Of a stretch of 64,000 nucleotides of DNA, positions 1-64,000 are shown piece by piece (the first letter of the stretch is position 1; every line of letters begins with the position of its first letter). The notes beneath the pieces were generated by a model. It saw nothing but the letters and a program-made list of their open reading frames with translations, ran no database searches and was not told the origin of the DNA. The DNA is taken from NCBI RefSeq assembly GCF_015223195.1, contig NZ_JADFUA010000009.1:62001-126000 (forward strand). The letters are read 5' to 3'. The position numbers and the translations under genes were made by a program. The stretch comes from Chitinilyticum piscinae. GTDB lineage: Bacteria > Pseudomonadota > Gammaproteobacteria > Burkholderiales > Chitinibacteraceae.

Positions 1-681
1 CGCAAGCCGCGTAACTACAGTCTGGAAAAGCTGGCGGAAGTCGAACAGGAAAGCCGCCGCTATACGCCGCGATCACTGTGGGTCGCTGGCGCCGCCGTCA
101 TGGCCACCTTTGCGGTACAGCTGTGGCTGGATTCGATGTTGCTGGGCGCGCTGACCGGCTTTATCGTCTGTGTTGCCGGCGGCGCCGTACCGCTGCGCAA
201 CGCCGACAGCACCTTTACCGTCGGCATGAAGCTGATGGCCACCATCGGTCTGATCATGATCGCGGCTTCGGGTTTTGCCGAAGTGATGAAGGCCACGGGT
301 GACGTGGCCCGGCTGGTTAGCCACTCGGTTGCCATGGTCGGCGGCAGCAAAGCCCTTGGCGCGCTGCTGATGCTGCTGGTGGGGCTGATCGTGACTCTGG
401 GTATCGGCTCGTCGTTTTCCACCGTACCCATCATTGCCACACTGTTTGTACCGCTAGCGATGCAGCTGGGCTTCTCGCCGGTTGCGATTGTCTGTCTCGT
501 GGGGGTCGCCGGTGCGCTGGGAGACGCCGGCTCACCGGCGTCGGATTCGACATTGGGACCGACCGCCGGCCTGAACGTCGATGGCCAGCACGATCACATG
601 TGGGATACCGTCGTACCGACATTCATCTTCTACAACCTGCCACTGCTGGTATTCGGCTGGATTGCTGCAATGGTTCTTTGA
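1..681 (+). CDS. Na+/H+ antiporter family protein, C-terminal part
   Basis: The reading frame is open from the first base, so only the last 226 residues of a polytopic inner-membrane transporter are present. At least five hydrophobic segments are visible. A Gly/Ser-rich stretch (GIGSSFSTVPIIAT) is followed by GDAGSPASDSTLGPTAGLN, a polar membrane segment typical of the NhaC/YuiF-type Na+/H+ antiporter family, where such residues line the ion path. The protein would exchange external protons for internal Na+ or a related cation. It ends three bases before a 47-nt GGTAT/ATACC element and is followed by a strong terminator, so it is the last gene of its transcript. The exact ion is not readable from the sequence. 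Confidence 0.8.
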   Translation, partial: RKPRNYSLEKLAEVEQESRRYTPRSLWVAGAAVMATFAVQLWLDSMLLGALTGFIVCVAGGAVPLRNADSTFTVGMKLMATIGLIMIAASGFAEVMKATGDVARLVSHSVAMVGGSKALGALLMLLVGLIVTLGIGSSFSTVPIIATLFVPLAMQLGFSPVAIVCLVGVAGALGDAGSPASDSTLGPTAGLNVDGQHDHMWDTVVPTFIFYNLPLLVFGWIAAMVL

Positions 682-684
682 AAG

Positions 685-731
685 GGTATGGAAGCCTGTA
701 TTAATGCTATAGAAGCGTTCATGGTAATACC
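685..731. repeat. 47-nt GGTAT-N37-ATACC element, copy 1
   Basis: Exact GGTAT at 685-689 and exact ATACC at 727-731, total 47 nt. It lies between the antiporter stop and its terminator. Its 3' end (TTCATGG, one base, AATACC) closely matches the copy at 5589-5635. This is the only confident copy between two genes on the same strand; most others lie between converging genes. Confidence 0.6.
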
Positions 732-742
732 TAGTGACGTAT

Positions 743-771
743 AAAAGGCGGGCCAATCGGCCCGCCTTTTT
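743..771 (+). terminator. Rho-independent terminator after the antiporter gene
   Basis: Perfect stem AAAGGCGGGCC / GGCCCGCCTTT with a four-base loop (AATC) followed by a T run. The A run on the 5' side means it could also act on the other strand. Confidence 0.85.
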
Positions 772-850
772 CATTCACGAAACAATACAGTTATTGACAT
801 TCAAAGTCAGTTTTTGCATAAACTAGGGAAATCCCTGATGCGAGACAACC

Positions 851-1093
851 ATGCGCCCGACTCCGCCCCTGCTGCTGCTGGCAGCCCTGCTCAGCGGCTC
901 CGCTTATGCCATCTACGCAGAACATTCGCCTGCGGTCAGAGCACCAGATACAGGCACAATCACCGCCGACTGGCGTGCCCCTGCGCCCGTGTGCTGGCAA
1001 GACCAGAGCCCGCAGAGCTGCCTGCAGGCCAGCGAGAAATATCTGCGCACGCAGCAGGAGCATCGGGCCAGTCTGAAGCTCGCAGAGCAATAA
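851..1093 (+). CDS. Small secreted protein of unknown function
   Basis: 80 residues. The first ~20 form a clear Sec signal peptide (MRPTPP, a Leu/Ala core, then AYA). The mature ~60 residues contain two cysteines in a short Trp/Gln-rich segment (VCWQDQSPQSCLQ) that could form a disulfide, and end in a charged helical tail. No family is recognised. It stands alone between two terminators. The ribosome-binding site is weak, so the start is the least certain part; a signal peptide in the frame directly after this ATG argues for it. Confidence 0.55.
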   Translation: MRPTPPLLLLAALLSGSAYAIYAEHSPAVRAPDTGTITADWRAPAPVCWQDQSPQSCLQASEKYLRTQQEHRASLKLAEQ

Positions 1094-1115
1094 GCACCAG
1101 GCAAACCCACCCATG

Positions 1116-1144
1116 AAAAAACGGGAGGCCAAGGCCTCCCGTTT
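1116..1144. terminator. Bidirectional terminator between the small secreted protein and the GH19 chitinase
   Basis: Stem AAACGGGAGGCC / GGCCTCCCGTTT with a two-base loop, flanked by A and T runs. It can end both converging transcripts. Confidence 0.8.
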
Positions 1145-1163
1145 CACTGTCAGACTTGCTGAC

Positions 1164-2888
1164 TTACTTCAGGGTCACGCCCCAGTTTGCTTCGACACAC
1201 TTGGTGTACTGGCCGTCGATGAGGGCATTGTACGGGGTCTGGTAGCTGACCAGCTGGCACTTGTTGTCACCGCCGACCTTCCAGTCCTTTTCCCAGTAGA
1301 TGTTGAACGCTGCCGACGAACCACCGTCGAAGCGGCCCATGCCGGCGCACTTCATCGATTCCTTCTTGATATCCCAGCCCAGTTCGCGGGAGAACTCGGT
1401 GTAGTAGTCAAGACGGTTCTGCGCGGCGGCCTTGGTCGGGCTGTCCTGGCACTCGGCGTTGATGATCTGGATGGTGGTCGGGAAGTCGTTACCCAGTTGG
1501 CGTGCCTTGTCGAAGTCGTTCGGCACCCAGGTACCATCGATCACGTGCAGCATCGAGGGCTTCGGCGGTTGCGGGTAGATGAAGAAGAACACGGCAGATG
1601 CCAGGTTCAGCCAGGTATCCGCTACCAGCTCCGGCTCGTTCAGCAGCTTGAACTGGTCGCCGTCAAACATGGCCTGCGAGAACGGACCATAGTTGTAGTT
1701 GTAGGAGAGCTGCTTGGCGCCACGGCCGAAGTAGCCCTTGAACTTGCCGTCCGGCAGCTTGCCGCAGGTCCAGGTCTTGTTGAATACCGGGTCGTTGCAC
1801 TCGGCGTTGTAGCCGGACATGCCCTCAGTCCAGCCCATTTCACGCACGTGCACCAATGCCTGGCGCCATTCCGGAATGCCGAACTCGACGATGCTGTGAC
1901 CACCGGTTTCCTGCGCGAAGTGCGCAAACATGCCGGCGAGCGAACGGCGGCAGATTTCGTCGCTGTTGCGGCCATCGGTGTAGGTGTCGCAGAAGCCCGG
2001 GAACTTGGCCACGGCCTGCAGGAAGCCCTGATAGGTATAGGCCTTGTTGCGCACCTGGAAGAAGTAGTCGAACTTCTGCTGCGAAACCAGCGCTTCGACG
2101 CGCTTCACGTTCTCCGGATTGGTCGCCTTGCCCGGCGCAACCGCTTCGACCACGCTATTGGGCAGGGTGCGCACCGATGCCTTCACCTTGCGGAAGATAT
2201 CGGAGTTGGTCAGCGTTGCTGCATAAGCTTCGGCTTCGGCCTTGGTCGGCACGCCGCCCGGAGCCGGTGTCGGAGTCACGGTACCGCCACCACCGGTGGA
2301 GCCGCCAGAGCAAGCCCCGCTGCTCACCCATACACCGCCTTGCGACGGATCGTTGCCTTGTGTCCACCACTTGGCGCTGTAGTTGTAGCCCAGGTAAGAA
2401 ACCTTGGCGCCGCCCTGATAGGCGGTCGCCGCACTCCAGCCGGCTTCACACGGCCCAGTCACCACCGGAGGCTGTGTCGGGGTAACAGTCGGAGTGGCTG
2501 TCGGAACCGGAGTTGCGGTCGGTGTCGGAGTGGCCGTTGGCGTCGGGGTAGCGGTCGGAGTCGGCGTGGCACTCGGCTTCGGGGTCGGCGTTGCAGTCGG
2601 AGTCGGAGTCGGAGTCGCGGAGGGCTTCGGGGTCGGCGTAGCGGTCGGAGCCGGGGTGGGGGTGGCCGTCGGGGTCGGGGTGGCCGTACCGGCTACTTCA
2701 CCCCACGCGCCCCATTGCTGGGATCCCGGAATCTCACCCTGGGTCCACCACTTGGCTTTCCAGGTCTTGCCCTGATAAGTCACCGTCTGGCCGGCGGTAT
2801 ACACGGCCTTGGAATCCCATTCGGCCGACAGCACCGAAACACTCAGGAAAAGTCCGGCAATCAGCGCGGACAATTGGTATCGCTTCAT
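1164..2888 (-). CDS. Secreted GH19 chitinase with two chitin-binding modules
   Basis: 574 residues from the ATG at 2888, which has a GGAG nine bases upstream; a 14-codon longer form lacks such a site. Residues 1-22 are a Sec signal peptide ending VLSA. Residues ~23-66 form a CBM5/12-type chitin-binding module with the AKWWTQG signature. A Thr/Pro linker spans ~68-144. A second module with AKWWTQG lies at ~147-193. After a Gly/Thr/Pro linker comes a GH19 catalytic domain from ~215 to the end. FAQETGGHS carries the probable general acid Glu (about residue 327), and [17 protein letters not shown] is the typical GH19 substrate-cleft segment. The enzyme should hydrolyse beta-1,4-GlcNAc bonds outside the cell with inversion. 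It is transcribed away from the GH18 gene at 3578, with which it shares an intergenic control region. Confidence 0.93.
2470..2690 (-). repeat. Thr/Pro-coding tandem repeat in the GH19 chitinase linker
   Basis: Degenerate 6/12/18-nt repeats coding for [12 protein letters not shown] and similar units between the two chitin-binding modules. The repeat is in frame, so gain or loss of units changes only linker length. Confidence 0.8.
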
Positions 2889-3577
2889 CTTTTCACACTC
2901 CATCTCCGGATTCATCTGCGCCGCGGGCATATGCCCTGCTCCGCAGGCTTCCGGAACCTGCAGACGGCTGTTCTTGGAGTGTGTGAGGGTAGGACCAGTC
3001 CCTGTGCGTCCGGTTTGTACCGGCCTTGTTTGCGCTGTGTTTTGAATTAGCAGAGCGCCCAGCCATCACACTGGCGCGTATGGTATCAACTTGTAGTCCC
3101 CCGTCAATAGTTACTTACAGCAAGCGCTGCCAATCCGGCGACAATCGGTATTCCAGCCAATCCGGAACCAGACCAGCTACCACTCGACCCCTGTATAAAC
3201 AGGCACTGATAAACCATGCATTAGAAAATGCTTTTATTGTTTTTTTTCAACACACTAACTATCAAGTGCAACGCCCATGCCGCGACGAGGCACGACAGCC
3301 AAAAAATGCGGCACTGCAAAAACCACTTCGCTTACAACACGTCCGAAAAGATCGTTGACAGCCCCGCCCAAACATGAAAAATTCCGCCTTGCCTACACGT
3401 TCGAAAAGAGGCTCAGGATCAGCCCTAGTCCAGCATGATTCCGAAGAAATGCAGCGCCCGAGCGCACAACAAGCAACTCGGGCCAGCAGCACACTACATG
3501 CTACCGACTGGCGGGCATCGCCCGCCCGACTGACCCCGCAAGGGAAAACAACGAAACGGAAGATGAGGAAGTTCAAC
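2889..3577. promoter_or_regulatory. Divergent intergenic region between two chitinase genes
   Basis: About 690 bases with no convincing gene. It lies between the start codons of the minus-strand GH19 and the plus-strand GH18 chitinase, so it must hold both promoters and probably shared operator sites. It is more AT-rich than the genes, with T and A runs around 3235-3310. I found no inverted repeat strong enough to name an operator. A frame open upstream of 3578 lacks a ribosome-binding site and signal peptide and is not taken as coding. Confidence 0.5.
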
Positions 3578-5518
3578 ATGAAAATGTTCCGATTGGCCGC
3601 ACTGCCGGCGGCCCTGGCATTTGTCTGCGTAAGCGCCTTTGCTGCCGAATGGCAGTCCGGTACCGCCTACACTGCAGGCGCCCAGGTGAGCTACCAGGGA
3701 CAAACCTGGGAAGCCAAGTGGTGGACCCAGGGCGAAATCCCGGGCTCGCAGCAATACGGCGCCTGGAAGCTGGTTGGTGCAATCAGCCCCACCGCCACCC
3801 CGAGCGCAACCCCGACTCCGGCTCCGAGCGCCTGCTACCAAAACTGGAGCACGGACACGGCCTACAATGCCGCCACCCGCGTTACCTTCGGTGGCCGCAA
3901 CTACGAAGCCAAGTGGTGGACCAAGGGTGATGACCCGAGCAAGTCCGGCGAATGGGGTGTCTGGAAAGATCTCGGCGCCTGCGGCAACGTAACGCCGACC
4001 GCCACCCCGACACCGACTGCCACCCCGACACCGACTGCCACCCCGACGCCGACCGCTACCCCGACGCCGACCGCTACCCCGACGCCGACGCCGACCGCTA
4101 CCCCGACGCCGACCGCTACCCCGACGCCGACGGCAACCCCGACTCCGGTTGTTACTCCGACTCCTGGCGGCACCAGCACCCGCCAGGTTGGCTCCTACTT
4201 CACCCAGTGGGGTGTGTACGGCCGTAACTATCAGGTCAAGGACATCGACACCAGCGGCGCCGCTGCCAAGCTGACTTTCATCAACTACGCCTTCGGCAAC
4301 ATCTACCAGAAGAACGGCGGCTACGAGTGCGGCATGGTGAACAAGCTCGAGCCGGGCGCCACCAACCCGAACGATCCGCAAGCCGGCACCGGCGGCGACA
4401 GCTGGGCCGACTACCAGCGCGGCGTATCTGCCGCCCAATCCGTGGACGGCGTCGCCGATCTGTGGGGCTGGGAGAAGTGGGATGATCCGCGCAATGGCAA
4501 GGAAGGCCCGCTGAAGGGCAGCTTCAACCAGCTGAAAAAGCTGAAAGCCAAGTACCCGGATCTGAAGGTCTACATCTCGCTGGGCGGCTGGACCTGGTCC
4601 AAGTGGTTCTCCAAGGCCGCAGCAACCGATGCACTGCGCAAGCAACTGGTGGCTTCGTGTATCGACGTCTACATCAAGGGCAACCTGCCGTTTGACAATG
4701 GCTCGAACGCTGGCGGCCCGGGCTCTGCAGCCGGGGTATTCGACGGTATCGATATCGACTGGGAATTCCCGGGTGTAGTCGGTCAGCCGTACAACACCGT
4801 TTCGCCGGACGACAAGAAGAACTTCACGCTGCTGCTGAAGGAATTCCGCGACCAGCTTAACGCCATCGGCGCCAGCAACAACAAGCACTACGGCCTGACC
4901 GTTGCCATCGGCGCGGGCAAGGACAAGATCGAGATGACTGAAACCAGCGAGTACCACAAGCACCTCGACTGGATCAACGTCATGAACTACGACTACAACG
5001 GCGCTTGGGCAGCCACCGGCCCGACCGACTTCCAGTCGCACCTGTATGCTGATCCGAACAGCCCGCAGTATCTCGATCCCAAGACCGGCGGTCGCAGCGT
5101 GGTTTCCTGGTACAACACCAACGACGCCATCCAGCTGCTGCTCAAGGGCGGCGTTCCGGCCAACAAGCTGGTAGTCGGCATTCCGAAGTACGGTCGCGGC
5201 TGGACCGGCGTTGCAGCCGGCCCGAACGGCGACGGCCTGTACCAGAAGGCCGCAGCCGGTGCCAAGGGTACCTACGAAACCGGTATCGAGGACTACAAGG
5301 TGCTGAAGAATGCGCCGGGCAAGCTGTACTACCACCCGGTAACCAAACAGTCCTACAAGTTCGATGGCAACAACTGGTGGAGCTACGACACCCCGGCCGA
5401 CATCGCGCTCAAGGCACAATATGTGCGCGACAACCAGCTGGGTGGTCTGTTCAGCTGGTCGCTTGACGGTGACACGGCCGATGCCGAGCTGACCAAGGAA
5501 ATGGCCAAGGTCAAGTAA
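3578..5518 (+). CDS. Secreted GH18 chitinase A with two chitin-binding modules
   Basis: 646 residues. The start at 3578 is set by GAGGAA seven bases upstream and an immediate 22-residue signal peptide (MKMFRLAALPAALAF...AFA). Residues ~23-67 are a CBM5/12-type module (AKWWTQG). A second module (AKWWTKGDDPS) lies at ~86-134. A Thr/Pro linker spans ~135-198. The GH18 catalytic barrel runs from ~202 to the end: YFTQWGVYGR (strand 1), SLGGWTWSKWF (SxGG motif), DGIDIDWEFPG at 389-399 with the acid/base Glu at 396, NVMNYDYNGAW, and GGLFSWSLDGD at the end. The retaining enzyme should cut chitin outside the cell. It is a close paralogue of the gene at 12099, sharing signal peptide and leader sequence. 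Several Asp/Asn- and Gly-rich inserts distinguish it from that copy. Confidence 0.95.
   Translation: MKMFRLAALPAALAFVCVSAFAAEWQSGTAYTAGAQVSYQGQTWEAKWWTQGEIPGSQQYGAWKLVGAISPTATPSATPTPAPSACYQNWSTDTAYNAATRVTFGGRNYEAKWWTKGDDPSKSGEWGVWKDLGACGNVTPTATPTPTATPTPTATPTPTATPTPTATPTPTPTATPTPTATPTPTATPTPVVTPTPGGTSTRQVGSYFTQWGVYGRNYQVKDIDTSGAAAKLTFINYAFGNIYQKNGGYECGMVNKLEPGATNPNDPQAGTGGDSWADYQRGVSAAQSVDGVADLWGWEKWDDPRNGKEGPLKGSFNQLKKLKAKYPDLKVYISLGGWTWSKWFSKAAATDALRKQLVASCIDVYIKGNLPFDNGSNAGGPGSAAGVFDGIDIDWEFPGVVGQPYNTVSPDDKKNFTLLLKEFRDQLNAIGASNNKHYGLTVAIGAGKDKIEMTETSEYHKHLDWINVMNYDYNGAWAATGPTDFQSHLYADPNSPQYLDPKTGGRSVVSWYNTNDAIQLLLKGGVPANKLVVGIPKYGRGWTGVAAGPNGDGLYQKAAAGAKGTYETGIEDYKVLKNAPGKLYYHPVTKQSYKFDGNNWWSYDTPADIALKAQYVRDNQLGGLFSWSLDGDTADAELTKEMAKVK
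3995..4155 (+). repeat. ACCGCTACCCCGACGCCG-type tandem repeat (Thr/Pro linker)
   Basis: Array of 12-18-nt in-frame units coding for TATPTP. Neighbouring units are nearly identical in nucleotide sequence, which suggests recent slippage or recombination. Confidence 0.85.
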
Positions 5519-5544
5519 TCTGCTCCGCAGACGGCTTGAAGCAG

Positions 5545-5573
5545 AAACCCTCCCGGCAACGGGAGGGTTTTTT
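5545..5573 (+). terminator. Terminator of GH18 chitinase A
   Basis: Stem AAACCCTCCCG / CGGGAGGGTTT with loop GCAA-type sequence and a T run. The terminator after the second GH18 gene (14134) has almost the same stem, another sign that the two genes arose by duplication with their flanks. Confidence 0.88.
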
Positions 5574-5588
5574 CATACCCTAATCTGG

Positions 5589-5635
5589 GGTATATCCACA
5601 CAGAATGCGAATTTTCTGGACTTCATGGCAATACA
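5589..5635. repeat. 47-nt GGTAT-N37-ATACC element, copy 2 (one mismatch)
   Basis: GGTAT at 5589-5593 and ATACA at 5631-5635, so one mismatch in the right end. Total 47 nt. It lies between the converging chitinase A and gtrB-like genes. The last 15 bases resemble copy 1. Confidence 0.5.
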
Positions 5636-5715
5636 GATGCATGTATTACCCTGGCCGCCCGGCGACCGGCAGCAAATATCGCTTATGTTCAGCCTGCTTG
5701 CAGGCCACACACAGC

Positions 5716-5739
5716 AAAACAGCGCCCGCAGGCGCTGTT
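5716..5739 (-). terminator. Probable terminator of the gtrB-like transcript
   Basis: Read on the minus strand: stem AACAGCGCC / GGCGCTGTT with loop TGCG, followed by TTTTG. It lies just beyond the C12 run that follows the gene's stop codon. Confidence 0.65.
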
Positions 5740-5751
5740 GGGGGGGGGGGG
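5740..5751. repeat. Homopolymer run of 12 G (C12 on the coding strand of the neighbouring gene)
   Basis: Twelve consecutive G on the plus strand, 17 bases past the stop codon of the gtrB-like gene and directly before its terminator stem. It is outside the coding frame. Such runs are unstable in replication and error-prone in sequencing. Confidence 0.9.
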
Positions 5752-5767
5752 AAATCAGGTCAGGAAA

Positions 5768-6727
5768 TCAGCCACCATCCCTGCTCGCGGCAGACTGGTG
5801 ATAGCCCTGCACGAAATACAGCGGGCGCTGCTTGGTCTCGCCGAAAATGCGGCCGAGATATTCACCCAGCACACCGATAAAGAACAACTGTACCCCGCCC
5901 AAGAACAGCACGGTCACCAGCAGCGTCGGATAACCGCGTACCGCCTCACCCCAGATCAGCGTCTTGCCAATGATCCACAGGCCATTGCCGAAGGCCAGCA
6001 CCGCCGTCAGCAGTCCGAGGTAAGTAGCGATTTTCAAGGGCGCGATGGTGAACGAGGTGATGCCTTCCAGCGCAAAATTCCACAGTTTCCAGTAGTTGAA
6101 TTTGGTTTCGCCAGCTGCGCGCGGGTCACGCCGGTATTCGATCGCCTTGGACGGGAAACCGACCCAGGCAAACAGGCCCTTCATGAAGCGGTGCTGCTCG
6201 CGCAGTTGCAGCAGGGCATCTACCGAGCGGCGACTCATCAGGCGATAGTCGCCAGTATCACGCGGGATTTTCACCTTGCCGGACACCTTGTCCATCACCT
6301 TGTAGAAGGCACTGGCGGTCACCTTCTTCAGCCAGGTTTCGCCATCACGATGCGTGCGCTTGGCGTAAACAACGTCGTAACCGTTCTTCCATTCGCGGAT
6401 GAAATCATGGATCAGCTCGGGCGGATCCTGCAGATCAGCATCGATCACGATAACCGCATCGCCATTGGCATGATCAAAGCCGGCAGTCATTGCGATTTCC
6501 TTGCCGAAATTGCGCGAGAGGTTCACGCAGGCCACGCGTACATCGCGCCGGCAGAGATCATCGATAATCGTCTGGGTGCGATCACGACTGCCGTCATTCA
6601 CGAAAATCATTTCGCAGCGGTAATCCGGCAATTCATCAAACAGCGCGCTCATGCGGGAATGAAAAACCTCGAGCACGGCCTCTTCGTTGTAGGCGGGGAC
6701 GACCACGGAAAGCAGCGGTTTCATCAT
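5768..6727 (-). CDS. GtrB-like polyprenyl-phosphate glycosyltransferase (GT2)
   Basis: 319 residues. Two adjacent ATGs (6727, 6724) follow GGAG; the second has the better spacing. The cytoplasmic GT-A domain begins LLSVVVPAYNEE and carries FVNDGSRDRT and the metal-binding VIDADLQDPPE. These are hallmarks of the DPM1/GtrB group, which moves a sugar from a nucleotide sugar to undecaprenyl phosphate. GDYRLMSRR and GLFAWVGF follow. Two C-terminal membrane helices (~235-255 and ~268-290) anchor it in the inner membrane, as in GtrB. It is the last gene of a minus-strand run with a GtrA-like gene and two DUF2298 genes. The product lipid-linked sugar is unknown. Confidence 0.85.
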   Translation of the reverse strand: MMKPLLSVVVPAYNEEAVLEVFHSRMSALFDELPDYRCEMIFVNDGSRDRTQTIIDDLCRRDVRVACVNLSRNFGKEIAMTAGFDHANGDAVIVIDADLQDPPELIHDFIREWKNGYDVVYAKRTHRDGETWLKKVTASAFYKVMDKVSGKVKIPRDTGDYRLMSRRSVDALLQLREQHRFMKGLFAWVGFPSKAIEYRRDPRAAGETKFNYWKLWNFALEGITSFTIAPLKIATYLGLLTAVLAFGNGLWIIGKTLIWGEAVRGYPTLLVTVLFLGGVQLFFIGVLGEYLGRIFGETKQRPLYFVQGYHQSAASRDGG

Positions 6728-6760
6728 TTCAACTCCATCCACGGCCGTCGGGCGGCCTCG

Positions 6761-7177
6761 TTATTGTTGTGTTGCCGGGTGGCGAAACGCCCAGAGCTTG
6801 CTGCCGGCAAAATTCCACAGCAGACACAGGCCGGTGACCAGCAACTGTGCCAACCAGTGATGCCAGCCCCAGTACCCGGCAAACAGCGCCATCAGCCCGG
6901 TATTGATCACCCAGCCTGAGCCGGCAATCACGTAGAACTTGCTCGCGGCCTCCAGGTGGCTCTTGCTGCTGGCAAAGGTGAAATAGTAATTCAGCAGGTA
7001 GTTCACCACCGAGCCCAGCAGGTAACCCAGTGCCGAGGACCACGTTGCCGAAGCCCCCAGCAGGTCCGCCCCGACAAACAACACGCCATACTGTGCCAGG
7101 GTACCCGCCACCCCTACCAGCGCAAAACGCAGGAATTGTCTGAATCCTGGCGGCATACGTCGCCAGAGCCCCTGCAT
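6761..7177 (-). CDS. GtrA-like membrane protein (putative lipid-linked sugar flippase)
   Basis: 138 residues from the ATG at 7177, two bases after the stop of the upstream DUF2298 gene, which suggests translational coupling. A longer frame starts inside that gene and adds only polar sequence. Four hydrophobic helices make up almost the whole protein. FLRFALVGVAGTLAQYGV in helix 1, LGYLLGSVVNYLLNYYFTF in the middle and LLWNFAGSKLWAF at the end are GtrA (PF04138) signatures. The family is thought to flip undecaprenyl-phosphate sugars to the periplasmic face. Together with the gtrB-like gene it forms the standard donor-supply pair. Confidence 0.88.
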   Translation of the reverse strand: MQGLWRRMPPGFRQFLRFALVGVAGTLAQYGVLFVGADLLGASATWSSALGYLLGSVVNYLLNYYFTFASSKSHLEAASKFYVIAGSGWVINTGLMALFAGYWGWHHWLAQLLVTGLCLLWNFAGSKLWAFRHPATQQ

Positions 7178-7179
7178 GC

Positions 7180-9219
7180 TCACTTGCGACGCACCCACAG
7201 ACCCACCTTGTTTTCCGGATTCTGCTGGAATTCGATCCAAGCATACTTGCCGCCAATCGCCTGATTCACCAGCGCCCAAGCTCCCGGCGTCGCAGTGTGG
7301 TCACGGTAGTTCCAAACGATGTATTCAACCTTGTTGGCGATCAGCCAGTCAGCCGAATCCGCCAGGGTGCCGGCATAGAACTGGCGGATCTGCTCCTTCA
7401 GCGCCCAGGCCTGTCCGACGCTGCCATGCCAGGTCATCAGGTGCGAGGGCCAGCCCAGCAGACTGGGCTTCACCGCAAAGACGGCGTAGATGCCCGAATC
7501 GGTGTAGGCGTCGCCATACCAGTTTTCCAGCACGATGCCGTAGGGGGCCTTTTCCAGATACCGGAACATGTCGCGCACGGTGGCATCACGGGTGTAAACG
7601 CTATGCGCCTCCATCTTCCCGGCGGCATCCTTGTTGGTGTAAATCACATAACGCGCGACATCCCAGGCGTAGAGATTGATCAGTAGCAGCGCGGCGACCG
7701 CCACCGCCTGCACCCAGCGCCTGGCGCTCATCAGCAGCGTGACACTCAATGCCACTGCGGCACCACTCCAGATCCAGCCCCACCACTTCATCGTGGTATT
7801 GGTACGCTCGAAGCGCCCGCCAGTGGGATCATCGACATAGATCAGCTCGGAAATCAGCAACAGTCCCAGGAAAACCACGGCGAACAGCAGCCCCATGCGG
7901 CGGGTTTCCTTTTGCCACAGTGCCAACGCACCAAACAGCAAAATCGGCCAGTGCTGCGCCATGAACTGCATGAATGGTGTGTGATCCTGCGCAGTGACCA
8001 GCTTGATCGGCGTGGAGAGCGACTTGGCAGCAAAGCCGGCCAGGAAGGGATACAGCAGCAAGAAGCCGAGCAGGCCACCGGCAATCAGGGCGCGCCAGCA
8101 AGGTGGCTGGCGGTTCAGATAGCGCCAGGCAATCCAGCCCAGCACCAGCGCGCCTTGCAGGGGGAAGGTCCAGGTATTGGTCGCGATCATCACCGGAACG
8201 GTCATCGCCAACAAGGCGGTTGGCAGGAAGGTCGATTCCGCCACCTGTTCCGGCGCCGACTCGGTCGCGGGCCGTGCTGCACGGGCCGTCTCGATCACGC
8301 CAATTGCAGCGATGGCCAGCAGCAGCAGGAAGAAACCACCCAGCGGCGGGTGATAATCACCCACGTAGTACTGGTAGCCAAAATCTTCGGAGGGCAGCTC
8401 GCGTGGCTCCCAGCCATTGACCGCCTTGTTGGGGAACCAGCTGTGGCCAAATTGTGTATTCAGGCGCTGATCAAACAGGCCGATAAAGCGCTGACTCGCC
8501 CACATGCCATCATTGGCGATGTAGACCATATCCTGCTCGCTGGCATTGGCCGGGGCCTGATGCGACAGATGCACAAAAGGCGTGGCGCCGGTGCCACCCA
8601 GCGTGAACGTGATGACCACCAGCCAGCGCTTCCAGCTCTCGGCCAGAAAACGGGCCGCAAAATCCCACGCCAGCGTAATCGGCAGGGCCATCAGCAGCGC
8701 AAAGGCGATGTTGTAGGTCAGCCCTGGGCCCATTCCGAAAATCCGCCCCATCAATGCGGCCGCATAGTGCTGGAAGGCGTAATAGAAATCGAACTTGTTC
8801 GGCGGGAACCAGTGATCCAGCGGCGGCAACTGCGCCCCGGGCAGGTAGTTGCCAATGAAGAACAGATCGGTCACCCGTTCGGAGGTCGGGTAGATGATCG
8901 GAAACATCCACTTCCAGGCAATTCCGTAGGCAAAAGCCAGCACAAACACCAGTTCGGCACGCAGGAAGCCACCTTGCAACAGACGCTGCCGTTCGGCATA
9001 CAGCAGAAAGACCGACACGGCCGTGGTCATGGGCCAGAGCCACGTCAGCTTGCCCAATCCAAGAAAATGCTCAAGGAAGAACATGCCCAGGCAGAACAGC
9101 AGGACGCCCGCCGAGCGAGCCAGCGCGTACGAGCCGATCCAGCGGCTAACCAGCGCGGTAAGCCCCGCAAGATTGACCACCAGCAGCAGCAGGGTAAACA
9201 GGAAATAGATCAGATTCAT
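7180..9219 (-). CDS. DUF2298 (YYY-type) polytopic membrane protein, copy 1
   Basis: 679 residues with roughly a dozen membrane helices across the length. It shares many blocks with its neighbour at 9240: FDFYYAFQHYAAALMGRIF, YHPPLGG, a DDPTGGRFER box followed by NTTMKWWGW, and YIVWNYRD near the C terminus. These match my knowledge of the DUF2298 / Chlor_Arch_YYY family, large membrane proteins resembling GT-C glycosyltransferases. The periplasmic C-terminal ~170 residues follow the last helix. It lies directly upstream of the GtrA/GtrB pair. I infer that it transfers the flipped sugar to a periplasmic or surface acceptor; no activity can be read directly. Confidence 0.75.
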   Translation of the reverse strand: MNLIYFLFTLLLLVVNLAGLTALVSRWIGSYALARSAGVLLFCLGMFFLEHFLGLGKLTWLWPMTTAVSVFLLYAERQRLLQGGFLRAELVFVLAFAYGIAWKWMFPIIYPTSERVTDLFFIGNYLPGAQLPPLDHWFPPNKFDFYYAFQHYAAALMGRIFGMGPGLTYNIAFALLMALPITLAWDFAARFLAESWKRWLVVITFTLGGTGATPFVHLSHQAPANASEQDMVYIANDGMWASQRFIGLFDQRLNTQFGHSWFPNKAVNGWEPRELPSEDFGYQYYVGDYHPPLGGFFLLLLAIAAIGVIETARAARPATESAPEQVAESTFLPTALLAMTVPVMIATNTWTFPLQGALVLGWIAWRYLNRQPPCWRALIAGGLLGFLLLYPFLAGFAAKSLSTPIKLVTAQDHTPFMQFMAQHWPILLFGALALWQKETRRMGLLFAVVFLGLLLISELIYVDDPTGGRFERTNTTMKWWGWIWSGAAVALSVTLLMSARRWVQAVAVAALLLINLYAWDVARYVIYTNKDAAGKMEAHSVYTRDATVRDMFRYLEKAPYGIVLENWYGDAYTDSGIYAVFAVKPSLLGWPSHLMTWHGSVGQAWALKEQIRQFYAGTLADSADWLIANKVEYIVWNYRDHTATPGAWALVNQAIGGKYAWIEFQQNPENKVGLWVRRK

Positions 9220-9239
9220 GAGTGTTCTCGTTGCGTGTC

Positions 9240-11330
9240 TTAGCGGGCGCTGCGGCGCTCCCAGATACCGGCTTCCTGCGCACCATTCTGATAGAACGGC
9301 CGCCAGTGATAATCCCTACCAATGGTCACATGCAGTTGCTGGCGTACCCCCGGCGCACGGCTTTCATCGCCCCAGGTCCAGACGATGTACTGCACCCTGT
9401 TCTGATTCAACCATCCCAGCGGATCAGCCAGCTGCCCCCGATAGAAGGCGCGAATATCATTGGCAAGCTGCGGAATCTGCGCCGGCTGGCCACGCCATTG
9501 GCCAACGTGATCCGGCCAGCCCAGCACCACGCCCTTGCCGGCATTCAGCGCAATTGCCGACGAGGGCGAATAGGCACCCTGCTCGACTGCCTCCAGCACA
9601 ATACCATCCGGCGAGTTGCGCAGATGGGTAATGATGGCGCGCGCGGTATCGTCCTGCTTTAGCCACCCATTGCCGGCAAGCTGCCCCTTGTTGGGTTTGT
9701 CGGTATGCAGCCAGTAGGATGCAATCGCCACGGCATAAACCAGCAATGCGGCACACAGCACGATACCCAGCGCACGCACCAGCAGATTGCGACATCCCAG
9801 CACAACGCTCCCCAGCCCAACCAGTGCAGCCGGCCACAACCATGACCACCATTTCAGCGTCGTATTGAAGCGCTCGTACTTGCCTCCCAGCGGGTCATCA
9901 ACCACAACCAGCTCGCTCATGGCCAGCAGCAGCAGCAAGGAAATGGCCAGCCAGCCAGCCCAGGGCTTCGTGCGGCCCAGCAGCATCCCCAGCAGGGCCA
10001 GCAGCAAGAAGGGCCAGTGGAGCGCCAGGAAATACGGCAGAGGCGAATGATCGCGCATGCTCACCCAGGCCAGCGGCGTGGCCAGCGAAGCCGGTGCGAA
10101 ATGACTCAGAAATGGGTAAATCAGCGCCAGAGCCAGCAACAAGCCACCGAGGAATGGGCGCCAGATCCGGGCAAGATCACTCCGCCTAAAGAACAGCCAT
10201 GCAGCCAGTAGCAACGCCTGCAGCGGGAACACCCATGCATTGGTCACCAGAACCAGTGCAGGACTGGCTCCCAGCAAGATACACACCAATGTATTTTGCC
10301 GCAGGCCAGAATTAACTACTGCTTCAGCCTCATACTCCTCGTGCTGGCTCGCATTGACCCGATAGGCCAGCGTCAGTGCCAACGCCCACAGAAGCAACAC
10401 CAGTCCACCCAGCGGGGGATGATAGTCGCCGAGATAGCTCAGATAGGCTACGGTTTCCAGCGGCAACTCACGGTTTTCGCGGAACATGGGATTCGCGGGA
10501 TCTCCCGCCACCGCACGCCCCAGCGAGGTATTGACCCGCTCGTCGAACATACCGGCAAAGCGGGTGCTTTCCCAGAGCCGATCCTGGGCAGCAGCCTGCG
10601 CCTTGCCACGTTCATAGCCGCGCAGCGCTTCGGCGTCCAGTCCGGCCGGTATTGGCTGCTCAACTGGTTTGATCATGAAAGGCATCAGCGGAGAGAGACC
10701 GTTCCCCCCCAACAGCAACGTGGCCACCAGCAGCACCCGCAAGCCGCGCGCGGCTATAAAGCGGGAGGCAATTTCCCAGGCCAGACTACCCAGCAAGCCG
10801 ATCAGCAAGGCCCAGCCCAGATTCATGGCCATGCCCGCGTCCAGATTGAAGATTCGCGCCAGCAACGCGGCACCGTAATGCTGGAAGGCATAGTAGAAAT
10901 CGAATACCCCGCCCACCAGCCAGCGATCCGTTGGCGGCAGGGTGGTGCCTGGCATGTAGTTACTGATGAAATAGAGATCGGTCAGATGCTCTGAGCCGGC
11001 ATCGATATTGGGAAAGGCAAAGCGCCAGGCCAAACCATAAAGAAAGCACAGTACAAAGACCGCTTCACCAGCCCAGAACTCACGATGCGTTCGCCAGTCC
11101 CGCCGCCCAGCCAGCACCATCCCGGACAGAACGGTCGCCAGGGGCCACAGCCACGCCAGTGCCCCCAACCCATGAAAATGCTCCAGCGCAAAGAAGCACA
11201 CGGTCAGCAGCAATATGCCCGCCGTACGAGCGGCAGCACTGGCGGGCAGCATGCGCCACATTAACGCTGTCAGGCCAGACAGATTAAAGAGGATCAGCCC
11301 CACCGTAAGGAGCAGATAGATCAGATGCAC
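9240..11330 (-). CDS. DUF2298 (YYY-type) polytopic membrane protein, copy 2
   Basis: 696 residues from a GTG at 11330. That start has GGGGGAGG eight bases upstream and makes the N terminus (HLIYLLLTVGLI) line up with copy 1 (NLIYFLFTLLLL); an ATG 18 bases further out lies on the ribosome-binding site itself. The same conserved boxes are present: FDFYYAFQHYGAALLARIF, YHPPLGG, a DDPLGGKYER box followed by NTTLKWWSW, and YIVWTWGDES. The two paralogues are in tandem, 20 bases apart, and have diverged widely, so the duplication is old and each may serve a different acceptor or linkage. It is the first gene of the four-gene run. Confidence 0.73.
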   Translation of the reverse strand: MHLIYLLLTVGLILFNLSGLTALMWRMLPASAAARTAGILLLTVCFFALEHFHGLGALAWLWPLATVLSGMVLAGRRDWRTHREFWAGEAVFVLCFLYGLAWRFAFPNIDAGSEHLTDLYFISNYMPGTTLPPTDRWLVGGVFDFYYAFQHYGAALLARIFNLDAGMAMNLGWALLIGLLGSLAWEIASRFIAARGLRVLLVATLLLGGNGLSPLMPFMIKPVEQPIPAGLDAEALRGYERGKAQAAAQDRLWESTRFAGMFDERVNTSLGRAVAGDPANPMFRENRELPLETVAYLSYLGDYHPPLGGLVLLLWALALTLAYRVNASQHEEYEAEAVVNSGLRQNTLVCILLGASPALVLVTNAWVFPLQALLLAAWLFFRRSDLARIWRPFLGGLLLALALIYPFLSHFAPASLATPLAWVSMRDHSPLPYFLALHWPFLLLALLGMLLGRTKPWAGWLAISLLLLLAMSELVVVDDPLGGKYERFNTTLKWWSWLWPAALVGLGSVVLGCRNLLVRALGIVLCAALLVYAVAIASYWLHTDKPNKGQLAGNGWLKQDDTARAIITHLRNSPDGIVLEAVEQGAYSPSSAIALNAGKGVVLGWPDHVGQWRGQPAQIPQLANDIRAFYRGQLADPLGWLNQNRVQYIVWTWGDESRAPGVRQQLHVTIGRDYHWRPFYQNGAQEAGIWERRSAR

Positions 11331-12098
11331 GCTTACAACCTCCCCCATCCTGCCGCCCCCGGGCGGAGAGGCCGCACCGGTTTCTTGCCAGCGATGTCTT
11401 GTTGCAGATTTTCTGTAGTAATTCGGGGCATTCTACGAAACACGACAGCCCACGGGCAAGGCTTGCTTACATTCGCTCCGTTGTAAACCACAATTACCGG
11501 CCATCCCAATGGCGCGATACATAGCCGGAACAAAACAATCACGTGCAACCACAGCATGCGACTGCAACGGATACGCCACAGAAGCCATGCATGACAAGGG
11601 CTTGACCGAATCAACCCGCCTCTCATCTTCTGCGCCAGCGTGGTGCAGGCACAGGCTCCTGCATAGCCAGCGCCCGGATATAGCCGTGAATAACACAGCA
11701 CCAAAAAGTGCTGCAATGCACCAATACCGAATGAATTAGTAATTGCTAATTTTCCAATTTATGTAGTCTTTTTTTTTTGCATACATTTTTATTGACAGCC
11801 TCGAAACAATCTGTAAAAAATACGCCCACGCCACACGACAAGGCTCTGGAATGATTGCCAAGGCAAACAACCAGATCCTTATCCGGTGATTGCATTTCGC
11901 TTACATATTTATAAAGAGCCACCCAAACGGTTGAGCCATACGTCCAATATTGACGGCCAGACAAAACCGGCCGCAATTAAAAGCGAGACGCGAATAACCA
12001 GGCCCAGTAACTGCCAAGCTGATCTGACAGCAAAGCAGACAAGTCGGGGATCAACAATAGATACCCCGGATAAAAACAGGAAGATGAGGAAGCTCTAA
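11331..12098. promoter_or_regulatory. Long AT-rich upstream region of GH18 chitinase B
   Basis: 768 bases without a credible gene between the divergent DUF2298 operon and chitinase B, so it holds both promoters. A ten-T run lies at 11769-11778. A candidate sigma-70 promoter reads TTGACA (11792-11797), 16 bases, TAAAAA (11814-11819), which would give a leader of about 270 nt for chitinase B. The last bases before the start (AACAGGAAGATGAGGAAG) nearly repeat those before chitinase A. No operator is identified. Confidence 0.45.
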
Positions 12099-14117
12099 AT
12101 GAAGATGTTCCGTCTGGCCGCTCTGCCGGCCGCTCTGGCGTTCGTTTGCGTGACTGCTTTCGCTGCCGAATGGCAAGAAGGCAACACCTACTCTGCAGGC
12201 ACTCAGGTCACCTACCAAGGCAAGACCTATCAGGCTCTGGTTACTCACACCGCGTATGCGGGCACCGGCTGGAATCCGGCCGCCAGCCCCACTCTGTGGA
12301 AGGAAGTAAGTGGTTCCGTTACCGCCACTCCGGCTCCGACTGCTACTCCGGCTCCGACTGCTACTCCGGCTCCGACTGCTACTCCGGCTCCGACTGCTAC
12401 TCCGGCTCCGACTGCCACTCCGACTCCGGCCGCAGGTTGCTACCAGGCCTGGAACGCCAGCACCGCTTATGCCGGTGGCGCACAAGTCACCTTCAACGGC
12501 CGCAACTATCAGGCCAAGTGGTGGACTCAGGGCGATGACCCGACGAAGTCCGGCGAATGGGGTGTCTGGAAGGATCTGGGCGCATGCGGTGCCACTCCGA
12601 CTCCGGCTCCGACCGCTACTCCGGCTCCGACTGCTACTCCGGCTCCGACTGCTACTCCGGCTCCGACTGCTACTCCGGCTCCGACTGCTACTCCGGCTCC
12701 GACTGCTACTCCGGCTCCGACTGCTACTCCGGCTCCGACTGCCACCCCGCTTCCGACTAACGTTCCCGGCGGCGAAGTTCCGGCCCCGACCAGCATGCAG
12801 GTTGGCTCCTACTTCACCCAGTGGGGCGTTTACGGTCGTGACTACCAAGTAGCCGACATCATCAGCAATGGCTCCGCCAACGACCTGACTTTCATCAACT
12901 ACGCATTCGGCAACATCTACGAAAAGAATGGCGGCTATGAGTGCGGCATCGTCAACAAGCTGGAACCGGGCGCAACCAACCCGGATGCTGCCGGCGCTGG
13001 CACCGGTGGTGACGCTTGGGCAGACTTCGGCCTGACCGCCAAGCGCCGCGTCGACCCGTCCGACACCATCAAGTGGGATGACAAGCTGGCTGGTAACTTC
13101 CGTGAATTCCAGGCCTACAAGAAGAAATATCCGAACACCAAGCTGTTCATCTCGCTGGGTGGCTGGACCTGGTCCAAGTGGTTCTCCAAGGCCGCCGCAA
13201 CTGACGCCCTGCGCAAACAGCTGGTTTCCTCGTGTATCGATATCTATATCAAGGGTAACCTGCCGTCCGTCGATGGCCGTGGTGGTGCCGGCGCAGCGCC
13301 GAACATCTTTGACGGTATCGATATCGACTGGGAATTCCCGGGCGTGATTGGCCAGCCGTACAACACTGTTTCTCCGGCTGACAAGCAAAACTTCACCCTG
13401 CTGCTCGCAGAATTCCGCAAGCAACTGGATGCACTGAGCGCAGCCAACAACAAGCAGTACTACCTGACCGTGGCGATCGGTGTCGGCAAGGACAAGATCG
13501 ACATGACCGAGCCGGCTGCGTACAGCAAGTACCTGAACTGGATCAACATGATGTCGTACGACTTCAACGGTGCCTGGGCAGCTCAAGGCCCGACCGACTT
13601 CCAGTCGCACCTGTATGCTGACCCGTCCAACCCGACTTACAAGTGCTCCGGCAAGCCGACAGACACCTGCTACGTCGACAAGAATGGCAACAACCGCAGC
13701 CTGGTTTCCTACTACAACGTCAACGATGCAGTTAACCAACTGCTTGACGCCGGTGTGAATCCGAAGAAACTGGTTGTTGGCATCCCGTTCTATGGCCGTG
13801 GCTGGACTGGTGTGACCAATGCCAACAATGGCCTGTACCAGACTGCAACTGGCGCTGCTCGTGGCACCTATGAGGCAGGCATCGAGGACTACAAGGTACT
13901 GAAGAATGCAGCGGGCACGGTTTACACCCACCCGACTACCAAGCAGTCCTGGAAGTTTGATGGCTCGACCTTCTGGTCCTATGACACTCCGGAAGTGATC
14001 CAGACCAAGATCGACTACACCAAGGCCAAGGGTCTGGGCGGCATGTTCAGCTGGTCGCTCGACGGCGATGACAGCACCGCCACCCTGATGAAGGCCATGG
14101 GCAAGGTCAAGCAGTAA
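12099..14117 (+). CDS. Secreted GH18 chitinase B with two different chitin-binding modules
   Basis: 672 residues. GAGGA precedes the ATG, and a 22-residue signal peptide nearly identical to chitinase A follows. Residues ~23-68 form a module of a different subtype (TYSAGTQVTYQGKTYQAL, then GWNPAASPTLW). A linker spans ~73-112, and a second CBM5/12 module with AKWWTQGDDPT lies at ~113-163. A longer PTATPA linker spans ~165-218. The GH18 domain starts near 230 with YFTQWGVYGR. It has SLGGWTWSKWF and DGIDIDWEFPG at 405-415 with catalytic Glu412. It also has NMMSYDFNGAW and GMFSWSLDGD. A Cys-containing insert (about YKCSGKPTDTCYVDK) is absent from chitinase A. The first module resembles the C-terminal module of the PilV-like pilin at 58037. 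Confidence 0.95.
   Translation: MKMFRLAALPAALAFVCVTAFAAEWQEGNTYSAGTQVTYQGKTYQALVTHTAYAGTGWNPAASPTLWKEVSGSVTATPAPTATPAPTATPAPTATPAPTATPAPTATPTPAAGCYQAWNASTAYAGGAQVTFNGRNYQAKWWTQGDDPTKSGEWGVWKDLGACGATPTPAPTATPAPTATPAPTATPAPTATPAPTATPAPTATPAPTATPAPTATPLPTNVPGGEVPAPTSMQVGSYFTQWGVYGRDYQVADIISNGSANDLTFINYAFGNIYEKNGGYECGIVNKLEPGATNPDAAGAGTGGDAWADFGLTAKRRVDPSDTIKWDDKLAGNFREFQAYKKKYPNTKLFISLGGWTWSKWFSKAAATDALRKQLVSSCIDIYIKGNLPSVDGRGGAGAAPNIFDGIDIDWEFPGVIGQPYNTVSPADKQNFTLLLAEFRKQLDALSAANNKQYYLTVAIGVGKDKIDMTEPAAYSKYLNWINMMSYDFNGAWAAQGPTDFQSHLYADPSNPTYKCSGKPTDTCYVDKNGNNRSLVSYYNVNDAVNQLLDAGVNPKKLVVGIPFYGRGWTGVTNANNGLYQTATGAARGTYEAGIEDYKVLKNAAGTVYTHPTTKQSWKFDGSTFWSYDTPEVIQTKIDYTKAKGLGGMFSWSLDGDDSTATLMKAMGKVKQ
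12322..12432 (+). repeat. 18-nt tandem repeat (CCGACTGCTACTCCGGCT), array 1
   Basis: About five near-identical in-frame 18-nt units coding for PTATPA, between the two chitin-binding modules of chitinase B. Confidence 0.9.
12598..12750 (+). repeat. 18-nt tandem repeat (CCGACTGCTACTCCGGCT), array 2
   Basis: About eight near-identical in-frame copies of the unit in array 1, between the second binding module and the catalytic domain. The unit is shared by the two arrays of this gene but differs from the TATPTP unit of chitinase A. Confidence 0.9.
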
Positions 14118-14133
14118 GGGTCTGCATGTCACT

Positions 14134-14166
14134 GAAAACCCTCCCGTTCGCGGGAGGGTTTTTTTT
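14134..14166 (+). terminator. Terminator of GH18 chitinase B
   Basis: Stem AAACCCTCCCG / CGGGAGGGTTT with a short TTCG-type loop and a run of eight T. It separates chitinase B from the secretion operon, which should therefore have its own promoter in 14167-14361. Confidence 0.9.
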
Positions 14167-14361
14167 AGCCTGAAGGTCTTCTCCGGGCCTTGCTGACAAA
14201 CTAGCGACACTTTCCCGCCGCCAAACTCACGAACGGGCTGAAACCCGCGTCAAATCTGGCTTTTTTCGGAAAAATGCTTGCGTGGAAAGCTTACCGACGG
14301 TTAGCATGAACAATGGTTCTGGGCTGTTTTCCCACCCGGGCCACCGTCAAAACAGCGCGAG

Positions 14362-14805
14362 ATGGTTATGACAATGAAGTCCCCCGGCAAACGCCCGCAT
14401 CTGGGCTTTACCCTGCTTGAATTGCTGGTTGTTCTGCTGATTATTGCCTTGCTGGCAGGCTATGTTGGACCGAAGCTGTTCGGAGAAGTCGGCAAAGCGA
14501 AATCCAAGACTGCCAGGAGCCAGATGAAATCGATCGCAGGGGCACTTGACCAGTATCGACTGGATACCGGCCGCTACCCCAGCACCGAAGAAGGCTTGCA
14601 GGCATTGACACGCAAACCGGCAAATGCTGGGAACAAATGGGCTGGCCCCTATCTGATGAAGGATGCCCCCAACGATCCTTGGGATCGTCCATACGTATAC
14701 AAATATCCTGGCGATAATGGCCAGGACTATTCGCTGATCACCTACGGCTTGGATGGCCGTGCCGGTGGAGAGGGCGAAGACGCCGATATTGATTACTGGC
14801 AATAA
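14362..14805 (+). CDS. gspG: Type II secretion major pseudopilin, GspG-like
   Basis: 147 residues. A short basic leader is followed by the prepilin cleavage site LGFTLLELLVVLLIIALLA, with Glu at +5 and a hydrophobic helix. The rest matches GspG: LDQYRLDTGRYPSTEEGLQAL, then PYLMKDAPNDPWDRPYVY and the Ca-binding type C terminus with DGRAGGEGEDADI. Gly-Phe is the expected cut by prepilin peptidase, whose gene is not in the window. ATGs at 14362, 14368 and 14374 are all possible starts and change only the leader. It opens an eleven-gene co-directional operon. The product should polymerise into the short periplasmic pseudopilus that pushes substrates through the secretin. Confidence 0.92.
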   Translation: MVMTMKSPGKRPHLGFTLLELLVVLLIIALLAGYVGPKLFGEVGKAKSKTARSQMKSIAGALDQYRLDTGRYPSTEEGLQALTRKPANAGNKWAGPYLMKDAPNDPWDRPYVYKYPGDNGQDYSLITYGLDGRAGGEGEDADIDYWQ

Positions 14806-14822
14806 TAAACTACAGTCTTCCG

Positions 14823-16001
14823 ATGCGTTATCACGTCAAAGCCATTGCTAGTGGCAGCATGCAGGAGCTCGTTGTCGAAGCCGGCAACAAGCAGGATCTG
14901 CGTGAACAGTTGCGCCAGAAAGGCATGCAGCTGGTTTCTGCTCGCCCGGCCAAAACGCTACGACTGAGCTTCAGCAAGAAAGGCTTTCAGCTCTCACTGT
15001 TCACTCAGGAGCTGATTGCGCTGCTGGAGGCAGGCCTGACACTGATCGAAGCCGTAGAAACACTGAAAGACAAGGCAGCAGCCGATGAACATGGCGCAGT
15101 ACTCAGCCGGCTGATCGAGAGCCTGTACGAGGGCCTTCCCCTTTCCAAAGTCATGGGCAAGATGCCGGAACATTTCCCCCCGCTATATATCGCCACCGTT
15201 GGCTCGGCGGAGAAAACCGGTCACCTTGCCGACGCTTTGAAGCGCTATCACCATTACGAAACACGTTTGCAGGGTGTTAAAAAGAAGATCATTTCCGCAC
15301 TGGTCTACCCGCTCGTCATCATCACGATTGGCGGCGCCATCATGCTCTTCCTGCTTTTCTATGTGATTCCCAAATTCAGCCAGATCTATGCCTCGATGCG
15401 AAATCTGCCTTTTGCCGCGGAAGTGATGCTGTGGTGGGGCGAGCTGGTACATCAGCATGGCCTTTGGCTCTTTCTGGGTATCATTCTGAGCATCACCATG
15501 GCTGTAGTATTGCTGCGAACTCCGGCTATCCGCGAAAAAATCAAACAAGCATTCTGGCGCCTGCCCAAGGTGGCGCAGTATGAGCGACTATTTGCCCTGA
15601 CCCGTTTTTACCGCACGGTGGGTTTGCTGCTCTCTGGTGGCCTGTCAATTGTTGCCGCAATGGAACTGGCGGCACAACTGCTACCCGGCTCGATGAAGCT
15701 GGCGCTTAATCAAGCGATTACTGACATTAAAACCGGGCAGTCCGTTTCAGCCACGCTGCCACGCTATGGACTCACCACACCGGTTTCCGAACGCTTGCTG
15801 CGTGTTGGCGAACAAAGTGGCGAACTTGCGACCATGAGCGAGCGTGCAGCGCAGTTCTGCGATGAGGAATTGGACCGCGCCATCGAAATGTTCACCCGTT
15901 TGTTCGAGCCACTGCTGATGCTGGTCATCGGGGTATTAATCGGCACGATCGTATTTCTGCTGTACATGCCGATTTTTGAGCTGGCAGGCAATATGCAATG
16001 A
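14823..16001 (+). CDS. gspF: Type II secretion inner-membrane platform protein, GspF-like
   Basis: 392 residues, the usual GspF/PilC length. It has two copies of the T2SF helical domain: LSLFTQELIALLEAGLTLIEA near residue 57-77 and FYRTVGLLLSGGLSIVAAMEL near 262-282. Each is followed by membrane helices (~155-180, ~205-225 and ~360-385). GSAEKTGHL and VGEQSGEL are the repeated GE-type boxes of the family. It is the polytopic platform on which the ATPase acts. It starts 17 bases after gspG and its stop overlaps the GspE start by four bases (ATGA). Confidence 0.92.
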   Translation: MRYHVKAIASGSMQELVVEAGNKQDLREQLRQKGMQLVSARPAKTLRLSFSKKGFQLSLFTQELIALLEAGLTLIEAVETLKDKAAADEHGAVLSRLIESLYEGLPLSKVMGKMPEHFPPLYIATVGSAEKTGHLADALKRYHHYETRLQGVKKKIISALVYPLVIITIGGAIMLFLLFYVIPKFSQIYASMRNLPFAAEVMLWWGELVHQHGLWLFLGIILSITMAVVLLRTPAIREKIKQAFWRLPKVAQYERLFALTRFYRTVGLLLSGGLSIVAAMELAAQLLPGSMKLALNQAITDIKTGQSVSATLPRYGLTTPVSERLLRVGEQSGELATMSERAAQFCDEELDRAIEMFTRLFEPLLMLVIGVLIGTIVFLLYMPIFELAGNMQ

Positions 16002-17656
16002 GCACACTTACTCTGGATTTTATCCTGGCATTGCGCCAGAACGCAGAAGGACGAGACCTTCCTCCGCTGATCAGCCAGCTGCTCGGGCTGGATGCCAAAG
16101 GCTATATCGCCGAGGTTTCTGCGCTGCTAGGCATGCCCGGTTTTCTCCGTGCAGAACTGGATTCGCTGAAAATCCGCTACGACCTGCTCAACTTCACCGA
16201 TGCCGTTGCAAGACGCTGTGTGGTAGCCGAACTGCCCCAGGGTGGATTCCTGCTGATTGTCGCCGATCCTTTTGATCCGCTGATCCGTAACTGGGCCATG
16301 CAAAATCTGGGCGTACCATTCAGCATGGCCTTTGCATTCCAGGACGATTTGCAGGCCTATTTTGCCGAACTGGAAACATCGCATCGGGCAATGGCTCAGC
16401 TTGCCGTCGGAGAAAGCTCGGAAAGCAATACCGACGGCATTCCGGAAATCTCGCTGGCATCGTTGTCCAAAGACAGCAACCCGGTTGTAAAGCTGGTGAA
16501 TTCGACGCTTTACGATGCACTGAAGTCCAAAGCCTCGGATATCCACCTGGAAAGCACGCCACAAGGACTGACGATCAAATACCGGATCGATGGTGTCATC
16601 CTAGGTGCTGGCGGTGCCAGTGGCATCGAAACCGCAGAACAGGTGATATCCCGGTTGAAGGTGCTTGCTGATCTGGACATTTCGGAGCATCGCGTCCCGC
16701 AGGATGGCCGCTTCAAAGTGCTACTGAATGGTCGTGAAGTGGACTTTCGTGTGTCGATCATGCCATCGATTCATGGCGAGGATGCGGTGCTGCGGATTCT
16801 GGACAAACAAAGCAGCAACAGTTCTTTCAAGTCGCTGCAACTCGATATCCTCGGGCATGAAGCATCCACCATGGAAGCCATCCGCTCGCTGGCTCGCGAA
16901 CCCTATGGGTTGCTCCTGGTTACCGGTCCGACCGGCTCCGGCAAATCCACGACGCTTTATGCCACCCTATCCGAGATCAATACGGGTGATGAGAAAATCA
17001 TCACAATCGAAGATCCAGTCGAATATCAGCTTCCCGGGATTCTGCAGATTCCGGTCAATGACAAGAAAGGCCTGAGTTTCGCCCGCGGATTGCGTTCGAT
17101 TTTGCGCCATGACCCGGACAAGATCTTGGTCGGCGAAATCCGCGATGGCGAAACAGCGAACATTGCCGTTCAGGCGGCCCTGACGGGTCACTTGGTATTG
17201 ACTTCCGTACACGCCAACAATGTATTTTCGGTACTTGACCGTTTCATGCACATGGGCGTCGAACCGAATTCATTTGTTGATGCACTGATCGGCGCCGTGG
17301 CCCAGCGCCTCATTCGCAAAGTCTGCCCGCATTGCGTTACCGATGATTACCCGACCAATGAACTACTGACACAATCAGGCCTTAGCCCGCAGGATGTCAT
17401 CGGCTGGACATTCCGCAAGGGGGTCGGCTGCCCGCAATGCCGGGATACCGGTTACCTCGGCCGCAAGGCAATTGCCGAGGTCCTGCGCTTGAATGACGAC
17501 TTGCGTGAGGCCATTGCCGGACGCGCACCGGTTGTACAGATCAAGCAGCTGGCCAAGGAATCCGGTTTCCAGTCAATCCGCCAGATCGCCCTGATGTCCG
17601 TTGCCCGTGGCGAGACCACCTTGCAGGAAGTAAACCGTGTCACATTTGTTGATTAG
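15998..17656 (+). CDS. gspE: Type II secretion / pilus assembly ATPase, GspE-like
   Basis: 552 residues. The N-terminal MshEN/GspE-type domain covers ~1-140. The ATPase domain has the Walker A GPTGSGKST at 310-318. It also has the Asp box TIEDPVEY, the Walker B region KILVGEIRDGETA and the His box LTGHLVLTSVHANN. A zinc-binding pair of cysteine motifs (CPHC, then CPQC) lies near 445-490. It is a cytoplasmic hexameric motor that drives pseudopilus extension through GspF. There is no second retraction ATPase in the cluster, which fits secretion rather than a twitching pilus. Confidence 0.93.
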   Translation: MSTLTLDFILALRQNAEGRDLPPLISQLLGLDAKGYIAEVSALLGMPGFLRAELDSLKIRYDLLNFTDAVARRCVVAELPQGGFLLIVADPFDPLIRNWAMQNLGVPFSMAFAFQDDLQAYFAELETSHRAMAQLAVGESSESNTDGIPEISLASLSKDSNPVVKLVNSTLYDALKSKASDIHLESTPQGLTIKYRIDGVILGAGGASGIETAEQVISRLKVLADLDISEHRVPQDGRFKVLLNGREVDFRVSIMPSIHGEDAVLRILDKQSSNSSFKSLQLDILGHEASTMEAIRSLAREPYGLLLVTGPTGSGKSTTLYATLSEINTGDEKIITIEDPVEYQLPGILQIPVNDKKGLSFARGLRSILRHDPDKILVGEIRDGETANIAVQAALTGHLVLTSVHANNVFSVLDRFMHMGVEPNSFVDALIGAVAQRLIRKVCPHCVTDDYPTNELLTQSGLSPQDVIGWTFRKGVGCPQCRDTGYLGRKAIAEVLRLNDDLREAIAGRAPVVQIKQLAKESGFQSIRQIALMSVARGETTLQEVNRVTFVD

Positions 17657-18431
17657 ACACACCATCTGGCTCAATGGCCAGGAATGCTACATGGTCAGCT
17701 ATCCTCTGGGACAGCGCACGCCATGTTGGCAGGGTGACCAGCTCATCGACCATGAAGGCGCCATGCTGCTGACCCAGCTGCAGGACCTGGTCAACTCGGC
17801 CCCTCGGGGAAAGTTTGGCCAGGACAACCTGACCTTTGTACTTGGCGCCCCCATGGTTCGACATACCCTGCTGCCGTGGCAGGACAGCCTGCATAGCCAA
17901 GATGACTGGAACAGCTACGCAGCCGCCCTGTTTGCGCAGCAATATGGTTCGGATATCAGCAACTGGCGCATCCAGAGCTCGGAGGCGGGTTACGGTCAGC
18001 CCCGACTGGCAGTTGCCATCGATGAAGTGCTTTACCAAACAGCGCTGGATGTGGCTCGCAATGGTGGCCTGCGCCTGCAAGGCGTCGAACCCCTGCTTGC
18101 CCACACGGTTAATCACTATTTCCGGCAAATTCGTGACCGGGACTTCGCTCTGCTTATTCTGGGCAAATTCTACGCACACGTTGCGTTTTGCCGTGATGAT
18201 CAATGGCAATCGGTTTCCTGCCAGCCCTTTATTCATCCGCAGCATCACGACCCTGCCGCCCTGCAGGCCCTATTACGTGACACGGCCATTCTGTCCGGGC
18301 AAACCGTCCCCGATACGGTCTATCTCAGCTCGACCGAAACGGACGCGGCCATGGTCGACCAGCACTCGGATCAGATGATCTGGCTGGGCCACCCCTTGCC
18401 TGCGTTTGCTCGGCAACAGGTGACGCGATGA
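17637..18431 (+). CDS. PilM/MshI/GspL-like assembly protein
   Basis: 264 residues from a GTG at 17637, overlapping the end of gspE by 20 bases. No strong motif is present. The fold pattern (alternating strands, a long middle helix, and VDE/IDE-type acidic turns such as LAVAIDEVLYQTALDVA) and the position directly before PilN- and PilO-like proteins suggest an actin-like ASKHA cytoplasmic protein. This is the role of PilM or the cytoplasmic half of GspL, linking the ATPase to the membrane ring. The assignment rests mainly on gene order. Confidence 0.6.
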   Translation: MSHLLIRHTIWLNGQECYMVSYPLGQRTPCWQGDQLIDHEGAMLLTQLQDLVNSAPRGKFGQDNLTFVLGAPMVRHTLLPWQDSLHSQDDWNSYAAALFAQQYGSDISNWRIQSSEAGYGQPRLAVAIDEVLYQTALDVARNGGLRLQGVEPLLAHTVNHYFRQIRDRDFALLILGKFYAHVAFCRDDQWQSVSCQPFIHPQHHDPAALQALLRDTAILSGQTVPDTVYLSSTETDAAMVDQHSDQMIWLGHPLPAFARQQVTR

Positions 18432-19090
18432 AGCCTCTTTACCTGGATTTTCATCGTTCACGTCAGGTTGTTCCCTGGCTGGGTCTGTTACTGATCGCCG
18501 CTGGAGTGGTGGCGCTGCTCAGCGTCATGACACAACTGGATGTTGTCGCCCAGCAACGCATCCAGCTGCAACAGGACGAAGACAATATTGCCCTGCAACT
18601 GCGACGCACTCAGACTCAGCAGCAGAATCAGCAGGCATCCTCCCCGCAGAATATGAAGCAGGTCGAATTGCGTACTGCACAGCTTTATTCTCCCAGGCCG
18701 TTACTGGATGATCTCGGCGCGCACTGGGCATCTGATGTGGCCTTCCTGCGCCTGGATCTGGACAGCACAGCCCGCAATGCCAAACTGGAACTCGAAGCCC
18801 GCGACCTGAATCAGCTGCTGCTGTTTATCGACCGGCTCGAGGCCACACCAGGCATCGACCTCGTGACACTGGCGCGTAGCGGCGCCAAACCGAATGATCC
18901 ATTCCGGCCTGTGCAGGCATCGCTGGAAGTCAATTGGCGCAAAGCGTCTGAATTTGCGAACACTCACAACCCCTTTGCCAGCGCAGCATCGGCTGCATCC
19001 AAAGCATCGGCGGCATCCCTAGCCCTGCGGGCAACTCCGGCAGCGGGCAGCAAACCCGCTCAGGGCTCCAGCGCGCGAGGCGGCCGATGA
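18428..19090 (+). CDS. PilN-like inner-membrane assembly protein
   Basis: 220 residues, overlapping the previous gene by four bases. The short cytoplasmic N terminus (MKPLYLDFHRSR) resembles the PilN segment that binds PilM. One membrane helix (~14-36) follows, then a Gln-rich coiled coil (~40-80) and a ferredoxin-like domain to ~175. The tail after ~180 is Ala/Ser-rich (repeats of AASAASKASAAS). It should sit in the periplasm as half of a PilN/PilO or GspL/GspM dimer. Confidence 0.65.
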   Translation: MKPLYLDFHRSRQVVPWLGLLLIAAGVVALLSVMTQLDVVAQQRIQLQQDEDNIALQLRRTQTQQQNQQASSPQNMKQVELRTAQLYSPRPLLDDLGAHWASDVAFLRLDLDSTARNAKLELEARDLNQLLLFIDRLEATPGIDLVTLARSGAKPNDPFRPVQASLEVNWRKASEFANTHNPFASAASAASKASAASLALRATPAAGSKPAQGSSARGGR

Positions 19091-19617
19091 ACAAGTCACA
19101 ACTGCAATGGTATCTGCGTCAGCTACCGCGTTATGGCGGTTTGCTGGCACTGGTCGGCCTCGGCCTGCTCGTGCTCTCCGGGATTCTGTATCTGCAGAAA
19201 TTGCAGCCTGCCCAGCTCTCGCTGCAGACTCGCGAGCTGGATCTGGAGCGCCAGTTCAACCGGCTGCGCAGCATGCCAGTAGCAAGTGCTGCCGCACCAG
19301 CACTCGGAGAAATGCTGCTCAACCAGCCGGAAACCTACACGTTCTTCCTGCGACGACTCAATCACCTGAATGAACAATACCGGATTGTTCCCGTACAGAT
19401 GGATTACAAGACCAGCCTGGAACAGGATGGTCACTTTGTGCGCTACAGCATCCAGTTCGGCGCCACGACCACCTACATGCAACTCGACCTCTGGGCTCGA
19501 ACACTGGAAGCTATCCCCGGCGTACGCATCGAATCCATCAACCTGAGCCGCAGCCAGATTGGGGATGAACAGCTTACCGCACAGATTCAGCTCTCCTATC
19601 TGACGGAGGTGCGCTGA
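19087..19617 (+). CDS. PilO/GspM-like inner-membrane assembly protein
   Basis: 176 residues, overlapping the PilN-like gene by four bases. One N-terminal membrane helix (~18-36), a coiled-coil stretch (~40-65) and a C-terminal ferredoxin-like domain with HFVRYSIQFGATTTYMQLDLWARTLEAIPG, a pattern seen in PilO and GspM. It probably pairs with the preceding protein and sets the ring between platform and secretin. Identification rests on topology, size and order. Confidence 0.65.
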   Translation: MNKSQLQWYLRQLPRYGGLLALVGLGLLVLSGILYLQKLQPAQLSLQTRELDLERQFNRLRSMPVASAAAPALGEMLLNQPETYTFFLRRLNHLNEQYRIVPVQMDYKTSLEQDGHFVRYSIQFGATTTYMQLDLWARTLEAIPGVRIESINLSRSQIGDEQLTAQIQLSYLTEVR

Positions 19618-19619
19618 TC

Positions 19620-20153
19620 ATGATGTCAAAACCGCTGCTGGCCGCATTGCTCGTGACCGCCGGACTAACCATCTTTGCCTGGTGGCAGGATAAGGAAGAA
19701 GCAGCCCCGGAGCTCGATGCGCCTGCACGCCCGGCCCGCACCGCAGCGAGTTCGGCAAGCCATGCCAGTATGGCAAGTGCGGCACAGCACAGCACAATAG
19801 CCAGTCGAGCCAGTGCTGCAAGCTCTGTCATTGTGAACCTTTTCCCCCGGCAGAACTGGGCGCCACCGCCAACACCGACTCCAGTTCCACCACCACCACC
19901 ACCACCGACCGCGCCACCACTTCCCTTCGTAATAGTGGCTAGCTGGCACGATAGCGGGATTGACCAGTATTTCGTTGAAGCCCAAGGCCAGCAGATCTTG
20001 CTGTGCAATACCTGTAACAGTATGGGGCGGATTCACCCGGGTGAAACCTTGCTAGGCGTCTATCGGCTCGACAAGCTCGAGCGCAACATGATCACCTTCA
20101 CCTATTTGCCTTTGAATCAGCAGCAACAGCTGCCCACAGGAGGAACGCCATGA
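19620..20153 (+). CDS. PilP/MshK/GspC-like periplasmic link protein
   Basis: 177 residues. GGAGG lies upstream of a double ATG (19620, 19623). One N-terminal membrane helix (~5-22) is followed by an Ala/Ser-rich spacer (~40-68) and a proline run (PTPTPVPPPPPPPTAPPLP, ~85-103). The C-terminal domain (~104-170) has two cysteines (LLCNTCNS) and ends GVYRLDKLERNMITFTYLP. A short beta-rich domain after a Pro-rich spacer is what PilP and GspC use to contact the secretin. It is the last inner-membrane gene before the secretin. No close named family is recognised. Confidence 0.55.
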   Translation: MMSKPLLAALLVTAGLTIFAWWQDKEEAAPELDAPARPARTAASSASHASMASAAQHSTIASRASAASSVIVNLFPRQNWAPPPTPTPVPPPPPPPTAPPLPFVIVASWHDSGIDQYFVEAQGQQILLCNTCNSMGRIHPGETLLGVYRLDKLERNMITFTYLPLNQQQQLPTGGTP

Positions 20154-22132
20154 AGCGTGCCCTGATTTATTCGATGCTCAGCGTAAGCATCCTCGCCGGC
20201 TGTGCTGCCGATATGGCGCGCAAGGAGGCCGAAAGCCTGATCGTACAGGGAGATCCTGAAAGCGGCCTGCGCGTACTGAAGGATAAGATCGCCAGCTATC
20301 CGGAAGATATTCCGCTACGAACCGCCTATGCGTCGCAACTGAACAATTACCTGGCCCGGCTGCAGGCCGAGGGTGATGCCGCGCGTCTGGCCGGCAATAC
20401 GGCGGTTGCCATCAGCAAATACCAGCTGATCCTCTCCTGGGATCCGAACAATACCCGGGCCCGCGAAAGCGTGCGCATGATCGAACTTGGCGTCCGGCAT
20501 AACTCCATGCTGGCCTATGCCAATTCGGTCAAGGACACCCAACCCAAGGAGGCACTGGGAATAGCCCAGCAAATTCTCAAAGATGATCCAGGCAACAAAC
20601 AGGCCCGTACACTCTACTACTACGCTGAAGGAAAACTCAGCAAGCAAGCACTCAAGCCGACACTGGCCGCCAATCTGCAAAGCCCCATTTCGCTGCAGTT
20701 CCGCGATCAGCCGCTGATGAGCGTGTTCGAGATCATTTCCCGCGCCGCCAATGTCAACTTCATCTTTGACAAGGATGTGCCGCCCAACCTCAAGGCCACC
20801 ATCTTTGCCCGCAATACCACGGTTGAGGATGTCATCAATCTGTTGTTGACCACCAACCAGCTTGATCGCAAGATCCTCAACGAAAACACGATCCTCATTT
20901 TCCCGAAGCGGCCGGACAAGGACCGGGATTACAAGGATCTGACCATGCGCACCTTCTACCTGAACAACGCCGACCCCAAGCAGGTTCTGGCGATGATCAA
21001 GCAGATGATCAAGACACGGGATGTCTACATCGACGAACGCCTCAACATGCTGGTGATGCGCGATACGCCTGAAGCCATTGCGGTCGCGGAACGCCTGATT
21101 GCAGCCCAGGATCTGCCGATGCCGGAAGTTGAGCTCGATGTGCAAATCCTTGAAGTCAACAGCTCAGACGTACTCAACTTGGGTATCGAATATCCAGGAT
21201 CGGTATCTGCGACTGTGTTTGACCCTAACTACGGTACATCTGGCCCTATAAAGGACTTGCTCGCAGCCGGCAAAGTGATGCTTAACCATATCAATAACAT
21301 CAACAGCAGTGATGTATTGGTCAATCTCGGAAGCCCGACGGTTACAGCCAACCTCCAACAGGTCAGCAATAACGGCAATATTCTGGCCAACCCCAAGATC
21401 CGCGTGAAAAACAAGGACAAGGCCAAGGTGGTCATTGGTGAACGCGTACCAGTAGTAACCACCACCAACTCCAACGGGGTGGTGACCGAGAACATCAATT
21501 ATCAGGATATCGGCCTGACGCTGAATGTTGAACCGGCGCTGTCGCAGGATACCGATGTCAGCGTCAAGCTGAGCCTGGAGGTCTCGAACATCACCAAGCA
21601 GATCGTGACCAAGAGTGGCCTGGTGGCGTACCAGATCGGCACCCGACGCGCAGAAACCAATATGTCGGTACGTGATGGCGAGACACAGGTACTGGCAGGG
21701 CTGCTGAACAAGGTGGACAAGAACGATGGCTCGGGGCTGCCCTTCCTGAGCTCGATTCCGCTGCTTGACCGGATTGCCGGCACCAAGAAAACCCAGAATG
21801 ACCGCACCGAAATCGTCATGCTGATCACCCCGCGTCTCGTCAAGACACTGAATCCGCCGCCGTCGCACATCATGGAGTTTGAGAGCGGCACCGAAGGAGG
21901 CATCAATACCGATGCCCTCCGGCTGCGCTCCGCATCCACCATCAGCATCTCGTCACAGGGCGGGCAAAGTAATTATGTCCCGCCGGCTCCGCCCCCTGCT
22001 CCGGCACCGGTTCAGGCTGCAACACCCGCGCCGGCGACACAGAGCATACCGGCCAATGCGGAACCGCAGCATCCGGCACCGACTCCCACACCTGAAAACA
22101 AGGGCTATGGTGGTGGCATGGGACGGCGCTAA
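20150..22132 (+). CDS. gspD: Outer-membrane secretin, GspD/MshL-like lipoprotein
   Basis: 660 residues, overlapping the previous gene by four bases. A lipoprotein signal peptide ends LAGC (lipid on Cys18), so the secretin may reach the outer membrane without a separate pilotin. Residues ~25-165 form TPR-like helices (SGLRVLKDKIASYPEDIPLR; AVAISKYQLILSWDPNN), unusual for a plain GspD. An N0/STN-like domain (~175-255) and an N1 domain with FYLNNADPKQVLAMIKQM follow. The secretin barrel domain spans ~340-575: LANPKIRVKNKDKAKV, VQ/YQDIGLTLNVEPAL, and the end box TEIVMLITPRLV. The tail is Pro/Ala-rich with a Gly-rich end. It forms the exit pore. Confidence 0.9.
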   Translation: MKRALIYSMLSVSILAGCAADMARKEAESLIVQGDPESGLRVLKDKIASYPEDIPLRTAYASQLNNYLARLQAEGDAARLAGNTAVAISKYQLILSWDPNNTRARESVRMIELGVRHNSMLAYANSVKDTQPKEALGIAQQILKDDPGNKQARTLYYYAEGKLSKQALKPTLAANLQSPISLQFRDQPLMSVFEIISRAANVNFIFDKDVPPNLKATIFARNTTVEDVINLLLTTNQLDRKILNENTILIFPKRPDKDRDYKDLTMRTFYLNNADPKQVLAMIKQMIKTRDVYIDERLNMLVMRDTPEAIAVAERLIAAQDLPMPEVELDVQILEVNSSDVLNLGIEYPGSVSATVFDPNYGTSGPIKDLLAAGKVMLNHINNINSSDVLVNLGSPTVTANLQQVSNNGNILANPKIRVKNKDKAKVVIGERVPVVTTTNSNGVVTENINYQDIGLTLNVEPALSQDTDVSVKLSLEVSNITKQIVTKSGLVAYQIGTRRAETNMSVRDGETQVLAGLLNKVDKNDGSGLPFLSSIPLLDRIAGTKKTQNDRTEIVMLITPRLVKTLNPPPSHIMEFESGTEGGINTDALRLRSASTISISSQGGQSNYVPPAPPPAPAPVQAATPAPATQSIPANAEPQHPAPTPTPENKGYGGGMGRR

Positions 22133-22135
22133 ACC

Positions 22136-22618
22136 GTGAGCATGATGGCAAATCAACGCGGCTTCACGCTGATCGAGCTGATGGTAACCCTCACCATTCT
22201 GGCCGTACTCGCCAGCGTGGCGCTGCCCTTGTCGCAGATTGCGGCCACCCGCAACCGCGAGGATCAGCTGCGGCAGGCTCTGGCTCAGATACGCACCGGC
22301 ATCGATGACTACAAGAAAGCTGCCGATGAAGGCCGTGTGCGCAAAAACCTCGACGATACCGGCTACCCGCCAACGCTGCAGACACTGGTTGACGGCGTGA
22401 AGGATGCCAAGGACCCGTCCGGCAAAATGATCTACTTCCTGCGTCGCATTCCACGTGACCCCTTCTGCGACTGCCCGCAGCAGAGCAATGCAGAAACCTG
22501 GGGCTTGCGCAGCTATGCCAGCGCGCCCGATTCGCCGGAAGCAGGCAAGGATGTATTCGACGTGTATTCCAACTCGCGCGCCATCGGTCTGAACGGCGTG
22601 CCGTATCGCGAATGGTAA
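22136..22618 (+). CDS. Pseudopilin-like protein 1
   Basis: 160 residues from GTG 22136; ATGs at 22142 and 22145 are equally possible starts. The prepilin site RGFTLIELMVTLTILAVLASVALP has Glu at +5. The globular part resembles GspG in its helix and loop (IDDYKKAADEGRVRKN, YPPTLQTLVDGV) and carries a CDC motif (DPFCDCPQ). It is likely a minor pseudopilin at the tip of the filament. Its stop overlaps the next start. Confidence 0.8.
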   Translation: MSMMANQRGFTLIELMVTLTILAVLASVALPLSQIAATRNREDQLRQALAQIRTGIDDYKKAADEGRVRKNLDDTGYPPTLQTLVDGVKDAKDPSGKMIYFLRRIPRDPFCDCPQQSNAETWGLRSYASAPDSPEAGKDVFDVYSNSRAIGLNGVPYREW

Positions 22619-23022
22619 AGCGCATGTTACGCAAGCCCACTGCCCGCTCTTCGCGCCTGCTGCGCATGGGCTTCACGCTGATCGAACTGCTGGTGGTACT
22701 GGCCATCATGGCCAGCTTACTCACGCTGGTGGTACCACGCTATTTCCAGCAAACCGACCGCGCGGCCGAAACGGTGCTCAAGCACAATCTGGTCGCGGTG
22801 CGCGATGCGATTGACAAGTTCTTTGCCGACACCGGCCGCTACCCGGCTTCACTACAGGAGCTGGTTGACCGCAAGTACCTGCGCGAGATCCCGCTGGATC
22901 CGGTAACCAATCGCCGCGACAGCTGGGTCATCGTTCCGCCGGAAAATGGCACGGGGGTATATGACCTGAAATCCGGGGCCGACGGGGCCGACAAGAATGG
23001 TTCGCCGTACAACAGCTGGTAA
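22612..23022 (+). CDS. Pseudopilin-like protein 2
   Basis: 136 residues, start seven bases inside the previous gene. A long basic leader (~19 residues) precedes MGFTLIELLVVLAIMASLLTLVVP, a classic prepilin site. The body follows the GspG pattern: VRDAIDKFFADTGRYPASLQELVDRKYLREIPLDP. The C terminus (SGADGADKNGSPYNSW) is Gly/Asp-rich, as in calcium-binding GspG loops. It is another filament subunit. Confidence 0.82.
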   Translation: MVKRMLRKPTARSSRLLRMGFTLIELLVVLAIMASLLTLVVPRYFQQTDRAAETVLKHNLVAVRDAIDKFFADTGRYPASLQELVDRKYLREIPLDPVTNRRDSWVIVPPENGTGVYDLKSGADGADKNGSPYNSW

Positions 23023-23485
23023 GCAGCAGGGCTTCGCCTATGGCTGGGTCCTGATGTTGGTTCTGGTCATGGGCGTTTACCTAGCCGAAGTCGGTGAAGT
23101 CTGGCAGACACGCATCAAGCGCGCCCGTGAAGCCGAGCTGATCCGCATCGGCGACGAGGTTCGCCGTGCAGTCAAAGCCTATACCGAGCAGAACACCGGT
23201 CAGGGTACACAGTACCCCAAGGAACTGGCCGATCTGGTCAAGGATCCGCGCATGCCCGTAACCAAACGCTACCTGCGCCGGGTGTATAAGGATCCGATTA
23301 CCGGCGAAGATTTCCAGCTGATTCCTGCTCCCGGCGGGGGCTTCATGGGTGTGTACAGTAAATCGACGGAAAAGCCGCTCAAGCAGGACAACTTCCCCTC
23401 CGAGTACAGCTCATTCAAGGACAAGCCCAGTTACACCGAATGGCGCTTTGCCCACTGGCCACAGGGCAATAGCGGCAGACGATAG
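22997..23485 (+). CDS. Pseudopilin-like protein 3 (atypical cleavage site)
   Basis: 162 residues, overlapping the previous gene by 26 bases. A basic leader is followed by QQGFAYGWVLMLVLVMGVYLAE. The hydrophobic segment is prepilin-like, but the usual Glu at +5 is missing (Gly-Trp there), as in GspK-type subunits, which can lack it. The body has IGDEVRRAVKAYTEQNTGQGTQYPKELADLV and a loop with DPRMPVTKRYLRRVYKDPITGEDF. It may cap the pseudopilus. It is the last gene of the operon. Confidence 0.7.
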   Translation: MVRRTTAGKQQGFAYGWVLMLVLVMGVYLAEVGEVWQTRIKRAREAELIRIGDEVRRAVKAYTEQNTGQGTQYPKELADLVKDPRMPVTKRYLRRVYKDPITGEDFQLIPAPGGGFMGVYSKSTEKPLKQDNFPSEYSSFKDKPSYTEWRFAHWPQGNSGRR

Positions 23486-23495
23486 TACATGGCAC

Positions 23496-23542
23496 TGTAT
23501 ATGCACACAGGCTTTTATTTAAAAAGCCTGCAGCAGCATACC
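23496..23542. repeat. 47-nt GGTAT-N37-ATACC element, copy 3 (one mismatch)
   Basis: TGTAT at 23496-23500 (one mismatch) and ATACC at 23538-23542, total 47 nt, between the converging secretion operon and nadM-Nudix genes. It contains the stem CAGGCTTTT / AAAAGCCTG, which probably also serves as a bidirectional terminator. Confidence 0.5.
23508..23532. terminator. Bidirectional terminator inside element copy 3
   Basis: Inverted repeat CAGGCTTTT, a short AT-rich centre, AAAAAGCCTG between two converging genes. The T/A runs are inside the stem, so activity is likely moderate. Confidence 0.5.
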
Positions 23543-23556
23543 CAAACACCTGCCGA

Positions 23557-24615
23557 TCAGATCTGGCCGAGAAACCAGTTCACGATGTAGAAGTGATCCT
23601 CGAACAGCTCCGCTTCCATACGCTGGAATTCGTACAGCGGTACCCATTTGGCACGATCCGCATCGTCGCTGCCGCGCACCTTGGGCAACCCCTCCCCGGT
23701 CGGCGTCAGCTCGATCAGATAGGCATGCGTGATGGTACGGCCCCGCAAACTGCGCCGGGGGTGATCGAACACCCGGCTGGCGCGTATCGATCCCGCCAGT
23801 ACCGGAGCCGGCACTTTCAGCCGGGTTTCCTCGCGCAATTCGCGGATCGCCGCATCGCGGATCGGCTCGTTCTGGTCGACAAAACCGCCCGGCAAGGCCC
23901 ACAGCCCCTTGCCCGGCAGATTCTTGCGCCGGATCAGCAGAATATGGCCGGAATGGATGACCACCGCATCGGCCGTGACAAAGGTTGGCGGGTATGGCGC
24001 TACGGCCCAGGACTGGCGAAAAGCCTGTACATAGCGCCATTCTTCCTCGAGCTGGGCATAGGTTTCCGTATGCCGGAAGGCGTCGAGCCAGGCAAACACC
24101 GGCACCGGCAACTGCGCCACGCAATCGGCAAAGCCACTACCCTGCTTATCCCACAACACCCAGCGGATCGCTGAAGCCTGCACATCCGCCACCTCGGGTA
24201 CCTCGACACGCGGCCATTGCGGAAACAGGTCCAGATAATACGAGGCGCGGCTCTGGCTGCAGCCAATGATGCCCACCCGGAACTCGGTCGCACGCTGCTC
24301 GACACTGGCGGTATCTACCGCCACCACCTTGTCGACCAGACTCTGTACCTCGGTGACCCATTGCTGGTCGTTGTACATGCGATCCGAGCAACCTACGACG
24401 AACACGCGCGCCTGCTCCTCGGTGGTCAGTGCCGCGCGGATCAGCTGCTCACGTTCGGCGACATTGAAGGGATTGCGCGGGCTGCGCGCCTGCCGCGCCG
24501 AGCCGCAGATGATGATGAGCTTGCCCGCCTGCGCCAGCGCCTGACGCACCACGGCAAGATGGCCGGCATGAAAGGGCTGGAAGCGGCCGATGAACACCAG
24601 ATAATCGAATTTCAT
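23557..24615 (-). CDS. nadM: Bifunctional nicotinamide-nucleotide adenylyltransferase / Nudix hydrolase
   Basis: 352 residues from the ATG at 24615 with AGGAAG upstream; a start 24 bases further out lacks one. The N-terminal ~190 residues are a nucleotidyltransferase: FIGRFQPFHAGH (HxGH motif), then GSARQARSPRNPF. The C-terminal ~150 residues are a Nudix domain with the box GGFVDQNEPIRDAAIRELREE. The fusion is the known NadM-Nudix enzyme. The first domain makes NAD from NMN and ATP; the second cleaves ADP-ribose or a related nucleotide. It lies just downstream of nadA on the same strand, so both serve NAD metabolism, though a terminator lies between them. Confidence 0.92.
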   Translation of the reverse strand: MKFDYLVFIGRFQPFHAGHLAVVRQALAQAGKLIIICGSARQARSPRNPFNVAEREQLIRAALTTEEQARVFVVGCSDRMYNDQQWVTEVQSLVDKVVAVDTASVEQRATEFRVGIIGCSQSRASYYLDLFPQWPRVEVPEVADVQASAIRWVLWDKQGSGFADCVAQLPVPVFAWLDAFRHTETYAQLEEEWRYVQAFRQSWAVAPYPPTFVTADAVVIHSGHILLIRRKNLPGKGLWALPGGFVDQNEPIRDAAIRELREETRLKVPAPVLAGSIRASRVFDHPRRSLRGRTITHAYLIELTPTGEGLPKVRGSDDADRAKWVPLYEFQRMEAELFEDHFYIVNWFLGQI

Positions 24616-24641
24616 GTTCTTCCTGTTCCTGATCGGCAATG

Positions 24642-24667
24642 AAAAAGGGCGACCGAGTCGCCCTTTG
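24642..24667 (-). terminator. Terminator of nadA
   Basis: On the minus strand: stem AAAGGGCGAC / GTCGCCCTTT with loop TCG, followed by TTTT. It lies between nadA and the nadM-Nudix gene, so read-through would be needed for co-transcription. Confidence 0.8.
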
Positions 24668-24674
24668 CCACTGA

Positions 24675-25592
24675 TTACTGGTAGTAGCGCTTGGAGAAAT
24701 CGAGCATGCGTTCGATCGGCAAGCGCGCGGCGTCCATCAGCTCCGGCGTCAGGTAATCAATCTCGATGCCACCCTCGCCACGTTGTGCGCGCTCGACTGC
24801 GGCAATGGTGTTCATCTTCATGTACGGGCAGGAATTGCACTGGCAACCGGCGTAGATCGGCGCCTGCTGGATGTTCAGGTCCGGACGGGCCTGGTGCATG
24901 TTGTAGAGAATGCCGTCCTCGGTCGCGACAAAGATCGTCGCATCGGGCTCTTTATCGAATGTCTTGATCCAGTTGAGCATGCCGGAAGTCGAGCCGACGT
25001 AATCGGCCTGCTGCAGCACGGGCAGCGGGGATTCCGGGTGCGCGATCAGGTATTTGGCAGTAGAAACTGCGGCAAAGGCTTCATCCAGTGCCGCTTGGTT
25101 GAATTTGTCGTGCACTTCGCACACCGCCGACCACAGCGGCATGTCGTAGCCGTACTGGAAGTTGAGATACGCGCCCATATTGCGGTCAGGCGAGAAGATC
25201 ACCTTCTTGCCCTCGGCGTAGATGCTGGCAATCAGGTCATCGACGTTGCGGCTGGTACAGATCCAGTCAGACAGTGCCTTGTGCTCGGCCGAGCTGTTGA
25301 TGTACGACACGTGCACGTAATCGGGGTGTTCTTCACGCCACTTTTTCAGCGCAACCACATCGGTTTGCGTCACCAGCGAACAGGTCGAACCGGAATCAGG
25401 GAGGATCACCTTGGCGCCCGGGTTCAGAATCTTGGCGGTTTCGGCCATGAAACGCACACCGGCAAACACGATGACATCGGCGCCGCATTCCTTGGCATAC
25501 AGCGACAATTCCAGACTGTCGCCGACCTTGTCAGCCATCTGCTGAATTTCGGGATGGGTATAGTAATGGGCAAGCGTGACCACTTTGGCCAT
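24675..25592 (-). CDS. nadA: Quinolinate synthase
   Basis: 305 residues from the ATG at 25592 with GGAGGAG five bases upstream. It condenses iminoaspartate with dihydroxyacetone phosphate to quinolinate, the first committed intermediate of NAD. Visible family blocks: LAHYYTHPEIQ near the N terminus, FAGVRFMAETAKILNP, SYINSSAEHKALSDWICTSRN, FSPDRNMGAYL, the triad-like HPESP, and CQCNSCPYMKMNT. The cysteines in GSTCSLV, CTSRN/AVCE and CQCNSC would supply the [4Fe-4S] ligands. At 305 residues it is a short form, lacking the ~40 residue N-terminal extension of E. coli NadA. No nadB or nadC is in the window. Confidence 0.93.
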   Translation of the reverse strand: MAKVVTLAHYYTHPEIQQMADKVGDSLELSLYAKECGADVIVFAGVRFMAETAKILNPGAKVILPDSGSTCSLVTQTDVVALKKWREEHPDYVHVSYINSSAEHKALSDWICTSRNVDDLIASIYAEGKKVIFSPDRNMGAYLNFQYGYDMPLWSAVCEVHDKFNQAALDEAFAAVSTAKYLIAHPESPLPVLQQADYVGSTSGMLNWIKTFDKEPDATIFVATEDGILYNMHQARPDLNIQQAPIYAGCQCNSCPYMKMNTIAAVERAQRGEGGIEIDYLTPELMDAARLPIERMLDFSKRYYQ

Positions 25593-25803
25593 GGGAACTC
25601 CTCCGGGCAAGAATGGGCGGGCTATCCCGCACCAGGCAACGCCCTTGCTTGCTCAATAAAATGAGAGAACGCGGCAAGGGCAACAGGGTATGCCCTCGAC
25701 AACCGCACTGCGAATCCCGCAGCACCCGAGCATGGCCGCGATCATACGCCGATTTGCCGCCCGCGACAGCCCGCCGGAATGCAACAAAGCGTAGCCTGGA
25801 TGG

Positions 25804-26268
25804 TTAAATCGCCGCCGCTGCTGCCCGATATCGCAGTTCGATCCAGCAATCCAGATTCTGCAATACCGTGCGCACCAGCACCTCGCCCCAGGGCAGGTGA
25901 AAGCGGACGACCGGATTACTGCGCTCATCCGGCCCGCGCCCGAGCTGGCGGGACAACAGGCGTACCAGCAGATCGCGCTCCGCCTCACAGCCCGGAGCCT
26001 GTGGTTTAACCGAGTCATCCCAGACCGCCTGGCAATAACCGTCCAGCCAGCGCAAGTGCACACTGCACCGGCCCTCCTCGTCGCGCAGCAGGATGACCCG
26101 CCAGCGCTTGCCGGCCCACAGGCCTGAGCCATCGAGCACATAATCTCCCTCAGCATCTCGTAGCCACGGCCTGGCCGGCTCTGCACCGTTCAGCAAAGGG
26201 CCGGATAATGGGAACTCTGACGCGCTCACCTCGCCCGTCGCCAGATCAATCGCCAAAACGTGGTTCAT
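25804..26268 (-). CDS. Hypothetical protein
   Basis: 154 residues from the ATG at 26268 with a run of seven G as ribosome-binding site. No signal peptide and no membrane helix. The protein is soluble and Trp/Arg-rich, with the segments MNHVLAIDLATGEV, LWAGKRWRVILLRDEEGRCSVHLRWLDGYCQAVW and FHLPWGEVLVRTVLQNLDCWIELR. It looks like a compact mixed alpha/beta cytoplasmic protein. No family is recognised. The neighbours nadA and the divergent aminotransferase give no clue. Confidence 0.6.
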   Translation of the reverse strand: MNHVLAIDLATGEVSASEFPLSGPLLNGAEPARPWLRDAEGDYVLDGSGLWAGKRWRVILLRDEEGRCSVHLRWLDGYCQAVWDDSVKPQAPGCEAERDLLVRLLSRQLGRGPDERSNPVVRFHLPWGEVLVRTVLQNLDCWIELRYRAAAAAI

Positions 26269-26372
26269 CACCCCCCCTGTGTTGCGCCCTTGCTGCATGG
26301 CAGCAGATTTGTTTTACCCTGCGGCAAGGCCAGCCATAATAAAGCCGTCGCCCTCCTTTCGCCGAGATTATC

Positions 26373-27518
26373 ATGCAGCCGCCCCTTTCCCAGCCGCATA
26401 TCCAGCCCTTCTTCCCGCCGCAACGCACGCTGATGGGGCCCGGCCCCTCTGACGTCTATCCTTCCGTGCTGGCCGCCTGCGCCAAACCGACCCTGGGCCA
26501 CCTCGACCCGCTGTTCGTCGGCATGATGGATGAAGTGAAACAGCTGCTGCAATATGCCTTCCAGACACGAAACGAGATGACGCTGGCCGTGTCAGCGCCC
26601 GGCTCGGCCGGCATGGAGGCCTGCTTCGTCAATCTGGTTGAATCGGGCGAAAAGGTTATCGTTTGCCGCAACGGCGTGTTTGGCGAGCGCATGCGCAGCA
26701 ATGTCGAGCGCTTGGGCGCGGTCGCCGTAACTGTTGACGATGATTGGGGCAAGCCGGTGGACGTGCAGAAAGTTTCTGACGCCATCAAGGCCAATCCGGA
26801 TGCGAAATTCCTCGCCTTCGTGCACGCCGAAACCTCGACCGGTGCACGCTCGGATGCAAAGGCGCTGTGTGCACTGGCCAAAGAACACGGCCTGCTCACG
26901 ATTGTCGATACCGTCACCGCGCTGGGCGGAATCGAGCTGCGTGTCGACGACTGGGGGATCGACGCCGTGTATTCGGGCAGCCAGAAATGCCTGTCCTGCG
27001 TACCCGGCCTGTCGCCGATTTCCTTCTCGCCGGCGGCAGTCGAAAAACTGAAAACGCGGAAAAGTCTGGTGCAGAGCTGGTTCCTTGATCAGACACTGGT
27101 CATGGGCTACTGGGGCAATACCAGCGGCGCCAAGCGCACCTACCACCACACCGCGCCGGTTAACGCCCTGTACGCGCTGCACGAGGCGCTGCGGCTGCTG
27201 GCTGACGAAGGCCTGGAAAACGCCTGGGCGCGCCACGCCATGCTGCACACCGAGCTGCGCGACGGCCTCGCGGCCCTCGGCATCGAATTCGTGGTCGAGG
27301 AAAAGTACCGGCTGCCACAACTGAATGCCGTGCACATTCCGGCTGGGGTTGATGACGCGGCGGTACGCAGCTGGTTGCTGAACGACTACAACCTGGAAAT
27401 CGGCGCCGGCCTGGGCGCGCTGGCCGGCAAGGCCTGGCGCATCGGCCTGATGGGCTACGGCGCGCGCCGTGAGAATGTCGCGGTGCTGCTGGGTGCGCTG
27501 GGTGAAGTCCTGAAATAG
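26373..27518 (+). CDS. Class V aminotransferase (serine/alanine-glyoxylate type)
   Basis: 381 residues, the usual length of AGXT-like PLP enzymes. The N terminus has LMGPGPSDVYPSVL, the signature of this group. SAPGSAGMEA binds the phosphate of PLP, HAETSTGARSD and VDTVTALGGIEL hold the PLP-ring Asp, and YSGSQKCLSC contains the Schiff-base Lys. The likely reaction is transfer from alanine or serine to glyoxylate or pyruvate. The exact donor cannot be read. It is monocistronic, divergent from the hypothetical gene at 25804. Confidence 0.87.
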   Translation: MQPPLSQPHIQPFFPPQRTLMGPGPSDVYPSVLAACAKPTLGHLDPLFVGMMDEVKQLLQYAFQTRNEMTLAVSAPGSAGMEACFVNLVESGEKVIVCRNGVFGERMRSNVERLGAVAVTVDDDWGKPVDVQKVSDAIKANPDAKFLAFVHAETSTGARSDAKALCALAKEHGLLTIVDTVTALGGIELRVDDWGIDAVYSGSQKCLSCVPGLSPISFSPAAVEKLKTRKSLVQSWFLDQTLVMGYWGNTSGAKRTYHHTAPVNALYALHEALRLLADEGLENAWARHAMLHTELRDGLAALGIEFVVEEKYRLPQLNAVHIPAGVDDAAVRSWLLNDYNLEIGAGLGALAGKAWRIGLMGYGARRENVAVLLGALGEVLK

Positions 27519-27621
27519 TCAGATCGCCCTGGCACAAAAATGATCTGATGGAATGCCCAGCTTGTTTGAGCCTCCCCCCTGACTGTGGGCTTCTCAAACA
27601 CACATCAGTAAGGTGAAAAAC

Positions 27622-28062
27622 ATGCGTGATTACCGCAAGCAATTGCTGAATAAGCTGCTCGCTCTGGACGAAATCGATAGCGAACATTTACCCGTGGTCA
27701 CGCTAGATGAGTATTTCACCGGCAACGAACAGGAAGAATCGATTGCACCGAATCAGTGGGCATTTGGACGCCCCTCAATTCGGGAACTGTATGCGCATTT
27801 CAGCCAGATCCAAGCCCGCGATGATGTCCAGTGTGTACTGGTTGGCCTGCATCAGGACTGGGGCATGGCCTTGGAGAATGACACGGACTGGCCTGCCGCC
27901 GAGAACATCCACATCATTTCCACGGCCCCCTCACACATCGCCGAACAATGGGCAGAAGGACTCGAATCAGACGGCATCGGGGTAGGCTGGCCATATGGCA
28001 AACATAGCGCGGCGCCAGATCCGCAAAATGGCGCTCAGGTCTATACCGTCTTTTGGGACTGA
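27622..28062 (+). CDS. Hypothetical protein, first of a pair
   Basis: 146 residues from the ATG at 27622 with AAGGTG seven bases upstream (a GTG nine bases earlier is the alternative). It is an acidic soluble protein: MRDYRKQLLNKLLALDEIDSE, TLDEYFTGNEQEESIAPNQW, then IRELYAHFSQIQARDDVQCVLVGLHQDWG. No family is recognised. The pattern of a small acidic protein before a larger unknown one is common in accessory gene pairs, but no toxin or immunity motif is visible. Upstream, 27566-27600 can form a long hairpin with GTTTGAG / CTCAAAC arms. Confidence 0.6.
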   Translation: MRDYRKQLLNKLLALDEIDSEHLPVVTLDEYFTGNEQEESIAPNQWAFGRPSIRELYAHFSQIQARDDVQCVLVGLHQDWGMALENDTDWPAAENIHIISTAPSHIAEQWAEGLESDGIGVGWPYGKHSAAPDPQNGAQVYTVFWD

Positions 28063-28098
28063 GTCCCTGCTCGCTCTCCTCATTTGGATCAGAACATC

Positions 28099-29322
28099 AT
28101 GCGCTGGCTTACCGACACTCCCGCCCTTCCCGATGAAACAGCCGCCCGTGAGGCCATCCAGTCCCGCATCGCTGCGTGGTGGAATGCCTTCGAGCGTGAC
28201 CACGCCCGAATCAACGCCCTGTTCAGTGGCAATAGGGATCCGGAAGCCGATCTCGCCAGACGGATGGAGACTGAATTTGATCTCCCGGCTTGGATGCAGA
28301 CTCACCTCAGTTCTATCCATGACGGTATCTACTGGGAATTCGGTCCGGCCATCCGGCAGTCCGGCCACCGGCTGGCGATTACAGCCGAAGATGATCTGGC
28401 GCTGCGCCCGCTGATCAGCGCCATTCTGGAGGCCGCTCCCAAGCTACCTGGCTGGGAGTTCTATCCCGAGCGCATTGCCGAATCCGCCGAACAGGTCAGG
28501 CTGACAGTCGAGGCACGTACCGGCACGCCATTCGGTGTTGTCGGAATTGCCTTTGTTCCGGGGGAATGGGGGCGCATCGATGCTCGCATCCAGATCACCG
28601 AGGAACTCGCCGCCGATACTGAACTAGCCGACGACCAGGCTTGGCTGACTCTGCTTACTTTGCTGGGCGAGCATGCCACCTTTGACTGGTTTGGCTATTT
28701 CGACTTGTTCACCGAAGGTGATGACTTCATGGCGCTGGATGCCGCCCGGAGCCACTGGCATGTACTGCAGGCAGAACGACGGGCGGCCATTGCCCCCGTG
28801 CCAAGGCAGATCCATGACGATCAAACGGGATGCGGCGTTTACGAGCTCAATCCGGATGCCGCCGACGATTACCCAAAACGCCGGGATCTGCTGGTCGGCA
28901 TTTACACCCAGCAGGAACTGGTCGACTCGCTGCTGCGAGACCGAGACTTCCACTCGCCCAGGCTGCTGCCGGCCGGCTACCTACTGTGCTATCTCAAGAT
29001 CGACGGCTGCGAGGGGCTGGACGACTGCGAGTTTGCCGATCGCGGCGAGATTGAAGACGCTGTCACGGAAGTACTGGAAGCCAGTGGATACGGCATTGTC
29101 TGTGGCGGCGGCACCGGCCTGCGCTACAGCTATATCGACCTGATCCTGAACGACTGGCGTGCTGCCGCTCCGCTACTGCGCCAGCGCCTGCAGCAAGGGG
29201 GAATCAACCCGCGCAGCTGGCTGCTGTTCGCCGATGCTGCGCTGGAGAAGGAATGGATCGGCATCTATGACCACACTCCCTGTCCGCCGCGAGAAACAGA
29301 TCATCTGCCATGTAACGCCTGA
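28099..29322 (+). CDS. Hypothetical protein, second of a pair
   Basis: 407 residues from the ATG at 28099, 36 bases after the previous stop; a TTG 15 bases earlier is possible. Soluble and acidic. Two parts can be seen. The N-terminal ~190 residues have WWNAFERDHARINALF and GRIDARIQITEELAADTELADDQ. The second part, from ~200, starts FDWFGYFDLFTEGDDFMAL. The end carries GIVCGGGTGLRYSYIDLIL and INPRSWLLFADAALEKEWIGIYD. No family, signal peptide or membrane helix is recognised. It probably works with the preceding protein because of the close spacing. Confidence 0.62.
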   Translation: MRWLTDTPALPDETAAREAIQSRIAAWWNAFERDHARINALFSGNRDPEADLARRMETEFDLPAWMQTHLSSIHDGIYWEFGPAIRQSGHRLAITAEDDLALRPLISAILEAAPKLPGWEFYPERIAESAEQVRLTVEARTGTPFGVVGIAFVPGEWGRIDARIQITEELAADTELADDQAWLTLLTLLGEHATFDWFGYFDLFTEGDDFMALDAARSHWHVLQAERRAAIAPVPRQIHDDQTGCGVYELNPDAADDYPKRRDLLVGIYTQQELVDSLLRDRDFHSPRLLPAGYLLCYLKIDGCEGLDDCEFADRGEIEDAVTEVLEASGYGIVCGGGTGLRYSYIDLILNDWRAAAPLLRQRLQQGGINPRSWLLFADAALEKEWIGIYDHTPCPPRETDHLPCNA

Positions 29323-29417
29323 ACCGGCATTGTCAGTCAAGCAAGCCTCAATCCGGGCGACACACCTGGCTCATCGCCATCCTCTGCTTCTGCGGGCAAA
29401 TGCGACAGAGCAAATAA

Positions 29418-29447
29418 CAAGGGGATACATACTAATGTATCCCCTTG
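29418..29447 (-). terminator. Probable terminator of gltX
   Basis: Perfect stem CAAGGGGATACAT / ATGTATCCCCTTG with loop ACTA. Read on the minus strand it is followed by TTATTTG. It lies 40-70 bases past the gltX stop. Confidence 0.6.
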
Positions 29448-29482
29448 CAGCACTTTACAAGAATAGGCTATCGCCCCATACC
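29436..29482. repeat. 47-nt GGTAT-N37-ATACC element, copy 4 (one mismatch)
   Basis: TGTAT at 29436-29440 (one mismatch) and ATACC at 29478-29482, total 47 nt, between the converging hypothetical gene and gltX. Its left end is part of the terminator stem. Confidence 0.48.
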
Positions 29483-29484
29483 CA

Positions 29485-30876
29485 TCAAGACAGACGACGC
29501 AGCACTTCCTCACGGCCGATCAGCGCCAGCACGGCGTCCACCGACGGCGTGTTGGTAATCCCGCAAACCTTGGCGCGCAGTGGCATGCCGACTTGCGGCA
29601 TCTTCACGCCCTGCTGCTTGACGAAGTCCTTGATGAAGGCGCCAAGGGTCGCGGCGTCCCAGCTTTCGAGTTTTGCCGCACCTTCGGCAAACAGCTTCAG
29701 GCGCTCTTCGTCTTCCGGCTGCAGGTGCTTTTCGACAATTTCGGCCGTCGGGTTCAGCGGCTGGTAGAAATACTCGGCCTGATTGGCCATCTCGATCAGC
29801 GTCTGGCTGCGGTCCTTCAGCAGCGTGACGACGTCGGCGAGCGCCGGGCCGCTGGAGGTGTCGATAGTGCGCTCGGCCAGGAAGCCGGCAACGCGTTCGG
29901 CCAGTCTTGCTGCATCGGTCGCCTTGATGTGCTGGGCATTCAGCCACAGCAGCTTTTCGCGGTCGAAGCGGCTCGGCGCACTGGATACGTCCTTCAGGTC
30001 AAACCATTCAACGAATTGCTCCATGCTGAAGAATTCGTCGTCGCCGTGCCCCCAGCCCAGGCGCGCCAGATAATTCAGCAGCGCCTCCGGCAGAATGCCC
30101 AGCGCATCGTAATCCACCACCGACACTGCATCGCGGCGCTTGCTCATTTTCTGGCCCTGATCGTTGTGGATCATCGGCAGGTGGGCAAAGGTCGGCACCG
30201 TGGCGCCCAGGGCCTGATAGATCACGATCTGGCGCGGGGTGTTGTTCACGTGGTCGTCGCCACGGATGACATGGCTGATCTGCATGTCGTAGTCGTCCAC
30301 CACCACGCAGAAGTTGTAGGTCGGTGTGCCGTCCGGACGGGCGATGATCAGGTCATCAAGTTCAGAAGCGGCAATCTCGATACGGCCCTTGACCGCATCA
30401 TCCCAGGCAATCACGCCATCCAGCTGGGTCTTGAAGCGCACGACCGGCGGCACGTCCGCAGGGGGCGCAGGCAGGGTCTTGCCGGCTTCGGGGCGCCAGC
30501 GGCGATCATAGCGCGGCTTTTCGCCACGCGCTTCGGCTTCGGCACGCATCGCTTCCAGCTCGTCCTTGCTGGCGTAGCAGTAATAGGCGTGGCCGCTCTC
30601 CAGCAGCTGGGCGATGACTTGCTTGTAGCGGTCCATGCGCTGCATCTGATAGAACGGGCCTTCATCGTAATCCAGCCCCACCCAGTGCATGCCGTCCAGA
30701 ATGGCCTTGACCGATTCCGGCGTCGAGCGCTCCAGATCGGTATCCTCGATGCGCAGCACGAAAGTACCGCCGTGCTTGCGGGCATACGCCCAGGAGAACA
30801 GCGCGGTGCGCACGCCACCAATGTGCAAGAGACCGGTGGGGGACGGGGCGAAACGGGTACGGATGGGGGTAGTCAT
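29485..30876 (-). CDS. gltX: Glutamyl-tRNA synthetase
   Basis: 463 residues, the normal bacterial length. The class I signature is [13 protein letters not shown] (HIGH box, residues ~9-21) and the second is QKMSKRRDA (KMSKS box, near 245). It charges tRNA-Glu with glutamate in the cytoplasm, supplying both translation and, through glutamyl-tRNA, tetrapyrrole synthesis. The C-terminal helical anticodon-binding domain covers ~330-463. It is probably monocistronic: a hairpin separates it from mltF upstream. Confidence 0.96.
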
Positions 30877-30905
30877 GGATACAGTTCCGGATAGCCAGAA
30901 AAACG

Positions 30906-30932
30906 CAAGGCTGCCATTTTAGCGGCAGCCTG
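30906..30932 (-). terminator. Possible terminator between mltF and gltX
   Basis: Stem AGGCTGCC / GGCAGCCT. On the minus strand it is followed by TGCGTTTTT. It lies 30-55 bases past the mltF stop. Confidence 0.55.
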
Positions 30933-30960
30933 CGGGATTGGGGGGAGAGTTTGCGACGAC

Positions 30961-32421
30961 TTACAGTGCCGCCTGCTGCTGCGGCCGTGCCGCACGCAGA
31001 CGGCTGTTGATGTTCAGCGGCAAGTTGCCCGGATTATCGATGACGACAAAATCGGCAGCTTGCGGCTGTGCGGCCTGCTGCGGACCGGCTTCATGACGCG
31101 CCAGAATGTCATAGAACGTGCGCAGCTTGCCGACGTAGTACACCGGCTCGGCACCGCGCGCGTATCCATACTTCACGGTACTGAAATATTCCGGATTGCG
31201 CAGCAGCGGCAGCGTGGTTTTCACGTCTGTCCAGGAATCAGGATTCTTGCCCTGCCGCCGTGCCAGAGTCCGTGCGTCTTCCAGGTGGCCGATACCGACG
31301 TTATAGGCCGCCAGCGCCAGCCACGTCCGATCCGGCTCAGCAACATCCTTGCCCACCCGATCGCGCAATTCGTTCACCAGCCGTGCCGCGCCCATGATGC
31401 TCTGATAGGGATCAAGCCGATCCACCCCCAGATACGTGGCCGTGCTGTTGGTGAGCATCATCAGCCCACGCACACCATACGGAGATACCGCGTCAGGGTT
31501 CCAATGCGATTCGGTGTAGCCAAGCGCAGCGAGCATGCGCCAGTCCATGTCATATTTGCTGGCAGCCTCTTCGAACCATTTACGGTACTTAGGCAGCAGT
31601 GTATCGATACGATCCTGGAAGACCTGGGCATCACCCAACCCGATCCGATTCACATGGCCGTAATACCGGTCAAGCAGAATACGCAGCGAACCATCCGTCA
31701 CCTGCTTGCCGATGAACTGGTTAATCCTGCCCTGCAGCTCAGGATCATCGGCAGCAACAGCCCAGGCAAGTTGCTGAGTAGCACCGCGCTGTTCGGCGAT
31801 GGCGACATTCGGGAAATAATTCTGTGCTACTTCCGCCGCGTGCGATTCGACAAAGGCATAGTCGATTTCACCGCGGGCGACGCGTTCGATGAGTGATTCG
31901 CTATCGCCATCACCGATCACCTCCCAGTTCAGGCTAGGGTTAGCCGCCTTGAGCTGGTTAAGTGATTGCACATACTGGGGCAATGTCTTGATGACGGCAT
32001 TACCGGCATACAAACGTTTCCATACGCTTGCCTCGTTCAGCTCGGACTTGTAGACCAGCACCGGCTGGATGCTCTGGTATGCTGGACCAAACGCCAGCCC
32101 CTCGCCTTCAAAGCCCTTCTGCAAAGCCACACCCAGATGCGCTTCACCGCGCTTGAGGCGTTCGCGCACATCATTATGGTTGCTGGTAACGACAAAACGT
32201 ACCTTCATGCCTTGCTGCTCGGCAAAGCGGGTCACTAGGTCATACTCCAGGCCGGCATAGTTGCCTTCCGCATCCACATACAGGGTAGTCGGGCCATTCT
32301 GGACCAGCACCACCAGTTCCTTGGATTCAACCCAGGGGAGTACTTTCTGAGCGGGAGCCTCCTTCAGCTCACCGCAGCCCGCCATCAGCAGAGCAGCCAG
32401 TGCCAAAAGAAATCGTTTCAT
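30961..32421 (-). CDS. mltF: Membrane-bound lytic murein transglycosylase F
   Basis: 486 residues. A lipoprotein signal ends LMAGC (Cys16). Residues ~35-260 form a periplasmic solute-binding (SBP_bac_3) domain, in MltF a regulatory module that senses muropeptides. Residues ~275-450 are the lysozyme-like catalytic domain, with GYTESHWNPDAVSPYGVRGLMML and catalytic Glu304, and AAYNVGIGH later. The enzyme cuts the MurNAc-GlcNAc bond to give 1,6-anhydro ends at the outer membrane. The domain order is standard. A tail after ~455 is Gln/Ala-rich. Confidence 0.94.
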   Translation of the reverse strand: MKRFLLALAALLMAGCGELKEAPAQKVLPWVESKELVVLVQNGPTTLYVDAEGNYAGLEYDLVTRFAEQQGMKVRFVVTSNHNDVRERLKRGEAHLGVALQKGFEGEGLAFGPAYQSIQPVLVYKSELNEASVWKRLYAGNAVIKTLPQYVQSLNQLKAANPSLNWEVIGDGDSESLIERVARGEIDYAFVESHAAEVAQNYFPNVAIAEQRGATQQLAWAVAADDPELQGRINQFIGKQVTDGSLRILLDRYYGHVNRIGLGDAQVFQDRIDTLLPKYRKWFEEAASKYDMDWRMLAALGYTESHWNPDAVSPYGVRGLMMLTNSTATYLGVDRLDPYQSIMGAARLVNELRDRVGKDVAEPDRTWLALAAYNVGIGHLEDARTLARRQGKNPDSWTDVKTTLPLLRNPEYFSTVKYGYARGAEPVYYVGKLRTFYDILARHEAGPQQAAQPQAADFVVIDNPGNLPLNINSRLRAARPQQQAAL

Positions 32422-32487
32422 GCATCTTCCGAAAGTCTTGACCGGGCGCAGTGTGCCAAAAAGACCTCATATCGACAAACAAAGCAC

Positions 32488-32516
32488 TTGGCCTAATCCA
32501 AAAAGTTGGTTACAAT
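32488..32516 (+). promoter_or_regulatory. Promoter of tRNA-Ser
   Basis: -35 TTGGCC at 32488-32493, 17-base spacer, -10 TACAAT at 32511-32516. The mature tRNA starts 15 bases after the -10 box. Confidence 0.65.
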
Positions 32517-32530
32517 TCCGCCTCTTTGCT

Positions 32531-32620
<90 letters not shown>

Positions 32621-32629
32621 GCATTCAAG

Positions 32630-32656
32630 AAAAGCCGCGCTTTGCGCGGCTTTTTC
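32630..32656 (+). terminator. Terminator of tRNA-Ser
   Basis: Stem AAAGCCGCGC / GCGCGGCTTT with a short loop and a T run, starting ten bases after the tRNA. Confidence 0.88.
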
Positions 32657-32659
32657 TTT

Positions 32660-33182
32660 GCCCATCCGGCACAGCCACCCCTCACAACCTGTTGATTACT
32701 AATCAGGAATTGCCCAGTGTAGGCAAAACATTCTGCTTTACTAGTGTTTTTTGCACTGCAGCATTTCGCCTTGCAAGAAGCCCATACCCCCTATCGCCCG
32801 GAGCACCAGAGCCCCGCAGCGCTGGAGCGACACACCCCTCCCTAGCGCACATTGACAGGCCGACAAACGGCACGCAGCGAGTTCCACTGCGGTGGCCGCC
32901 TTATCTGGCAACGCGCCCCAGTCCAAATACTTTCATATCTATGTCCACCCAAGTCAGCAAAAATGCGCTGTCCGGCCCGTATCACACAGCAGAATCAGCA
33001 CAACAGCATGCCAACCACCCTGCCAGCCCTTGCCTCACTTGGCGAGCATGCCAAGCCTTGCCCCAACAACAGCCTTTCACAAACTCCACTGTCGCGCGCC
33101 AGCGACGGCTACGGAATGGGCAAAACAGCATGGCTATATCGCAAAATGCTGATTTATAAGGACTTCAAAATTTGGTTACAAA
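32660..33182. other. Intergenic stretch with no recognisable gene
   Basis: About 520 bases after the tRNA-Ser terminator. Frames open here lack ribosome-binding sites and have irregular composition, so I call none. I searched for a repeat of the tRNA 3' end and for integrase or transposase remnants and saw none. The part near 33125-33180 becomes AT-rich before a promoter. Confidence 0.5.
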
Positions 33183-33212
33183 TTGACGACTACTAGAGGC
33201 TGGTGCTAGATT
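33183..33212 (+). promoter_or_regulatory. Predicted sigma-70 promoter of the 47-codon gene
   Basis: -35 TTGACG at 33183-33188, 18-base spacer, -10 TAGATT at 33207-33212. It lies about 210 bases before the start codon, so the transcript would carry a long leader. Confidence 0.5.
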
Positions 33213-33218
33213 GGTTTT

Positions 33219-33424
33219 GCCGGTGTGGCATGGGGCCGCAGCGGACGTTCGGTTGTGTTAACAGGCCGGCATCCCCAAAGGATGTCCGCGCGGCCGGAGA
33301 CGACACTCCGGCAACGAGTCGCCCGATCCTGCGGTCGGGTCGCAAGACCCTCCCGGTGGGGGCGACACCTGTCAGCAAAATCTGCGACGTAGATAGTGAA
33401 ACCTTCGTTAAAAGGGAGATCGCC
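33219..33424 (+). promoter_or_regulatory. Structured 5' leader (candidate cis-regulatory RNA)
   Basis: Several helices can be drawn. GGCCG (33264-33268) pairs with CGGCC (33291-33295), enclosing GCATCC / GGATGT. CCGGAG / CTCCGG spans 33294-33311. A long-range helix GTCGCCC (33318-33324) with GGGCGAC (33360-33366) closes a junction. The junction holds CGATC-CTGC-GGTCG and GGGTC-GCAA-GACCC, the last with a GNRA tetraloop. It ends with AGGGAG before the start codon. It does not match any riboswitch consensus I can recall (c-di-GMP, cobalamin, TPP, M-box, yybP-ykoY, ZTP, fluoride were considered). Confidence 0.5.
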
Positions 33425-33568
33425 ATGCGATTCGACTTCATGGAAGGCTTAGCGAGTACGGTCAACGATGCGTTGATGAACTTGTTTCGGGCCTTCAAAC
33501 CCTCTACTTATCTGGACCACGACGATTCGAGGAATCTGGATCTCGAAGTAGCCGAACCATTCCGGTGA
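33425..33568 (+). CDS. Small protein of 47 residues behind a structured leader
   Basis: The ATG at 33425 has AGGGAG six bases upstream, one of the best ribosome-binding sites in the window, and the frame ends just before a strong terminator. The protein has an amphipathic N-terminal half (MRFDFMEGLASTVNDALMNLF) and an acidic C-terminal half (YLDHDDSRNLDLEVAEPFR). There is no signal peptide or true membrane helix; the first half could lie on a membrane surface. No family is recognised. It could be a functional microprotein or a leader peptide of a regulatory RNA. It has its own promoter and terminator, which favours an independent gene. Confidence 0.6.
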   Translation: MRFDFMEGLASTVNDALMNLFRAFKPSTYLDHDDSRNLDLEVAEPFR

Positions 33569-33601
33569 GTGCTTTGGACTGAAACATGAATCCCGCAAGG
33601 G

Positions 33602-33629
33602 GCATGGGGGCGCAAGCCCCCTTGTTTTT
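33602..33629 (+). terminator. Terminator of the 47-codon gene
   Basis: Stem GGGGGC / GCCCCC with GCAA tetraloop, followed by TTGTTTTT. Confidence 0.82.
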
Positions 33630-33740
33630 GATCGGCAGGCCTTCATATACCCTGCAAGTCAAGCAGTTCACACTGCACAATAACGACAGGCGGCATTATC
33701 TTCCGTAGAATCAGGCATTTCGCCCATCCAGCGAGCCGGG

Positions 33741-35309
33741 ATGTCCGCCGTCAATACCCGCACCAAACTCAGCACCTTGTTATCCGCCTGGCAGGCCTAC
33801 TGCAATGAGCCGCATTTCGATCACTTTGTCGAATTCGCCTTGGGCGTGAATTCGCTCGCGGAAATCCTGCGCAACGGCAGCAGCGTGGGGCTGGCCAGAA
33901 TCAGTCAGGATCTGGAACAGGAGGCACTGGGTCTGTTCGGCAGTCCTGAAAGCCACCCCATCAGCCCACTGGCCCGCGACCAGCTTGCCGGCCATATCGA
34001 CGGACTGGTACGGCTACTGAACGGCGACGCACCGTCAGAGCGCCCCGACCGCCGTGAGCATACCGGCACACCCTGCCCGGTCAACCGGCAACCGGATCTC
34101 TTTCTCGTTAGTGACAGCCAGCAGGCCTGGCAGGATCTGCAAGCCCAGCTGGGGTATTTTGGCCTGCAGGTGCAGCGCCTCGGCTGGCAGGCTTTGCCTG
34201 ATGGCAGCCGCGCCATTTTTCTGCTGGACCTGGGAAGCGGAAGCGATTGGCAGCAGGCTCTCGCGCAATTGCGCCGCCGCAACCCGGCTAGCCAACTGAT
34301 CGCGCTGGGACTCGATAGCGAATTCGCCCTGATGCGTGATGCGTTACGGCATGGCTGCGATCACTGTTTCCCGCGCCAGATGAGCCATCCGGCCATCGTC
34401 GCGCACATCCTCGAACTGCAGGACAGCCAGCAAGAAGATGCCTACCGTGTGCTGATCGTCGACGACTCGGTCACCGCTCACGCGCTGATCCGTCGTGCAC
34501 TGGCCGAACAGGGCGTGGAAACCCGGGCGTTGACCGATCCGGCGCAGGTACTCGATGCCCTGCGCGATTTCCAGCCCGATCTGCTGCTACTGGATATGTA
34601 TATGCCCGGCTGCAACGGCGTTGAAGTCGCACGCATCATCCGCCAGCACCCCGAATACCTCTCCACCCCCATTGTCTACCTGTCCGGCGAAACCGATCTG
34701 GCACTGCAGGTCGAGGCATTGCGGCTGGGCGGAGATCATTTTCTCACCAAGCCCTTCAACCCGGTCTTTCTCAATGCCATTGTGAAAAGCAAGATCGAGC
34801 GCTACCGCGCACTGCGCCGCTCGATGCTGCACGACAGTCTGACCGGCCTGCTGAACCATACCAGCAGCAAGAGCCAGCTCGACATGGCGCTGGAACAATG
34901 CCGGCAGCAGCAAAAGCCATTGTGCGTGGCGATGCTGGACATCGATCATTTCAAACAGGTGAATGACCGCTACGGCCACCCTGTTGGCGACCAGATCATC
35001 CGCAGCCTGGCCTGGCTATTGAAAAAGCGTGTGCGTCATTCCGACATTCTTGGCCGCTACGGCGGGGAGGAATTTCTCCTTGCCCTTCCCGGCGCCAGCC
35101 TCAGCCAGGGATTTGCGGTGCTGGAACTGCTGCGCCAGGATTTTGCCGCCATTCACCACCCCTATGGCGACGGCTATTTCCAGCTCAGTTTCTCCTGCGG
35201 CATGGCGGCATTCCCGGCCATCAGCAGTCGCGAAGACTTGATCCAGGCCGCCGACGATGCGCTCTATCGCGCCAAGCGGGGCGGTCGGAACCGGGTCGAG
35301 TGCGCCTAA
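33741..35309 (+). CDS. Diguanylate cyclase with receiver domain (REC-GGDEF)
   Basis: 522 residues. The N-terminal ~100 residues are helical and could be an HPt-like or binding domain. Residues ~115-225 look like a degenerate receiver without a clear phosphoacceptor. A full REC domain follows at ~237-355: VLIVDDSVTAHALIRR, phosphoacceptor Asp285 in LLLLDMYMPG, and the Lys in FLTKPFNP. The GGDEF domain (~365-520) has the active-site GGEEF at 441-445 and an intact inhibitory I-site RHSD at 432-435. It should make c-di-GMP when phosphorylated and be product-inhibited. No EAL domain. c-di-GMP often controls pili and attachment, relevant to the pilin cluster further on. The sensor kinase is not nearby. 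Confidence 0.92.
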   Translation: MSAVNTRTKLSTLLSAWQAYCNEPHFDHFVEFALGVNSLAEILRNGSSVGLARISQDLEQEALGLFGSPESHPISPLARDQLAGHIDGLVRLLNGDAPSERPDRREHTGTPCPVNRQPDLFLVSDSQQAWQDLQAQLGYFGLQVQRLGWQALPDGSRAIFLLDLGSGSDWQQALAQLRRRNPASQLIALGLDSEFALMRDALRHGCDHCFPRQMSHPAIVAHILELQDSQQEDAYRVLIVDDSVTAHALIRRALAEQGVETRALTDPAQVLDALRDFQPDLLLLDMYMPGCNGVEVARIIRQHPEYLSTPIVYLSGETDLALQVEALRLGGDHFLTKPFNPVFLNAIVKSKIERYRALRRSMLHDSLTGLLNHTSSKSQLDMALEQCRQQQKPLCVAMLDIDHFKQVNDRYGHPVGDQIIRSLAWLLKKRVRHSDILGRYGGEEFLLALPGASLSQGFAVLELLRQDFAAIHHPYGDGYFQLSFSCGMAAFPAISSREDLIQAADDALYRAKRGGRNRVECA

Positions 35310-35315
35310 TCAATT

Positions 35316-35334
35316 GATACTGATTATCATTTGA
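35316..35334. promoter_or_regulatory. Fur-box-like site upstream of the methyltransferase gene
   Basis: The 19 bases GATACTGATTATCATTTGA match the classic Fur consensus GATAATGATAATCATTATC at 14 positions by my count. They lie 34 bases before the start codon, where a bound repressor would block RNA polymerase. Confidence 0.45.
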
Positions 35335-35367
35335 AATATAGTGGTGGCTCCACCTCAGGAGTCGCCC

Positions 35368-36165
35368 ATGTCCACCGGTTTGGCCCTCCCCTCGCCTGGG
35401 CTGCTCAGTTCGGTACTGGCTCGCGCCAATGCCGCGCGACTTTGTCCCGAACTGGGCTTTCATGATCCGATGGCCGAGCGCCTGGCGTACCGCTGGCGTG
35501 AACAGGCAAACACCATCAGTCATCGCCTGCGCGAAGTACGCCACTGCTGCCTCATCAGCGCCTGGCTGGATGCGCAAACCCGCCAGTTTCTCAATCAACA
35601 CCCGGACGCCCTGTGCATCAATCTGGGCGCGGGGCTGGATGCCTGCCACGCCCGACAGCCAGCCGGACTGGCGAGCCCTCTGGCTGACTGGATCGACGTG
35701 GATTTGCCGGACGTTACAGCCATCAAGGCTCGCCTGCTACTGCCGCGCCGCGGCTATAGCCTGGTCAGCGCCGATATCACCCGTAGCGGCTGGACTCGCC
35801 AGCTCCCCCCGGTGCGCAAGCGCGCGGTGCTGTTACGAGCCGAAGGTCTGTTCGGCCAATTGGAGCGCGCGCAACTCCTCAGGCTGCTTGATGAACTGAC
35901 ACACTGGAGCCAACAGGCCTGCGCTGTCTGGCTGATCTATGACTGGCAAAGCCGCTTAGCACGACTGGGGGGCCACGGCTGGCGGGCCACTGCAATCAAC
36001 GAGCTCAGCCGTGCGCGGCCGCAATGGCAGCGTCATGCCGATTTTGACATCATGGCTACCAGCGCATTCCCGCATCCGGGCAACTGGCTGCATAAGCATT
36101 GCCTAGGGCTACCGCTGCGTGGCTGCCAGACCCTGAGATACACCCACCCAGCCCATGCAAGATAG
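35368..36165 (+). CDS. SAM-dependent methyltransferase of the LCM / polyketide O-methyltransferase group
   Basis: 265 residues from the ATG at 35368 with AGGAG upstream. The SAM-binding motif INLGAGLDACHAR and the following acidic end of strand 2 (WIDVDLPDVTAIKARLL) are typical of the leucine carboxyl methyltransferase-like family. LLRAEGLFGQLERAQLLRLLDEL matches the 'AEGLLMYL' block that follows. The substrate is a small molecule or carboxyl group and cannot be read. The Fur-like site suggests expression under iron limitation. The gene is followed by a 47-nt element. Confidence 0.78.
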   Translation: MSTGLALPSPGLLSSVLARANAARLCPELGFHDPMAERLAYRWREQANTISHRLREVRHCCLISAWLDAQTRQFLNQHPDALCINLGAGLDACHARQPAGLASPLADWIDVDLPDVTAIKARLLLPRRGYSLVSADITRSGWTRQLPPVRKRAVLLRAEGLFGQLERAQLLRLLDELTHWSQQACAVWLIYDWQSRLARLGGHGWRATAINELSRARPQWQRHADFDIMATSAFPHPGNWLHKHCLGLPLRGCQTLRYTHPAHAR

Positions 36166-36172
36166 GCACCAT

Positions 36173-36219
36173 GGTATGGCCCGAAATCGCCCTCCATTCG
36201 GAGGATTTGGCCACATACC
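36173..36219. repeat. 47-nt GGTAT-N37-ATACC element, copy 5
   Basis: Exact GGTAT at 36173-36177 and exact ATACC at 36215-36219, total 47 nt. The inside folds into a long imperfect hairpin: GGTATGGCC with GGCCACATACC, AAAT with ATTT, and CCTCC-ATTC-GGAGG at the tip. It lies between converging genes and may act as a terminator, though it has no T run. Confidence 0.65.
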
Positions 36220-36273
36220 CACGGCAACCTAAAAGCGCCCGGGCGCAATACGGTGGGCCATCTGGCTCTGCAG

Positions 36274-36372
36274 TTATGGCATGCAAACAGCCAGAGCCGG
36301 CTCAGCCGTCAATAGCAGCGCGGCGGCGATCATCACACAGAGCCACTGGCTCTTCCGGATCCCCATGGACAT
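36274..36372 (-). CDS. Possible 32-residue secreted or membrane peptide
   Basis: ATG at 36372 with AAAGGAG six bases upstream. The translation is almost entirely a signal-peptide-like segment: MSMGIRKSQWLC, a hydrophobic core of Met/Ile/Ala/Leu, then EPALA followed by VCMP. If cleaved, only four residues would remain, so it may instead be a small membrane protein. It follows the Arg/Glu-rich secreted protein gene on the same strand by 72 bases. The strong ribosome-binding site is the main evidence. Confidence 0.4.
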   Translation of the reverse strand: MSMGIRKSQWLCVMIAAALLLTAEPALAVCMP

Positions 36373-36444
36373 GCGTTTCTCCTTTAGGTGTATGCGCCTT
36401 GCCGGCAGCGACTGACTGCACGACAAGAAGATGCCGGACATTGC

Positions 36445-36765
36445 TTAATCCCAACGGGATTTACGGATCTCGCGACGAATTTCCCGGCGTGCCTCGCGGC
36501 GCTCGGAGCGCACTTCCCGCTCAGCCTTGCGTTTGGCCGCACGGACTTCGCGAGCACCTTCGCGGATTGCCTGACGGCGCTCCCAGGCATTGTCGGCGTT
36601 GTAATAATCACGGGCGGCTTCGCGGCGTTCAGCCATGACTTCACGGGCACCATCCACCTTGGCCCGGTGCACTTCACGGGCACCCTCTCGGACTTCGGAG
36701 TGAATCCCGGCCATGGCCGGGGCAGCCAGCAGTGCAGCGGCCAGACAGATCAACAGTTGTTTCAT
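36445..36765 (-). CDS. Small secreted Arg/Glu-rich helical protein
   Basis: 106 residues from the ATG at 36765 with AGGAG upstream. A signal peptide (MKQLLICLAAALLAAPAMA) is followed by ~85 residues made almost only of Arg, Glu, Ala and Lys in short repeats (REGAREVHRAK, REGAREVRAAK, REVRSERREARREIRREIRK). These should form one long charged alpha-helix or coiled coil in the periplasm. The strong positive charge could suit binding to nucleic acid, lipopolysaccharide or peptidoglycan, but nothing shows which. No named family is recognised with confidence. Confidence 0.75.
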   Translation of the reverse strand: MKQLLICLAAALLAAPAMAGIHSEVREGAREVHRAKVDGAREVMAERREAARDYYNADNAWERRQAIREGAREVRAAKRKAEREVRSERREARREIRREIRKSRWD

Positions 36766-36834
36766 GATGGGCTCCTTGCAACATTCGGATTGCGATGGAA
36801 CCCATGCTAAGCGCATGAATGAAAATGCTTAATA

Positions 36835-36856
36835 GCGTGTGCGGTTTCGCACACGC
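36835..36856 (-). terminator. Hairpin after the Crp-type regulator gene
   Basis: Perfect stem GCGTGTGCG / CGCACACGC with loop GTTT, two bases past the regulator's stop codon. There is no T run on the minus strand, so termination is uncertain. Confidence 0.4.
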
Positions 36857-36858
36857 GC

Positions 36859-37572
36859 TCAGAACGCGTGCGGCAGCGGTTTAAGGATGAGAAAACGCCC
36901 GCGCTCGTCCTGGGTCAGGTAGCCGCCGCTGCGCAATTCTCCCAGCATGCGGTTGACCATCTCGCGCGACAGGCCGATGCGCGCCGCCAGCTCCTGCTGG
37001 CTGAGCGCCACCCCGCTGATGTCGTGCGAATTGCGTGCACGCCGGTCCAGCCGCACCAGCAGCCGGCGCAGGCGCTGATAGCCATTGCTCTGCCCCAGCA
37101 GATTGAGTGAATTGACCAGATGGTAGACCCCTTGCGCCAGCTCGCGCGCCACCGCCTCCCAGGCTGCGGGATGCGCGTCCAGTGCGCGGCGCAATGCCGT
37201 CAGCGGCAAGGTGAGATAGCGGCAGTCTTCCTGCACCACCAGATTGACCTGCGCGACCGGCTCGGTAAACAGAACATGCAATCCTGCAACCGCGCCGGCC
37301 GCCATATGGCCGTACAGATAGGCGCGCGGGCCATCGTCGGCGTTGGCGGTTGCCCGCACGACGCCACTGCTTAGCAGCAGCAGGCCGGTTATCGCATCGC
37401 CTTCCTGCCAGAGCAGTTCGCCTGCTCTGGCCGAATGCCAGTCCCCTTCCGCCAGCAGCGCAGCTCGAACATCCCCGGGAAAGGCATGCAGCAAGGGAAA
37501 AAGCAGCAGCAGCAGCGTGCTGTCGGTCTCTGCGCCTTCTGCGGCGTCCCCCGCCAGAAAATCAATGGCCAC
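36859..37572 (-). CDS. Crp/Fnr family transcription regulator 1
   Basis: About 237 residues if it starts at the GTG at 37572, which overlaps the end of the upstream membrane-protein gene; a longer frame reaches an ATG at 37608. No start has a good ribosome-binding site. The N-terminal ~150 residues form a cyclic-nucleotide-binding beta-barrel (ARAGELLWQEGDAITGLLLLSSGVVRA, YGHMAAGAVAGLHVLF). The Arg/Glu pair that holds cAMP in Crp is not evident, so the ligand is probably different. A winged helix-turn-helix follows (LSQQELAARIGLSREMVNRMLGEL). No Fnr-type cysteine cluster is seen. It is likely co-transcribed with the membrane protein upstream. Confidence 0.8.
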   Translation of the reverse strand: MAIDFLAGDAAEGAETDSTLLLLLFPLLHAFPGDVRAALLAEGDWHSARAGELLWQEGDAITGLLLLSSGVVRATANADDGPRAYLYGHMAAGAVAGLHVLFTEPVAQVNLVVQEDCRYLTLPLTALRRALDAHPAAWEAVARELAQGVYHLVNSLNLLGQSNGYQRLRRLLVRLDRRARNSHDISGVALSQQELAARIGLSREMVNRMLGELRSGGYLTQDERGRFLILKPLPHAF

Positions 37573-38098
37573 TGCTACGCACCCGGGCCAATACACGTTG
37601 CAAACCACCCGCCCCGAGAATCAGGGCCAACCCGACCAGCAATTCGACTGCCGAAGCGACCAGATTGCCATAAAGCTCGCTCGCCATTTCGATTGGCAAG
37701 GGCAGGCCCGGAGCCTGCTCGGCAAAGTAATTCAGGATGGCGCCGCGCTTGATCAGCCCGAAGACCAGATCAGACATTGCCCTTGAGAGCAGATAGATGC
37801 CCAGCAGACCAAGCAGGATACGCTCCAGAATTGCCGGCCAGTTGGGCGGCAATGACTGACCATCCCCGGCTGCAGGCAAGCCGCGCTGGCTGATGACACT
37901 CGGAAACAGAAACAAGCCCAAGCCTATCAGCAGCGGCAATGCGACCGGTAATAGGGCATTACCCACGAAAGCCAGTGGCGCATGCGGCAGCAAGCCAAGT
38001 GCCGCCTGGATGTAACTGGGCCACCAGGCTAATGCGGTCGTCATGATGAAGGCGCCCGAGAGGCGCACAATCAGGCGCGAGAGATCATGAAAATTCAT
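37562..38098 (-). CDS. Four-helix integral membrane protein of unknown function
   Basis: 178 residues from the ATG at 38098, GGAGG ten bases upstream. Four hydrophobic helices are visible, at ~12-28, ~38-68, ~92-112 and ~140-165. The loop between helices 3 and 4 carries AMSDLVFGLIKRGAILNYFAEQ. There is no known motif. Its stop overlaps the possible start of the Crp-type gene, so the regulator may control or respond to whatever this protein does. Confidence 0.65.
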   Translation of the reverse strand: MNFHDLSRLIVRLSGAFIMTTALAWWPSYIQAALGLLPHAPLAFVGNALLPVALPLLIGLGLFLFPSVISQRGLPAAGDGQSLPPNWPAILERILLGLLGIYLLSRAMSDLVFGLIKRGAILNYFAEQAPGLPLPIEMASELYGNLVASAVELLVGLALILGAGGLQRVLARVRSSGH

Positions 38099-38158
38099 AG
38101 CCGCTACACCTCCAAGCAAGACGAAGCCTGACTTAAACAGACCGCATGAAGAAAGACA

Positions 38159-38186
38159 AGAAAAAGCCCCGCTGCGCGGGGCTTGC
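38159..38186 (-). terminator. Terminator of argJ
   Basis: Stem AAGCCCCGC / GCGGGGCTT with loop TGC; on the minus strand it is followed by TTTTCTTG. It lies 20-45 bases past the argJ stop. Confidence 0.85.
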
Positions 38187-38203
38187 TGGCAACACCGTGT
38201 CGC

Positions 38204-39430
38204 TCAGCTACGATAATCGGCGTTGATCTTCACATAGTCGTAGCTGAAGTCGCAGGTCCACACAGTCGCCGCCACGTCGCCGCGGTTCAGCTTCACCGTT
38301 ACCGCAATTTCCGGCTCGTTCATCACGCGCTGGCCCTGTTCTTCGGTGTAGCTGGCCGCGCGGCCGCCCTTCTCGGCCACCAGCACGTCACCCAGCCACA
38401 CCTCCAGCGTATCGACATCCAGCTCGACCGGCGAGTAGCCAATCGCCGCCAGAATGCGGCCCAGATTGGGGTCGGACGCGAACATCGCGGTCTTGATCAA
38501 GGGCGAGCGGGCAATCGCGTAGCCGACGTCCTTGCACTCGTCCCACGTTTTGCCGCCTTCGACGTTGATGGTGATGAACTTGGTCGCGCCTTCGCCATCG
38601 CGCACGATGTATTGCGCCAGTTGCTGGCTGATTTCCAGCACGGCATCGCGCAGCGCGGCGAAATCGGCGTGGTTTTCCGAATCGATTTCGGCATTGCCGG
38701 CCTGGCCGGTCGCCATCAGGATGTAGCTGTCGTTGGTCGACATGTCGCCATCCACCGTAATGCAGTTGAACGAACGGTCGGTCGCCCAGCGCAACAAGGA
38801 TTCCAGCACCGGCTGCGCCACGGCGGCATCGGTGGCCAGATAGCCCAGCATGGTCGCCATGTTCGGGTGGATCATGCCGCTGCCCTTGCTGATGCCGGTC
38901 AGTGTTACGGTCTTGCCGCCCAGCACGATCTGCTTCGATGCCGCCTTGGGAACGATGTCGGTCGTCATGATGGCATTGGCTGCATCGGCCCAGTTGGCCG
39001 GCTTGAGGTCGCCAATTGCTGCGGGCAGCGCACCGATGATCTTGTCCGCCGGCAGCGGCTCCAGAATCACGCCGGTGGAAAACGGCAGCACCTGCGCCGG
39101 TGCCACGCCCAGCAGCTCGGCCAGTGCGAAGCACACCGACTTGGCGCGCTCGTGGCCATCCAGGCCGGTGCCGGCATTGGCGTTGCCGGTATTCACCACC
39201 AGCGCGCGCATGTCGGCGCGATCAGCAAGATGCATCTGGCAGATGCGCACCGGCGCGGCGCAGAACTTGTTGCGGGTAAACACGCCCGCCACGCGGGTGC
39301 CTTCGGCCAGCCGCATCACCAGCACATCGCGACGCCCGGGCTTCTTGATGCCTGCCGAAGCAATCCCCAGCTCGACCCCGGCAACGGGATGCAGGGTCAG
39401 CGATTCAAGCGAAGGAACATTTACGGGCAT
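38204..39430 (-). CDS. argJ: Bifunctional glutamate N-acetyltransferase / amino-acid acetyltransferase
   Basis: 408 residues from the ATG at 39430 with GGAG upstream. ArgJ moves the acetyl group from N-acetylornithine to glutamate, the cyclic arginine route. The precursor cuts itself before the Thr of [13 protein letters not shown], which becomes the new N-terminal nucleophile; [14 protein letters not shown] is intact here. Other family blocks: NTGNANAGTG near the N terminus, [21 protein letters not shown], and [14 protein letters not shown]. Length and motifs are standard. It is monocistronic, divergent from the SLATT-like gene. Confidence 0.96.
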
Positions 39431-39588
39431 GGCAGGCTCCAGAAAAGCGGCAAAAGAAACGATTGTAACGCGGGTGGATGACAAGGGGCAGTCCGCCCGA
39501 TGCGTCATGGCAACACTGGGCGTTCGGCACAGCGGCTCAAGTCGGTCGAGCCGGATATGATGCGGAACATTTTCTTGGTGGATACGCG

Positions 39589-40065
39589 ATGCACAACGAT
39601 CTCCTGCAGCACATCGAACAGCAGCACCCCGACAGTCGCGTGCGTTTTCTGCTGGCGCGCATCAACCACTTCGAGCACTACGCCTCGCTGAAAAGCAAGA
39701 AACTCAAACGCATCACCTACGTGCTGCGCTTCTCTCTGCTTGGGCTTGCAGCGATCTCCACCATCGTGCTGGGGCTGGATGTGGCCGGGCTGGCGCCGTA
39801 CGCCAAGAACATCGCGCTGGTGCTCGGTGCGGTGATGACGTTTCTGGGAGGCGTCAGCAGCTTTCTCAACATCGAGGAATACTGGATGCGCCACAACACC
39901 ATCCACCTGCGCCTGAAGGCGCTACGCGACCGGCTGGCCTTCCAGTGCAGCAATCTGCAGCTGATCGAGGACGAGGCGCTCAATGCCATTCTCAGCGAAT
40001 ACCACGCGATCACCGAGAGCAACATCAAATACTGGCAGGATGCCATTGCCGAGCAGAAAGCCTAG
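39589..40065 (+). CDS. SLATT-like two-helix membrane protein
   Basis: 158 residues from the ATG at 39589; a longer frame begins in the argJ leader and lacks a ribosome-binding site. A charged N-terminal helix with [30 protein letters not shown] is followed by two close membrane helices (~49-66 and ~75-93). A long C-terminal helix carries [24 protein letters not shown]. This matches the SLATT/DUF4231 pattern, a family proposed to act as membrane effectors in nucleotide-signalled defence. No nucleotidyltransferase partner lies next to it, so the role is open. The stop codon TAG touches a degenerate 47-nt element. Confidence 0.65.
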
Positions 40066-40111
40066 GTATTACAACGTAAGCCAATCTATACATAGCCCAC
40101 CAGGCATTACA
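40065..40111. repeat. Degenerate 47-nt element
   Basis: Exact GGTAT at 40065-40069, but the expected right end at 40107-40111 reads TTACA, two mismatches. It contains TATACATA, as does the exact copy at 46837-46883. It lies at a convergent gene junction like most other copies. I treat it as a doubtful member. Confidence 0.3.
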
Positions 40112-40126
40112 GTAGCAGGTATATCA

Positions 40127-40285
40127 TCAGACTGCCGCATCCAGCGCCCGCCGCATGCGGGCATTGTCAAGCCTGTGCCCGCGGCACTGCACGCGCTGAC
40201 TCTGCTCGATCACAAAACCATGCCAAAGAAAGACTACCCGGCTCTCAAGGTTGTCTGATTGGGGATACGATTCGTCATACGCCTG
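40127..40285 (-). pseudogene. Fragment of a GNAT acetyltransferase C terminus
   Basis: About 82 bases (40152-40233) match the 3' end of the GNAT gene at 41635 with about 84% identity by my count. They keep the frame: HGFVIEQ...RVQCRG...DNARMR. The N-terminal three quarters of the gene are missing. The frame is closed upstream by the stop of the neighbouring hypothetical gene and ends at 40127. It is a decayed partial duplicate. Confidence 0.7.
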
Positions 40286-40855
40286 TCAGATCAGCCGAAG
40301 CGTAGGGCCATTGGACTTAAGGAACCATTGATGAGTGCGTGCCTGAACCTGCATGTCGGGGCCGATGCGGTAACCATTCACGGGGCGCCCACCTGTAGTC
40401 TGGAGCTTGGCAGGCAGAGTACACTTGGTCAGCAGACTAAACATCGATTTAACCTGTGCAGCCATGATGGCTTGCTGTTGCTCGTCGCCATCCTGCTTAT
40501 TCCAGCGCACAGCCATATCCCCATACCCAACGAGTACCCCATCTGGCGGGTAGACGAAATCGGGGGAATAGTTATCTTTGTGATTGGCTGTGGATTGTCG
40601 ATTACCGGCAATATGTCGCTCAGGATCGTGAAAAGAAACCGAGCCCAGCGCCAAGTGGCAGTAAGCACTGCCCGTGCCGTAATCCAGTGCTTCAATCAGG
40701 GAAGGAAAGTTGCGGGACGAATTCAAGTGATGCGGGGAGAGCAGCGAGGCGCTCCAAGGCAAATCCAGCTGCTGCAGCGCTGTACTGAACTGAACGATAT
40801 CGCGCTCGCTCATCCAGAAGAGGCATTGTCTGGATATTTGCCCTTGTTCCCACAT
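40286..40855 (-). CDS. Hypothetical accessory protein
   Basis: 189 residues from the ATG at 40855; the frame stays open to an ATG at 40921, but that would overlap the divergent gene. No ribosome-binding site is convincing. No signal peptide or membrane helix. Segments: MSERDIVQFSTALQQLDLPW, GTGSAYCHLALGSVSFHDPE, and DFVYPPDGVLVGYGDMAVRWNK. Base composition is less GC-rich than the neighbouring core genes. It lies between two copies of a GNAT 3' end, a sign of acquired or rearranged DNA. No family is recognised; it may not be a gene. Confidence 0.45.
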   Translation of the reverse strand: MWEQGQISRQCLFWMSERDIVQFSTALQQLDLPWSASLLSPHHLNSSRNFPSLIEALDYGTGSAYCHLALGSVSFHDPERHIAGNRQSTANHKDNYSPDFVYPPDGVLVGYGDMAVRWNKQDGDEQQQAIMAAQVKSMFSLLTKCTLPAKLQTTGGRPVNGYRIGPDMQVQARTHQWFLKSNGPTLRLI

Positions 40856-40896
40856 GGCCACTGTCGTGCTTGCTGAAAAGTAATGGCACGCATGGT

Positions 40897-41190
40897 ATGC
40901 CAGAGCCTTGCCACGAATCAACGGACTATGTCAGGCGCGTCCACCACAAAGCATCTATTTTCGAGAACCCCTGCAACGTGACAATCAGCAACTACGAGTA
41001 TTTCTATTCGCCGTTCGAAGCAGATGGGCAGCTGTCTGACGATGAGTTTTCCCAACTCAATACCGCTGCCCGCGTTTACTCCCAGTTTTTTGGCAGCCTG
41101 CCCGATGCCCCGCCCTATAGCGTCAGCAATATGGGCGCATTCATGTCTGTGGCTGAAGCGAGAAACTGGGCGCAGAAGCACCTACCCTAA
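40897..41190 (+). CDS. Hypothetical accessory protein
   Basis: 97 residues from the ATG at 40897 (a TTG at 40870 extends it). No clear ribosome-binding site. The sequence is polar, with NYEYFYSPFEADGQLSDDEFSQLNTAARVYSQFFGS and a C-terminal helix SVAEARNWAQKHLP. Amino-acid composition is normal for a soluble protein, unlike shadow frames. No family is recognised. It is divergent from the previous gene and co-directional with the next. Confidence 0.45.
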   Translation: MPEPCHESTDYVRRVHHKASIFENPCNVTISNYEYFYSPFEADGQLSDDEFSQLNTAARVYSQFFGSLPDAPPYSVSNMGAFMSVAEARNWAQKHLP

Positions 41191-41215
41191 TCGAGGGCTG
41201 GCAGTAATCGGTACC

Positions 41216-41593
41216 ATGAATCCTATGCAAATACTCATTTCTCTCCTGCAAACCCTCAGAGACTGGCTCTGGTCCGAGTACTCGCTCGACATTGCCCTGC
41301 ACGATGAAACCACCTTGCAGATCCAGGCAGGCAGCCGGTTGATTGAGTTCACGTTGCGCAGTCGCAGCGTATGGAAGGCAAGTCGCCGACTGGCCAGGTT
41401 TCACGATATTCGTTCGATTGATCTGACGCATTACGCCGCCACCAGCGACAGGCCTGAGTACTGGAAAGTATCCCTGAAACTCAATGGCTGGTTCAGATCA
41501 GTGCTGATAGGCAAATCATTGAGCGATGTCGATGCCTCCATTGCCGCCGCCCGGATCAGCGCAGTCACCGGGAAGCCGGTGCGCTCCCTATGA
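41216..41593 (+). CDS. Hypothetical protein
   Basis: 125 residues from the ATG at 41216, with a second ATG nine bases later. A hydrophobic/amphipathic N-terminal helix (MQILISLLQTLRDWLW) is followed by a beta-rich part (LDIALHDETTLQIQAGSRLIEFTLR), then FHDIRSIDLTHYAA and EYWKVSLKLNGWFRSVLIGKSLSDVDASIAAARIS. The pattern resembles small PH-like or YdbT/DUF304-type membrane-proximal domains, but this is a weak impression. It lies 25 bases after the previous gene. Confidence 0.55.
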   Translation: MNPMQILISLLQTLRDWLWSEYSLDIALHDETTLQIQAGSRLIEFTLRSRSVWKASRRLARFHDIRSIDLTHYAATSDRPEYWKVSLKLNGWFRSVLIGKSLSDVDASIAAARISAVTGKPVRSL

Positions 41594-41634
41594 AGTTCTG
41601 CCAGCCGGCGCTGCTGCAGCCAGCTAAGGCACGC

Positions 41635-42120
41635 TTAGCAGCTCGTTCCCAGTGTTAACCGCATTCGGGCATTGTCGAACCACTGCCCACGGCACTGCAC
41701 GCGCAGCGCCTGCTCGATCACGAAACCATGCCGCAGAAAGAAAGGCTGCGCGCTCAGGCTGACTTCGCTATATACATCAGCCAGTTTCATGACAGAGGCT
41801 TTTGCTATCAGAGCCTGCAGCAGCATACCCCCATAACCCCTGCCCTGCTGCTGGCCGTGCACATAGAAGCAGTCGATCTGTCCGTCGGCCTGCAGATCGG
41901 CAAACGCGACGACTTCGCCAGCCACGTCAATCACCAGCGGTTGCAGGGCGAGGATGCGCGCATGCCAGTCCGGCGCATCCAGCGTTGCCGGCGCCCAGGC
42001 CGCGCACTGCGCGGGGGTGTAGTCGCGGCTGCACACCTGATGCACGGCCGAGTAAAAGACGGCGAACAGTGCGGGGCCTTCGTCAGCGCCGGCCTGACGG
42101 ATGCGCGGCTCACACGCCAT
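41635..42120 (-). CDS. GNAT family N-acetyltransferase
   Basis: 161 residues from the ATG at 42120, overlapping the upstream gene by 11 bases. A much longer open frame upstream is the shadow of that gene. The acetyl-CoA motif is visible as DCFYVHGQQQGRGYGGMLLQAL (Q/RxxGxG/A). It is followed by YSEVSLSAQPFFLRHGFVIEQ, the usual GNAT strand-turn before the last strands. It should transfer an acetyl group from acetyl-CoA to an amine or a protein; the substrate is unknown. A partial copy of its 3' end lies at 40152-40233. Confidence 0.85.
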   Translation of the reverse strand: MACEPRIRQAGADEGPALFAVFYSAVHQVCSRDYTPAQCAAWAPATLDAPDWHARILALQPLVIDVAGEVVAFADLQADGQIDCFYVHGQQQGRGYGGMLLQALIAKASVMKLADVYSEVSLSAQPFFLRHGFVIEQALRVQCRGQWFDNARMRLTLGTSC

Positions 42121-42565
42121 GGTAATAGCTGAGTATCCAGCGCCGCGCCGCTGGCGAGGGGTCTTGGGCCGGACGAGCCGGCCAGGCCTGCAGGGCTCGT
42201 GAACGATAGGTGCAGGCCTGCCCGGGCTCGGGTTCAAGCCCGCGCCCCATCTGACCAAAGAAAAGAATCTGCTGCCGCAGCTGCGCTTCGCGCAGCACCT
42301 GCAGAGCCTCGGCATGAGCCACAGAATTAACTGAGGCAGGCCAGCGCTTGCCTGACCACCAGCCCCATGGCTCGAAACGGCTAAGGATGGTGAGCCGCGG
42401 ACAATCGCCACTAACCACGCCAGTGGCCGTCGTGTGCCCTTGCAGCACGATGCGGTGCTCCTCGCCACTCTGGGACAGCGCCAGCACCCGGTAATACGCG
42501 CCATCGCCGCCGGCGTGCGCCAGTGCGCTCAGGCCAAGGAGCAAGCCAGCAAGCTGCCTGCGCAT
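42110..42565 (-). CDS. Secreted hypothetical protein
   Basis: 151 residues. Signal peptide MRRQLAGLLLGLSALAHA, then a mature beta-rich domain (DGAYYRVLALSQSGEEHRIVLQG, SGDCPRLTILSRFEPWGWWSGKRWP) with two cysteines. The start overlaps the mutY stop (TGATG) and the end overlaps the GNAT start, so all three are translated as one unit. No family is recognised. Confidence 0.7.
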   Translation of the reverse strand: MRRQLAGLLLGLSALAHAGGDGAYYRVLALSQSGEEHRIVLQGHTTATGVVSGDCPRLTILSRFEPWGWWSGKRWPASVNSVAHAEALQVLREAQLRQQILFFGQMGRGLEPEPGQACTYRSRALQAWPARPAQDPSPAARRWILSYYHGV

Positions 42566-43602
42566 CAGCGCTCCAGCAGACTGCGCAAGGGCTTGGGGAT
42601 GCCGGCCGCCAGCGCATCAGGGATCGCAAACCACTGCAGTCCAGCCTCGCGCGCCTGCGGGATTTCGCGCAGCAGGGTAGCGTATTGCGGGGTGATGGTC
42701 AGGCGGTAGTGGCTGAAGACGTGGACGAAGTCCTCGCCGGTTTCATCCAGCTCGATTTCGCAGCCCAGCTGTGCTCGCGCGTCGGCTACAGCCGCCAGCG
42801 TGCTCGGCACTTCGGGCAGGCACCACAGCCCACCCCAGATGCCGTTGGGCGGGCGCTGCTGCAGCAGGATGCGGCCAGCTCCATCGCGGATCAGCAGCAT
42901 GACGGTGGTTTTGCTCGGGATGATTTTTTTGGGCTTGGGCGTCGGCAGCTCGGCTTGCCGGCCGTCGCGCTTTGCCACGCAATCGTCCTGCAGCGGGCAG
43001 GCGAGGCAGGCCGGTTTTTTCGGCGTGCAGACGGTGGCGCCCAGATCCATCTGCGCCTGCGTGTAGGCTGGCATGTCGGGGCCATCGGGCAGCAGCGATT
43101 CGGCCAGCGCCCACAGCTGCTTCTCGATAGCCTTCTGCGCCACCAGCCCGTCGATGCCGGCCCAGCGCGCCAGCACGCGCTTGACGTTGCCATCCAGAAT
43201 CGCTGCGCGGGTGTTGAAGCTGAAGGCGGCAATCGCGGCGGCAGTCGAGGCACCAATGCCGGGCAGCTCGCTGATTGCGGCGGGGCTGCGCGGGAATGCC
43301 CCGCCATGGCGTTCAATCACCGCCTGCGCGGCCTTGTGCAGGTTGCGCGCGCGGGTGTAGTAGCCCAGCCCGCTCCACAGTGCCAGCACGTCGTCCACCG
43401 GGGCGGCAGCGAGGCTGGCGACATCGGGAAAGCGTTCCAGAAAGCGCTGGTAATACGGAATGACGGTGATCACCTGCGTCTGCTGCAGCATGATTTCCGA
43501 CAGCCACACGCGGTAGGGGTCACTCACCTGCCAGGGCAGGTCATGGCGGCCGTGCGTAGCGTGCCAGTCCAGCAGCCTTCGGGAAAAGGGGGCGGCCGAC
43601 AT
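42565..43602 (-). CDS. mutY: A/G-specific adenine DNA glycosylase
   Basis: 345 residues. MutY removes adenine paired with 8-oxoguanine. Catalytic Glu36 lies in SEIMLQQTQV, the helix-hairpin-helix ELPGIGASTAAAI at 112-124 and catalytic Asp137 in ILDGNVKRVL. The [4Fe-4S] ligands C192-X6-C-X2-C-X5-C are intact. The C-terminal Nudix-like domain (from ~230) that recognises oxoG has LLQQRPPNGIWGGLWCLPE. The start overlaps the AsmA stop (TGATG). Confidence 0.96.
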   Translation of the reverse strand: MSAAPFSRRLLDWHATHGRHDLPWQVSDPYRVWLSEIMLQQTQVITVIPYYQRFLERFPDVASLAAAPVDDVLALWSGLGYYTRARNLHKAAQAVIERHGGAFPRSPAAISELPGIGASTAAAIAAFSFNTRAAILDGNVKRVLARWAGIDGLVAQKAIEKQLWALAESLLPDGPDMPAYTQAQMDLGATVCTPKKPACLACPLQDDCVAKRDGRQAELPTPKPKKIIPSKTTVMLLIRDGAGRILLQQRPPNGIWGGLWCLPEVPSTLAAVADARAQLGCEIELDETGEDFVHVFSHYRLTITPQYATLLREIPQAREAGLQWFAIPDALAAGIPKPLRSLLER

Positions 43603-45866
43603 CAGTTTTTCTTGCTGCCGGCGGCCTTGAGCGGCGGCTTGGCAAGCGCTGCGGCCTGCTGCTTCTCCACCTGCTCGCGCAGGCTGGCGTAATCGACTTC
43701 GTAACGAGGCGTGGCCAGCGGCCCGCGCACCGATACCGGGACGGTCATGCCACGCAGGCCGGCCAACTCGGGCACCTGCGGGTTGGGACTGGCATTGATC
43801 AGGTAATCGATCTCGCCAGCAGCAAAATCGACCACACCATTGCCACGCAGCTTGACGATGCCCGCATCGATACTCATGTCGCTGTTGGTAGCCACACCGT
43901 GCCGCAGAACAAAGCCGGCATTCAGTTCACTGAACGACGTCGCGGCATTGAGCCTGCTGAAATCAACCGGTTCGCCGTTGAGTGCTTTGATCTGCTGGTT
44001 GATTACCCGCAGCGCGGCGGGGAAGTCGACCCCGCGGATCGCCCCCTTGCTGAGCTGCATGTGCACGCTGCCACCCGCAGTGCGGCGGAAGTCGCTCATC
44101 CGGTCCCCCACTGCCGCCACATCCAGTTGCAGGGAGCCGAAGCCCTCGAAACGCCGCGTATCGAGCAAATCATTCAGCAGTGCATTGATATCCATGCGGC
44201 TGAGTGTTTGCTGAACACGCACGGTTGCCTCGGGCTTGCTGGTGTCCAGCTCGAGCCGTCCGGACAAACGTCCGCCGTAAAGGCGTGCAGCCAGCGGATC
44301 CAGCACCAGCTTGCGATCGCTGGCATGCAGGCGGAACGCGAGGTCATTGATGTGCATTTTCTGCAGCACCAGTTCGCCGATACGAATGCTGCCGGTCGCA
44401 TTCATGCGCTCCAGCCACCAGAAATCGAAGGGGCTATCCTGATCCGCAGTCTTGGCACCTTCGGTTACGGCAGGCAGATACGGGCTCAGATCAAGCCGGT
44501 CTACACCCAGATCAACCGAGTACGCCGGATTCACGAAATTCTCGATACCGATGCGAGCATTGAACGGAGAATTATCCAGCGCACCCGCATTATCGAAATA
44601 CAGGGTCTCACTCCCCAGATCGAGTTCGCCACGTCCCTGCAGATCAAAGGGGATGGCTCCGCGCGGCAGACTGCGGTTGCTGTAGTTACCCTGCAGGCGG
44701 TAATCCGGCAGGCGCAGCAGCGAACCATTATGCACTTCCAGCGGGCTGCTGAAATTCAGCGCTAGCGTCTGCTGCGGGCTGCCCAGCTCGACCTGGATGC
44801 GGGCGGCATCGGTGCGCAGAATGCCCTGCTGTGTTCCAGCAAGTGTGGGGACTTCGAATGCGGCCAGGAAGCGGCCCGCCTGGCTCTTCATGTTCACGAG
44901 CATTTTCAGACGGTGCAGGGCCAGCACGCCATTGGCAATGCGGATCTCGGGAACGACCAGCTCCCCGGTCCAGTTCTGCTCGGCCCGCTTGCCCGACGAG
45001 GTCACTTTAAGGTCACCACCGACAAAGCGTAGCGGATTCCAGCTGAAATCCAGGTTGCCCAGCATCGACACCTTGGTGTCCTTCAGCTGGAGGCTGGGGG
45101 CACTGGCACCTTCTTGCTGGACGTCAATCTGCAGATCGGCAATCCGCAGACGGCGTTCCTTCTCGGAATAGCGCATCGCGGCATTGGCAGTGAGGATACC
45201 CTGCCAGAGCCGGGTCTTTTCGTCAGGGCCGACCTGGACAATGCCATTCATGGTCAGACGGCCGTTTTTCGGATCGGACAGATTCTCCAGACTCACATCC
45301 AGCGCCGAAGAGCTGAAGGTCTGGCGGGTAAATTCATCACTGATGCGCATACGCATGTCGTTGAAACGCACGACGTTGAGCGCAACGCGGATTCCGGAGC
45401 CTTCCAGTCGCAGGAGGTCATCGAAGTTGAATGCGCCCTCCCGATCGCGGCGGATGCGCAATTCGGGGCGCTCGATTTCCAGCTCGCGCAGTTTCGGTTT
45501 GCCCCGCAGCAGCGACCACAGATCAAGACGCGCTTCCAGCGAATCCGCCAGGGCGAAGGTTTCGTCCGGACGGTTGGGTTCACTCAGCGAAACCTGCTCC
45601 AGCAGGAGCGCCGGGCGCGGCAGCAGTACCGCACGGGCACGACCATCGATGCGCAGGGTGCGGCCGGTATCGGCACTCAGGCTGCTGACCAGAAACTGCT
45701 TGAGCGTATCGAAAGAGAGGAAGTAGGGAATGCTGCCGATCAGCAGCACACAGGCCAGAACGGTGAGCAGGCAGGAGCGAAAACGGCGGGCGTGCCGCCA
45801 CTCGAGATGCACGTGGTGCTGCCAGTGCCGCGGGTTATGCCAGTCCATGCCGGCTGTTGCTGTCAT
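43602..45866 (-). CDS. AsmA family protein
   Basis: 754 residues; an ATG 18 bases in (45848) is an equal start. One N-terminal membrane helix (~32-50) is followed by the AsmA N-terminal beta-strand region (TGRTLRIDGRARAVLLPRPALLLEQVSLSEPN, SLEARLDLWSLLRGKPKLRELEIERPELRI). A long beta-rich periplasmic body and the C-terminal AsmA domain (ATVRVQQTLSRMDINALLNDLLDTRRFEGFG) follow. The end is GGSVHMQLSKGAIRGVDFPAALR with INASPNPQVPELAG. AsmA-like proteins form lipid-carrying bridges between the membranes. It precedes mutY with a one-base overlap, a common betaproteobacterial order. Confidence 0.88.
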   Translation of the reverse strand: MTATAGMDWHNPRHWQHHVHLEWRHARRFRSCLLTVLACVLLIGSIPYFLSFDTLKQFLVSSLSADTGRTLRIDGRARAVLLPRPALLLEQVSLSEPNRPDETFALADSLEARLDLWSLLRGKPKLRELEIERPELRIRRDREGAFNFDDLLRLEGSGIRVALNVVRFNDMRMRISDEFTRQTFSSSALDVSLENLSDPKNGRLTMNGIVQVGPDEKTRLWQGILTANAAMRYSEKERRLRIADLQIDVQQEGASAPSLQLKDTKVSMLGNLDFSWNPLRFVGGDLKVTSSGKRAEQNWTGELVVPEIRIANGVLALHRLKMLVNMKSQAGRFLAAFEVPTLAGTQQGILRTDAARIQVELGSPQQTLALNFSSPLEVHNGSLLRLPDYRLQGNYSNRSLPRGAIPFDLQGRGELDLGSETLYFDNAGALDNSPFNARIGIENFVNPAYSVDLGVDRLDLSPYLPAVTEGAKTADQDSPFDFWWLERMNATGSIRIGELVLQKMHINDLAFRLHASDRKLVLDPLAARLYGGRLSGRLELDTSKPEATVRVQQTLSRMDINALLNDLLDTRRFEGFGSLQLDVAAVGDRMSDFRRTAGGSVHMQLSKGAIRGVDFPAALRVINQQIKALNGEPVDFSRLNAATSFSELNAGFVLRHGVATNSDMSIDAGIVKLRGNGVVDFAAGEIDYLINASPNPQVPELAGLRGMTVPVSVRGPLATPRYEVDYASLREQVEKQQAAALAKPPLKAAGSKKN

Positions 45867-45956
45867 TCTGCATTCGCGGGATTATGTCCAACACCGAGCA
45901 GAATTTCAAAGCTAAGATGGCAACTTTACGTCAGCTGCGCCTCGGCGGTGCATCTC

Positions 45957-46376
45957 ATGAGCCATCTTTCGACCATCAAGGTACGCGGTTTTCACCTCGA
46001 TCTGTACGGCCACGTCAACAATGCACGCTATCTCGAATTCCTGGAAGAAGCGCGCTGGAACTTCCTCGAAGATGCCGGCAGCCTGGCATGGTTCATGGAG
46101 CACGGCTATTCGCTGGTCATCTCGCGCATTGCGATCGACTATCTGCGCCCTGCCACCATGGGCGACGAGCTGCTGATCGAAACCACGCTGGCCGGGCTGG
46201 CTGCCCGTAGCGGCCACATCCATCAGACCATTCGCCGCAAGGACAACCGCAAGGTTGTGGTCGAAGCCGACATCACCTTTGCGGTGCTGCATGCCGATCA
46301 GCGCGGCGCGCTGAACATCGATGGCGAGATTGCTTGCCGCCTGCAATCCTGCCAGCCCGAAGGAGGGTCGCGATGA
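45957..46376 (+). CDS. Hot-dog fold acyl-CoA thioesterase
   Basis: 139 residues from the ATG at 45957; a far longer open frame upstream is antisense to asmA. The active-site segment DLYGHVNNARYLEFLEEARW has the Asp/His/Asn arrangement of 4-hydroxybenzoyl-CoA thioesterase/YbgC-type enzymes. A hydrophobic central helix and FRRKDNR-type end follow. It should hydrolyse acyl-CoA; chain length cannot be told. Its stop overlaps the next start (ATGA). Confidence 0.85.
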   Translation: MSHLSTIKVRGFHLDLYGHVNNARYLEFLEEARWNFLEDAGSLAWFMEHGYSLVISRIAIDYLRPATMGDELLIETTLAGLAARSGHIHQTIRRKDNRKVVVEADITFAVLHADQRGALNIDGEIACRLQSCQPEGGSR

Positions 46377-46837
46377 AAAAACTGCTTCAACCCCTGATCC
46401 TGCTGGTGGCCCTGGTGCTGGCTGGCTGTGCGGCCAATACCGGCCTGTTCCAGAGGCCGCAGGTGAATATTTCCGGGATCCGTATCGAGGAGCTGGGGCT
46501 CCTGGAACAGCGTTTCGAGCTGCAGCTGCGGGTCAGCAATCCCAATGGCTTTGCCATTCCGCTCGACGGACTCAAGGCCAGCCTGGAGGTCAACGGCAAG
46601 CCGTTCGCCGAGGGGCTGAGCAACCAGAAAATCAGCCTGGCAGCGCTCTCGGATACCACGGTCAAGATCAAGGTGACGTCAAATCTGGCCAGCGCCCTGA
46701 AGACGCTGAACCGGCTGATGGCCGCGGATCAGCCGCTGAACTATCGCGCCACCGGCACGCTCTATCTGCCGATGGTGCCGGGCGGAGTGGACTTCGACCG
46801 CAGCGGCGAAGTACCGATTCTGGACAAACTCAAGTAG
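46373..46837 (+). CDS. LEA14-like (WHy domain) lipoprotein
   Basis: 154 residues. A lipoprotein signal ends VLAGC, then a single beta-sandwich domain with INISGIRIEELGLLEQRFELQLRVSNPNGFAIPLDGLKASLEVNGKPF. This is the pattern of LEA type 2 / WHy (water stress and hypersensitive response) proteins. Bacterial members sit at the outer membrane, and their function is not settled. It is translationally coupled to the thioesterase. The stop TAG ends on the first G of a 47-nt element. Confidence 0.85.
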   Translation: MKKLLQPLILLVALVLAGCAANTGLFQRPQVNISGIRIEELGLLEQRFELQLRVSNPNGFAIPLDGLKASLEVNGKPFAEGLSNQKISLAALSDTTVKIKVTSNLASALKTLNRLMAADQPLNYRATGTLYLPMVPGGVDFDRSGEVPILDKLK

Positions 46838-46883
46838 GTATCGCCCTGTAGCCTTTATACATAAAAGGCCAAACCCCTATACC
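46837..46883. repeat. 47-nt GGTAT-N37-ATACC element, copy 6
   Basis: Exact GGTAT at 46837-46841 and exact ATACC at 46879-46883, total 47 nt. It contains GCCTTTAT / TAAAAGGC, a hairpin that could end either converging transcript. It starts on the last base of one gene and ends seven bases inside the next, so it fills the whole junction. Confidence 0.65.
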
Positions 46884-47644
46884 CCAAGAGGCAAATAAGC
46901 ATCAAAGCGCGTACTTTCGCCCGGGTACTGGAACGATGGCTGCGCACCCGCAAGAAACGGCGCGAGCTTCGGCCGTTTGACGACCACACGCTTGCCGGCC
47001 ACATGGCGAGCGGGGATCAGCAGTGCATCGGCGTCGCGATCGCCACCGATCAGCGTCTGGAAGGCCGCCATTTCTTTCTTGACCTTGGCGCGCTTGTCCG
47101 GCTCGGGAAACATCGGATCAAGAAATACCACATCCCAGCGCTCGCCGCGCCCTGCAGCCTCCTGCAGAAAACCCAGCGCATCGCGATGCACCAGCGTCAT
47201 GCGCGCGGCAATCGCCCGCACCGCGTCATCGTCACTCACTGCGGCCCGCGCCAGCCCGTCTGCGAGCAGCGCGGCAGCCACCGGGTGACGCTCGACCAGC
47301 GTCACGCTGCAGCCCAGACTCGCCAGCACAAAGGCATCACGCCCCTGCCCTGCCGTTGCGTCCAGTATCCGCGGGCGGTAATCGCCCTTGACGCCGATGG
47401 CCCGGGCCACCGGCTGCCCCGCCCCCCCGCCGAACTTGCGCCGGTGCGCACTTGCCCCGCCAGCAAAATCGACGCCGACCACCCCTTTTTCCCCACGACG
47501 ACACAGCACCAGGGCGCCTTCCTGCCAGAACAGCGCACTGTCGGCATCTGCTGGCCAGCTCTCCCAGAGCGGTAGGCCGTACGCCTCGGCCAGTGCCAGC
47601 ACAGCCGAGTCGGCACCTTCACGTATCAGTCCGCAGCTCACCAC
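46877..47644 (-). CDS. rsmJ: 16S rRNA (guanine1516-N2)-methyltransferase
   Basis: 255 residues from a GTG at 47644 (the next codon is also GTG), overlapping mtfA by seven bases. SAM motif I is ILDATAGQGRDAF and the post-I acidic residue sits in VERHPVAAALL. The catalytic motif is VVFLDPMFP, a D-P-M-F-P form seen in N2-guanine methylases of this family. It should methylate G1516 of the small-subunit rRNA. The size matches E. coli RsmJ. Confidence 0.92.
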   Translation of the reverse strand: MVSCGLIREGADSAVLALAEAYGLPLWESWPADADSALFWQEGALVLCRRGEKGVVGVDFAGGASAHRRKFGGGAGQPVARAIGVKGDYRPRILDATAGQGRDAFVLASLGCSVTLVERHPVAAALLADGLARAAVSDDDAVRAIAARMTLVHRDALGFLQEAAGRGERWDVVFLDPMFPEPDKRAKVKKEMAAFQTLIGGDRDADALLIPARHVAGKRVVVKRPKLAPFLAGAQPSFQYPGESTRFDAYLPLGV

Positions 47645-48456
47645 AGCACGCTCTCCATCTCATCCGGAACGGCACGATAGCGGATATCCGGCAGGCGTGC
47701 AGCCGGATCCTGCCGGTAAAATTCGGCCAGTTGCTCATAGACAGCAGGGTATTCGCGCCTGAGCGTATGCGGCCATTCGAAGAAATATTCGCTGAATACG
47801 GCAAAACACTCGGCCGGTGATTCGGCTGCATAGGGATCAATACTGGTGTAGTGCCCCAGATCGGCGCGTTGCTGCAGATGCGTGTACGCCTGCTGGAATA
47901 CCTGCTGCCAGCGCATACCATCCATGCCGGCATGCAGTGGCGGATTGCCATTGGGGTAACCGTTGCGCATATCCAGCTTGTGCGCCAGCTCGTGTATCAC
48001 CACATTCCACGCATCCAGCTCGGGCGAGGCTTGTGCATCCTGCCAGGACAGCACCAGCGCGCCACCCTGATGGGCCATTCCGGAATACGTTTCTTCATAC
48101 TCATGCACCACGCCGATCGGATCAGCCACCCGCATGCGACCGCGGAATTGCGCCGGATACAGCACCACTTCCTGCCAGTCGTCGTAGGCCTCCTTACCCA
48201 GATTCAGCACTGGTAAGGCGGCCTGCGCGGCGAGTCGCGCCAGCCCGGCAGCGTCCGGCTGCAAGCCATCCAGCGCGGTAAACACCTTGCTGGCCAGAAA
48301 GTGATCGGCAATGGCCCGTAGCCGCAGCAATTCATCACTTGTCAGGCCACGAAACAGCCCGCAGGCAGTTGCATGCTGCCAGAGCGAATCGTCGAGCTGC
48401 AGCGCCGGTTGCGCGCCGGCTGCGCCGGAAAATACCCGTTTCAGAAAGGACAGCAT
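47638..48456 (-). CDS. mtfA: Zinc-dependent peptidase of the MtfA family
   Basis: 272 residues. The gluzincin motif HELAH is intact (His155, Glu156, His159 in VVIHELAHKLD). The downstream Glu-rich segment SPAECFAVFSEYFFE supplies the third zinc ligand. MtfA (YeeI, peptidase family M90) is a cytoplasmic aminopeptidase that in E. coli binds the glucose repressor Mlc. Whether it has that partner here is unknown. Confidence 0.93.
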   Translation of the reverse strand: MLSFLKRVFSGAAGAQPALQLDDSLWQHATACGLFRGLTSDELLRLRAIADHFLASKVFTALDGLQPDAAGLARLAAQAALPVLNLGKEAYDDWQEVVLYPAQFRGRMRVADPIGVVHEYEETYSGMAHQGGALVLSWQDAQASPELDAWNVVIHELAHKLDMRNGYPNGNPPLHAGMDGMRWQQVFQQAYTHLQQRADLGHYTSIDPYAAESPAECFAVFSEYFFEWPHTLRREYPAVYEQLAEFYRQDPAARLPDIRYRAVPDEMESVLW

Positions 48457-48565
48457 GCTGAGTTCCGCGAGTGGCCACGTCGGCCCTGCTTACGAGATCG
48501 GGGCTCCGCGCCAAAGTGCAAGGCGGCTTGCGCTACAATTGCTCCTTTTTGCTGTGCGAATCTCA

Positions 48566-49525
48566 ATGAGCCATACCGCCCACGCCAAACTCACCCGTGT
48601 CGCCGCCGGTATTCTGCTGGACGGTCAGGGGCAATTCATGCTCGCGAGCCGCCCGGCCGGCAAAGTCTATGCCGGTTACTGGGAATTTCCCGGCGGAAAA
48701 CTGGAGGAAGGCGAAACACCGCTGGCGGCACTGGAACGCGAGCTGCACGAGGAAATGGGCATCACGGTAAGCATGGCTACTCCCTGGCTGGTGCAGCGTT
48801 TTGTTTATCCGCACGCGCATGTCGAGCTGCATTTTTTCCGCGTGACCGCCTGGCAAGGCGAACCCCACCCAAAAGAAGGCCAGCAGTTTGCCTGGCAGCG
48901 CCCCGGCGCGCTGTCTGTCTCGCCCATCCTGCCCGCCAACGGCCCACTGCTGCGCGGGCTGGCACTGCCACAGCAACTGGTGCTCTCGAATGCCTCCGAA
49001 TTGGGCTGCGCCTTCCTTCCGGCCTTAAAGCGACGGCTTGATGATGGACTGCGCTGGCTGATCCTGCGCGAGCCACAGCTACCCGTCGCCGAGTTCGCCG
49101 CACTGGCGAAACAGGTACAGGCGCTGACGCGGCCTGCCGGCTGCAAGCTGCTGGTGCATGGCGACGTCGCGCTGGCTCGCGAGATTGGCGCTGATGGCGT
49201 GCACTTGAGCAGCCGGCAATTACTGGCGCTGGATCATCGCCCCTCAGGTCTGGACTGGGTCGGTGCATCCACGCACAACACGGCCGAGCTGGCCGCAGCC
49301 GAATCACTGGGGCTGGATTACGTGCTGCTCGGCCACGTCTGCGAGACGGCCAGCCATCCGGGTGCGCCACCGCTGGGCTGGGATGGCTTCGCCGCTTGCC
49401 TCACTTCCGGCTGGTCAGTGCCGGTATATGCACTCGGAGGCATGCACCCCGGCCTGCTGGCAACCGCATTGCAGCACGGCGCACAGGGCATCGCCACACT
49501 GCGCGATGGCTGGGCGCTCGCATGA
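48566..49525 (+). CDS. Nudix hydrolase fused to a TenI/ThiE-like domain
   Basis: 319 residues from the ATG at 48566; a longer frame begins inside the divergent mtfA. The N-terminal ~135 residues are a MutT-like Nudix hydrolase with the box GGKLEEGETPLAALERELHEEMG, which removes oxidised nucleotides such as 8-oxo-dGTP. The C-terminal ~170 residues are a thiamine-phosphate-synthase-like barrel: LLVHGDVALAREIGADGVHL, GASTHNTAELAAAESLGLDYVLLG and VYALGGM. The catalytic thiamine residues cannot be confirmed. This fusion is frequent in beta- and gammaproteobacteria. The stop overlaps the next start. Confidence 0.9.
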   Translation: MSHTAHAKLTRVAAGILLDGQGQFMLASRPAGKVYAGYWEFPGGKLEEGETPLAALERELHEEMGITVSMATPWLVQRFVYPHAHVELHFFRVTAWQGEPHPKEGQQFAWQRPGALSVSPILPANGPLLRGLALPQQLVLSNASELGCAFLPALKRRLDDGLRWLILREPQLPVAEFAALAKQVQALTRPAGCKLLVHGDVALAREIGADGVHLSSRQLLALDHRPSGLDWVGASTHNTAELAAAESLGLDYVLLGHVCETASHPGAPPLGWDGFAACLTSGWSVPVYALGGMHPGLLATALQHGAQGIATLRDGWALA

Positions 49526-49959
49526 CGAAAGCAAAGTTGGCCCTGTCGCTGCTGGCGGCCATCCTCCTGCCCGTGCTGTGGTTCAATGGTGCAGCCATCC
49601 GTGAGCAATGGGAAGGCGCGCCCGCGATGACGCTGCAAGCCCGCTGTGCCAACCCGCAGCTGGGCTGCAGCTTCACGCTGCAAGGACAAGCATACCGGCT
49701 AAGCAGCGATCAGCCACTTCGTGCGGGGACTCCTTTCTTCCTGACCCTGGAAGGGCCTGGGCACAAGGTCAGTGCCTCGTGGCAAATGCAGGGCATGGAA
49801 ATGGGCCCCAATCGCTATCAGTTACAGGCAATCGGCGATGGGCAGTGGCGGACACGGACTGCCTTGCCAGTGTGCAACCAGCAACGGCAAGACTGGGAAC
49901 TGCATCTGCTGATCGACCAGCATCGGGTGGTATTGACGCTCTCTGAGAGAGCAGAATAA
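49522..49959 (+). CDS. Hypothetical membrane-anchored protein
   Basis: 145 residues, overlapping the previous gene by four bases. One N-terminal membrane helix (~5-22, ALSLLAAILLPVLWF) is followed by a periplasmic beta-rich domain with cysteines (LQARCANPQLGCSF, PVCNQQRQDW), likely two disulfides. The middle has SWQMQGMEMGPNRYQLQ, a methionine-rich stretch reminiscent of copper-related or FixH-like periplasmic domains, but this is only a resemblance. Confidence 0.7.
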   Translation: MTKAKLALSLLAAILLPVLWFNGAAIREQWEGAPAMTLQARCANPQLGCSFTLQGQAYRLSSDQPLRAGTPFFLTLEGPGHKVSASWQMQGMEMGPNRYQLQAIGDGQWRTRTALPVCNQQRQDWELHLLIDQHRVVLTLSERAE

Positions 49960-50195
49960 TCAATCGCCATATACATAGCCCCCCATTTAGCGGAATATCT
50001 TTTTCATAAACGCTCTGGAGCACATACCCCTCACCAGCGACACCGGACGGCAGGCCATGCCGGAAATTCACAGCGGCAAGCTCGAAAATCGCGCCATGCC
50101 TTTCCTTGTTTGACATATTCGCGTCATCGCCAACCTCTTGCAGAAATTCGCATAGCTTGTAGATTTAAGGCATTGCCGCTGCTTACGAGCTACCG

Positions 50196-50666
50196 ATGTC
50201 CCGCCTCCCCCACCTTGCCCTGTTGCTACTCACCATCAGCTGGATGCCGCTTGGGAGCGCTGCGGTTTATCAGTGGCGCGACTCGCAGGGCAATGTGCAC
50301 TACACCGACCAGCCCCCGCCAGGAGAAACGGTACGCCAACGCTCCATCCGCAGCAATGTGGTGAGCACCGCCAGCGAAACGGCACAGGGTGCAACCGGAA
50401 AAACAGCGCCTAACAGCAGGATCACCCTGTGGATCGCGCCGGGGTGCGGTGCGGCATGCGAAGACGCCATCGCCCTGCTCGATCGTCGTAAAGTCAGCTA
50501 CGACGTGAAGAATTTTGCTTCGTCCGAAAAGCTCACCATCGAGTTTTTCAACGTGACTGGCACCATGCAGGCGCGGCCACCAGTGCTGCAGATCGGCAGC
50601 AATGTCGTTCAGCCCTGGGACAGTGCCACCTGGGCCGCGGCACTCAGCAGCGCGGGTTACCGCTAA
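50196..50666 (+). CDS. Secreted DUF4124 / glutaredoxin-like protein
   Basis: 156 residues. A signal peptide (~1-22) precedes a DUF4124 domain with VYQWRDSQGNVHYTDQPPPGE, a short beta hairpin found in many proteobacterial envelope proteins. From ~73 a glutaredoxin/thioredoxin-like domain follows. The usual CxxC is replaced by CGAAC (WIAPGCGAACEDAIALLDRR), and cis-Pro lies in PPVLQIG. It may be a periplasmic thiol protein of unknown partner. The upstream 236 bases hold no gene that I can support. Confidence 0.8.
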   Translation: MSRLPHLALLLLTISWMPLGSAAVYQWRDSQGNVHYTDQPPPGETVRQRSIRSNVVSTASETAQGATGKTAPNSRITLWIAPGCGAACEDAIALLDRRKVSYDVKNFASSEKLTIEFFNVTGTMQARPPVLQIGSNVVQPWDSATWAAALSSAGYR

Positions 50667-50736
50667 CCCGGCACCAGGCCGCAGCGAGTACGTCGGAAAT
50701 CCGGTATCCTGCGCACGCCCGCAACCGGAGACCGCC

Positions 50737-51498
50737 ATGCAACTCGCCACCTGGAACGTCAACTCGCTGAAAATCCGCCTGCCGCAAGTGCTGGACTGGC
50801 TGACCACCCATCCCGAGGTGACTGCGCTGTGCTTGCAGGAAACCAAGATGGATGACCCCGTGTTCCCGCGCGAAGCCATCGAAGCCGCTGGATTTCGGGT
50901 AGCCTTTGCCGGGCAGAAGACCTACAACGGCGTAGCCATCATCGCGCGCGATGAGCTGGATGAAGTGATTGTGAACATTCCAGGCTTTCCCGATGAGCAA
51001 AAGCGCGTCATCAGCGCCACCATTGCCGGCGTGCGAGTTGTCTGCGCTTACATCCCCAACGGGCAGGCACTGGACTCGGACAAATATCAGTACAAACTCG
51101 CCTGGCTGGATGCCCTGAGCACCTGGCTGGCCGGCGAACAGCTGCGCTTTGCCCGGTTGGCGCTGCTGGGTGATTACAATATTGCCCCCGAGGATCGCGA
51201 CGCACATGCCAAATGGAGCGATCCACTGCTGGTTTCTCCACCCGAGCGAGCCGCATTCCAGCGTTTGCTCGATCAGGGCTTCAGCGATGTCTTCCGCCAG
51301 TTCGAGCAAGCGGAAAAATCCTTCAGCTGGTGGGATTACCGCGGATTTTCTTTCAAGAAGAACGCCGGCTTGCGGATTGACCATATTCTGGCCACATCCG
51401 AGCTGGCCAGTCGCTGCCGCTCCTGCGTGATTGACGTCGAACCTCGGCGGCACGAGCGTCCGTCCGATCACACCCCTGTGATTGCCAGCTTCGAATAA
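50737..51498 (+). CDS. xthA: Exodeoxyribonuclease III
   Basis: 253 residues from the ATG at 50737 with CGGAG upstream. AP endonuclease family motifs are intact: TWNVNSLKIR (Asn7), LCLQETKMDD (metal-binding Glu35), GDYNIAPEDRDAH, and SDHTPV with the catalytic His at the C terminus. It acts as exonuclease and AP endonuclease in base-excision repair. Length is normal. Confidence 0.93.
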   Translation: MQLATWNVNSLKIRLPQVLDWLTTHPEVTALCLQETKMDDPVFPREAIEAAGFRVAFAGQKTYNGVAIIARDELDEVIVNIPGFPDEQKRVISATIAGVRVVCAYIPNGQALDSDKYQYKLAWLDALSTWLAGEQLRFARLALLGDYNIAPEDRDAHAKWSDPLLVSPPERAAFQRLLDQGFSDVFRQFEQAEKSFSWWDYRGFSFKKNAGLRIDHILATSELASRCRSCVIDVEPRRHERPSDHTPVIASFE

Positions 51499-51566
51499 GA
51501 GCGGCGTCATGTACTGCTGCCTTTTTTTGCGGCACAATGACCGGATTCTGTGAAGCAGGTCACACC

Positions 51567-52235
51567 ATGGACAAAGCCCGTCTCCTTTCCGGCAGCACGC
51601 TGTTCTGCGAGCTGGACGAAGCCGAATTACAATCCCTCGCCGCCCGTGCTGAACTGCGCCACGTAGCTGCCCGGCACACCATCCTTCAGCAAGGCAGCAA
51701 AGGACATGAGATGTACGCGCTGATCCGCGGGCGCTTGCGCGTCTACCGCTGCACGGACGAGGGGCGCGAAATTACGTTGAGCCTGCTCGAAGCCGGAGAT
51801 GTGTTTGGCGAAGTTGCCATGCTTGATGGCGGCCCCCGCTCGGCCAGCATCGATACGCTGGAAGCCTGCGAGCTGCTGGTGCTCAAGCGCGAAGATGTGA
51901 TGGATTATCTGGACAACCATCCCAAGGTGATGCGCCAGCTGATCAGCGCGCTGTGTCAGCGACTGCGCAATGCCGACGAAATGGTCCAGGACACGCTGTT
52001 CCTGCCGCTCCCGCAGCGCCTTGGGAAATGCCTGAAGACACTCGCGGAACAGAATGGCAATGACGTGAATGGCTGGATCGAAATCGACCTGAAATTCACC
52101 CAGCAGGAAGTCGCCAATCTGGTTGGGGCCAGCCGCGAGAGCGTGAACAAGCAGATCAATACCTGGGTGGATCAGGGCAAGATGCTGATGAGCAGCGGCC
52201 GCATCCGCATCAAACCGGATGCCGAGTTACTCTAA
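51567..52235 (+). CDS. Crp/Fnr family transcription regulator 2
   Basis: 222 residues from the ATG at 51567; an ATG 30 bases earlier is possible. The cyclic-nucleotide-binding domain has EMYALIRGRLRVYRCTDEGREITLSLLEAGDVFGEVAMLDGGPRSASI. The FGE(V)A...RSAS pattern is the phosphate-binding cassette of Crp-type domains, with both the Glu and Arg present, so this protein probably binds a cyclic nucleotide. That contrasts with regulator 1. Winged helix: FTQQEVANLVGASRESVNKQINTW. Its targets are not known; cAMP or c-di-GMP control of chitinases or pili is a possibility only. Confidence 0.88.
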   Translation: MDKARLLSGSTLFCELDEAELQSLAARAELRHVAARHTILQQGSKGHEMYALIRGRLRVYRCTDEGREITLSLLEAGDVFGEVAMLDGGPRSASIDTLEACELLVLKREDVMDYLDNHPKVMRQLISALCQRLRNADEMVQDTLFLPLPQRLGKCLKTLAEQNGNDVNGWIEIDLKFTQQEVANLVGASRESVNKQINTWVDQGKMLMSSGRIRIKPDAELL

Positions 52236-52237
52236 CG

Positions 52238-52284
52238 GGTATCTCTCCGAACACCAATAAACAAAAAGCCTTGGGCAACATACC
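52238..52284. repeat. 47-nt GGTAT-N37-ATACC element, copy 7
   Basis: Exact GGTAT at 52238-52242 and exact ATACC at 52280-52284, total 47 nt, starting two bases after the Crp-type gene's stop. Its right end falls in the loop and second arm of the terminator that follows. Confidence 0.62.
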
Positions 52285-52297
52285 CAAGGCTTTTTGT
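52263..52297. terminator. Bidirectional terminator between Crp-type regulator 2 and the transglycosylase gene
   Basis: Stem AAAAAGCCTTGGG / CCCAAGGCTTTTT with loop CAACATA; A and T runs on both sides suit two converging genes. Confidence 0.88.
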
Positions 52298-52305
52298 TTG
52301 GCGTT

Positions 52306-52953
52306 TCAGCGCTGCGCCAGATTTCCGGGGGGCGGCGACCAGTCAAAATGACGTTTCCAGGCGCCGTATACCAGATTCGGATACTCCGCCTTGCCCAAGC
52401 TACCGTTATAACGGCCCAGCGCTCGGAACAGGTCACCCTTTTCGATGTCCAGATAGTGGCGCAGGATGGTGCAGCCGTAGCGCAGATTGGTATTCATATC
52501 GAAGAGATTCTGCTCTTCCGTACCGATCGCCCGTTGCCAGAAGGGCATGACCTGCATCAGACCGCGCGCGCCCACCACACTCACCGCGTAGCGGTTGAAT
52601 CCGCTTTCAACATGAATCAGGCCCAGAACCAGCTGCGGATCCAGCCCTGCCCGCGTGGCCTCATACTGGATGGACGTCAGCAGCTTGCGGCGAACAAAAC
52701 CATCCGTATCATCCTTGAAGCGCGGCAGACGCCCCAGCCGATCACTCATTTCCGCAATCCAGGCCTCACCAACAGCCGGATTATCAAACACCAGCCGCGG
52801 CTCGATACGATCGGAAATGGAGCGCTGCATCGCCGTACGCACGGTATCGGCCAGCGCCTCTTCGCGCTGCGCCCCCGCCCACACGGGAGCTGCAAGCGAC
52901 ACGGCCAGCACACCAGTAAGGACGAGGATTCGGAAGGGAAATTTGCCTAACAT
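52306..52953 (-). CDS. Lytic transglycosylase (SLT domain)
   Basis: 215 residues from the ATG at 52953, followed by a signal peptide ending VWA. The SLT domain has catalytic Glu116 in GLIHVESGFNRYAVS, then GARGLMQVMPFW and the C-terminal YNGSLGKAEYPNLV. It should cleave peptidoglycan in the periplasm. Short single-domain enzymes of this type often make room in the wall for pili and secretion machines, but it lies apart from both clusters. Confidence 0.88.
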   Translation of the reverse strand: MLGKFPFRILVLTGVLAVSLAAPVWAGAQREEALADTVRTAMQRSISDRIEPRLVFDNPAVGEAWIAEMSDRLGRLPRFKDDTDGFVRRKLLTSIQYEATRAGLDPQLVLGLIHVESGFNRYAVSVVGARGLMQVMPFWQRAIGTEEQNLFDMNTNLRYGCTILRHYLDIEKGDLFRALGRYNGSLGKAEYPNLVYGAWKRHFDWSPPPGNLAQR

Positions 52954-52985
52954 ACGGTAGTCTAATCTGCAGAGATACGGATGAA

Positions 52986-53013
52986 AACGGCTCCGTGCCA
53001 GACACGGAGCCTT
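52986..53013 (-). terminator. Terminator of proS
   Basis: Stem GGCTCCGTG / CACGGAGCC with five-base loop; on the minus strand it is followed by GTTTTC. It starts seven bases past the proS stop. Confidence 0.78.
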
Positions 53014-53019
53014 CATTCA

Positions 53020-54732
53020 TCAGCTTACTAGCTGCTGCACCTTGGCAGCAAGGCCGTCCAGCGGCAGCTTCTGCATCTCGCCACCGGCACGCGCTACATA
53101 TTCGACCATGCCCTCGGCCAGTGCCTTGTCACCGATGGTGATGCGATGCGGAATGCCGATCAGCTCCATATCGGCAAACATCACGCCCGGACGCTCGTTG
53201 CGGTCATCCAGCAGCACTTCGACACCTGCCGCTTGCAGTTCGGCATACAACTGATCCGCGGCGGCCTTCACCGCTTCGCTCTTGTGATACCCCACTCCGA
53301 CAATGGCTATGGTGAACGGGGCAATCCCTTTGGTCCAGATGATGCCGCGCTCGTCGTAGTTCTGCTCGATGGCAGCACCCACAATGCGCGACACGCCAAT
53401 GCCGTAGCAGCCCATTTCCATGACCTGCTGTTGGTTGCTTTCATTGACGAACAGGCAGTTCATCGCTTCGGAATACTTGGTGCGCAACTGGAAGATATGG
53501 CCGACTTCGATACCGCGGCACAACTCCAGCTTGCCCTTGCCATCCGGCGAAGGATCACCGGCAACCACGTTGCGGATATCGGCCACCACGGCCGGCTCCG
53601 GCAGGTCACGCCCGAAGTTCACGCCAGCTAGGTGGAATTTCGGCTTGTTGGCGCCGCAGATGAAATCATTCATGGCAGCGACGGTGCGATCCGCAATCAC
53701 CTTGACATTCGCGGCCACGCCAACCGGGCCAATAAATCCTGGAGGACAGTTGAGATGTGCACGGATTTCTTCATCCGTGGCAAAGCGGAAGTCACCCAAG
53801 CCGTCGAGCTTGCTGACCTTCACTTCGTTCAGATTGTGGTCACCACGCAAGAGTGCCAGCACGAACTGTCCGTCTACAGTCATTAACGCGCAGGCTTTCA
53901 CCGTTTTCTCGATACCCACGCCCAGCAGCTTGGCCACGTCTTCGCACAGCGTCTGCTTCGGCGTATCGACATCACGCATTGCCTCGGAAGCAGCCCCACG
54001 CGGTGTGGCAGGCGCCAGTGCCTCGGCCAGCTCGACGTTGGCGGCGTATTCGGAATCCGGGCAGTAGGCCAACAAATCCTCGCCGGCATCGGCCAGCACA
54101 TGGAACTCGTGCGAACCGGAGCCGCCAATCGCACCGGTATCGGCTGCTACGGCACGGAATTTGAGGCCCAGGCGCGTAAACACATTGGAGTAGGTCTTGT
54201 ACATCACGTCATAGGTCGCCTGCAGCGACTCGAAATTCGCATGGAAGGAATAGGCATCCTTCATCACGAATTCGCGCGCGCGCATCACGCCGAAACGCGG
54301 ACGAATCTCGTCGCGGAACTTGGTCTGGATCTGGTAGAAATTCACCGGCAACTGCTTGTAGCTGCGCAATTCGCTGCGCGCGATGTCGGTGATGACTTCT
54401 TCATGGGTCGGACCAAAGCAGAAATCGCGTTCGTGGCGATCCTTAATCTTCAGCATCTGCGGACCGAAGACCGCCCAACGGCCGGTTTCCTGCCACAGCT
54501 CGGCCGGCTGCACCGCCGGCATCAGCAACTCCTGTGCGCCGGCCTTGTTCATTTCCTCGCGCACTACCGCCTCGACCTTGCGCAGCACGCGCAAGCCCAG
54601 CGGCATCCAGGTGTACAGGCCGGAGCCCAGCTTCTTGATCAGGCCGGCACGCAGCATCAGCTTGTGCGACAGGAGTTCGGCCTCGGAAGGGGCTTCTTTG
54701 AGGGTGGAGAGATAAAGCTGGCTGGTACGCAT
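53020..54732 (-). CDS. proS: Prolyl-tRNA synthetase
   Basis: 570 residues from the ATG at 54732. It is the bacterial long form with an inserted editing (INS) domain between motifs 2 and 3 (~225-385), which removes alanine from mischarged tRNA-Pro. Class II motifs: [16 protein letters not shown], the motif 2 segment [25 protein letters not shown], and motif 3 [13 protein letters not shown]. The C-terminal anticodon-binding domain starts near 470 ([12 protein letters not shown]). An N-terminal hydrophobic stretch is not present. It is probably monocistronic. Confidence 0.96.
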
Positions 54733-54909
54733 GGCAGAGATCCGGACGAAATCAGGGCAAACCGGAATTATACCCATCCAGCAGCCAGCACCCCAAACTT
54801 GTCCCAGGAATGCCGCGTTTCAGGTAAAAGTAGCAACGGAATTTGTCGGCATCACAGACTGCAGACTAAGATTGGCGTAATGCCAACAACGACAAGGCTT
54901 AGACGCACC

Positions 54910-55329
54910 ATGACTACCCGCAGGCACTCCGGCTTTACCCTGATCGAACTTATGATTGTTGTGGCAATCATTGGCATTCTTGCGGCGATTGCGCTGCCAT
55001 TGTTCGGCCAGTACATGAACAAGGCCCGCCGCAGCGATGCAACCGCCTCGATCTCAGGCATCCAGCAAGCACAGGAACGCTGGCGTGCAAACAATGTCTC
55101 TTATACCAGTACGTTTACTGATCTTGGCCTGAGCAGCACCAGCAACGAGGGTTTCTATACCTTCGCCATCACTGGCACATCCGGAACCGGCTATACAGTG
55201 ACGGCGACAGCACAAGGCAAGCAGCTTGCAGACACCAACTGCAAAACCCTGATTCTGACGGTGTCCGGCGGCAACGCCACCAAAACATCCAAGAACAGCA
55301 GTAACGCAACAAGCACTGGCTGCTGGTAA
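54910..55329 (+). CDS. Type IV pilin (PilE-like)
   Basis: 139 residues from the ATG at 54910 (an ATG 30 bases earlier only lengthens the leader). The prepilin site is HSGFTLIELMIVVAIIGILAAIALPLFGQYMNKARRSDA, the standard pilin helix with Glu at +5. The globular part has a C-terminal disulfide pair (DTNCKTL and TGCW), as in major pilins and PilE-like minor pilins. Thr/Ser-rich loops are frequent. A terminator follows, so it is transcribed apart from the minor pilins. It may be the major or a minor subunit. Confidence 0.88.
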   Translation: MTTRRHSGFTLIELMIVVAIIGILAAIALPLFGQYMNKARRSDATASISGIQQAQERWRANNVSYTSTFTDLGLSSTSNEGFYTFAITGTSGTGYTVTATAQGKQLADTNCKTLILTVSGGNATKTSKNSSNATSTGCW

Positions 55330-55351
55330 TTCAATCAGCCTCGCCCCCCGC

Positions 55352-55379
55352 AACCTCACCTGCTGGTGAGGTTTTTTTT
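55352..55379 (+). terminator. Terminator of the pilin gene
   Basis: Stem AACCTCACC / GGTGAGGTT with loop TGCT and a run of eight T. Confidence 0.9.
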
Positions 55380-55518
55380 GCCCACCGACAACCGCTCATC
55401 CAACAAAAACAACCGCTCATCAAATGTGGTCACTTAATACAACAACATTAGAGACCACTTGTTGTCATTACAAGTAAGCAAAAATAAAATACCTAGAAAT
55501 ACTAAACAAGGGTATTTC

Positions 55519-56067
55519 ATGCTTTTTTTACAAAAACGACAGACTGGCTTCACGCTCATCGAGCTTATGCTGGTTGTTGCACTGATTGGCATTATTCTGG
55601 CAATTGCCGTTCCCAACTTCACCGAGTGGTATCAACGCAAGAAATTGGAAGGCATCGCCAATGACTTTGCAGCCCTGATCCAGAACGCAAGAATCGAAGC
55701 TGTACGCCGCAACAGCAGCACCTTTCTGATCACCACCCGGAGCAACGACAGTAGCTGGAGCTTGCGTGCGGTGACCTCAACCACCTGCGCGGAAGGCTCC
55801 GCCAGCTGTGAATTGAGCCGGATTACTCCTGCCCTGTATCCCGAATATTTGCTGACCAGCCTTAGCAGCGACTTTGCCGCTGGAGCAACCGAAATCAATC
55901 CGGTTGATAGCCTGTTCAAGTTCTCTTCCGGGGCAACTGCGGCACAGACGGTTGTTTTTGGTTTTGCCAGCTATCGGCTGCAGGTAAAAGTCACCAGCAC
56001 GGGGCTCACCTCAATCTGCACCCCCGCCTCCACACCAACCATGCCGGGGTACAGCACATGCTCCTGA
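55519..56067 (+). CDS. Minor pilin, GspH/FimT-like
   Basis: 182 residues from the ATG at 55519 with AAGGG upstream. Prepilin site TGFTLIELMLVVALIGIILAIAVPNF, then the FimT/GspH pattern (ANDFAALIQNARIEAVRRNSSTFLI) and a cysteine pair in TSTTCAEGSASCELSR. FimT/FimU-type subunits help start pilus assembly and, in some bacteria, take up DNA. It overlaps the next gene by ten bases and opens the minor-pilin operon. Confidence 0.88.
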   Translation: MLFLQKRQTGFTLIELMLVVALIGIILAIAVPNFTEWYQRKKLEGIANDFAALIQNARIEAVRRNSSTFLITTRSNDSSWSLRAVTSTTCAEGSASCELSRITPALYPEYLLTSLSSDFAAGATEINPVDSLFKFSSGATAAQTVVFGFASYRLQVKVTSTGLTSICTPASTPTMPGYSTCS

Positions 56068-56723
56068 AATACTACGCACATCAGTCTGGCCTGACCCTGA
56101 TCGAAGTACTTGTCTCGACTGCCGTCGCCACCCTGCTATTAACTGCTGCGGCAACAGTCGGCTTTTCCAGCCTGTCCCTGAACAGAAACACCATCAGCTC
56201 AGCAAATAGCCAGTACGAACTGCAAAGCGTCATGAATATCGTGACCAAAGAGCTTCGCAGAGCCGGTTACTCCAAGAATCAGGAGAATGCCAAAACCGCA
56301 GGGGGGCTGCGCAATATCTGGTTTAGTGGGGGAACCGGCACAACTGATCACACCTGTGCTGTTTTCCGGTACGACCGAACTCCTGGCTCCCCCTCTCAAC
56401 TTGAACCGCCGGGGAATGGCAGCACGGAAACGACAGATGTACGCGGAATCCGGCTGGCATCCGGCAAGCTAGAACTACTGACGAGTGCAACAGCCATTAA
56501 CGGTGGATGTTCAGTCACGGGAACCTGGGAGCCCATTTCCGGAAGTGCATTTACCATCACCAGCTTCAAACTGAGCTACCCGGCGCCTCCTAGCGGGGTA
56601 CTTATGGATGGCAGCAAGATCGTCAATGAAGTAACCGTAACAATCGCTGCCACAGGTAAAAACGGTGCTACACAAAGCCTGAGTGAAGTGGTCCAGCTCC
56701 GTAACCAGCCTTACCTCAATTAA
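56058..56723 (+). CDS. Minor pilin, PilW-like
   Basis: 221 residues. The prepilin site QSGLTLIEVLVSTAVATLLLTAAATVGF is followed by SLSLNRNTISSANSQYELQSVMNIVTKELRRAGYSK, the standard PilW start with the '..LRRAGY' block. A cysteine pair (TCAVFRY and GGCSVTG) is likely disulfide-bonded. It should be part of the tip complex. Confidence 0.88.
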   Translation: MLLKYYAHQSGLTLIEVLVSTAVATLLLTAAATVGFSSLSLNRNTISSANSQYELQSVMNIVTKELRRAGYSKNQENAKTAGGLRNIWFSGGTGTTDHTCAVFRYDRTPGSPSQLEPPGNGSTETTDVRGIRLASGKLELLTSATAINGGCSVTGTWEPISGSAFTITSFKLSYPAPPSGVLMDGSKIVNEVTVTIAATGKNGATQSLSEVVQLRNQPYLN

Positions 56724-56737
56724 TGGGATGTGAACCG

Positions 56738-58027
56738 ATGAAATCTACTTCTTATCCATCCCAGAAGAAACATGCTGGTGTAGCTGCGTTGACCGTCACA
56801 GTGTTGATCACACTGATTGCCCTGGTTGCAGCTGTCTATGCCACCAAAAACAGCATGCTTTCGCAGAAAAACGCTGCAAATGCAGCGCAATCCCTGATGG
56901 CGCAGCAAGCGGCAGAGGAAGGCGCACTCGCCTTCGAGGAACAGATTCGTCTCGACCTTGCGAGCATTGCCGCCGGAGGTAGCGGGGGAGTCATTCTGGA
57001 AAAAGACACCGGTAGCTCATCGGCGGGCTCGGGCTGCCTGCCGGGTAGCGGCACCCTTCCATACCGGTTTACCTCGACCTATCGCAAAGGGACGTCTGGC
57101 GCTGATGCACTGATTTTTGCTGATGCCGCCAATTTCGTTCGTCCAGCCGAAGTAACAGCGATGGTCAGGGATGTAGCGAACACAGATCTTGGCCTGAGCT
57201 ATCAAGTGAAAGGCAAGATTGTCGGTCGGGTTATCAATATATACAGCGTCGGAAATGCTGCTGGCGGCGCGTCTGCGATCGTACGCCGTCAGATCAATGT
57301 CTCAGGAGGGCTTTCACTGGGCAATAGCGCCTTAACGGTGGGTAATTACTACGACTCGACTCAGGCCAACCACATTACCGCAAATGCAGGAGACCCCCTG
57401 GCGCAATGTGCAGTACTGTACGGCGAGAGCTACTCCTCGACAGGAGCTGCCGATCACAAGTGCTACTCGGAAGGAAACATCTTCGGCGCCGACTGCACCC
57501 CGACTCAGAGCGCCGGATTGCAGAACAACCTGTTCTTCAACACCTTTGGCAAATCCAAAGCCGAGCTCAAGGCCAGCCTGCTTCCTTCGCAGATCATCTC
57601 CAGCTGCAATGGCACCATTGCGGGGATTCCGGATAAGTATCTCTGGATTGAAGGTGATGCGACCAACTGTAAAATCACGGGACCAAACAGCGTGGTCATT
57701 GTGAATGGCAATGTGCGGGGCGGCTTGGAGGTAAACGGTTTCATTTATGCAAGCAACGCCTATCTTGATGGCGCGACGAATATCAACGGCAGTGTAACCA
57801 TTGAAAATTCTGTCGATGTCGAGCCACTTGGCTGGCCCATCACGCATATCGGCGGCGCGCTAGCAGGAACCACAAGTGCCAATGGCAAAGCCGATTCTTC
57901 CGATCCCAATCGCAAGGCCACACATGCGGCTCAAGTTTCTTTCAAGATTACCTACAAGAAATACACCGGCAACCCTGATGGTGCTGCGAGTACAAACAGT
58001 AGTCACGGCTCATGGATCGACTTCTAG
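56738..58027 (+). CDS. Minor pilin, PilX-like with enlarged C-terminal domain
   Basis: 429 residues from the ATG at 56738; an in-frame ATG lies 15 bases earlier. PilX-type proteins are normally ~160-200 residues. A hydrophobic helix (AGVAALTVTVLITLIALVAAVY) follows a Ser/Lys-rich leader; the usual GFTLIE motif is replaced by HAGVAAL, as in PilX. Then comes KNAANAAQSLMAQQAAEEGALAFEEQIR, the PilX helix. The extra ~250 residues are rich in short beta strands (SVVIVNGNVRGGLEVNGFIYASNAYLDGATNINGSVTIENSVDV) that look like a beta-helix. Several cysteines are present. It may be part of the filament tip or adhesion complex. Confidence 0.78.
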   Translation: MKSTSYPSQKKHAGVAALTVTVLITLIALVAAVYATKNSMLSQKNAANAAQSLMAQQAAEEGALAFEEQIRLDLASIAAGGSGGVILEKDTGSSSAGSGCLPGSGTLPYRFTSTYRKGTSGADALIFADAANFVRPAEVTAMVRDVANTDLGLSYQVKGKIVGRVINIYSVGNAAGGASAIVRRQINVSGGLSLGNSALTVGNYYDSTQANHITANAGDPLAQCAVLYGESYSSTGAADHKCYSEGNIFGADCTPTQSAGLQNNLFFNTFGKSKAELKASLLPSQIISSCNGTIAGIPDKYLWIEGDATNCKITGPNSVVIVNGNVRGGLEVNGFIYASNAYLDGATNINGSVTIENSVDVEPLGWPITHIGGALAGTTSANGKADSSDPNRKATHAAQVSFKITYKKYTGNPDGAASTNSSHGSWIDF

Positions 58028-58036
58028 GGAAAAACG

Positions 58037-59023
58037 ATGAAAAACACCAAGGGTTTCAGTCTGCTTGAAGTATTGATCGCTGTAGTTCTACTCGCGCTCT
58101 CGGCTCTGTTCTTGGCAAAACTGTCAGGCATCGCCCAGAAGGGAACCAGCCAGTCCCAAGAGCGGCAATTTGCCTCCCGGCTCGCCGAAGGCATCATGGA
58201 AGATCTGCGCCAGAACGCCCGTGACAAGACAGCTCCGGCCGCGGGCATGGTCATCAATGGCGTTACGCTGGAAGCCGGTGCAGCACCGGTTACCTTTACC
58301 GGCAGCCTCAATGGCCAGACAGCCGCCTATACCGTCAATATAATTTTCCCCTCGCCCATGCCGAGCTGGAGTACCAACAACTCACAAATCCGGACACAGG
58401 TGGAGGTCTACTGGCAGCGCTCCGATGCCAAGGATGCGAATGACAAGGAAAAAGTACTACTGGTCAGTACCATTCAGGTACCGGTTGTTCCTCCCAGTCT
58501 GGCCACAGCCCCGCCCTTGCCGGGCGGGCTGGAAACCATCTGCGGCGTAAACTGGAACAATAGCAAATGCTATGTACAGGGTACTTATCGCCGACATGGC
58601 GACGACCTCTACATGTGCAAGGCGGTCGGGGGCTGCCCCAAGGATAACGCAAACAATCCACCGGCCCGCCCGGACAAATGGATGCTGTACGATGCCTGCC
58701 CTGACGGCAGTCATGGTGGCGGGGGCGGCAATGAAACGGCAGGTACCATCGACTGCGCATTGGTTTCCGATGCAGTGCCACCTACGGGCACCCCAACGGG
58801 AACGCCTACTGGAATGCCTACTGGAACGCCTACTGGAACACCCACTTCGGCGCCAACATCTACTCCAGTTACACCTGCAGAATGGACGAATAGGAAATAC
58901 CTGAACGGCGATAAAGTTACATTTGGTGGTTTCACTTACGAGTGCAAGAAAGCCACTTGTGGCCCATATGCCGATGCGAATTGGAACCCCTCTGTTGTTC
59001 ACTCAGAGTGGAGCAAGCTTTAA
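58037..59023 (+). CDS. PilV-like minor pilin fused to chitin-binding-like modules
   Basis: 328 residues. The prepilin site KGFSLLEVLIAVVLLALSALFLAKLSGIAQKG and following helix (ASRLAEGIMEDLRQNAR) are those of PilV, which is normally ~150-190 residues. After ~155 the protein is unlike PilV. Residues ~168-221 form a Cys-rich module (YVQGTYRRHGDDLYMCKA, then PDKWMLYDAC). Residues 249-276 are a linker of TPTG repeats. Residues ~280-328 form a module with EWTNRKYLNGDKVTFGGFTYEC...WNPSVVHSEWSKL. That module lines up with the first chitin-binding module of chitinase B (EW, Y, G, VT, G, TY, WNP, W in register). PilV is a pilus-tip subunit, so I infer a pilus-borne chitin-binding adhesin. Binding has not been shown. 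Confidence 0.82.
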   Translation: MKNTKGFSLLEVLIAVVLLALSALFLAKLSGIAQKGTSQSQERQFASRLAEGIMEDLRQNARDKTAPAAGMVINGVTLEAGAAPVTFTGSLNGQTAAYTVNIIFPSPMPSWSTNNSQIRTQVEVYWQRSDAKDANDKEKVLLVSTIQVPVVPPSLATAPPLPGGLETICGVNWNNSKCYVQGTYRRHGDDLYMCKAVGGCPKDNANNPPARPDKWMLYDACPDGSHGGGGGNETAGTIDCALVSDAVPPTGTPTGTPTGMPTGTPTGTPTSAPTSTPVTPAEWTNRKYLNGDKVTFGGFTYECKKATCGPYADANWNPSVVHSEWSKL

Positions 59024-59089
59024 ATTGTGAACTCTAGCAAGACTGCATGGAGCACCTGTTAGCCACTGCAGTCTTGCCCTCAATGCCCA

Positions 59090-59275
59090 TCACACCTCAT
59101 CCAGCATCGCCCCGCCCCAGCCCCAGTTTTCTTCCTTCGTCTCCTCGATATTCACGATTACATACTCGCGCGGCTTGTTCGCTACGCGCTCCATCGTGGC
59201 GGTGAACTCCTCAACAATCTGTTTTTTCTGTTCGCGGCTCAATTCACCTGCGAGACGAAGATGAATGTAGGGCAT
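59090..59275 (-). CDS. 4-oxalocrotonate tautomerase family protein
   Basis: 61 residues from the ATG at 59275 with AAGGAG upstream. The catalytic Pro1 follows the initiator Met (MPYIHLRLAGEL). REQKKQIVEEFTATMERVANKP and YVIVNIEETKEENWGWGG are typical of small tautomerases of the YwhB/PptA type, which work as oligomers through the N-terminal proline. The natural substrate is unknown. Confidence 0.88.
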   Translation of the reverse strand: MPYIHLRLAGELSREQKKQIVEEFTATMERVANKPREYVIVNIEETKEENWGWGGAMLDEV

Positions 59276-59380
59276 GGACGGCACTCCTTGTAGTAAATCT
59301 GTCATCAATCAGTAACCGGCAGGCAATCTGGCTCACCTATCCTTGCGCGGCTTTCATATTCCGCCTGCAAGGATACTACG

Positions 59381-60343
59381 ATGTTCCGCACCGTGATTGC
59401 TGCGCTACTTCTGCTCTCGGCCACTGCCCATGCCGATGTTGTGTTTGGCTTTGTCGCCAACCGAGGCATTGAACAAGGGCTGGAAGACTGGCAGCCGATT
59501 GCCGATGACATGAGCCAACGTCTCGGGCAGAAAGTACGCCTGCTGGCGGTGCGCGACGATAAGGAGCTCTCCGAGCGCTTTGCCCGTAACGAAATCCAGA
59601 TTGCCCGTTCAAGCACCCAGACAGCACTGAATCTGGTGGAACATGGCAATGGCCAGGTGTTCGCCCGGTTGGTGCTGACAGGAGGCAAGGGCGAATACCG
59701 CTCGCTGCTGCTCACACGCAAAGGCGGCCCAGCGACGCTTGAGGCTGCACTAAGCCAGCCCAAACGCCTCAACTTTGCCAGCGGTTTCAATGGCAACACC
59801 GCCACCTACCTGATTCCGCAGTATCTGGCCTTTGCCAAAGGCAATGTGCTGGCGGACCAGTATTTCAAAAGCATCAGTTACGGCAATAGTCTGGATAACT
59901 TCCGCGCCCTGGTCGATGGCAAGGCGGATCTGGCTGCCAGCAGTAGTGATGAATACGAAAAGCTGCAGGAACGCTTCCCCAAGGATGCCGCCAAGCTGCA
60001 GGTAATCTGGCAATCCCCCGCCTTCAGCTATGATCCACTGGTGATCCGCCGGGATGTCCCTGCCACCACACAAGGCAAGATCCGCGATTTCTTTGTGCAG
60101 TATGGCCGAACTGGTGCAGCTGCCAGCAACGAAATGACCAAGCTGTATTACGCCGACCAGCTGGCTGGCTTTTTGCCGTCGACCAACCGCCAGTTGCGTG
60201 AGGTCACCGATCTGCAGTTGTTCTACGCGCTGTTTCGCCTGACGCTGAATAATCAGCTCGCTCAGGATGCGCGCAAAGAACAGGAAAAGGCCCTCTACCG
60301 CCGTTATGACCAGCTGGTCAGTATTCTGGGAGGCGCTTACTGA
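59381..60343 (+). CDS. PhnD-like periplasmic phosphate/phosphonate-binding protein
   Basis: 320 residues. A signal peptide (MFRTVIAALLLLSATAHA) precedes a type II solute-binding fold of the PhnD/PhnD-like family: VVFGFVANRGIEQGLEDWQPIADDMSQRLG, the mid-segment FASGFNGNTATYLIPQYLAF, and ALVDGKADLAASSSDEYEKL. In transporters these proteins deliver phosphonate or phosphite to an ABC permease. No permease or ATPase gene is adjacent, so it may serve a distant transporter or act as a sensor protein. Confidence 0.82.
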   Translation: MFRTVIAALLLLSATAHADVVFGFVANRGIEQGLEDWQPIADDMSQRLGQKVRLLAVRDDKELSERFARNEIQIARSSTQTALNLVEHGNGQVFARLVLTGGKGEYRSLLLTRKGGPATLEAALSQPKRLNFASGFNGNTATYLIPQYLAFAKGNVLADQYFKSISYGNSLDNFRALVDGKADLAASSSDEYEKLQERFPKDAAKLQVIWQSPAFSYDPLVIRRDVPATTQGKIRDFFVQYGRTGAAASNEMTKLYYADQLAGFLPSTNRQLREVTDLQLFYALFRLTLNNQLAQDARKEQEKALYRRYDQLVSILGGAY

Positions 60344-60378
60344 TCAACACGTAATTCTCACCCTGACACGATTTGACG

Positions 60379-60404
60379 GCCACCCTCACCAGGTGGCTTT
60401 TTTT
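60379..60404 (+). terminator. Terminator of the PhnD-like gene
   Basis: Stem GCCACC / GGTGGC with a seven-base loop, followed by seven T. Confidence 0.85.
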
Positions 60405-60407
60405 ATG

Positions 60408-60454
60408 GGTATACGCCGAGATCTCTTACTGTAAATAGCTCACAGAGGCATACC
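60408..60454. repeat. 47-nt GGTAT-N37-ATACC element, copy 8
   Basis: Exact GGTAT at 60408-60412 and exact ATACC at 60450-60454, total 47 nt, between the converging PhnD-like and YdcF genes, directly after the terminator of the former. The arms extend a little: GGTATACGCC at the left and GAGGCATACC at the right are partly complementary. Confidence 0.65.
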
Positions 60455-60461
60455 TATGATA

Positions 60462-61238
60462 TCAATACTCACCCAGCAGCCATGAACTTGCAGTGGCGAA
60501 ATACTCGCGGAACCAGGCATTGCCACGGATGTGCCATGGCGTTGGAGCCCCTGCGAGTGCGAAGTGCCGGTATCCCTGCGCGCTGGCCAACCCCTTGCTG
60601 CGCACAGTATGAAAGTCACTGGTGATGATCAGTACCGGATCGCGAGCAACATCAATACCCACTTGCAGCAATGCCTGACGCGAGAAGAGCAGGTTTTCTT
60701 CAGTGCTGCTGCTTGCCGCCTCCGGAACAATGCGTGTCGCGTCCACGCCATGCGCCCGCAGCCAGCGCCGCATGGCCTCGGCCTCGCTGATTTCCTCGCT
60801 CCAGCCTTGGCCACCAGATACAAGCAGTTTTGCCTGCGGAAATTTCGCAGCCAGTTCCTGTGCACTCTCCAACCGCAGGCGCAGCATCGGACCGGGCTTG
60901 GTTCCCTGCAAGCCCGAGCCAAGCACAATCAGGGCTGAGGGAGGCTGACTGAGCGATGGACGAGGCTGCCATGCCAACAACATAAAGAAATACAGCAGCG
61001 AAACGAGCCAGACAGCAGCTGCGCCCACAAGCAAACGCCAGCAGCAACGCCGCCACGGAGCGGCCGCAAGCCACTGCCTACGAGCCTCTACACCCAGCAC
61101 CAGCCAGAGCAATCCAGCCCCAAGAAACAAGGGCCCTATCGTGCCGACGTTCAGTTGCCCCATTGCCATCAGCACCGCGGCATCCAGCAACAGTAATGCC
61201 GCAAGCAGCACCACACTCCAGCGACAAAACCGCGCCAT
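60462..61238 (-). CDS. YdcF/ElyC family membrane protein (DUF218)
   Basis: 258 residues from the ATG at 61238, which has GGAGGAG just upstream; longer starts at 61250 and 61289 exist. Three N-terminal membrane helices cover ~5-90. The periplasmic or cytoplasmic DUF218 domain follows: ALIVLGSGLQGTKPGPMLRLRLESAQEL, LLVSGGQGWSEEISEAEAMRRWLR, VPEAASSSTEENLLFS and LIITSDFHTVRS. ElyC, a member, affects envelope integrity and undecaprenyl lipid in E. coli; the reaction is not established. Confidence 0.88.
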   Translation of the reverse strand: MARFCRWSVVLLAALLLLDAAVLMAMGQLNVGTIGPLFLGAGLLWLVLGVEARRQWLAAAPWRRCCWRLLVGAAAVWLVSLLYFFMLLAWQPRPSLSQPPSALIVLGSGLQGTKPGPMLRLRLESAQELAAKFPQAKLLVSGGQGWSEEISEAEAMRRWLRAHGVDATRIVPEAASSSTEENLLFSRQALLQVGIDVARDPVLIITSDFHTVRSKGLASAQGYRHFALAGAPTPWHIRGNAWFREYFATASSWLLGEY

Positions 61239-61417
61239 CTTCTCCTCCATGTGTCGAGCCTGTCCCTCGACAATCCAAGAGTCAGACATGTAGTGGCCCA
61301 GACAATATCAAAGCCACAGCCATTCGCCCTACCTACTTTGCAAATAATTCACTAAGGCTTAACCCGTTTTGCCTCCCTGCCGCGTTCAATGGATACCACA
61401 AGCCAAGGAGAGTCATC

Positions 61418-63136
61418 ATGACCAAGCCACTCATCATGCTCGTATTGCTGTGCAGCTTGCTCGCGGCGTGTTCTACCCGCACTCAGGAAGCGGCTCCTGC
61501 AGCACCGGAGGCCAAGCAGCAGCCAGCAACCGCCACGGAATCTGCTGTCCGCAATCAGCAAAAAGGGGATGCCCGCCATGAAGGAATTGCCGCCACGCCC
61601 AGCGAGCGCAAGCTCCTCAGCGCTGACTATGCGCGCCGTGAAATGACAGCGCCGAGTGTTGCAATGCCTGCACCGATTAGCGTACCTGTGATTGATGAAA
61701 CGCGGGAAAACTATGCGCAACTCAATGACCACCCAATCAAGGCAGTGATCGAAGAACCAGTTTCCACCTTCAGCATCGATGTCGACACCGCTAGCTATGC
61801 CAACGTGCGACGCATGCTGCGCAGCGGCCAGTTACCACCGCACGATGCGGTCCGGGTTGAGGAATTGATCAATTATTTTCCCTACGAATATCCGCGCCGG
61901 CTCAGTACCCATCCCTTCACGGTCAACACTGAAATTGCCCCTGCCCCCTGGGGCACCAATAAACAGCTGATCCGCATCGGCATCCGTGCGCAGGAACTGC
62001 AGCAAGCCTCATTACCACCCGCTAATCTGGTATTTCTGGTCGATGTCTCCGGCTCGATGAACAGCCCGGACAAGCTGCCGTTGTTGAAGTCCTCACTCAA
62101 GCTGCTGGCAGAGCGGATTCGCCATCAGGATCGCGTATCACTGGTGGTGTATGCCTCGGGTACAGGCGTGGTCCTGGAGCCCACCAGCAATCGCGAACAG
62201 GTATTGCGCGCAATCGACCAGCTGCGTCCCGGTGGTTCCACTGCCGGCGAAGCTGGAATCCGCCTGGCATATCGGATGGCGCGGCAAGCCTTCATCCAAG
62301 GAGGCATTAACCGTATCCTGCTGGCAACCGATGGCGATTTCAACGTTGGCATCAGTGATATTGGGCAGCTCAAACAGTTGGTCGAGCGGGAACGAGAGGC
62401 AGGTATTTCGTTAACAACCTTGGGCTTTGGTACCGGGAATTACAACGACGCACTGATGGAACAACTGGCCGACATTGGTAATGGCAACCACCACTACATC
62501 GACTCGCTGAATGAAGGACAGAAAGTACTGGTAGAGGAAATGAGCTCGACGCTCGCCACCGTTGCCAAGGATGTGAAAATCCAGGTCGAGTTCAACCCGC
62601 AGCAGGTGAGCGAATATCGTCTGATCGGCTACAACAACCGCATGCTCCGCCGCGAGGATTTCAATAATGACAAGGTGGATGCGGGTGATGCGGGAGCAGG
62701 CCAGACGGTCACGGCGATCTATGAGGTCACCTTCACCGGCGCAGCCGGCTACCTTGAGCCCCTGCGCTATGGCAACAAAAAACTGGGCAGAAGTACCACG
62801 ATAGGCGAGGAGCTGGCCTTTCTGCGTTTGCGGTATAAAGAACCGGATGGTACACGCAGCCAACTGCTGGAGATCCCGCTGCGCAAGGCCGATGCACGCC
62901 CCAGCTTCAGCGCGGCAAGCAATGAATTCCGCTTTGCTACAGCGGTTGCCAGCTTCGGGGAATTATTGCGCGGTGGCCAATTCCAGCAGGGTATGGACTT
63001 TGCGCGCGTCGGGCAAATCGCCACGGCAGCACGGGGGGCGGACCCCTTCGGTTACCGAGCCGAGTTCGTACAGCTTGCCCGCTTGGCCGGTCAATTGTTG
63101 CCAGGGCAGGCAACGGCTACGTATCCGATTGACTAG
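61418..63136 (+). CDS. VWA-domain lipoprotein (YfbK-like)
   Basis: 572 residues from the ATG at 61418 with AAGGAG upstream. The lipoprotein signal ends LLAACS. After an Ala/Gln-rich spacer (~25-95), the YfbK N-terminal domain (TFSIDVDTASYANVRRMLRSGQLPPHDAVRVEELINYF) covers ~115-165. The von Willebrand A domain (~203-375) has an intact MIDAS, DVSGS at 209-213, TDGD, and a metal-site Thr. The C-terminal DUF3520-like domain (~385-570) ends the protein. It is surface or periplasmic and metal-binding. An ECF sigma factor gene follows by 50 bases, so it may be regulated with, or report to, that sigma factor. Confidence 0.87.
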   Translation: MTKPLIMLVLLCSLLAACSTRTQEAAPAAPEAKQQPATATESAVRNQQKGDARHEGIAATPSERKLLSADYARREMTAPSVAMPAPISVPVIDETRENYAQLNDHPIKAVIEEPVSTFSIDVDTASYANVRRMLRSGQLPPHDAVRVEELINYFPYEYPRRLSTHPFTVNTEIAPAPWGTNKQLIRIGIRAQELQQASLPPANLVFLVDVSGSMNSPDKLPLLKSSLKLLAERIRHQDRVSLVVYASGTGVVLEPTSNREQVLRAIDQLRPGGSTAGEAGIRLAYRMARQAFIQGGINRILLATDGDFNVGISDIGQLKQLVEREREAGISLTTLGFGTGNYNDALMEQLADIGNGNHHYIDSLNEGQKVLVEEMSSTLATVAKDVKIQVEFNPQQVSEYRLIGYNNRMLRREDFNNDKVDAGDAGAGQTVTAIYEVTFTGAAGYLEPLRYGNKKLGRSTTIGEELAFLRLRYKEPDGTRSQLLEIPLRKADARPSFSAASNEFRFATAVASFGELLRGGQFQQGMDFARVGQIATAARGADPFGYRAEFVQLARLAGQLLPGQATATYPID

Positions 63137-63186
63137 AGCAAGCAAGCTGGCTGGCGCGTCTAGCCAAAGCCGTTTACAGTAAGCGG

Positions 63187-63759
63187 ATGCATCCGGCAGA
63201 CAGCAATCAGCGCGACGACGCAGCTTTGATGATGGCCTGGCGCGGCGGCGATCCCACAGCATTCGACACGCTGTACCATCGCCACCGCCAGCGGCTGTTG
63301 CGCTTTCTGATCCATGAAACCGGCAGCACGGCTGCCGGTGAAGAGGTATTTCAGGAGGTCTGGATGACGCTGATCCGCCAACGCGAAAGTTATCAGCCGC
63401 TGGCGCGCTTCAGCACCTTTCTGCTGGGTATCGCCCATAGCCGGCTAGTCGATTGGTTCCGGCGTCATTCCCGGCATCGCTGGAATAGCGATCTGGATAC
63501 TGCCGCCGAAGTTGCCGATCACTGCCCCCTCCCCGAGCAACTGGCAGCCAACAGACAGCTTCAGCAGCAATTGCGGAATTGCTTGCGCCAACTGCCACCG
63601 GAGCAGCGCGAAGCATTCCTGCTCAAGGAAGAGCATGAGCTCGGCCTCCACGAGATCGCCGAGCTGACACGCAGTGCTGCGGAAACGGTTAAAAGCCGCA
63701 TTCGCTATGCCATCAGCAAATTGCGCACCTGCCTGAGTGGAGCTACCCAGCATGACTGA
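63187..63759 (+). CDS. ECF-type RNA polymerase sigma factor
   Basis: 190 residues. Region 2: DPTAFDTLYHRHRQRLLRFL and VFQEVWMTLI, with FLLGIAHSRLVDWFRRH for promoter melting. Region 4: LPPEQREAFLLKEEHELGLHEIAELTRSAAETVKSRIRYAISKL. It directs polymerase to a small regulon. The next gene overlaps it by eight bases and has the look of its anti-sigma factor. Promoters of its own regulon cannot be read from one gene. Confidence 0.92.
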   Translation: MHPADSNQRDDAALMMAWRGGDPTAFDTLYHRHRQRLLRFLIHETGSTAAGEEVFQEVWMTLIRQRESYQPLARFSTFLLGIAHSRLVDWFRRHSRHRWNSDLDTAAEVADHCPLPEQLAANRQLQQQLRNCLRQLPPEQREAFLLKEEHELGLHEIAELTRSAAETVKSRIRYAISKLRTCLSGATQHD

Positions 63760-64000
63760 TAACGAACAAGGGATCCCGCACGACCCGCAACTGAGCCGGC
63801 TGTATCAGCATCTGGACTTTCCCGAGCCAAGCCCGTCTACGGACCAAGCAATTCTACAAGCAGCTCGGCTCGCCGTTGCCACACCCCGAGTCAGCAAGGC
63901 TCGGCGGGTATTGCACTGGCTGCTTCAGCCTCAACAGCTTGCTGCGATGGCATCAGTCTCTGTGCTCGCCTTCCTCGGCCTGCTGAGCCTGCACCGCCCG
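63752..64000 (+). CDS. Probable anti-sigma factor, N-terminal part
   Basis: Only the first 83 residues lie in the window. The start overlaps the sigma factor stop by eight bases. The N-terminal ~55 residues are soluble (MTDNEQGIPHDPQLSRLY); a membrane helix (~65-79, AAMASVSVLAFLGLLSL) follows. One helix after a soluble sigma-binding domain is the common layout of ECF anti-sigma factors. The gene's identity rests on position and topology. Confidence 0.6.
   Translation, partial: MTDNEQGIPHDPQLSRLYQHLDFPEPSPSTDQAILQAARLAVATPRVSKARRVLHWLLQPQQLAAMASVSVLAFLGLLSLHRP

Follow-up and report, generated by a model that had tools for sequence, protein, structure and literature searches.

The window, by which we mean the whole 64-kb stretch of Chitinilyticum piscinae DNA that was analysed, carries a cluster of pilin genes in the order pilE / fimT-pilW-pilX-pilV. 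The first of these (54910..55329, +) encodes a PilE/PilA-like pilin of 139 aa, which scores over the cut-off of TIGR02532 and reaches 60 bits with NF041775, below the cut-off. A pattern scan placed a terminator-like hairpin 3' of this gene (55352..55373, +), in a region that is not enriched compared with shuffled sequence. The FimT/GspH-like minor pilin gene follows at 55519..56067 (+), its start being chosen as the ATG that precedes the prepilin motif; queried from 55495, it gave 47.7 bits with TIGR01708, below the cut-off. The gene for a PilW/GspJ-like minor pilin (56058..56723, +) overlaps both of its neighbours and owes its name to position and to weak matches (NF007848, E 1.5e-10, below the cut-off). 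Next to it a large PilX-like minor pilin of 434 aa is encoded (56723..58027, +), assigned from PilX_N (15.4 bits, below the cut-off) and phmmer synteny; it has no NCBIfam match at E<=0.001, and its relatives occupy frames of 426-512 aa. These three minor pilin genes overlap or touch, and the last gene of the cluster, the pilV-like gene, starts 9 nt past the end of the PilX-like gene. Directly 3' of it there is an 11-bp inverted repeat (59037-59047 / 59067-59077; 59037..59077, +), seen by eye and absent from the pattern-scan list, which could be a terminator lacking a T run. Elsewhere in the window, at 14823-22618, lies a second filament or secretion operon with GspF/PilC-like, GspE/PilB-like, PilQ-like secretin and GspG-like pilin products. 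Four proteins of this operon have no NCBIfam match, and the prepilin domain model was the only one to reach its cut-off, with no equivalog or subfamily model doing so.

The pilV-like gene (58037..59023, +) is a genuine open reading frame with an ATG start, and its product of 328 aa begins MKNTKGFSLLE. A class III leader (residues 1-5, with the motif GFSLLE) and a pilin module (residues 6-150) are encoded by 58037..58486 (+). N_methyl (PF07963) covers residues 1-26 with 28.1 bits against a cut-off of 21.2, and TIGR02532 gives 21.3 bits against 16.3. The best NCBIfam match is TIGR02523 PilV at 40 bits, which is below its cut-off of 52.2, and the name PilV-like is therefore used in preference to PilV. 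Judged by these profiles the product is a type IV prepilin of the PilV/I type. The pilin module is followed by a Cys-rich module, here called module A (residues 168-223, with Cys at 169, 178, 194, 200 and 221; 58538..58705, +), by a short Gly/Asn stretch, by a Thr/Pro/Gly (TPTG) linker (residues 247-277; 58775..58867, +) and by a C-terminal module B (residues 278-328; 58868..59020, +). Repeat analysis resolves the linker into 12-nt tandem units, its DNA containing a 24-nt repeat in four copies at a spacing of 12 nt. The two modules and the linker lie where the first-pass annotation of this DNA had placed them. With an N-terminal pilin module and an extra domain that is not specific to pilus biology, the protein is a modular pilin as that term is defined in PMC8179133.

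Module B is a divergent CBM5/12, as judged from its sequence, its predicted fold and the conservation of a binding Trp. Among its key residues are W283, Y288, Y301, C303, W316, P318 and W325. A search against the CBM5/12 family had been proposed at the outset, and PF02839 CBM_5_12 matched residues 285-325 with E 5.7e-4 at a sub-threshold 20.3 bits (gathering cut-off 26.2); a whole-genome search with the same model gave 23.1 bits, still below the threshold. Three chitinases with two CBM5/12 modules each are encoded in the window, one GH19 (1164-2930, -) and two GH18 (3374-5518, + and 12099-14117, +). The first-pass annotation had aligned module B with the first chitin-binding module of a chitinase B, and in BLASTP it does align with the first of the two CBMs in the GH18 protein at 12099-14117, with 17 of 46 residues identical (37%) and E 3e-6. 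With the corresponding CBM of the second GH18 protein there was no BLASTP alignment, and we have therefore taken 12099-14117 to be the chitinase meant. The likeness of the linker to the Thr/Pro linkers of the window chitinases is also borne out. That pilin and chitinases share a module holds at the level of the family and not as recent copying, the identity being 37%.

A profile was also made from 28 CBM5/12 modules, out of 30 fetched loci, in non-pilin ORFs of the same genome, of which only the three window proteins are confirmed chitinases. Run against 144 pilin-like ORFs, it matched module B with a domain i-E of 7.7e-4, and the best score against reversed sequences was 0.26. Chance or a misread alignment of module B is ruled out by this profile, by the reversed set and by the relatives described below. 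Sequence matches of module B in the PDB were 4ilv (E 0.006) and 1ed7 (E 0.017).

Structure prediction had been named beforehand as a test that could overturn the assignment, and it returned a CBM fold. The AlphaFold model of module B has a mean pLDDT of 71 and was built with an alignment to the six other CBMs of the window, those of the chitinases, and it is not neutral or independent in this respect. Its top Foldseek match is the chitin-binding domain of ChiA1, 1ED7 (E 0.013, probability 1.00), no E-value being as low as 0.001, and chitinases and chitin deacetylases make up most of the best 50 rows, the remainder including phage tail fibres and parts of injection systems. VIA-align gave Z 4.8 and an rmsd of 1.7 over 42 residues against 1ED7, tied with Z of about 5 and an rmsd of about 2.4 over 46 for deacetylase modules, values in a range (below 8) that can reflect a mere common arrangement. 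Module B is thus predicted to adopt the CBM5/12 fold.

In the sequence alignment with 1ed7, with ChiA1 numbering counted by hand from chain residue 1 as 655, W316 aligns with Trp687 and P318 with Pro689. Trp687 plays a major part in ligand binding by ChiA1, and of the core residues listed for that domain Y662, V668, Y675, C677 and W696 have identical counterparts in module B (PMC3701571). Three of its core aromatics (Y288, Y301, W325) and the surface W316 are identical to those of ChiA1, while core Tyr670 and Leu695 correspond to F296 and E324. W283 would be the counterpart of Trp656, by an extension made by hand one step past the printed alignment. Of four further putative binding residues in ChiA1 (PMC2265269) Pro689 alone is kept, and His681, Thr682 and Pro693 are replaced by T307, C308 and H322.

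Module A is harder to place. An alignment of 15 modules, made from 15 of 18 extracted stretches (the remaining three were of another type), has invariant columns C2, G15, C27, C33 and W48 of the stretch. Strong matches (E<1e-8) to the profile built from it occur in 15 of the 43 family genomes, in frames of 218-479 aa, and all of them are the proteins of the alignment rows themselves; a weaker match (E 6.8e-4) was to L121, another PilV-like protein of G007. When 399 genomes of the order were searched, with up to 16 candidates scored per genome, five had a match at E<=0.001 and all five belong to the family, and so far module A has been seen in these pilins only. A PDB sequence search with it yielded nothing meaningful (best E 0.14), and a model from the single sequence reached a pLDDT of 55, too low to be of use.

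The module A profile also matches module B of the same pilin (i-E 0.0027), and several CBM5 modules of the genome share with module A an outer pair of Cys that encloses the module; the KWWT tract of chitinase CBM5 modules is absent from module A. In profile-profile comparison with a CBM alignment of 29 rows, nine of them pilin modules, it gave Prob 89.5 and E 2e-6. Against the non-pilin CBM modules alone the values were Prob 3.85 and E 0.0035, and one of 200 column shuffles scored higher (131 against 16.5). A repeat gave Prob 15 with the full alignment and 27 with the core columns, at E of about 0.001; the shuffle outlier was not reproduced, and none of 200 and none of 300 shuffles was as high as the real score. 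The comparison with Cys-flanked CBM5 modules gave Prob 48 and E 1.8e-4 (0 of 300 shuffles as high), and that with a CBM73-like alignment Prob 21.5. With such weak values against the non-pilin modules (3.85 and 15-27) module A is not fully secured as a clear CBM5/12. These comparisons nevertheless suggest that it is probably a divergent relative of that family, a derivation that goes beyond the first-pass annotation, which had noted only a Cys-rich module.

The same architecture recurs across the family, which had likewise not been part of the earlier claim. A search of the 43 family genomes with the 328-aa protein gave matches in 35, many of them pilins. N_methyl and TIGR02523 each match all 27 of the PilV-like proteins collected (E<=0.1), and CBM_5_12 matches 11 of the 27 at the same level, the best at 1.4e-24. 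At the PilX-PilV position, relatives in G016 and G007 score 67.7 and 66.6 bits with CBM5/12 against the cut-off of 26.2, and some CBMs of these pilins score as high as the CBMs of long, enzyme-sized frames. The PilV-like protein of G016 matches chitinase C modules in the PDB with E 3.6e-14 and 1ed7 with E 2.6e-12. A second group of PilVs has a Cys-containing module, and one protein of this group, from G004, matches 6z41 (E 1.2e-10), which we take to be the CBM73 of CjLPMO10A, and the chitin-binding protein CbpD (7sqx, E 7.7e-4). C. piscinae itself has another pilin of this kind, encoded on contig C4, whose CBM5/12-like C-terminal part scores 24.5 bits, under the cut-off, and a PilV-like protein of 700 aa on contig C11 (L114:718-2817), with a CBM73-like stretch (i-E 6.8e-5). 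A scan of the genome contigs gave only a 26% match in the pilin part (L032). Long PilV-like pilins of about 430-700 aa (L114-L117, L119) were also seen, some with CBM-like stretches; four of them (L114, L116, L117, L119) end, past a Thr/Pro linker, in a Cys-containing stretch that by eye is similar in all four.

The frequency of such pilins was estimated from the 144 distinct pilin-like ORFs, which were picked by motif from the fetched loci as closed frames, with L033-L063 left out; the set is non-random, as its loci were similar to the 328-aa protein or belonged to 40 long PilV frames among the matches listed. The profile of non-pilin CBM5/12 modules matches 18 of these ORFs (domain i-E <=0.02), in 15 of the 43 genomes, and would do so in 19 and 16 if a cut and hence excluded frame of G011 (L122, 4.9e-8) were added. 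Together with the module A and CBM73-like profiles the numbers rise to 35 of 144 ORFs and 27 of 43 genomes. The members of these two profiles match by construction, however, so that 18 and 15 are the independent counts. The three genomes that have no CBM5/12 match at all (G024-G026) yielded no pilin with a module, and neither did several CBM-rich genomes, in a sample to which long PilV frames contributed unevenly.

The C-terminal slot of PilV is filled in different ways among these genomes. It holds module A and a CBM5/12 in C. piscinae, G007 and G022, module A and a domain unrelated to module B in G011 of the same genus, module A alone in G008, G009, G023, G038 and seven g9 genomes (the context having been fetched for one of the seven, G032), and a CBM5/12 alone in G017-G021. 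Two CBM-type modules are present in the second of two tandem PilVs in G013 and G016, and in G037 the slot is empty. In the G011 protein (L004/L067) module A is kept and the unrelated domain, of about 100 aa, stands where module B would be. In the tandem pairs of G016 (L012/L075) and G013 (L022/L079) one gene ends module-free at a TPTP linker and its neighbour bears the two modules. On the best tree of 27 pilin domains (22 from the slot and five from the second group) the five labels require seven changes where the minimum is four; the branches with good support require as few as one change for each label, and long branches carry two of the rows. Far fewer changes would also fit such support, and the tree at most suggests that modules have been swapped repeatedly at the end of PilV.

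Of the 16 other contexts fetched, 15 have a large PilX-like gene directly ahead of one or more PilV genes (the exception being L081); in L080 a PilX-like gene precedes PilV, but the PilV bears no module. The PilY1 of C. piscinae is located on contig C20, away from the cluster, and phmmer searches with it gave no match in the window and none in the 16 other contexts, which span 8-15 kb. Only L064 (the C20 locus itself), L082 and L083 gave matches, and the three PilVs near a PilY1 at these loci match none of the three module profiles. Since the cluster has no detectable PilY1, the best candidate for a tip adhesin in it is the modular PilV. Modular minor pilins of Streptococcus sanguinis have been proposed to act as tip effectors in place of PilY1 (PMC9934059, PMC8179133), and by analogy the PilV-like protein may be the adhesin of this cluster. 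A position at the pilus tip is what we infer from the PilV/I type of the minor pilin and from the fact that no PilY1 could be detected beside it in the cluster.

From the anatomy of the protein, its homology and predicted fold, its recurrence in relatives, the synteny and the PilT-family genes, the following model can be drawn. After cleavage, the prepilin would use its N-terminal helix to assemble with FimT, PilW and PilX of the same operon, and the Thr/Pro/Gly linker would keep the CBM5/12-type module clear of the fibre. In this position W316 could stack onto the GlcNAc rings of chitin. For want of a PilY1 in the cluster, the modular pilin would serve as the adhesin, at the tip or close to it, binding chitin and aiding attachment. 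The genome has four PilT-family ATPase genes over the cut-off, and retraction by PilT may draw the cell onto the chitin, where the chitinases act.

The modular architecture itself, as first observed, is confirmed, and the interpretation that had been put on it, of a pilus that binds chitin through a module shared with the enzymes of its digestion, is partly supported. We put at roughly 70% the probability that the gene encodes a minor type IV pilin of the PilV/I type which displays on the filament a well-supported module of the chitin-binding type and a probable second one, and which acts as an adhesin at or near the tip. CBM5/12 modules are able to bind polysaccharides other than chitin, and the pilin might instead bind the cell's own exopolysaccharide, peptidoglycan, chitosan or cellulose and so serve in aggregation or cell-cell contact. 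The phage tail-fibre and injection-system folds among the Foldseek matches would agree with this, as would the binding of chitosan and isolated EPS by M. xanthus PilA, with a surface Trp recognition site (PMC12691611), and the tie between type IV pili of cellulolytic bacteria and adhesion to cellulose (PMC13234629). Such a function is nevertheless unlikely when it is considered that the sequences and folds closest to module B are modules of chitinases and chitin-oligosaccharide deacetylases, that the sister modules match chitin-binding proteins, and that the genome has 41 CBM5/12 matches over the cut-off.

To our knowledge there is no precedent for long Thr/Pro-linked CBMs on a pseudopilus, which speaks against a further explanation, that the cluster makes a secretion pseudopilus and not a pilus of its own, with the CBM guiding chitinases or remaining in the periplasm. 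The HIJK minor pilins are common to T4P and T2SS (PMC10191384) and weak GspI/GspH matches do occur in the cluster pilins; however the cluster includes a PilE/PilA-like pilin and PilV is the best NCBIfam match, and we regard this explanation as improbable. Still harder to credit is that the modules are non-binding structural remnants derived from CBMs, kept for stability through their Cys pairs or as spacers. W316 is retained in spite of the loss of several proposed contact residues from module B and the missing KWWT tract in module A, and the presence at the PilV end of clear CBM5/12 modules in relatives, and of another module type in the second group, would be difficult to account for if binding had not been selected.

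A chitin-binding adhesin being the reading that we prefer, it could be extended to the family as a whole. The minor-pilin cluster without PilY1 would then be a dedicated chitin-gripping machine, in which an exchangeable PilV slot has repeatedly taken up CBM5/12, CBM73-like and other domains as well as a Cys-rich chitin module found only in pilins, a new CBM-like family, so that tip specificity is swapped module-wise as it is in chitinases. This is put forward tentatively, as something rather less probable than its opposite.

Type IV pili help bacteria to colonise chitin, and we know of no case in which the chitin-binding part of a pilus is a recognisable chitin-binding module. If the proposal is true, a named module with a named Trp, common to secreted enzymes, is carried on a filament, and attachment to and digestion of a major biopolymer are tied to one fold. 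How a pilus locates and grips chitin could then be tested directly on a single domain and a single point mutation, and the recurrence in relatives offers a natural set of pilins with differing chitin-binding-type modules. Modular pilins themselves are already established and what appears to be new here is the chitin-binding-type module. Of the 264 modular pilin architectures reported in PMC8179133, PA14, lectin and carbohydrate-binding-like folds are named, with no CBM5/12 among the 15 commonest. The view that no PilV of this architecture had been described agrees with our literature searches, in which no title or abstract among the matches listed dealt with a pilin carrying CBM5/12 or CBM73, although the full set of 264 may list one.

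Several known systems resemble the one proposed here in part. The PilB (vWA) and PilC (lectin) of S. sanguinis likewise bear a linker-joined ligand-binding domain that is not pilus-specific on a minor pilin, and have an adhesin role with a predicted tip position, the role suggested for the present protein (PMC8179133, PMC9934059); they differ in that the modules here are CBM5/12-type, 6z41-matching and Cys-rich, in a family rich in chitinases. As in the PilC/PilY1 tip adhesins of diderm type IVa pili, a binding domain would be shown at the pilus tip, but PilY1 is a non-pilin and that of C. piscinae is encoded on a different contig, close to a PilV without modules. The ChiA1 domain, top in the Foldseek search and with Trp687 in the place of W316, is carried on an enzyme, and module B differs from it by a second Cys (C308) close to C303 and by having no counterparts of His681, Thr682 and Pro693. 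GbpA of Vibrio cholerae also links cell and chitin through a chitin-binding module, its fourth domain being a CBM73 that binds chitin (PMC12964348), but it is a secreted LPMO and not a pilin. The DNA-uptake type IV pilus of Vibrio binds chitin too and is needed for its colonisation under flow; no pilin CBM is mentioned in the part of its description that we draw on, whereas in the C. piscinae pilus the likely binding part is a module of the chitinase type.
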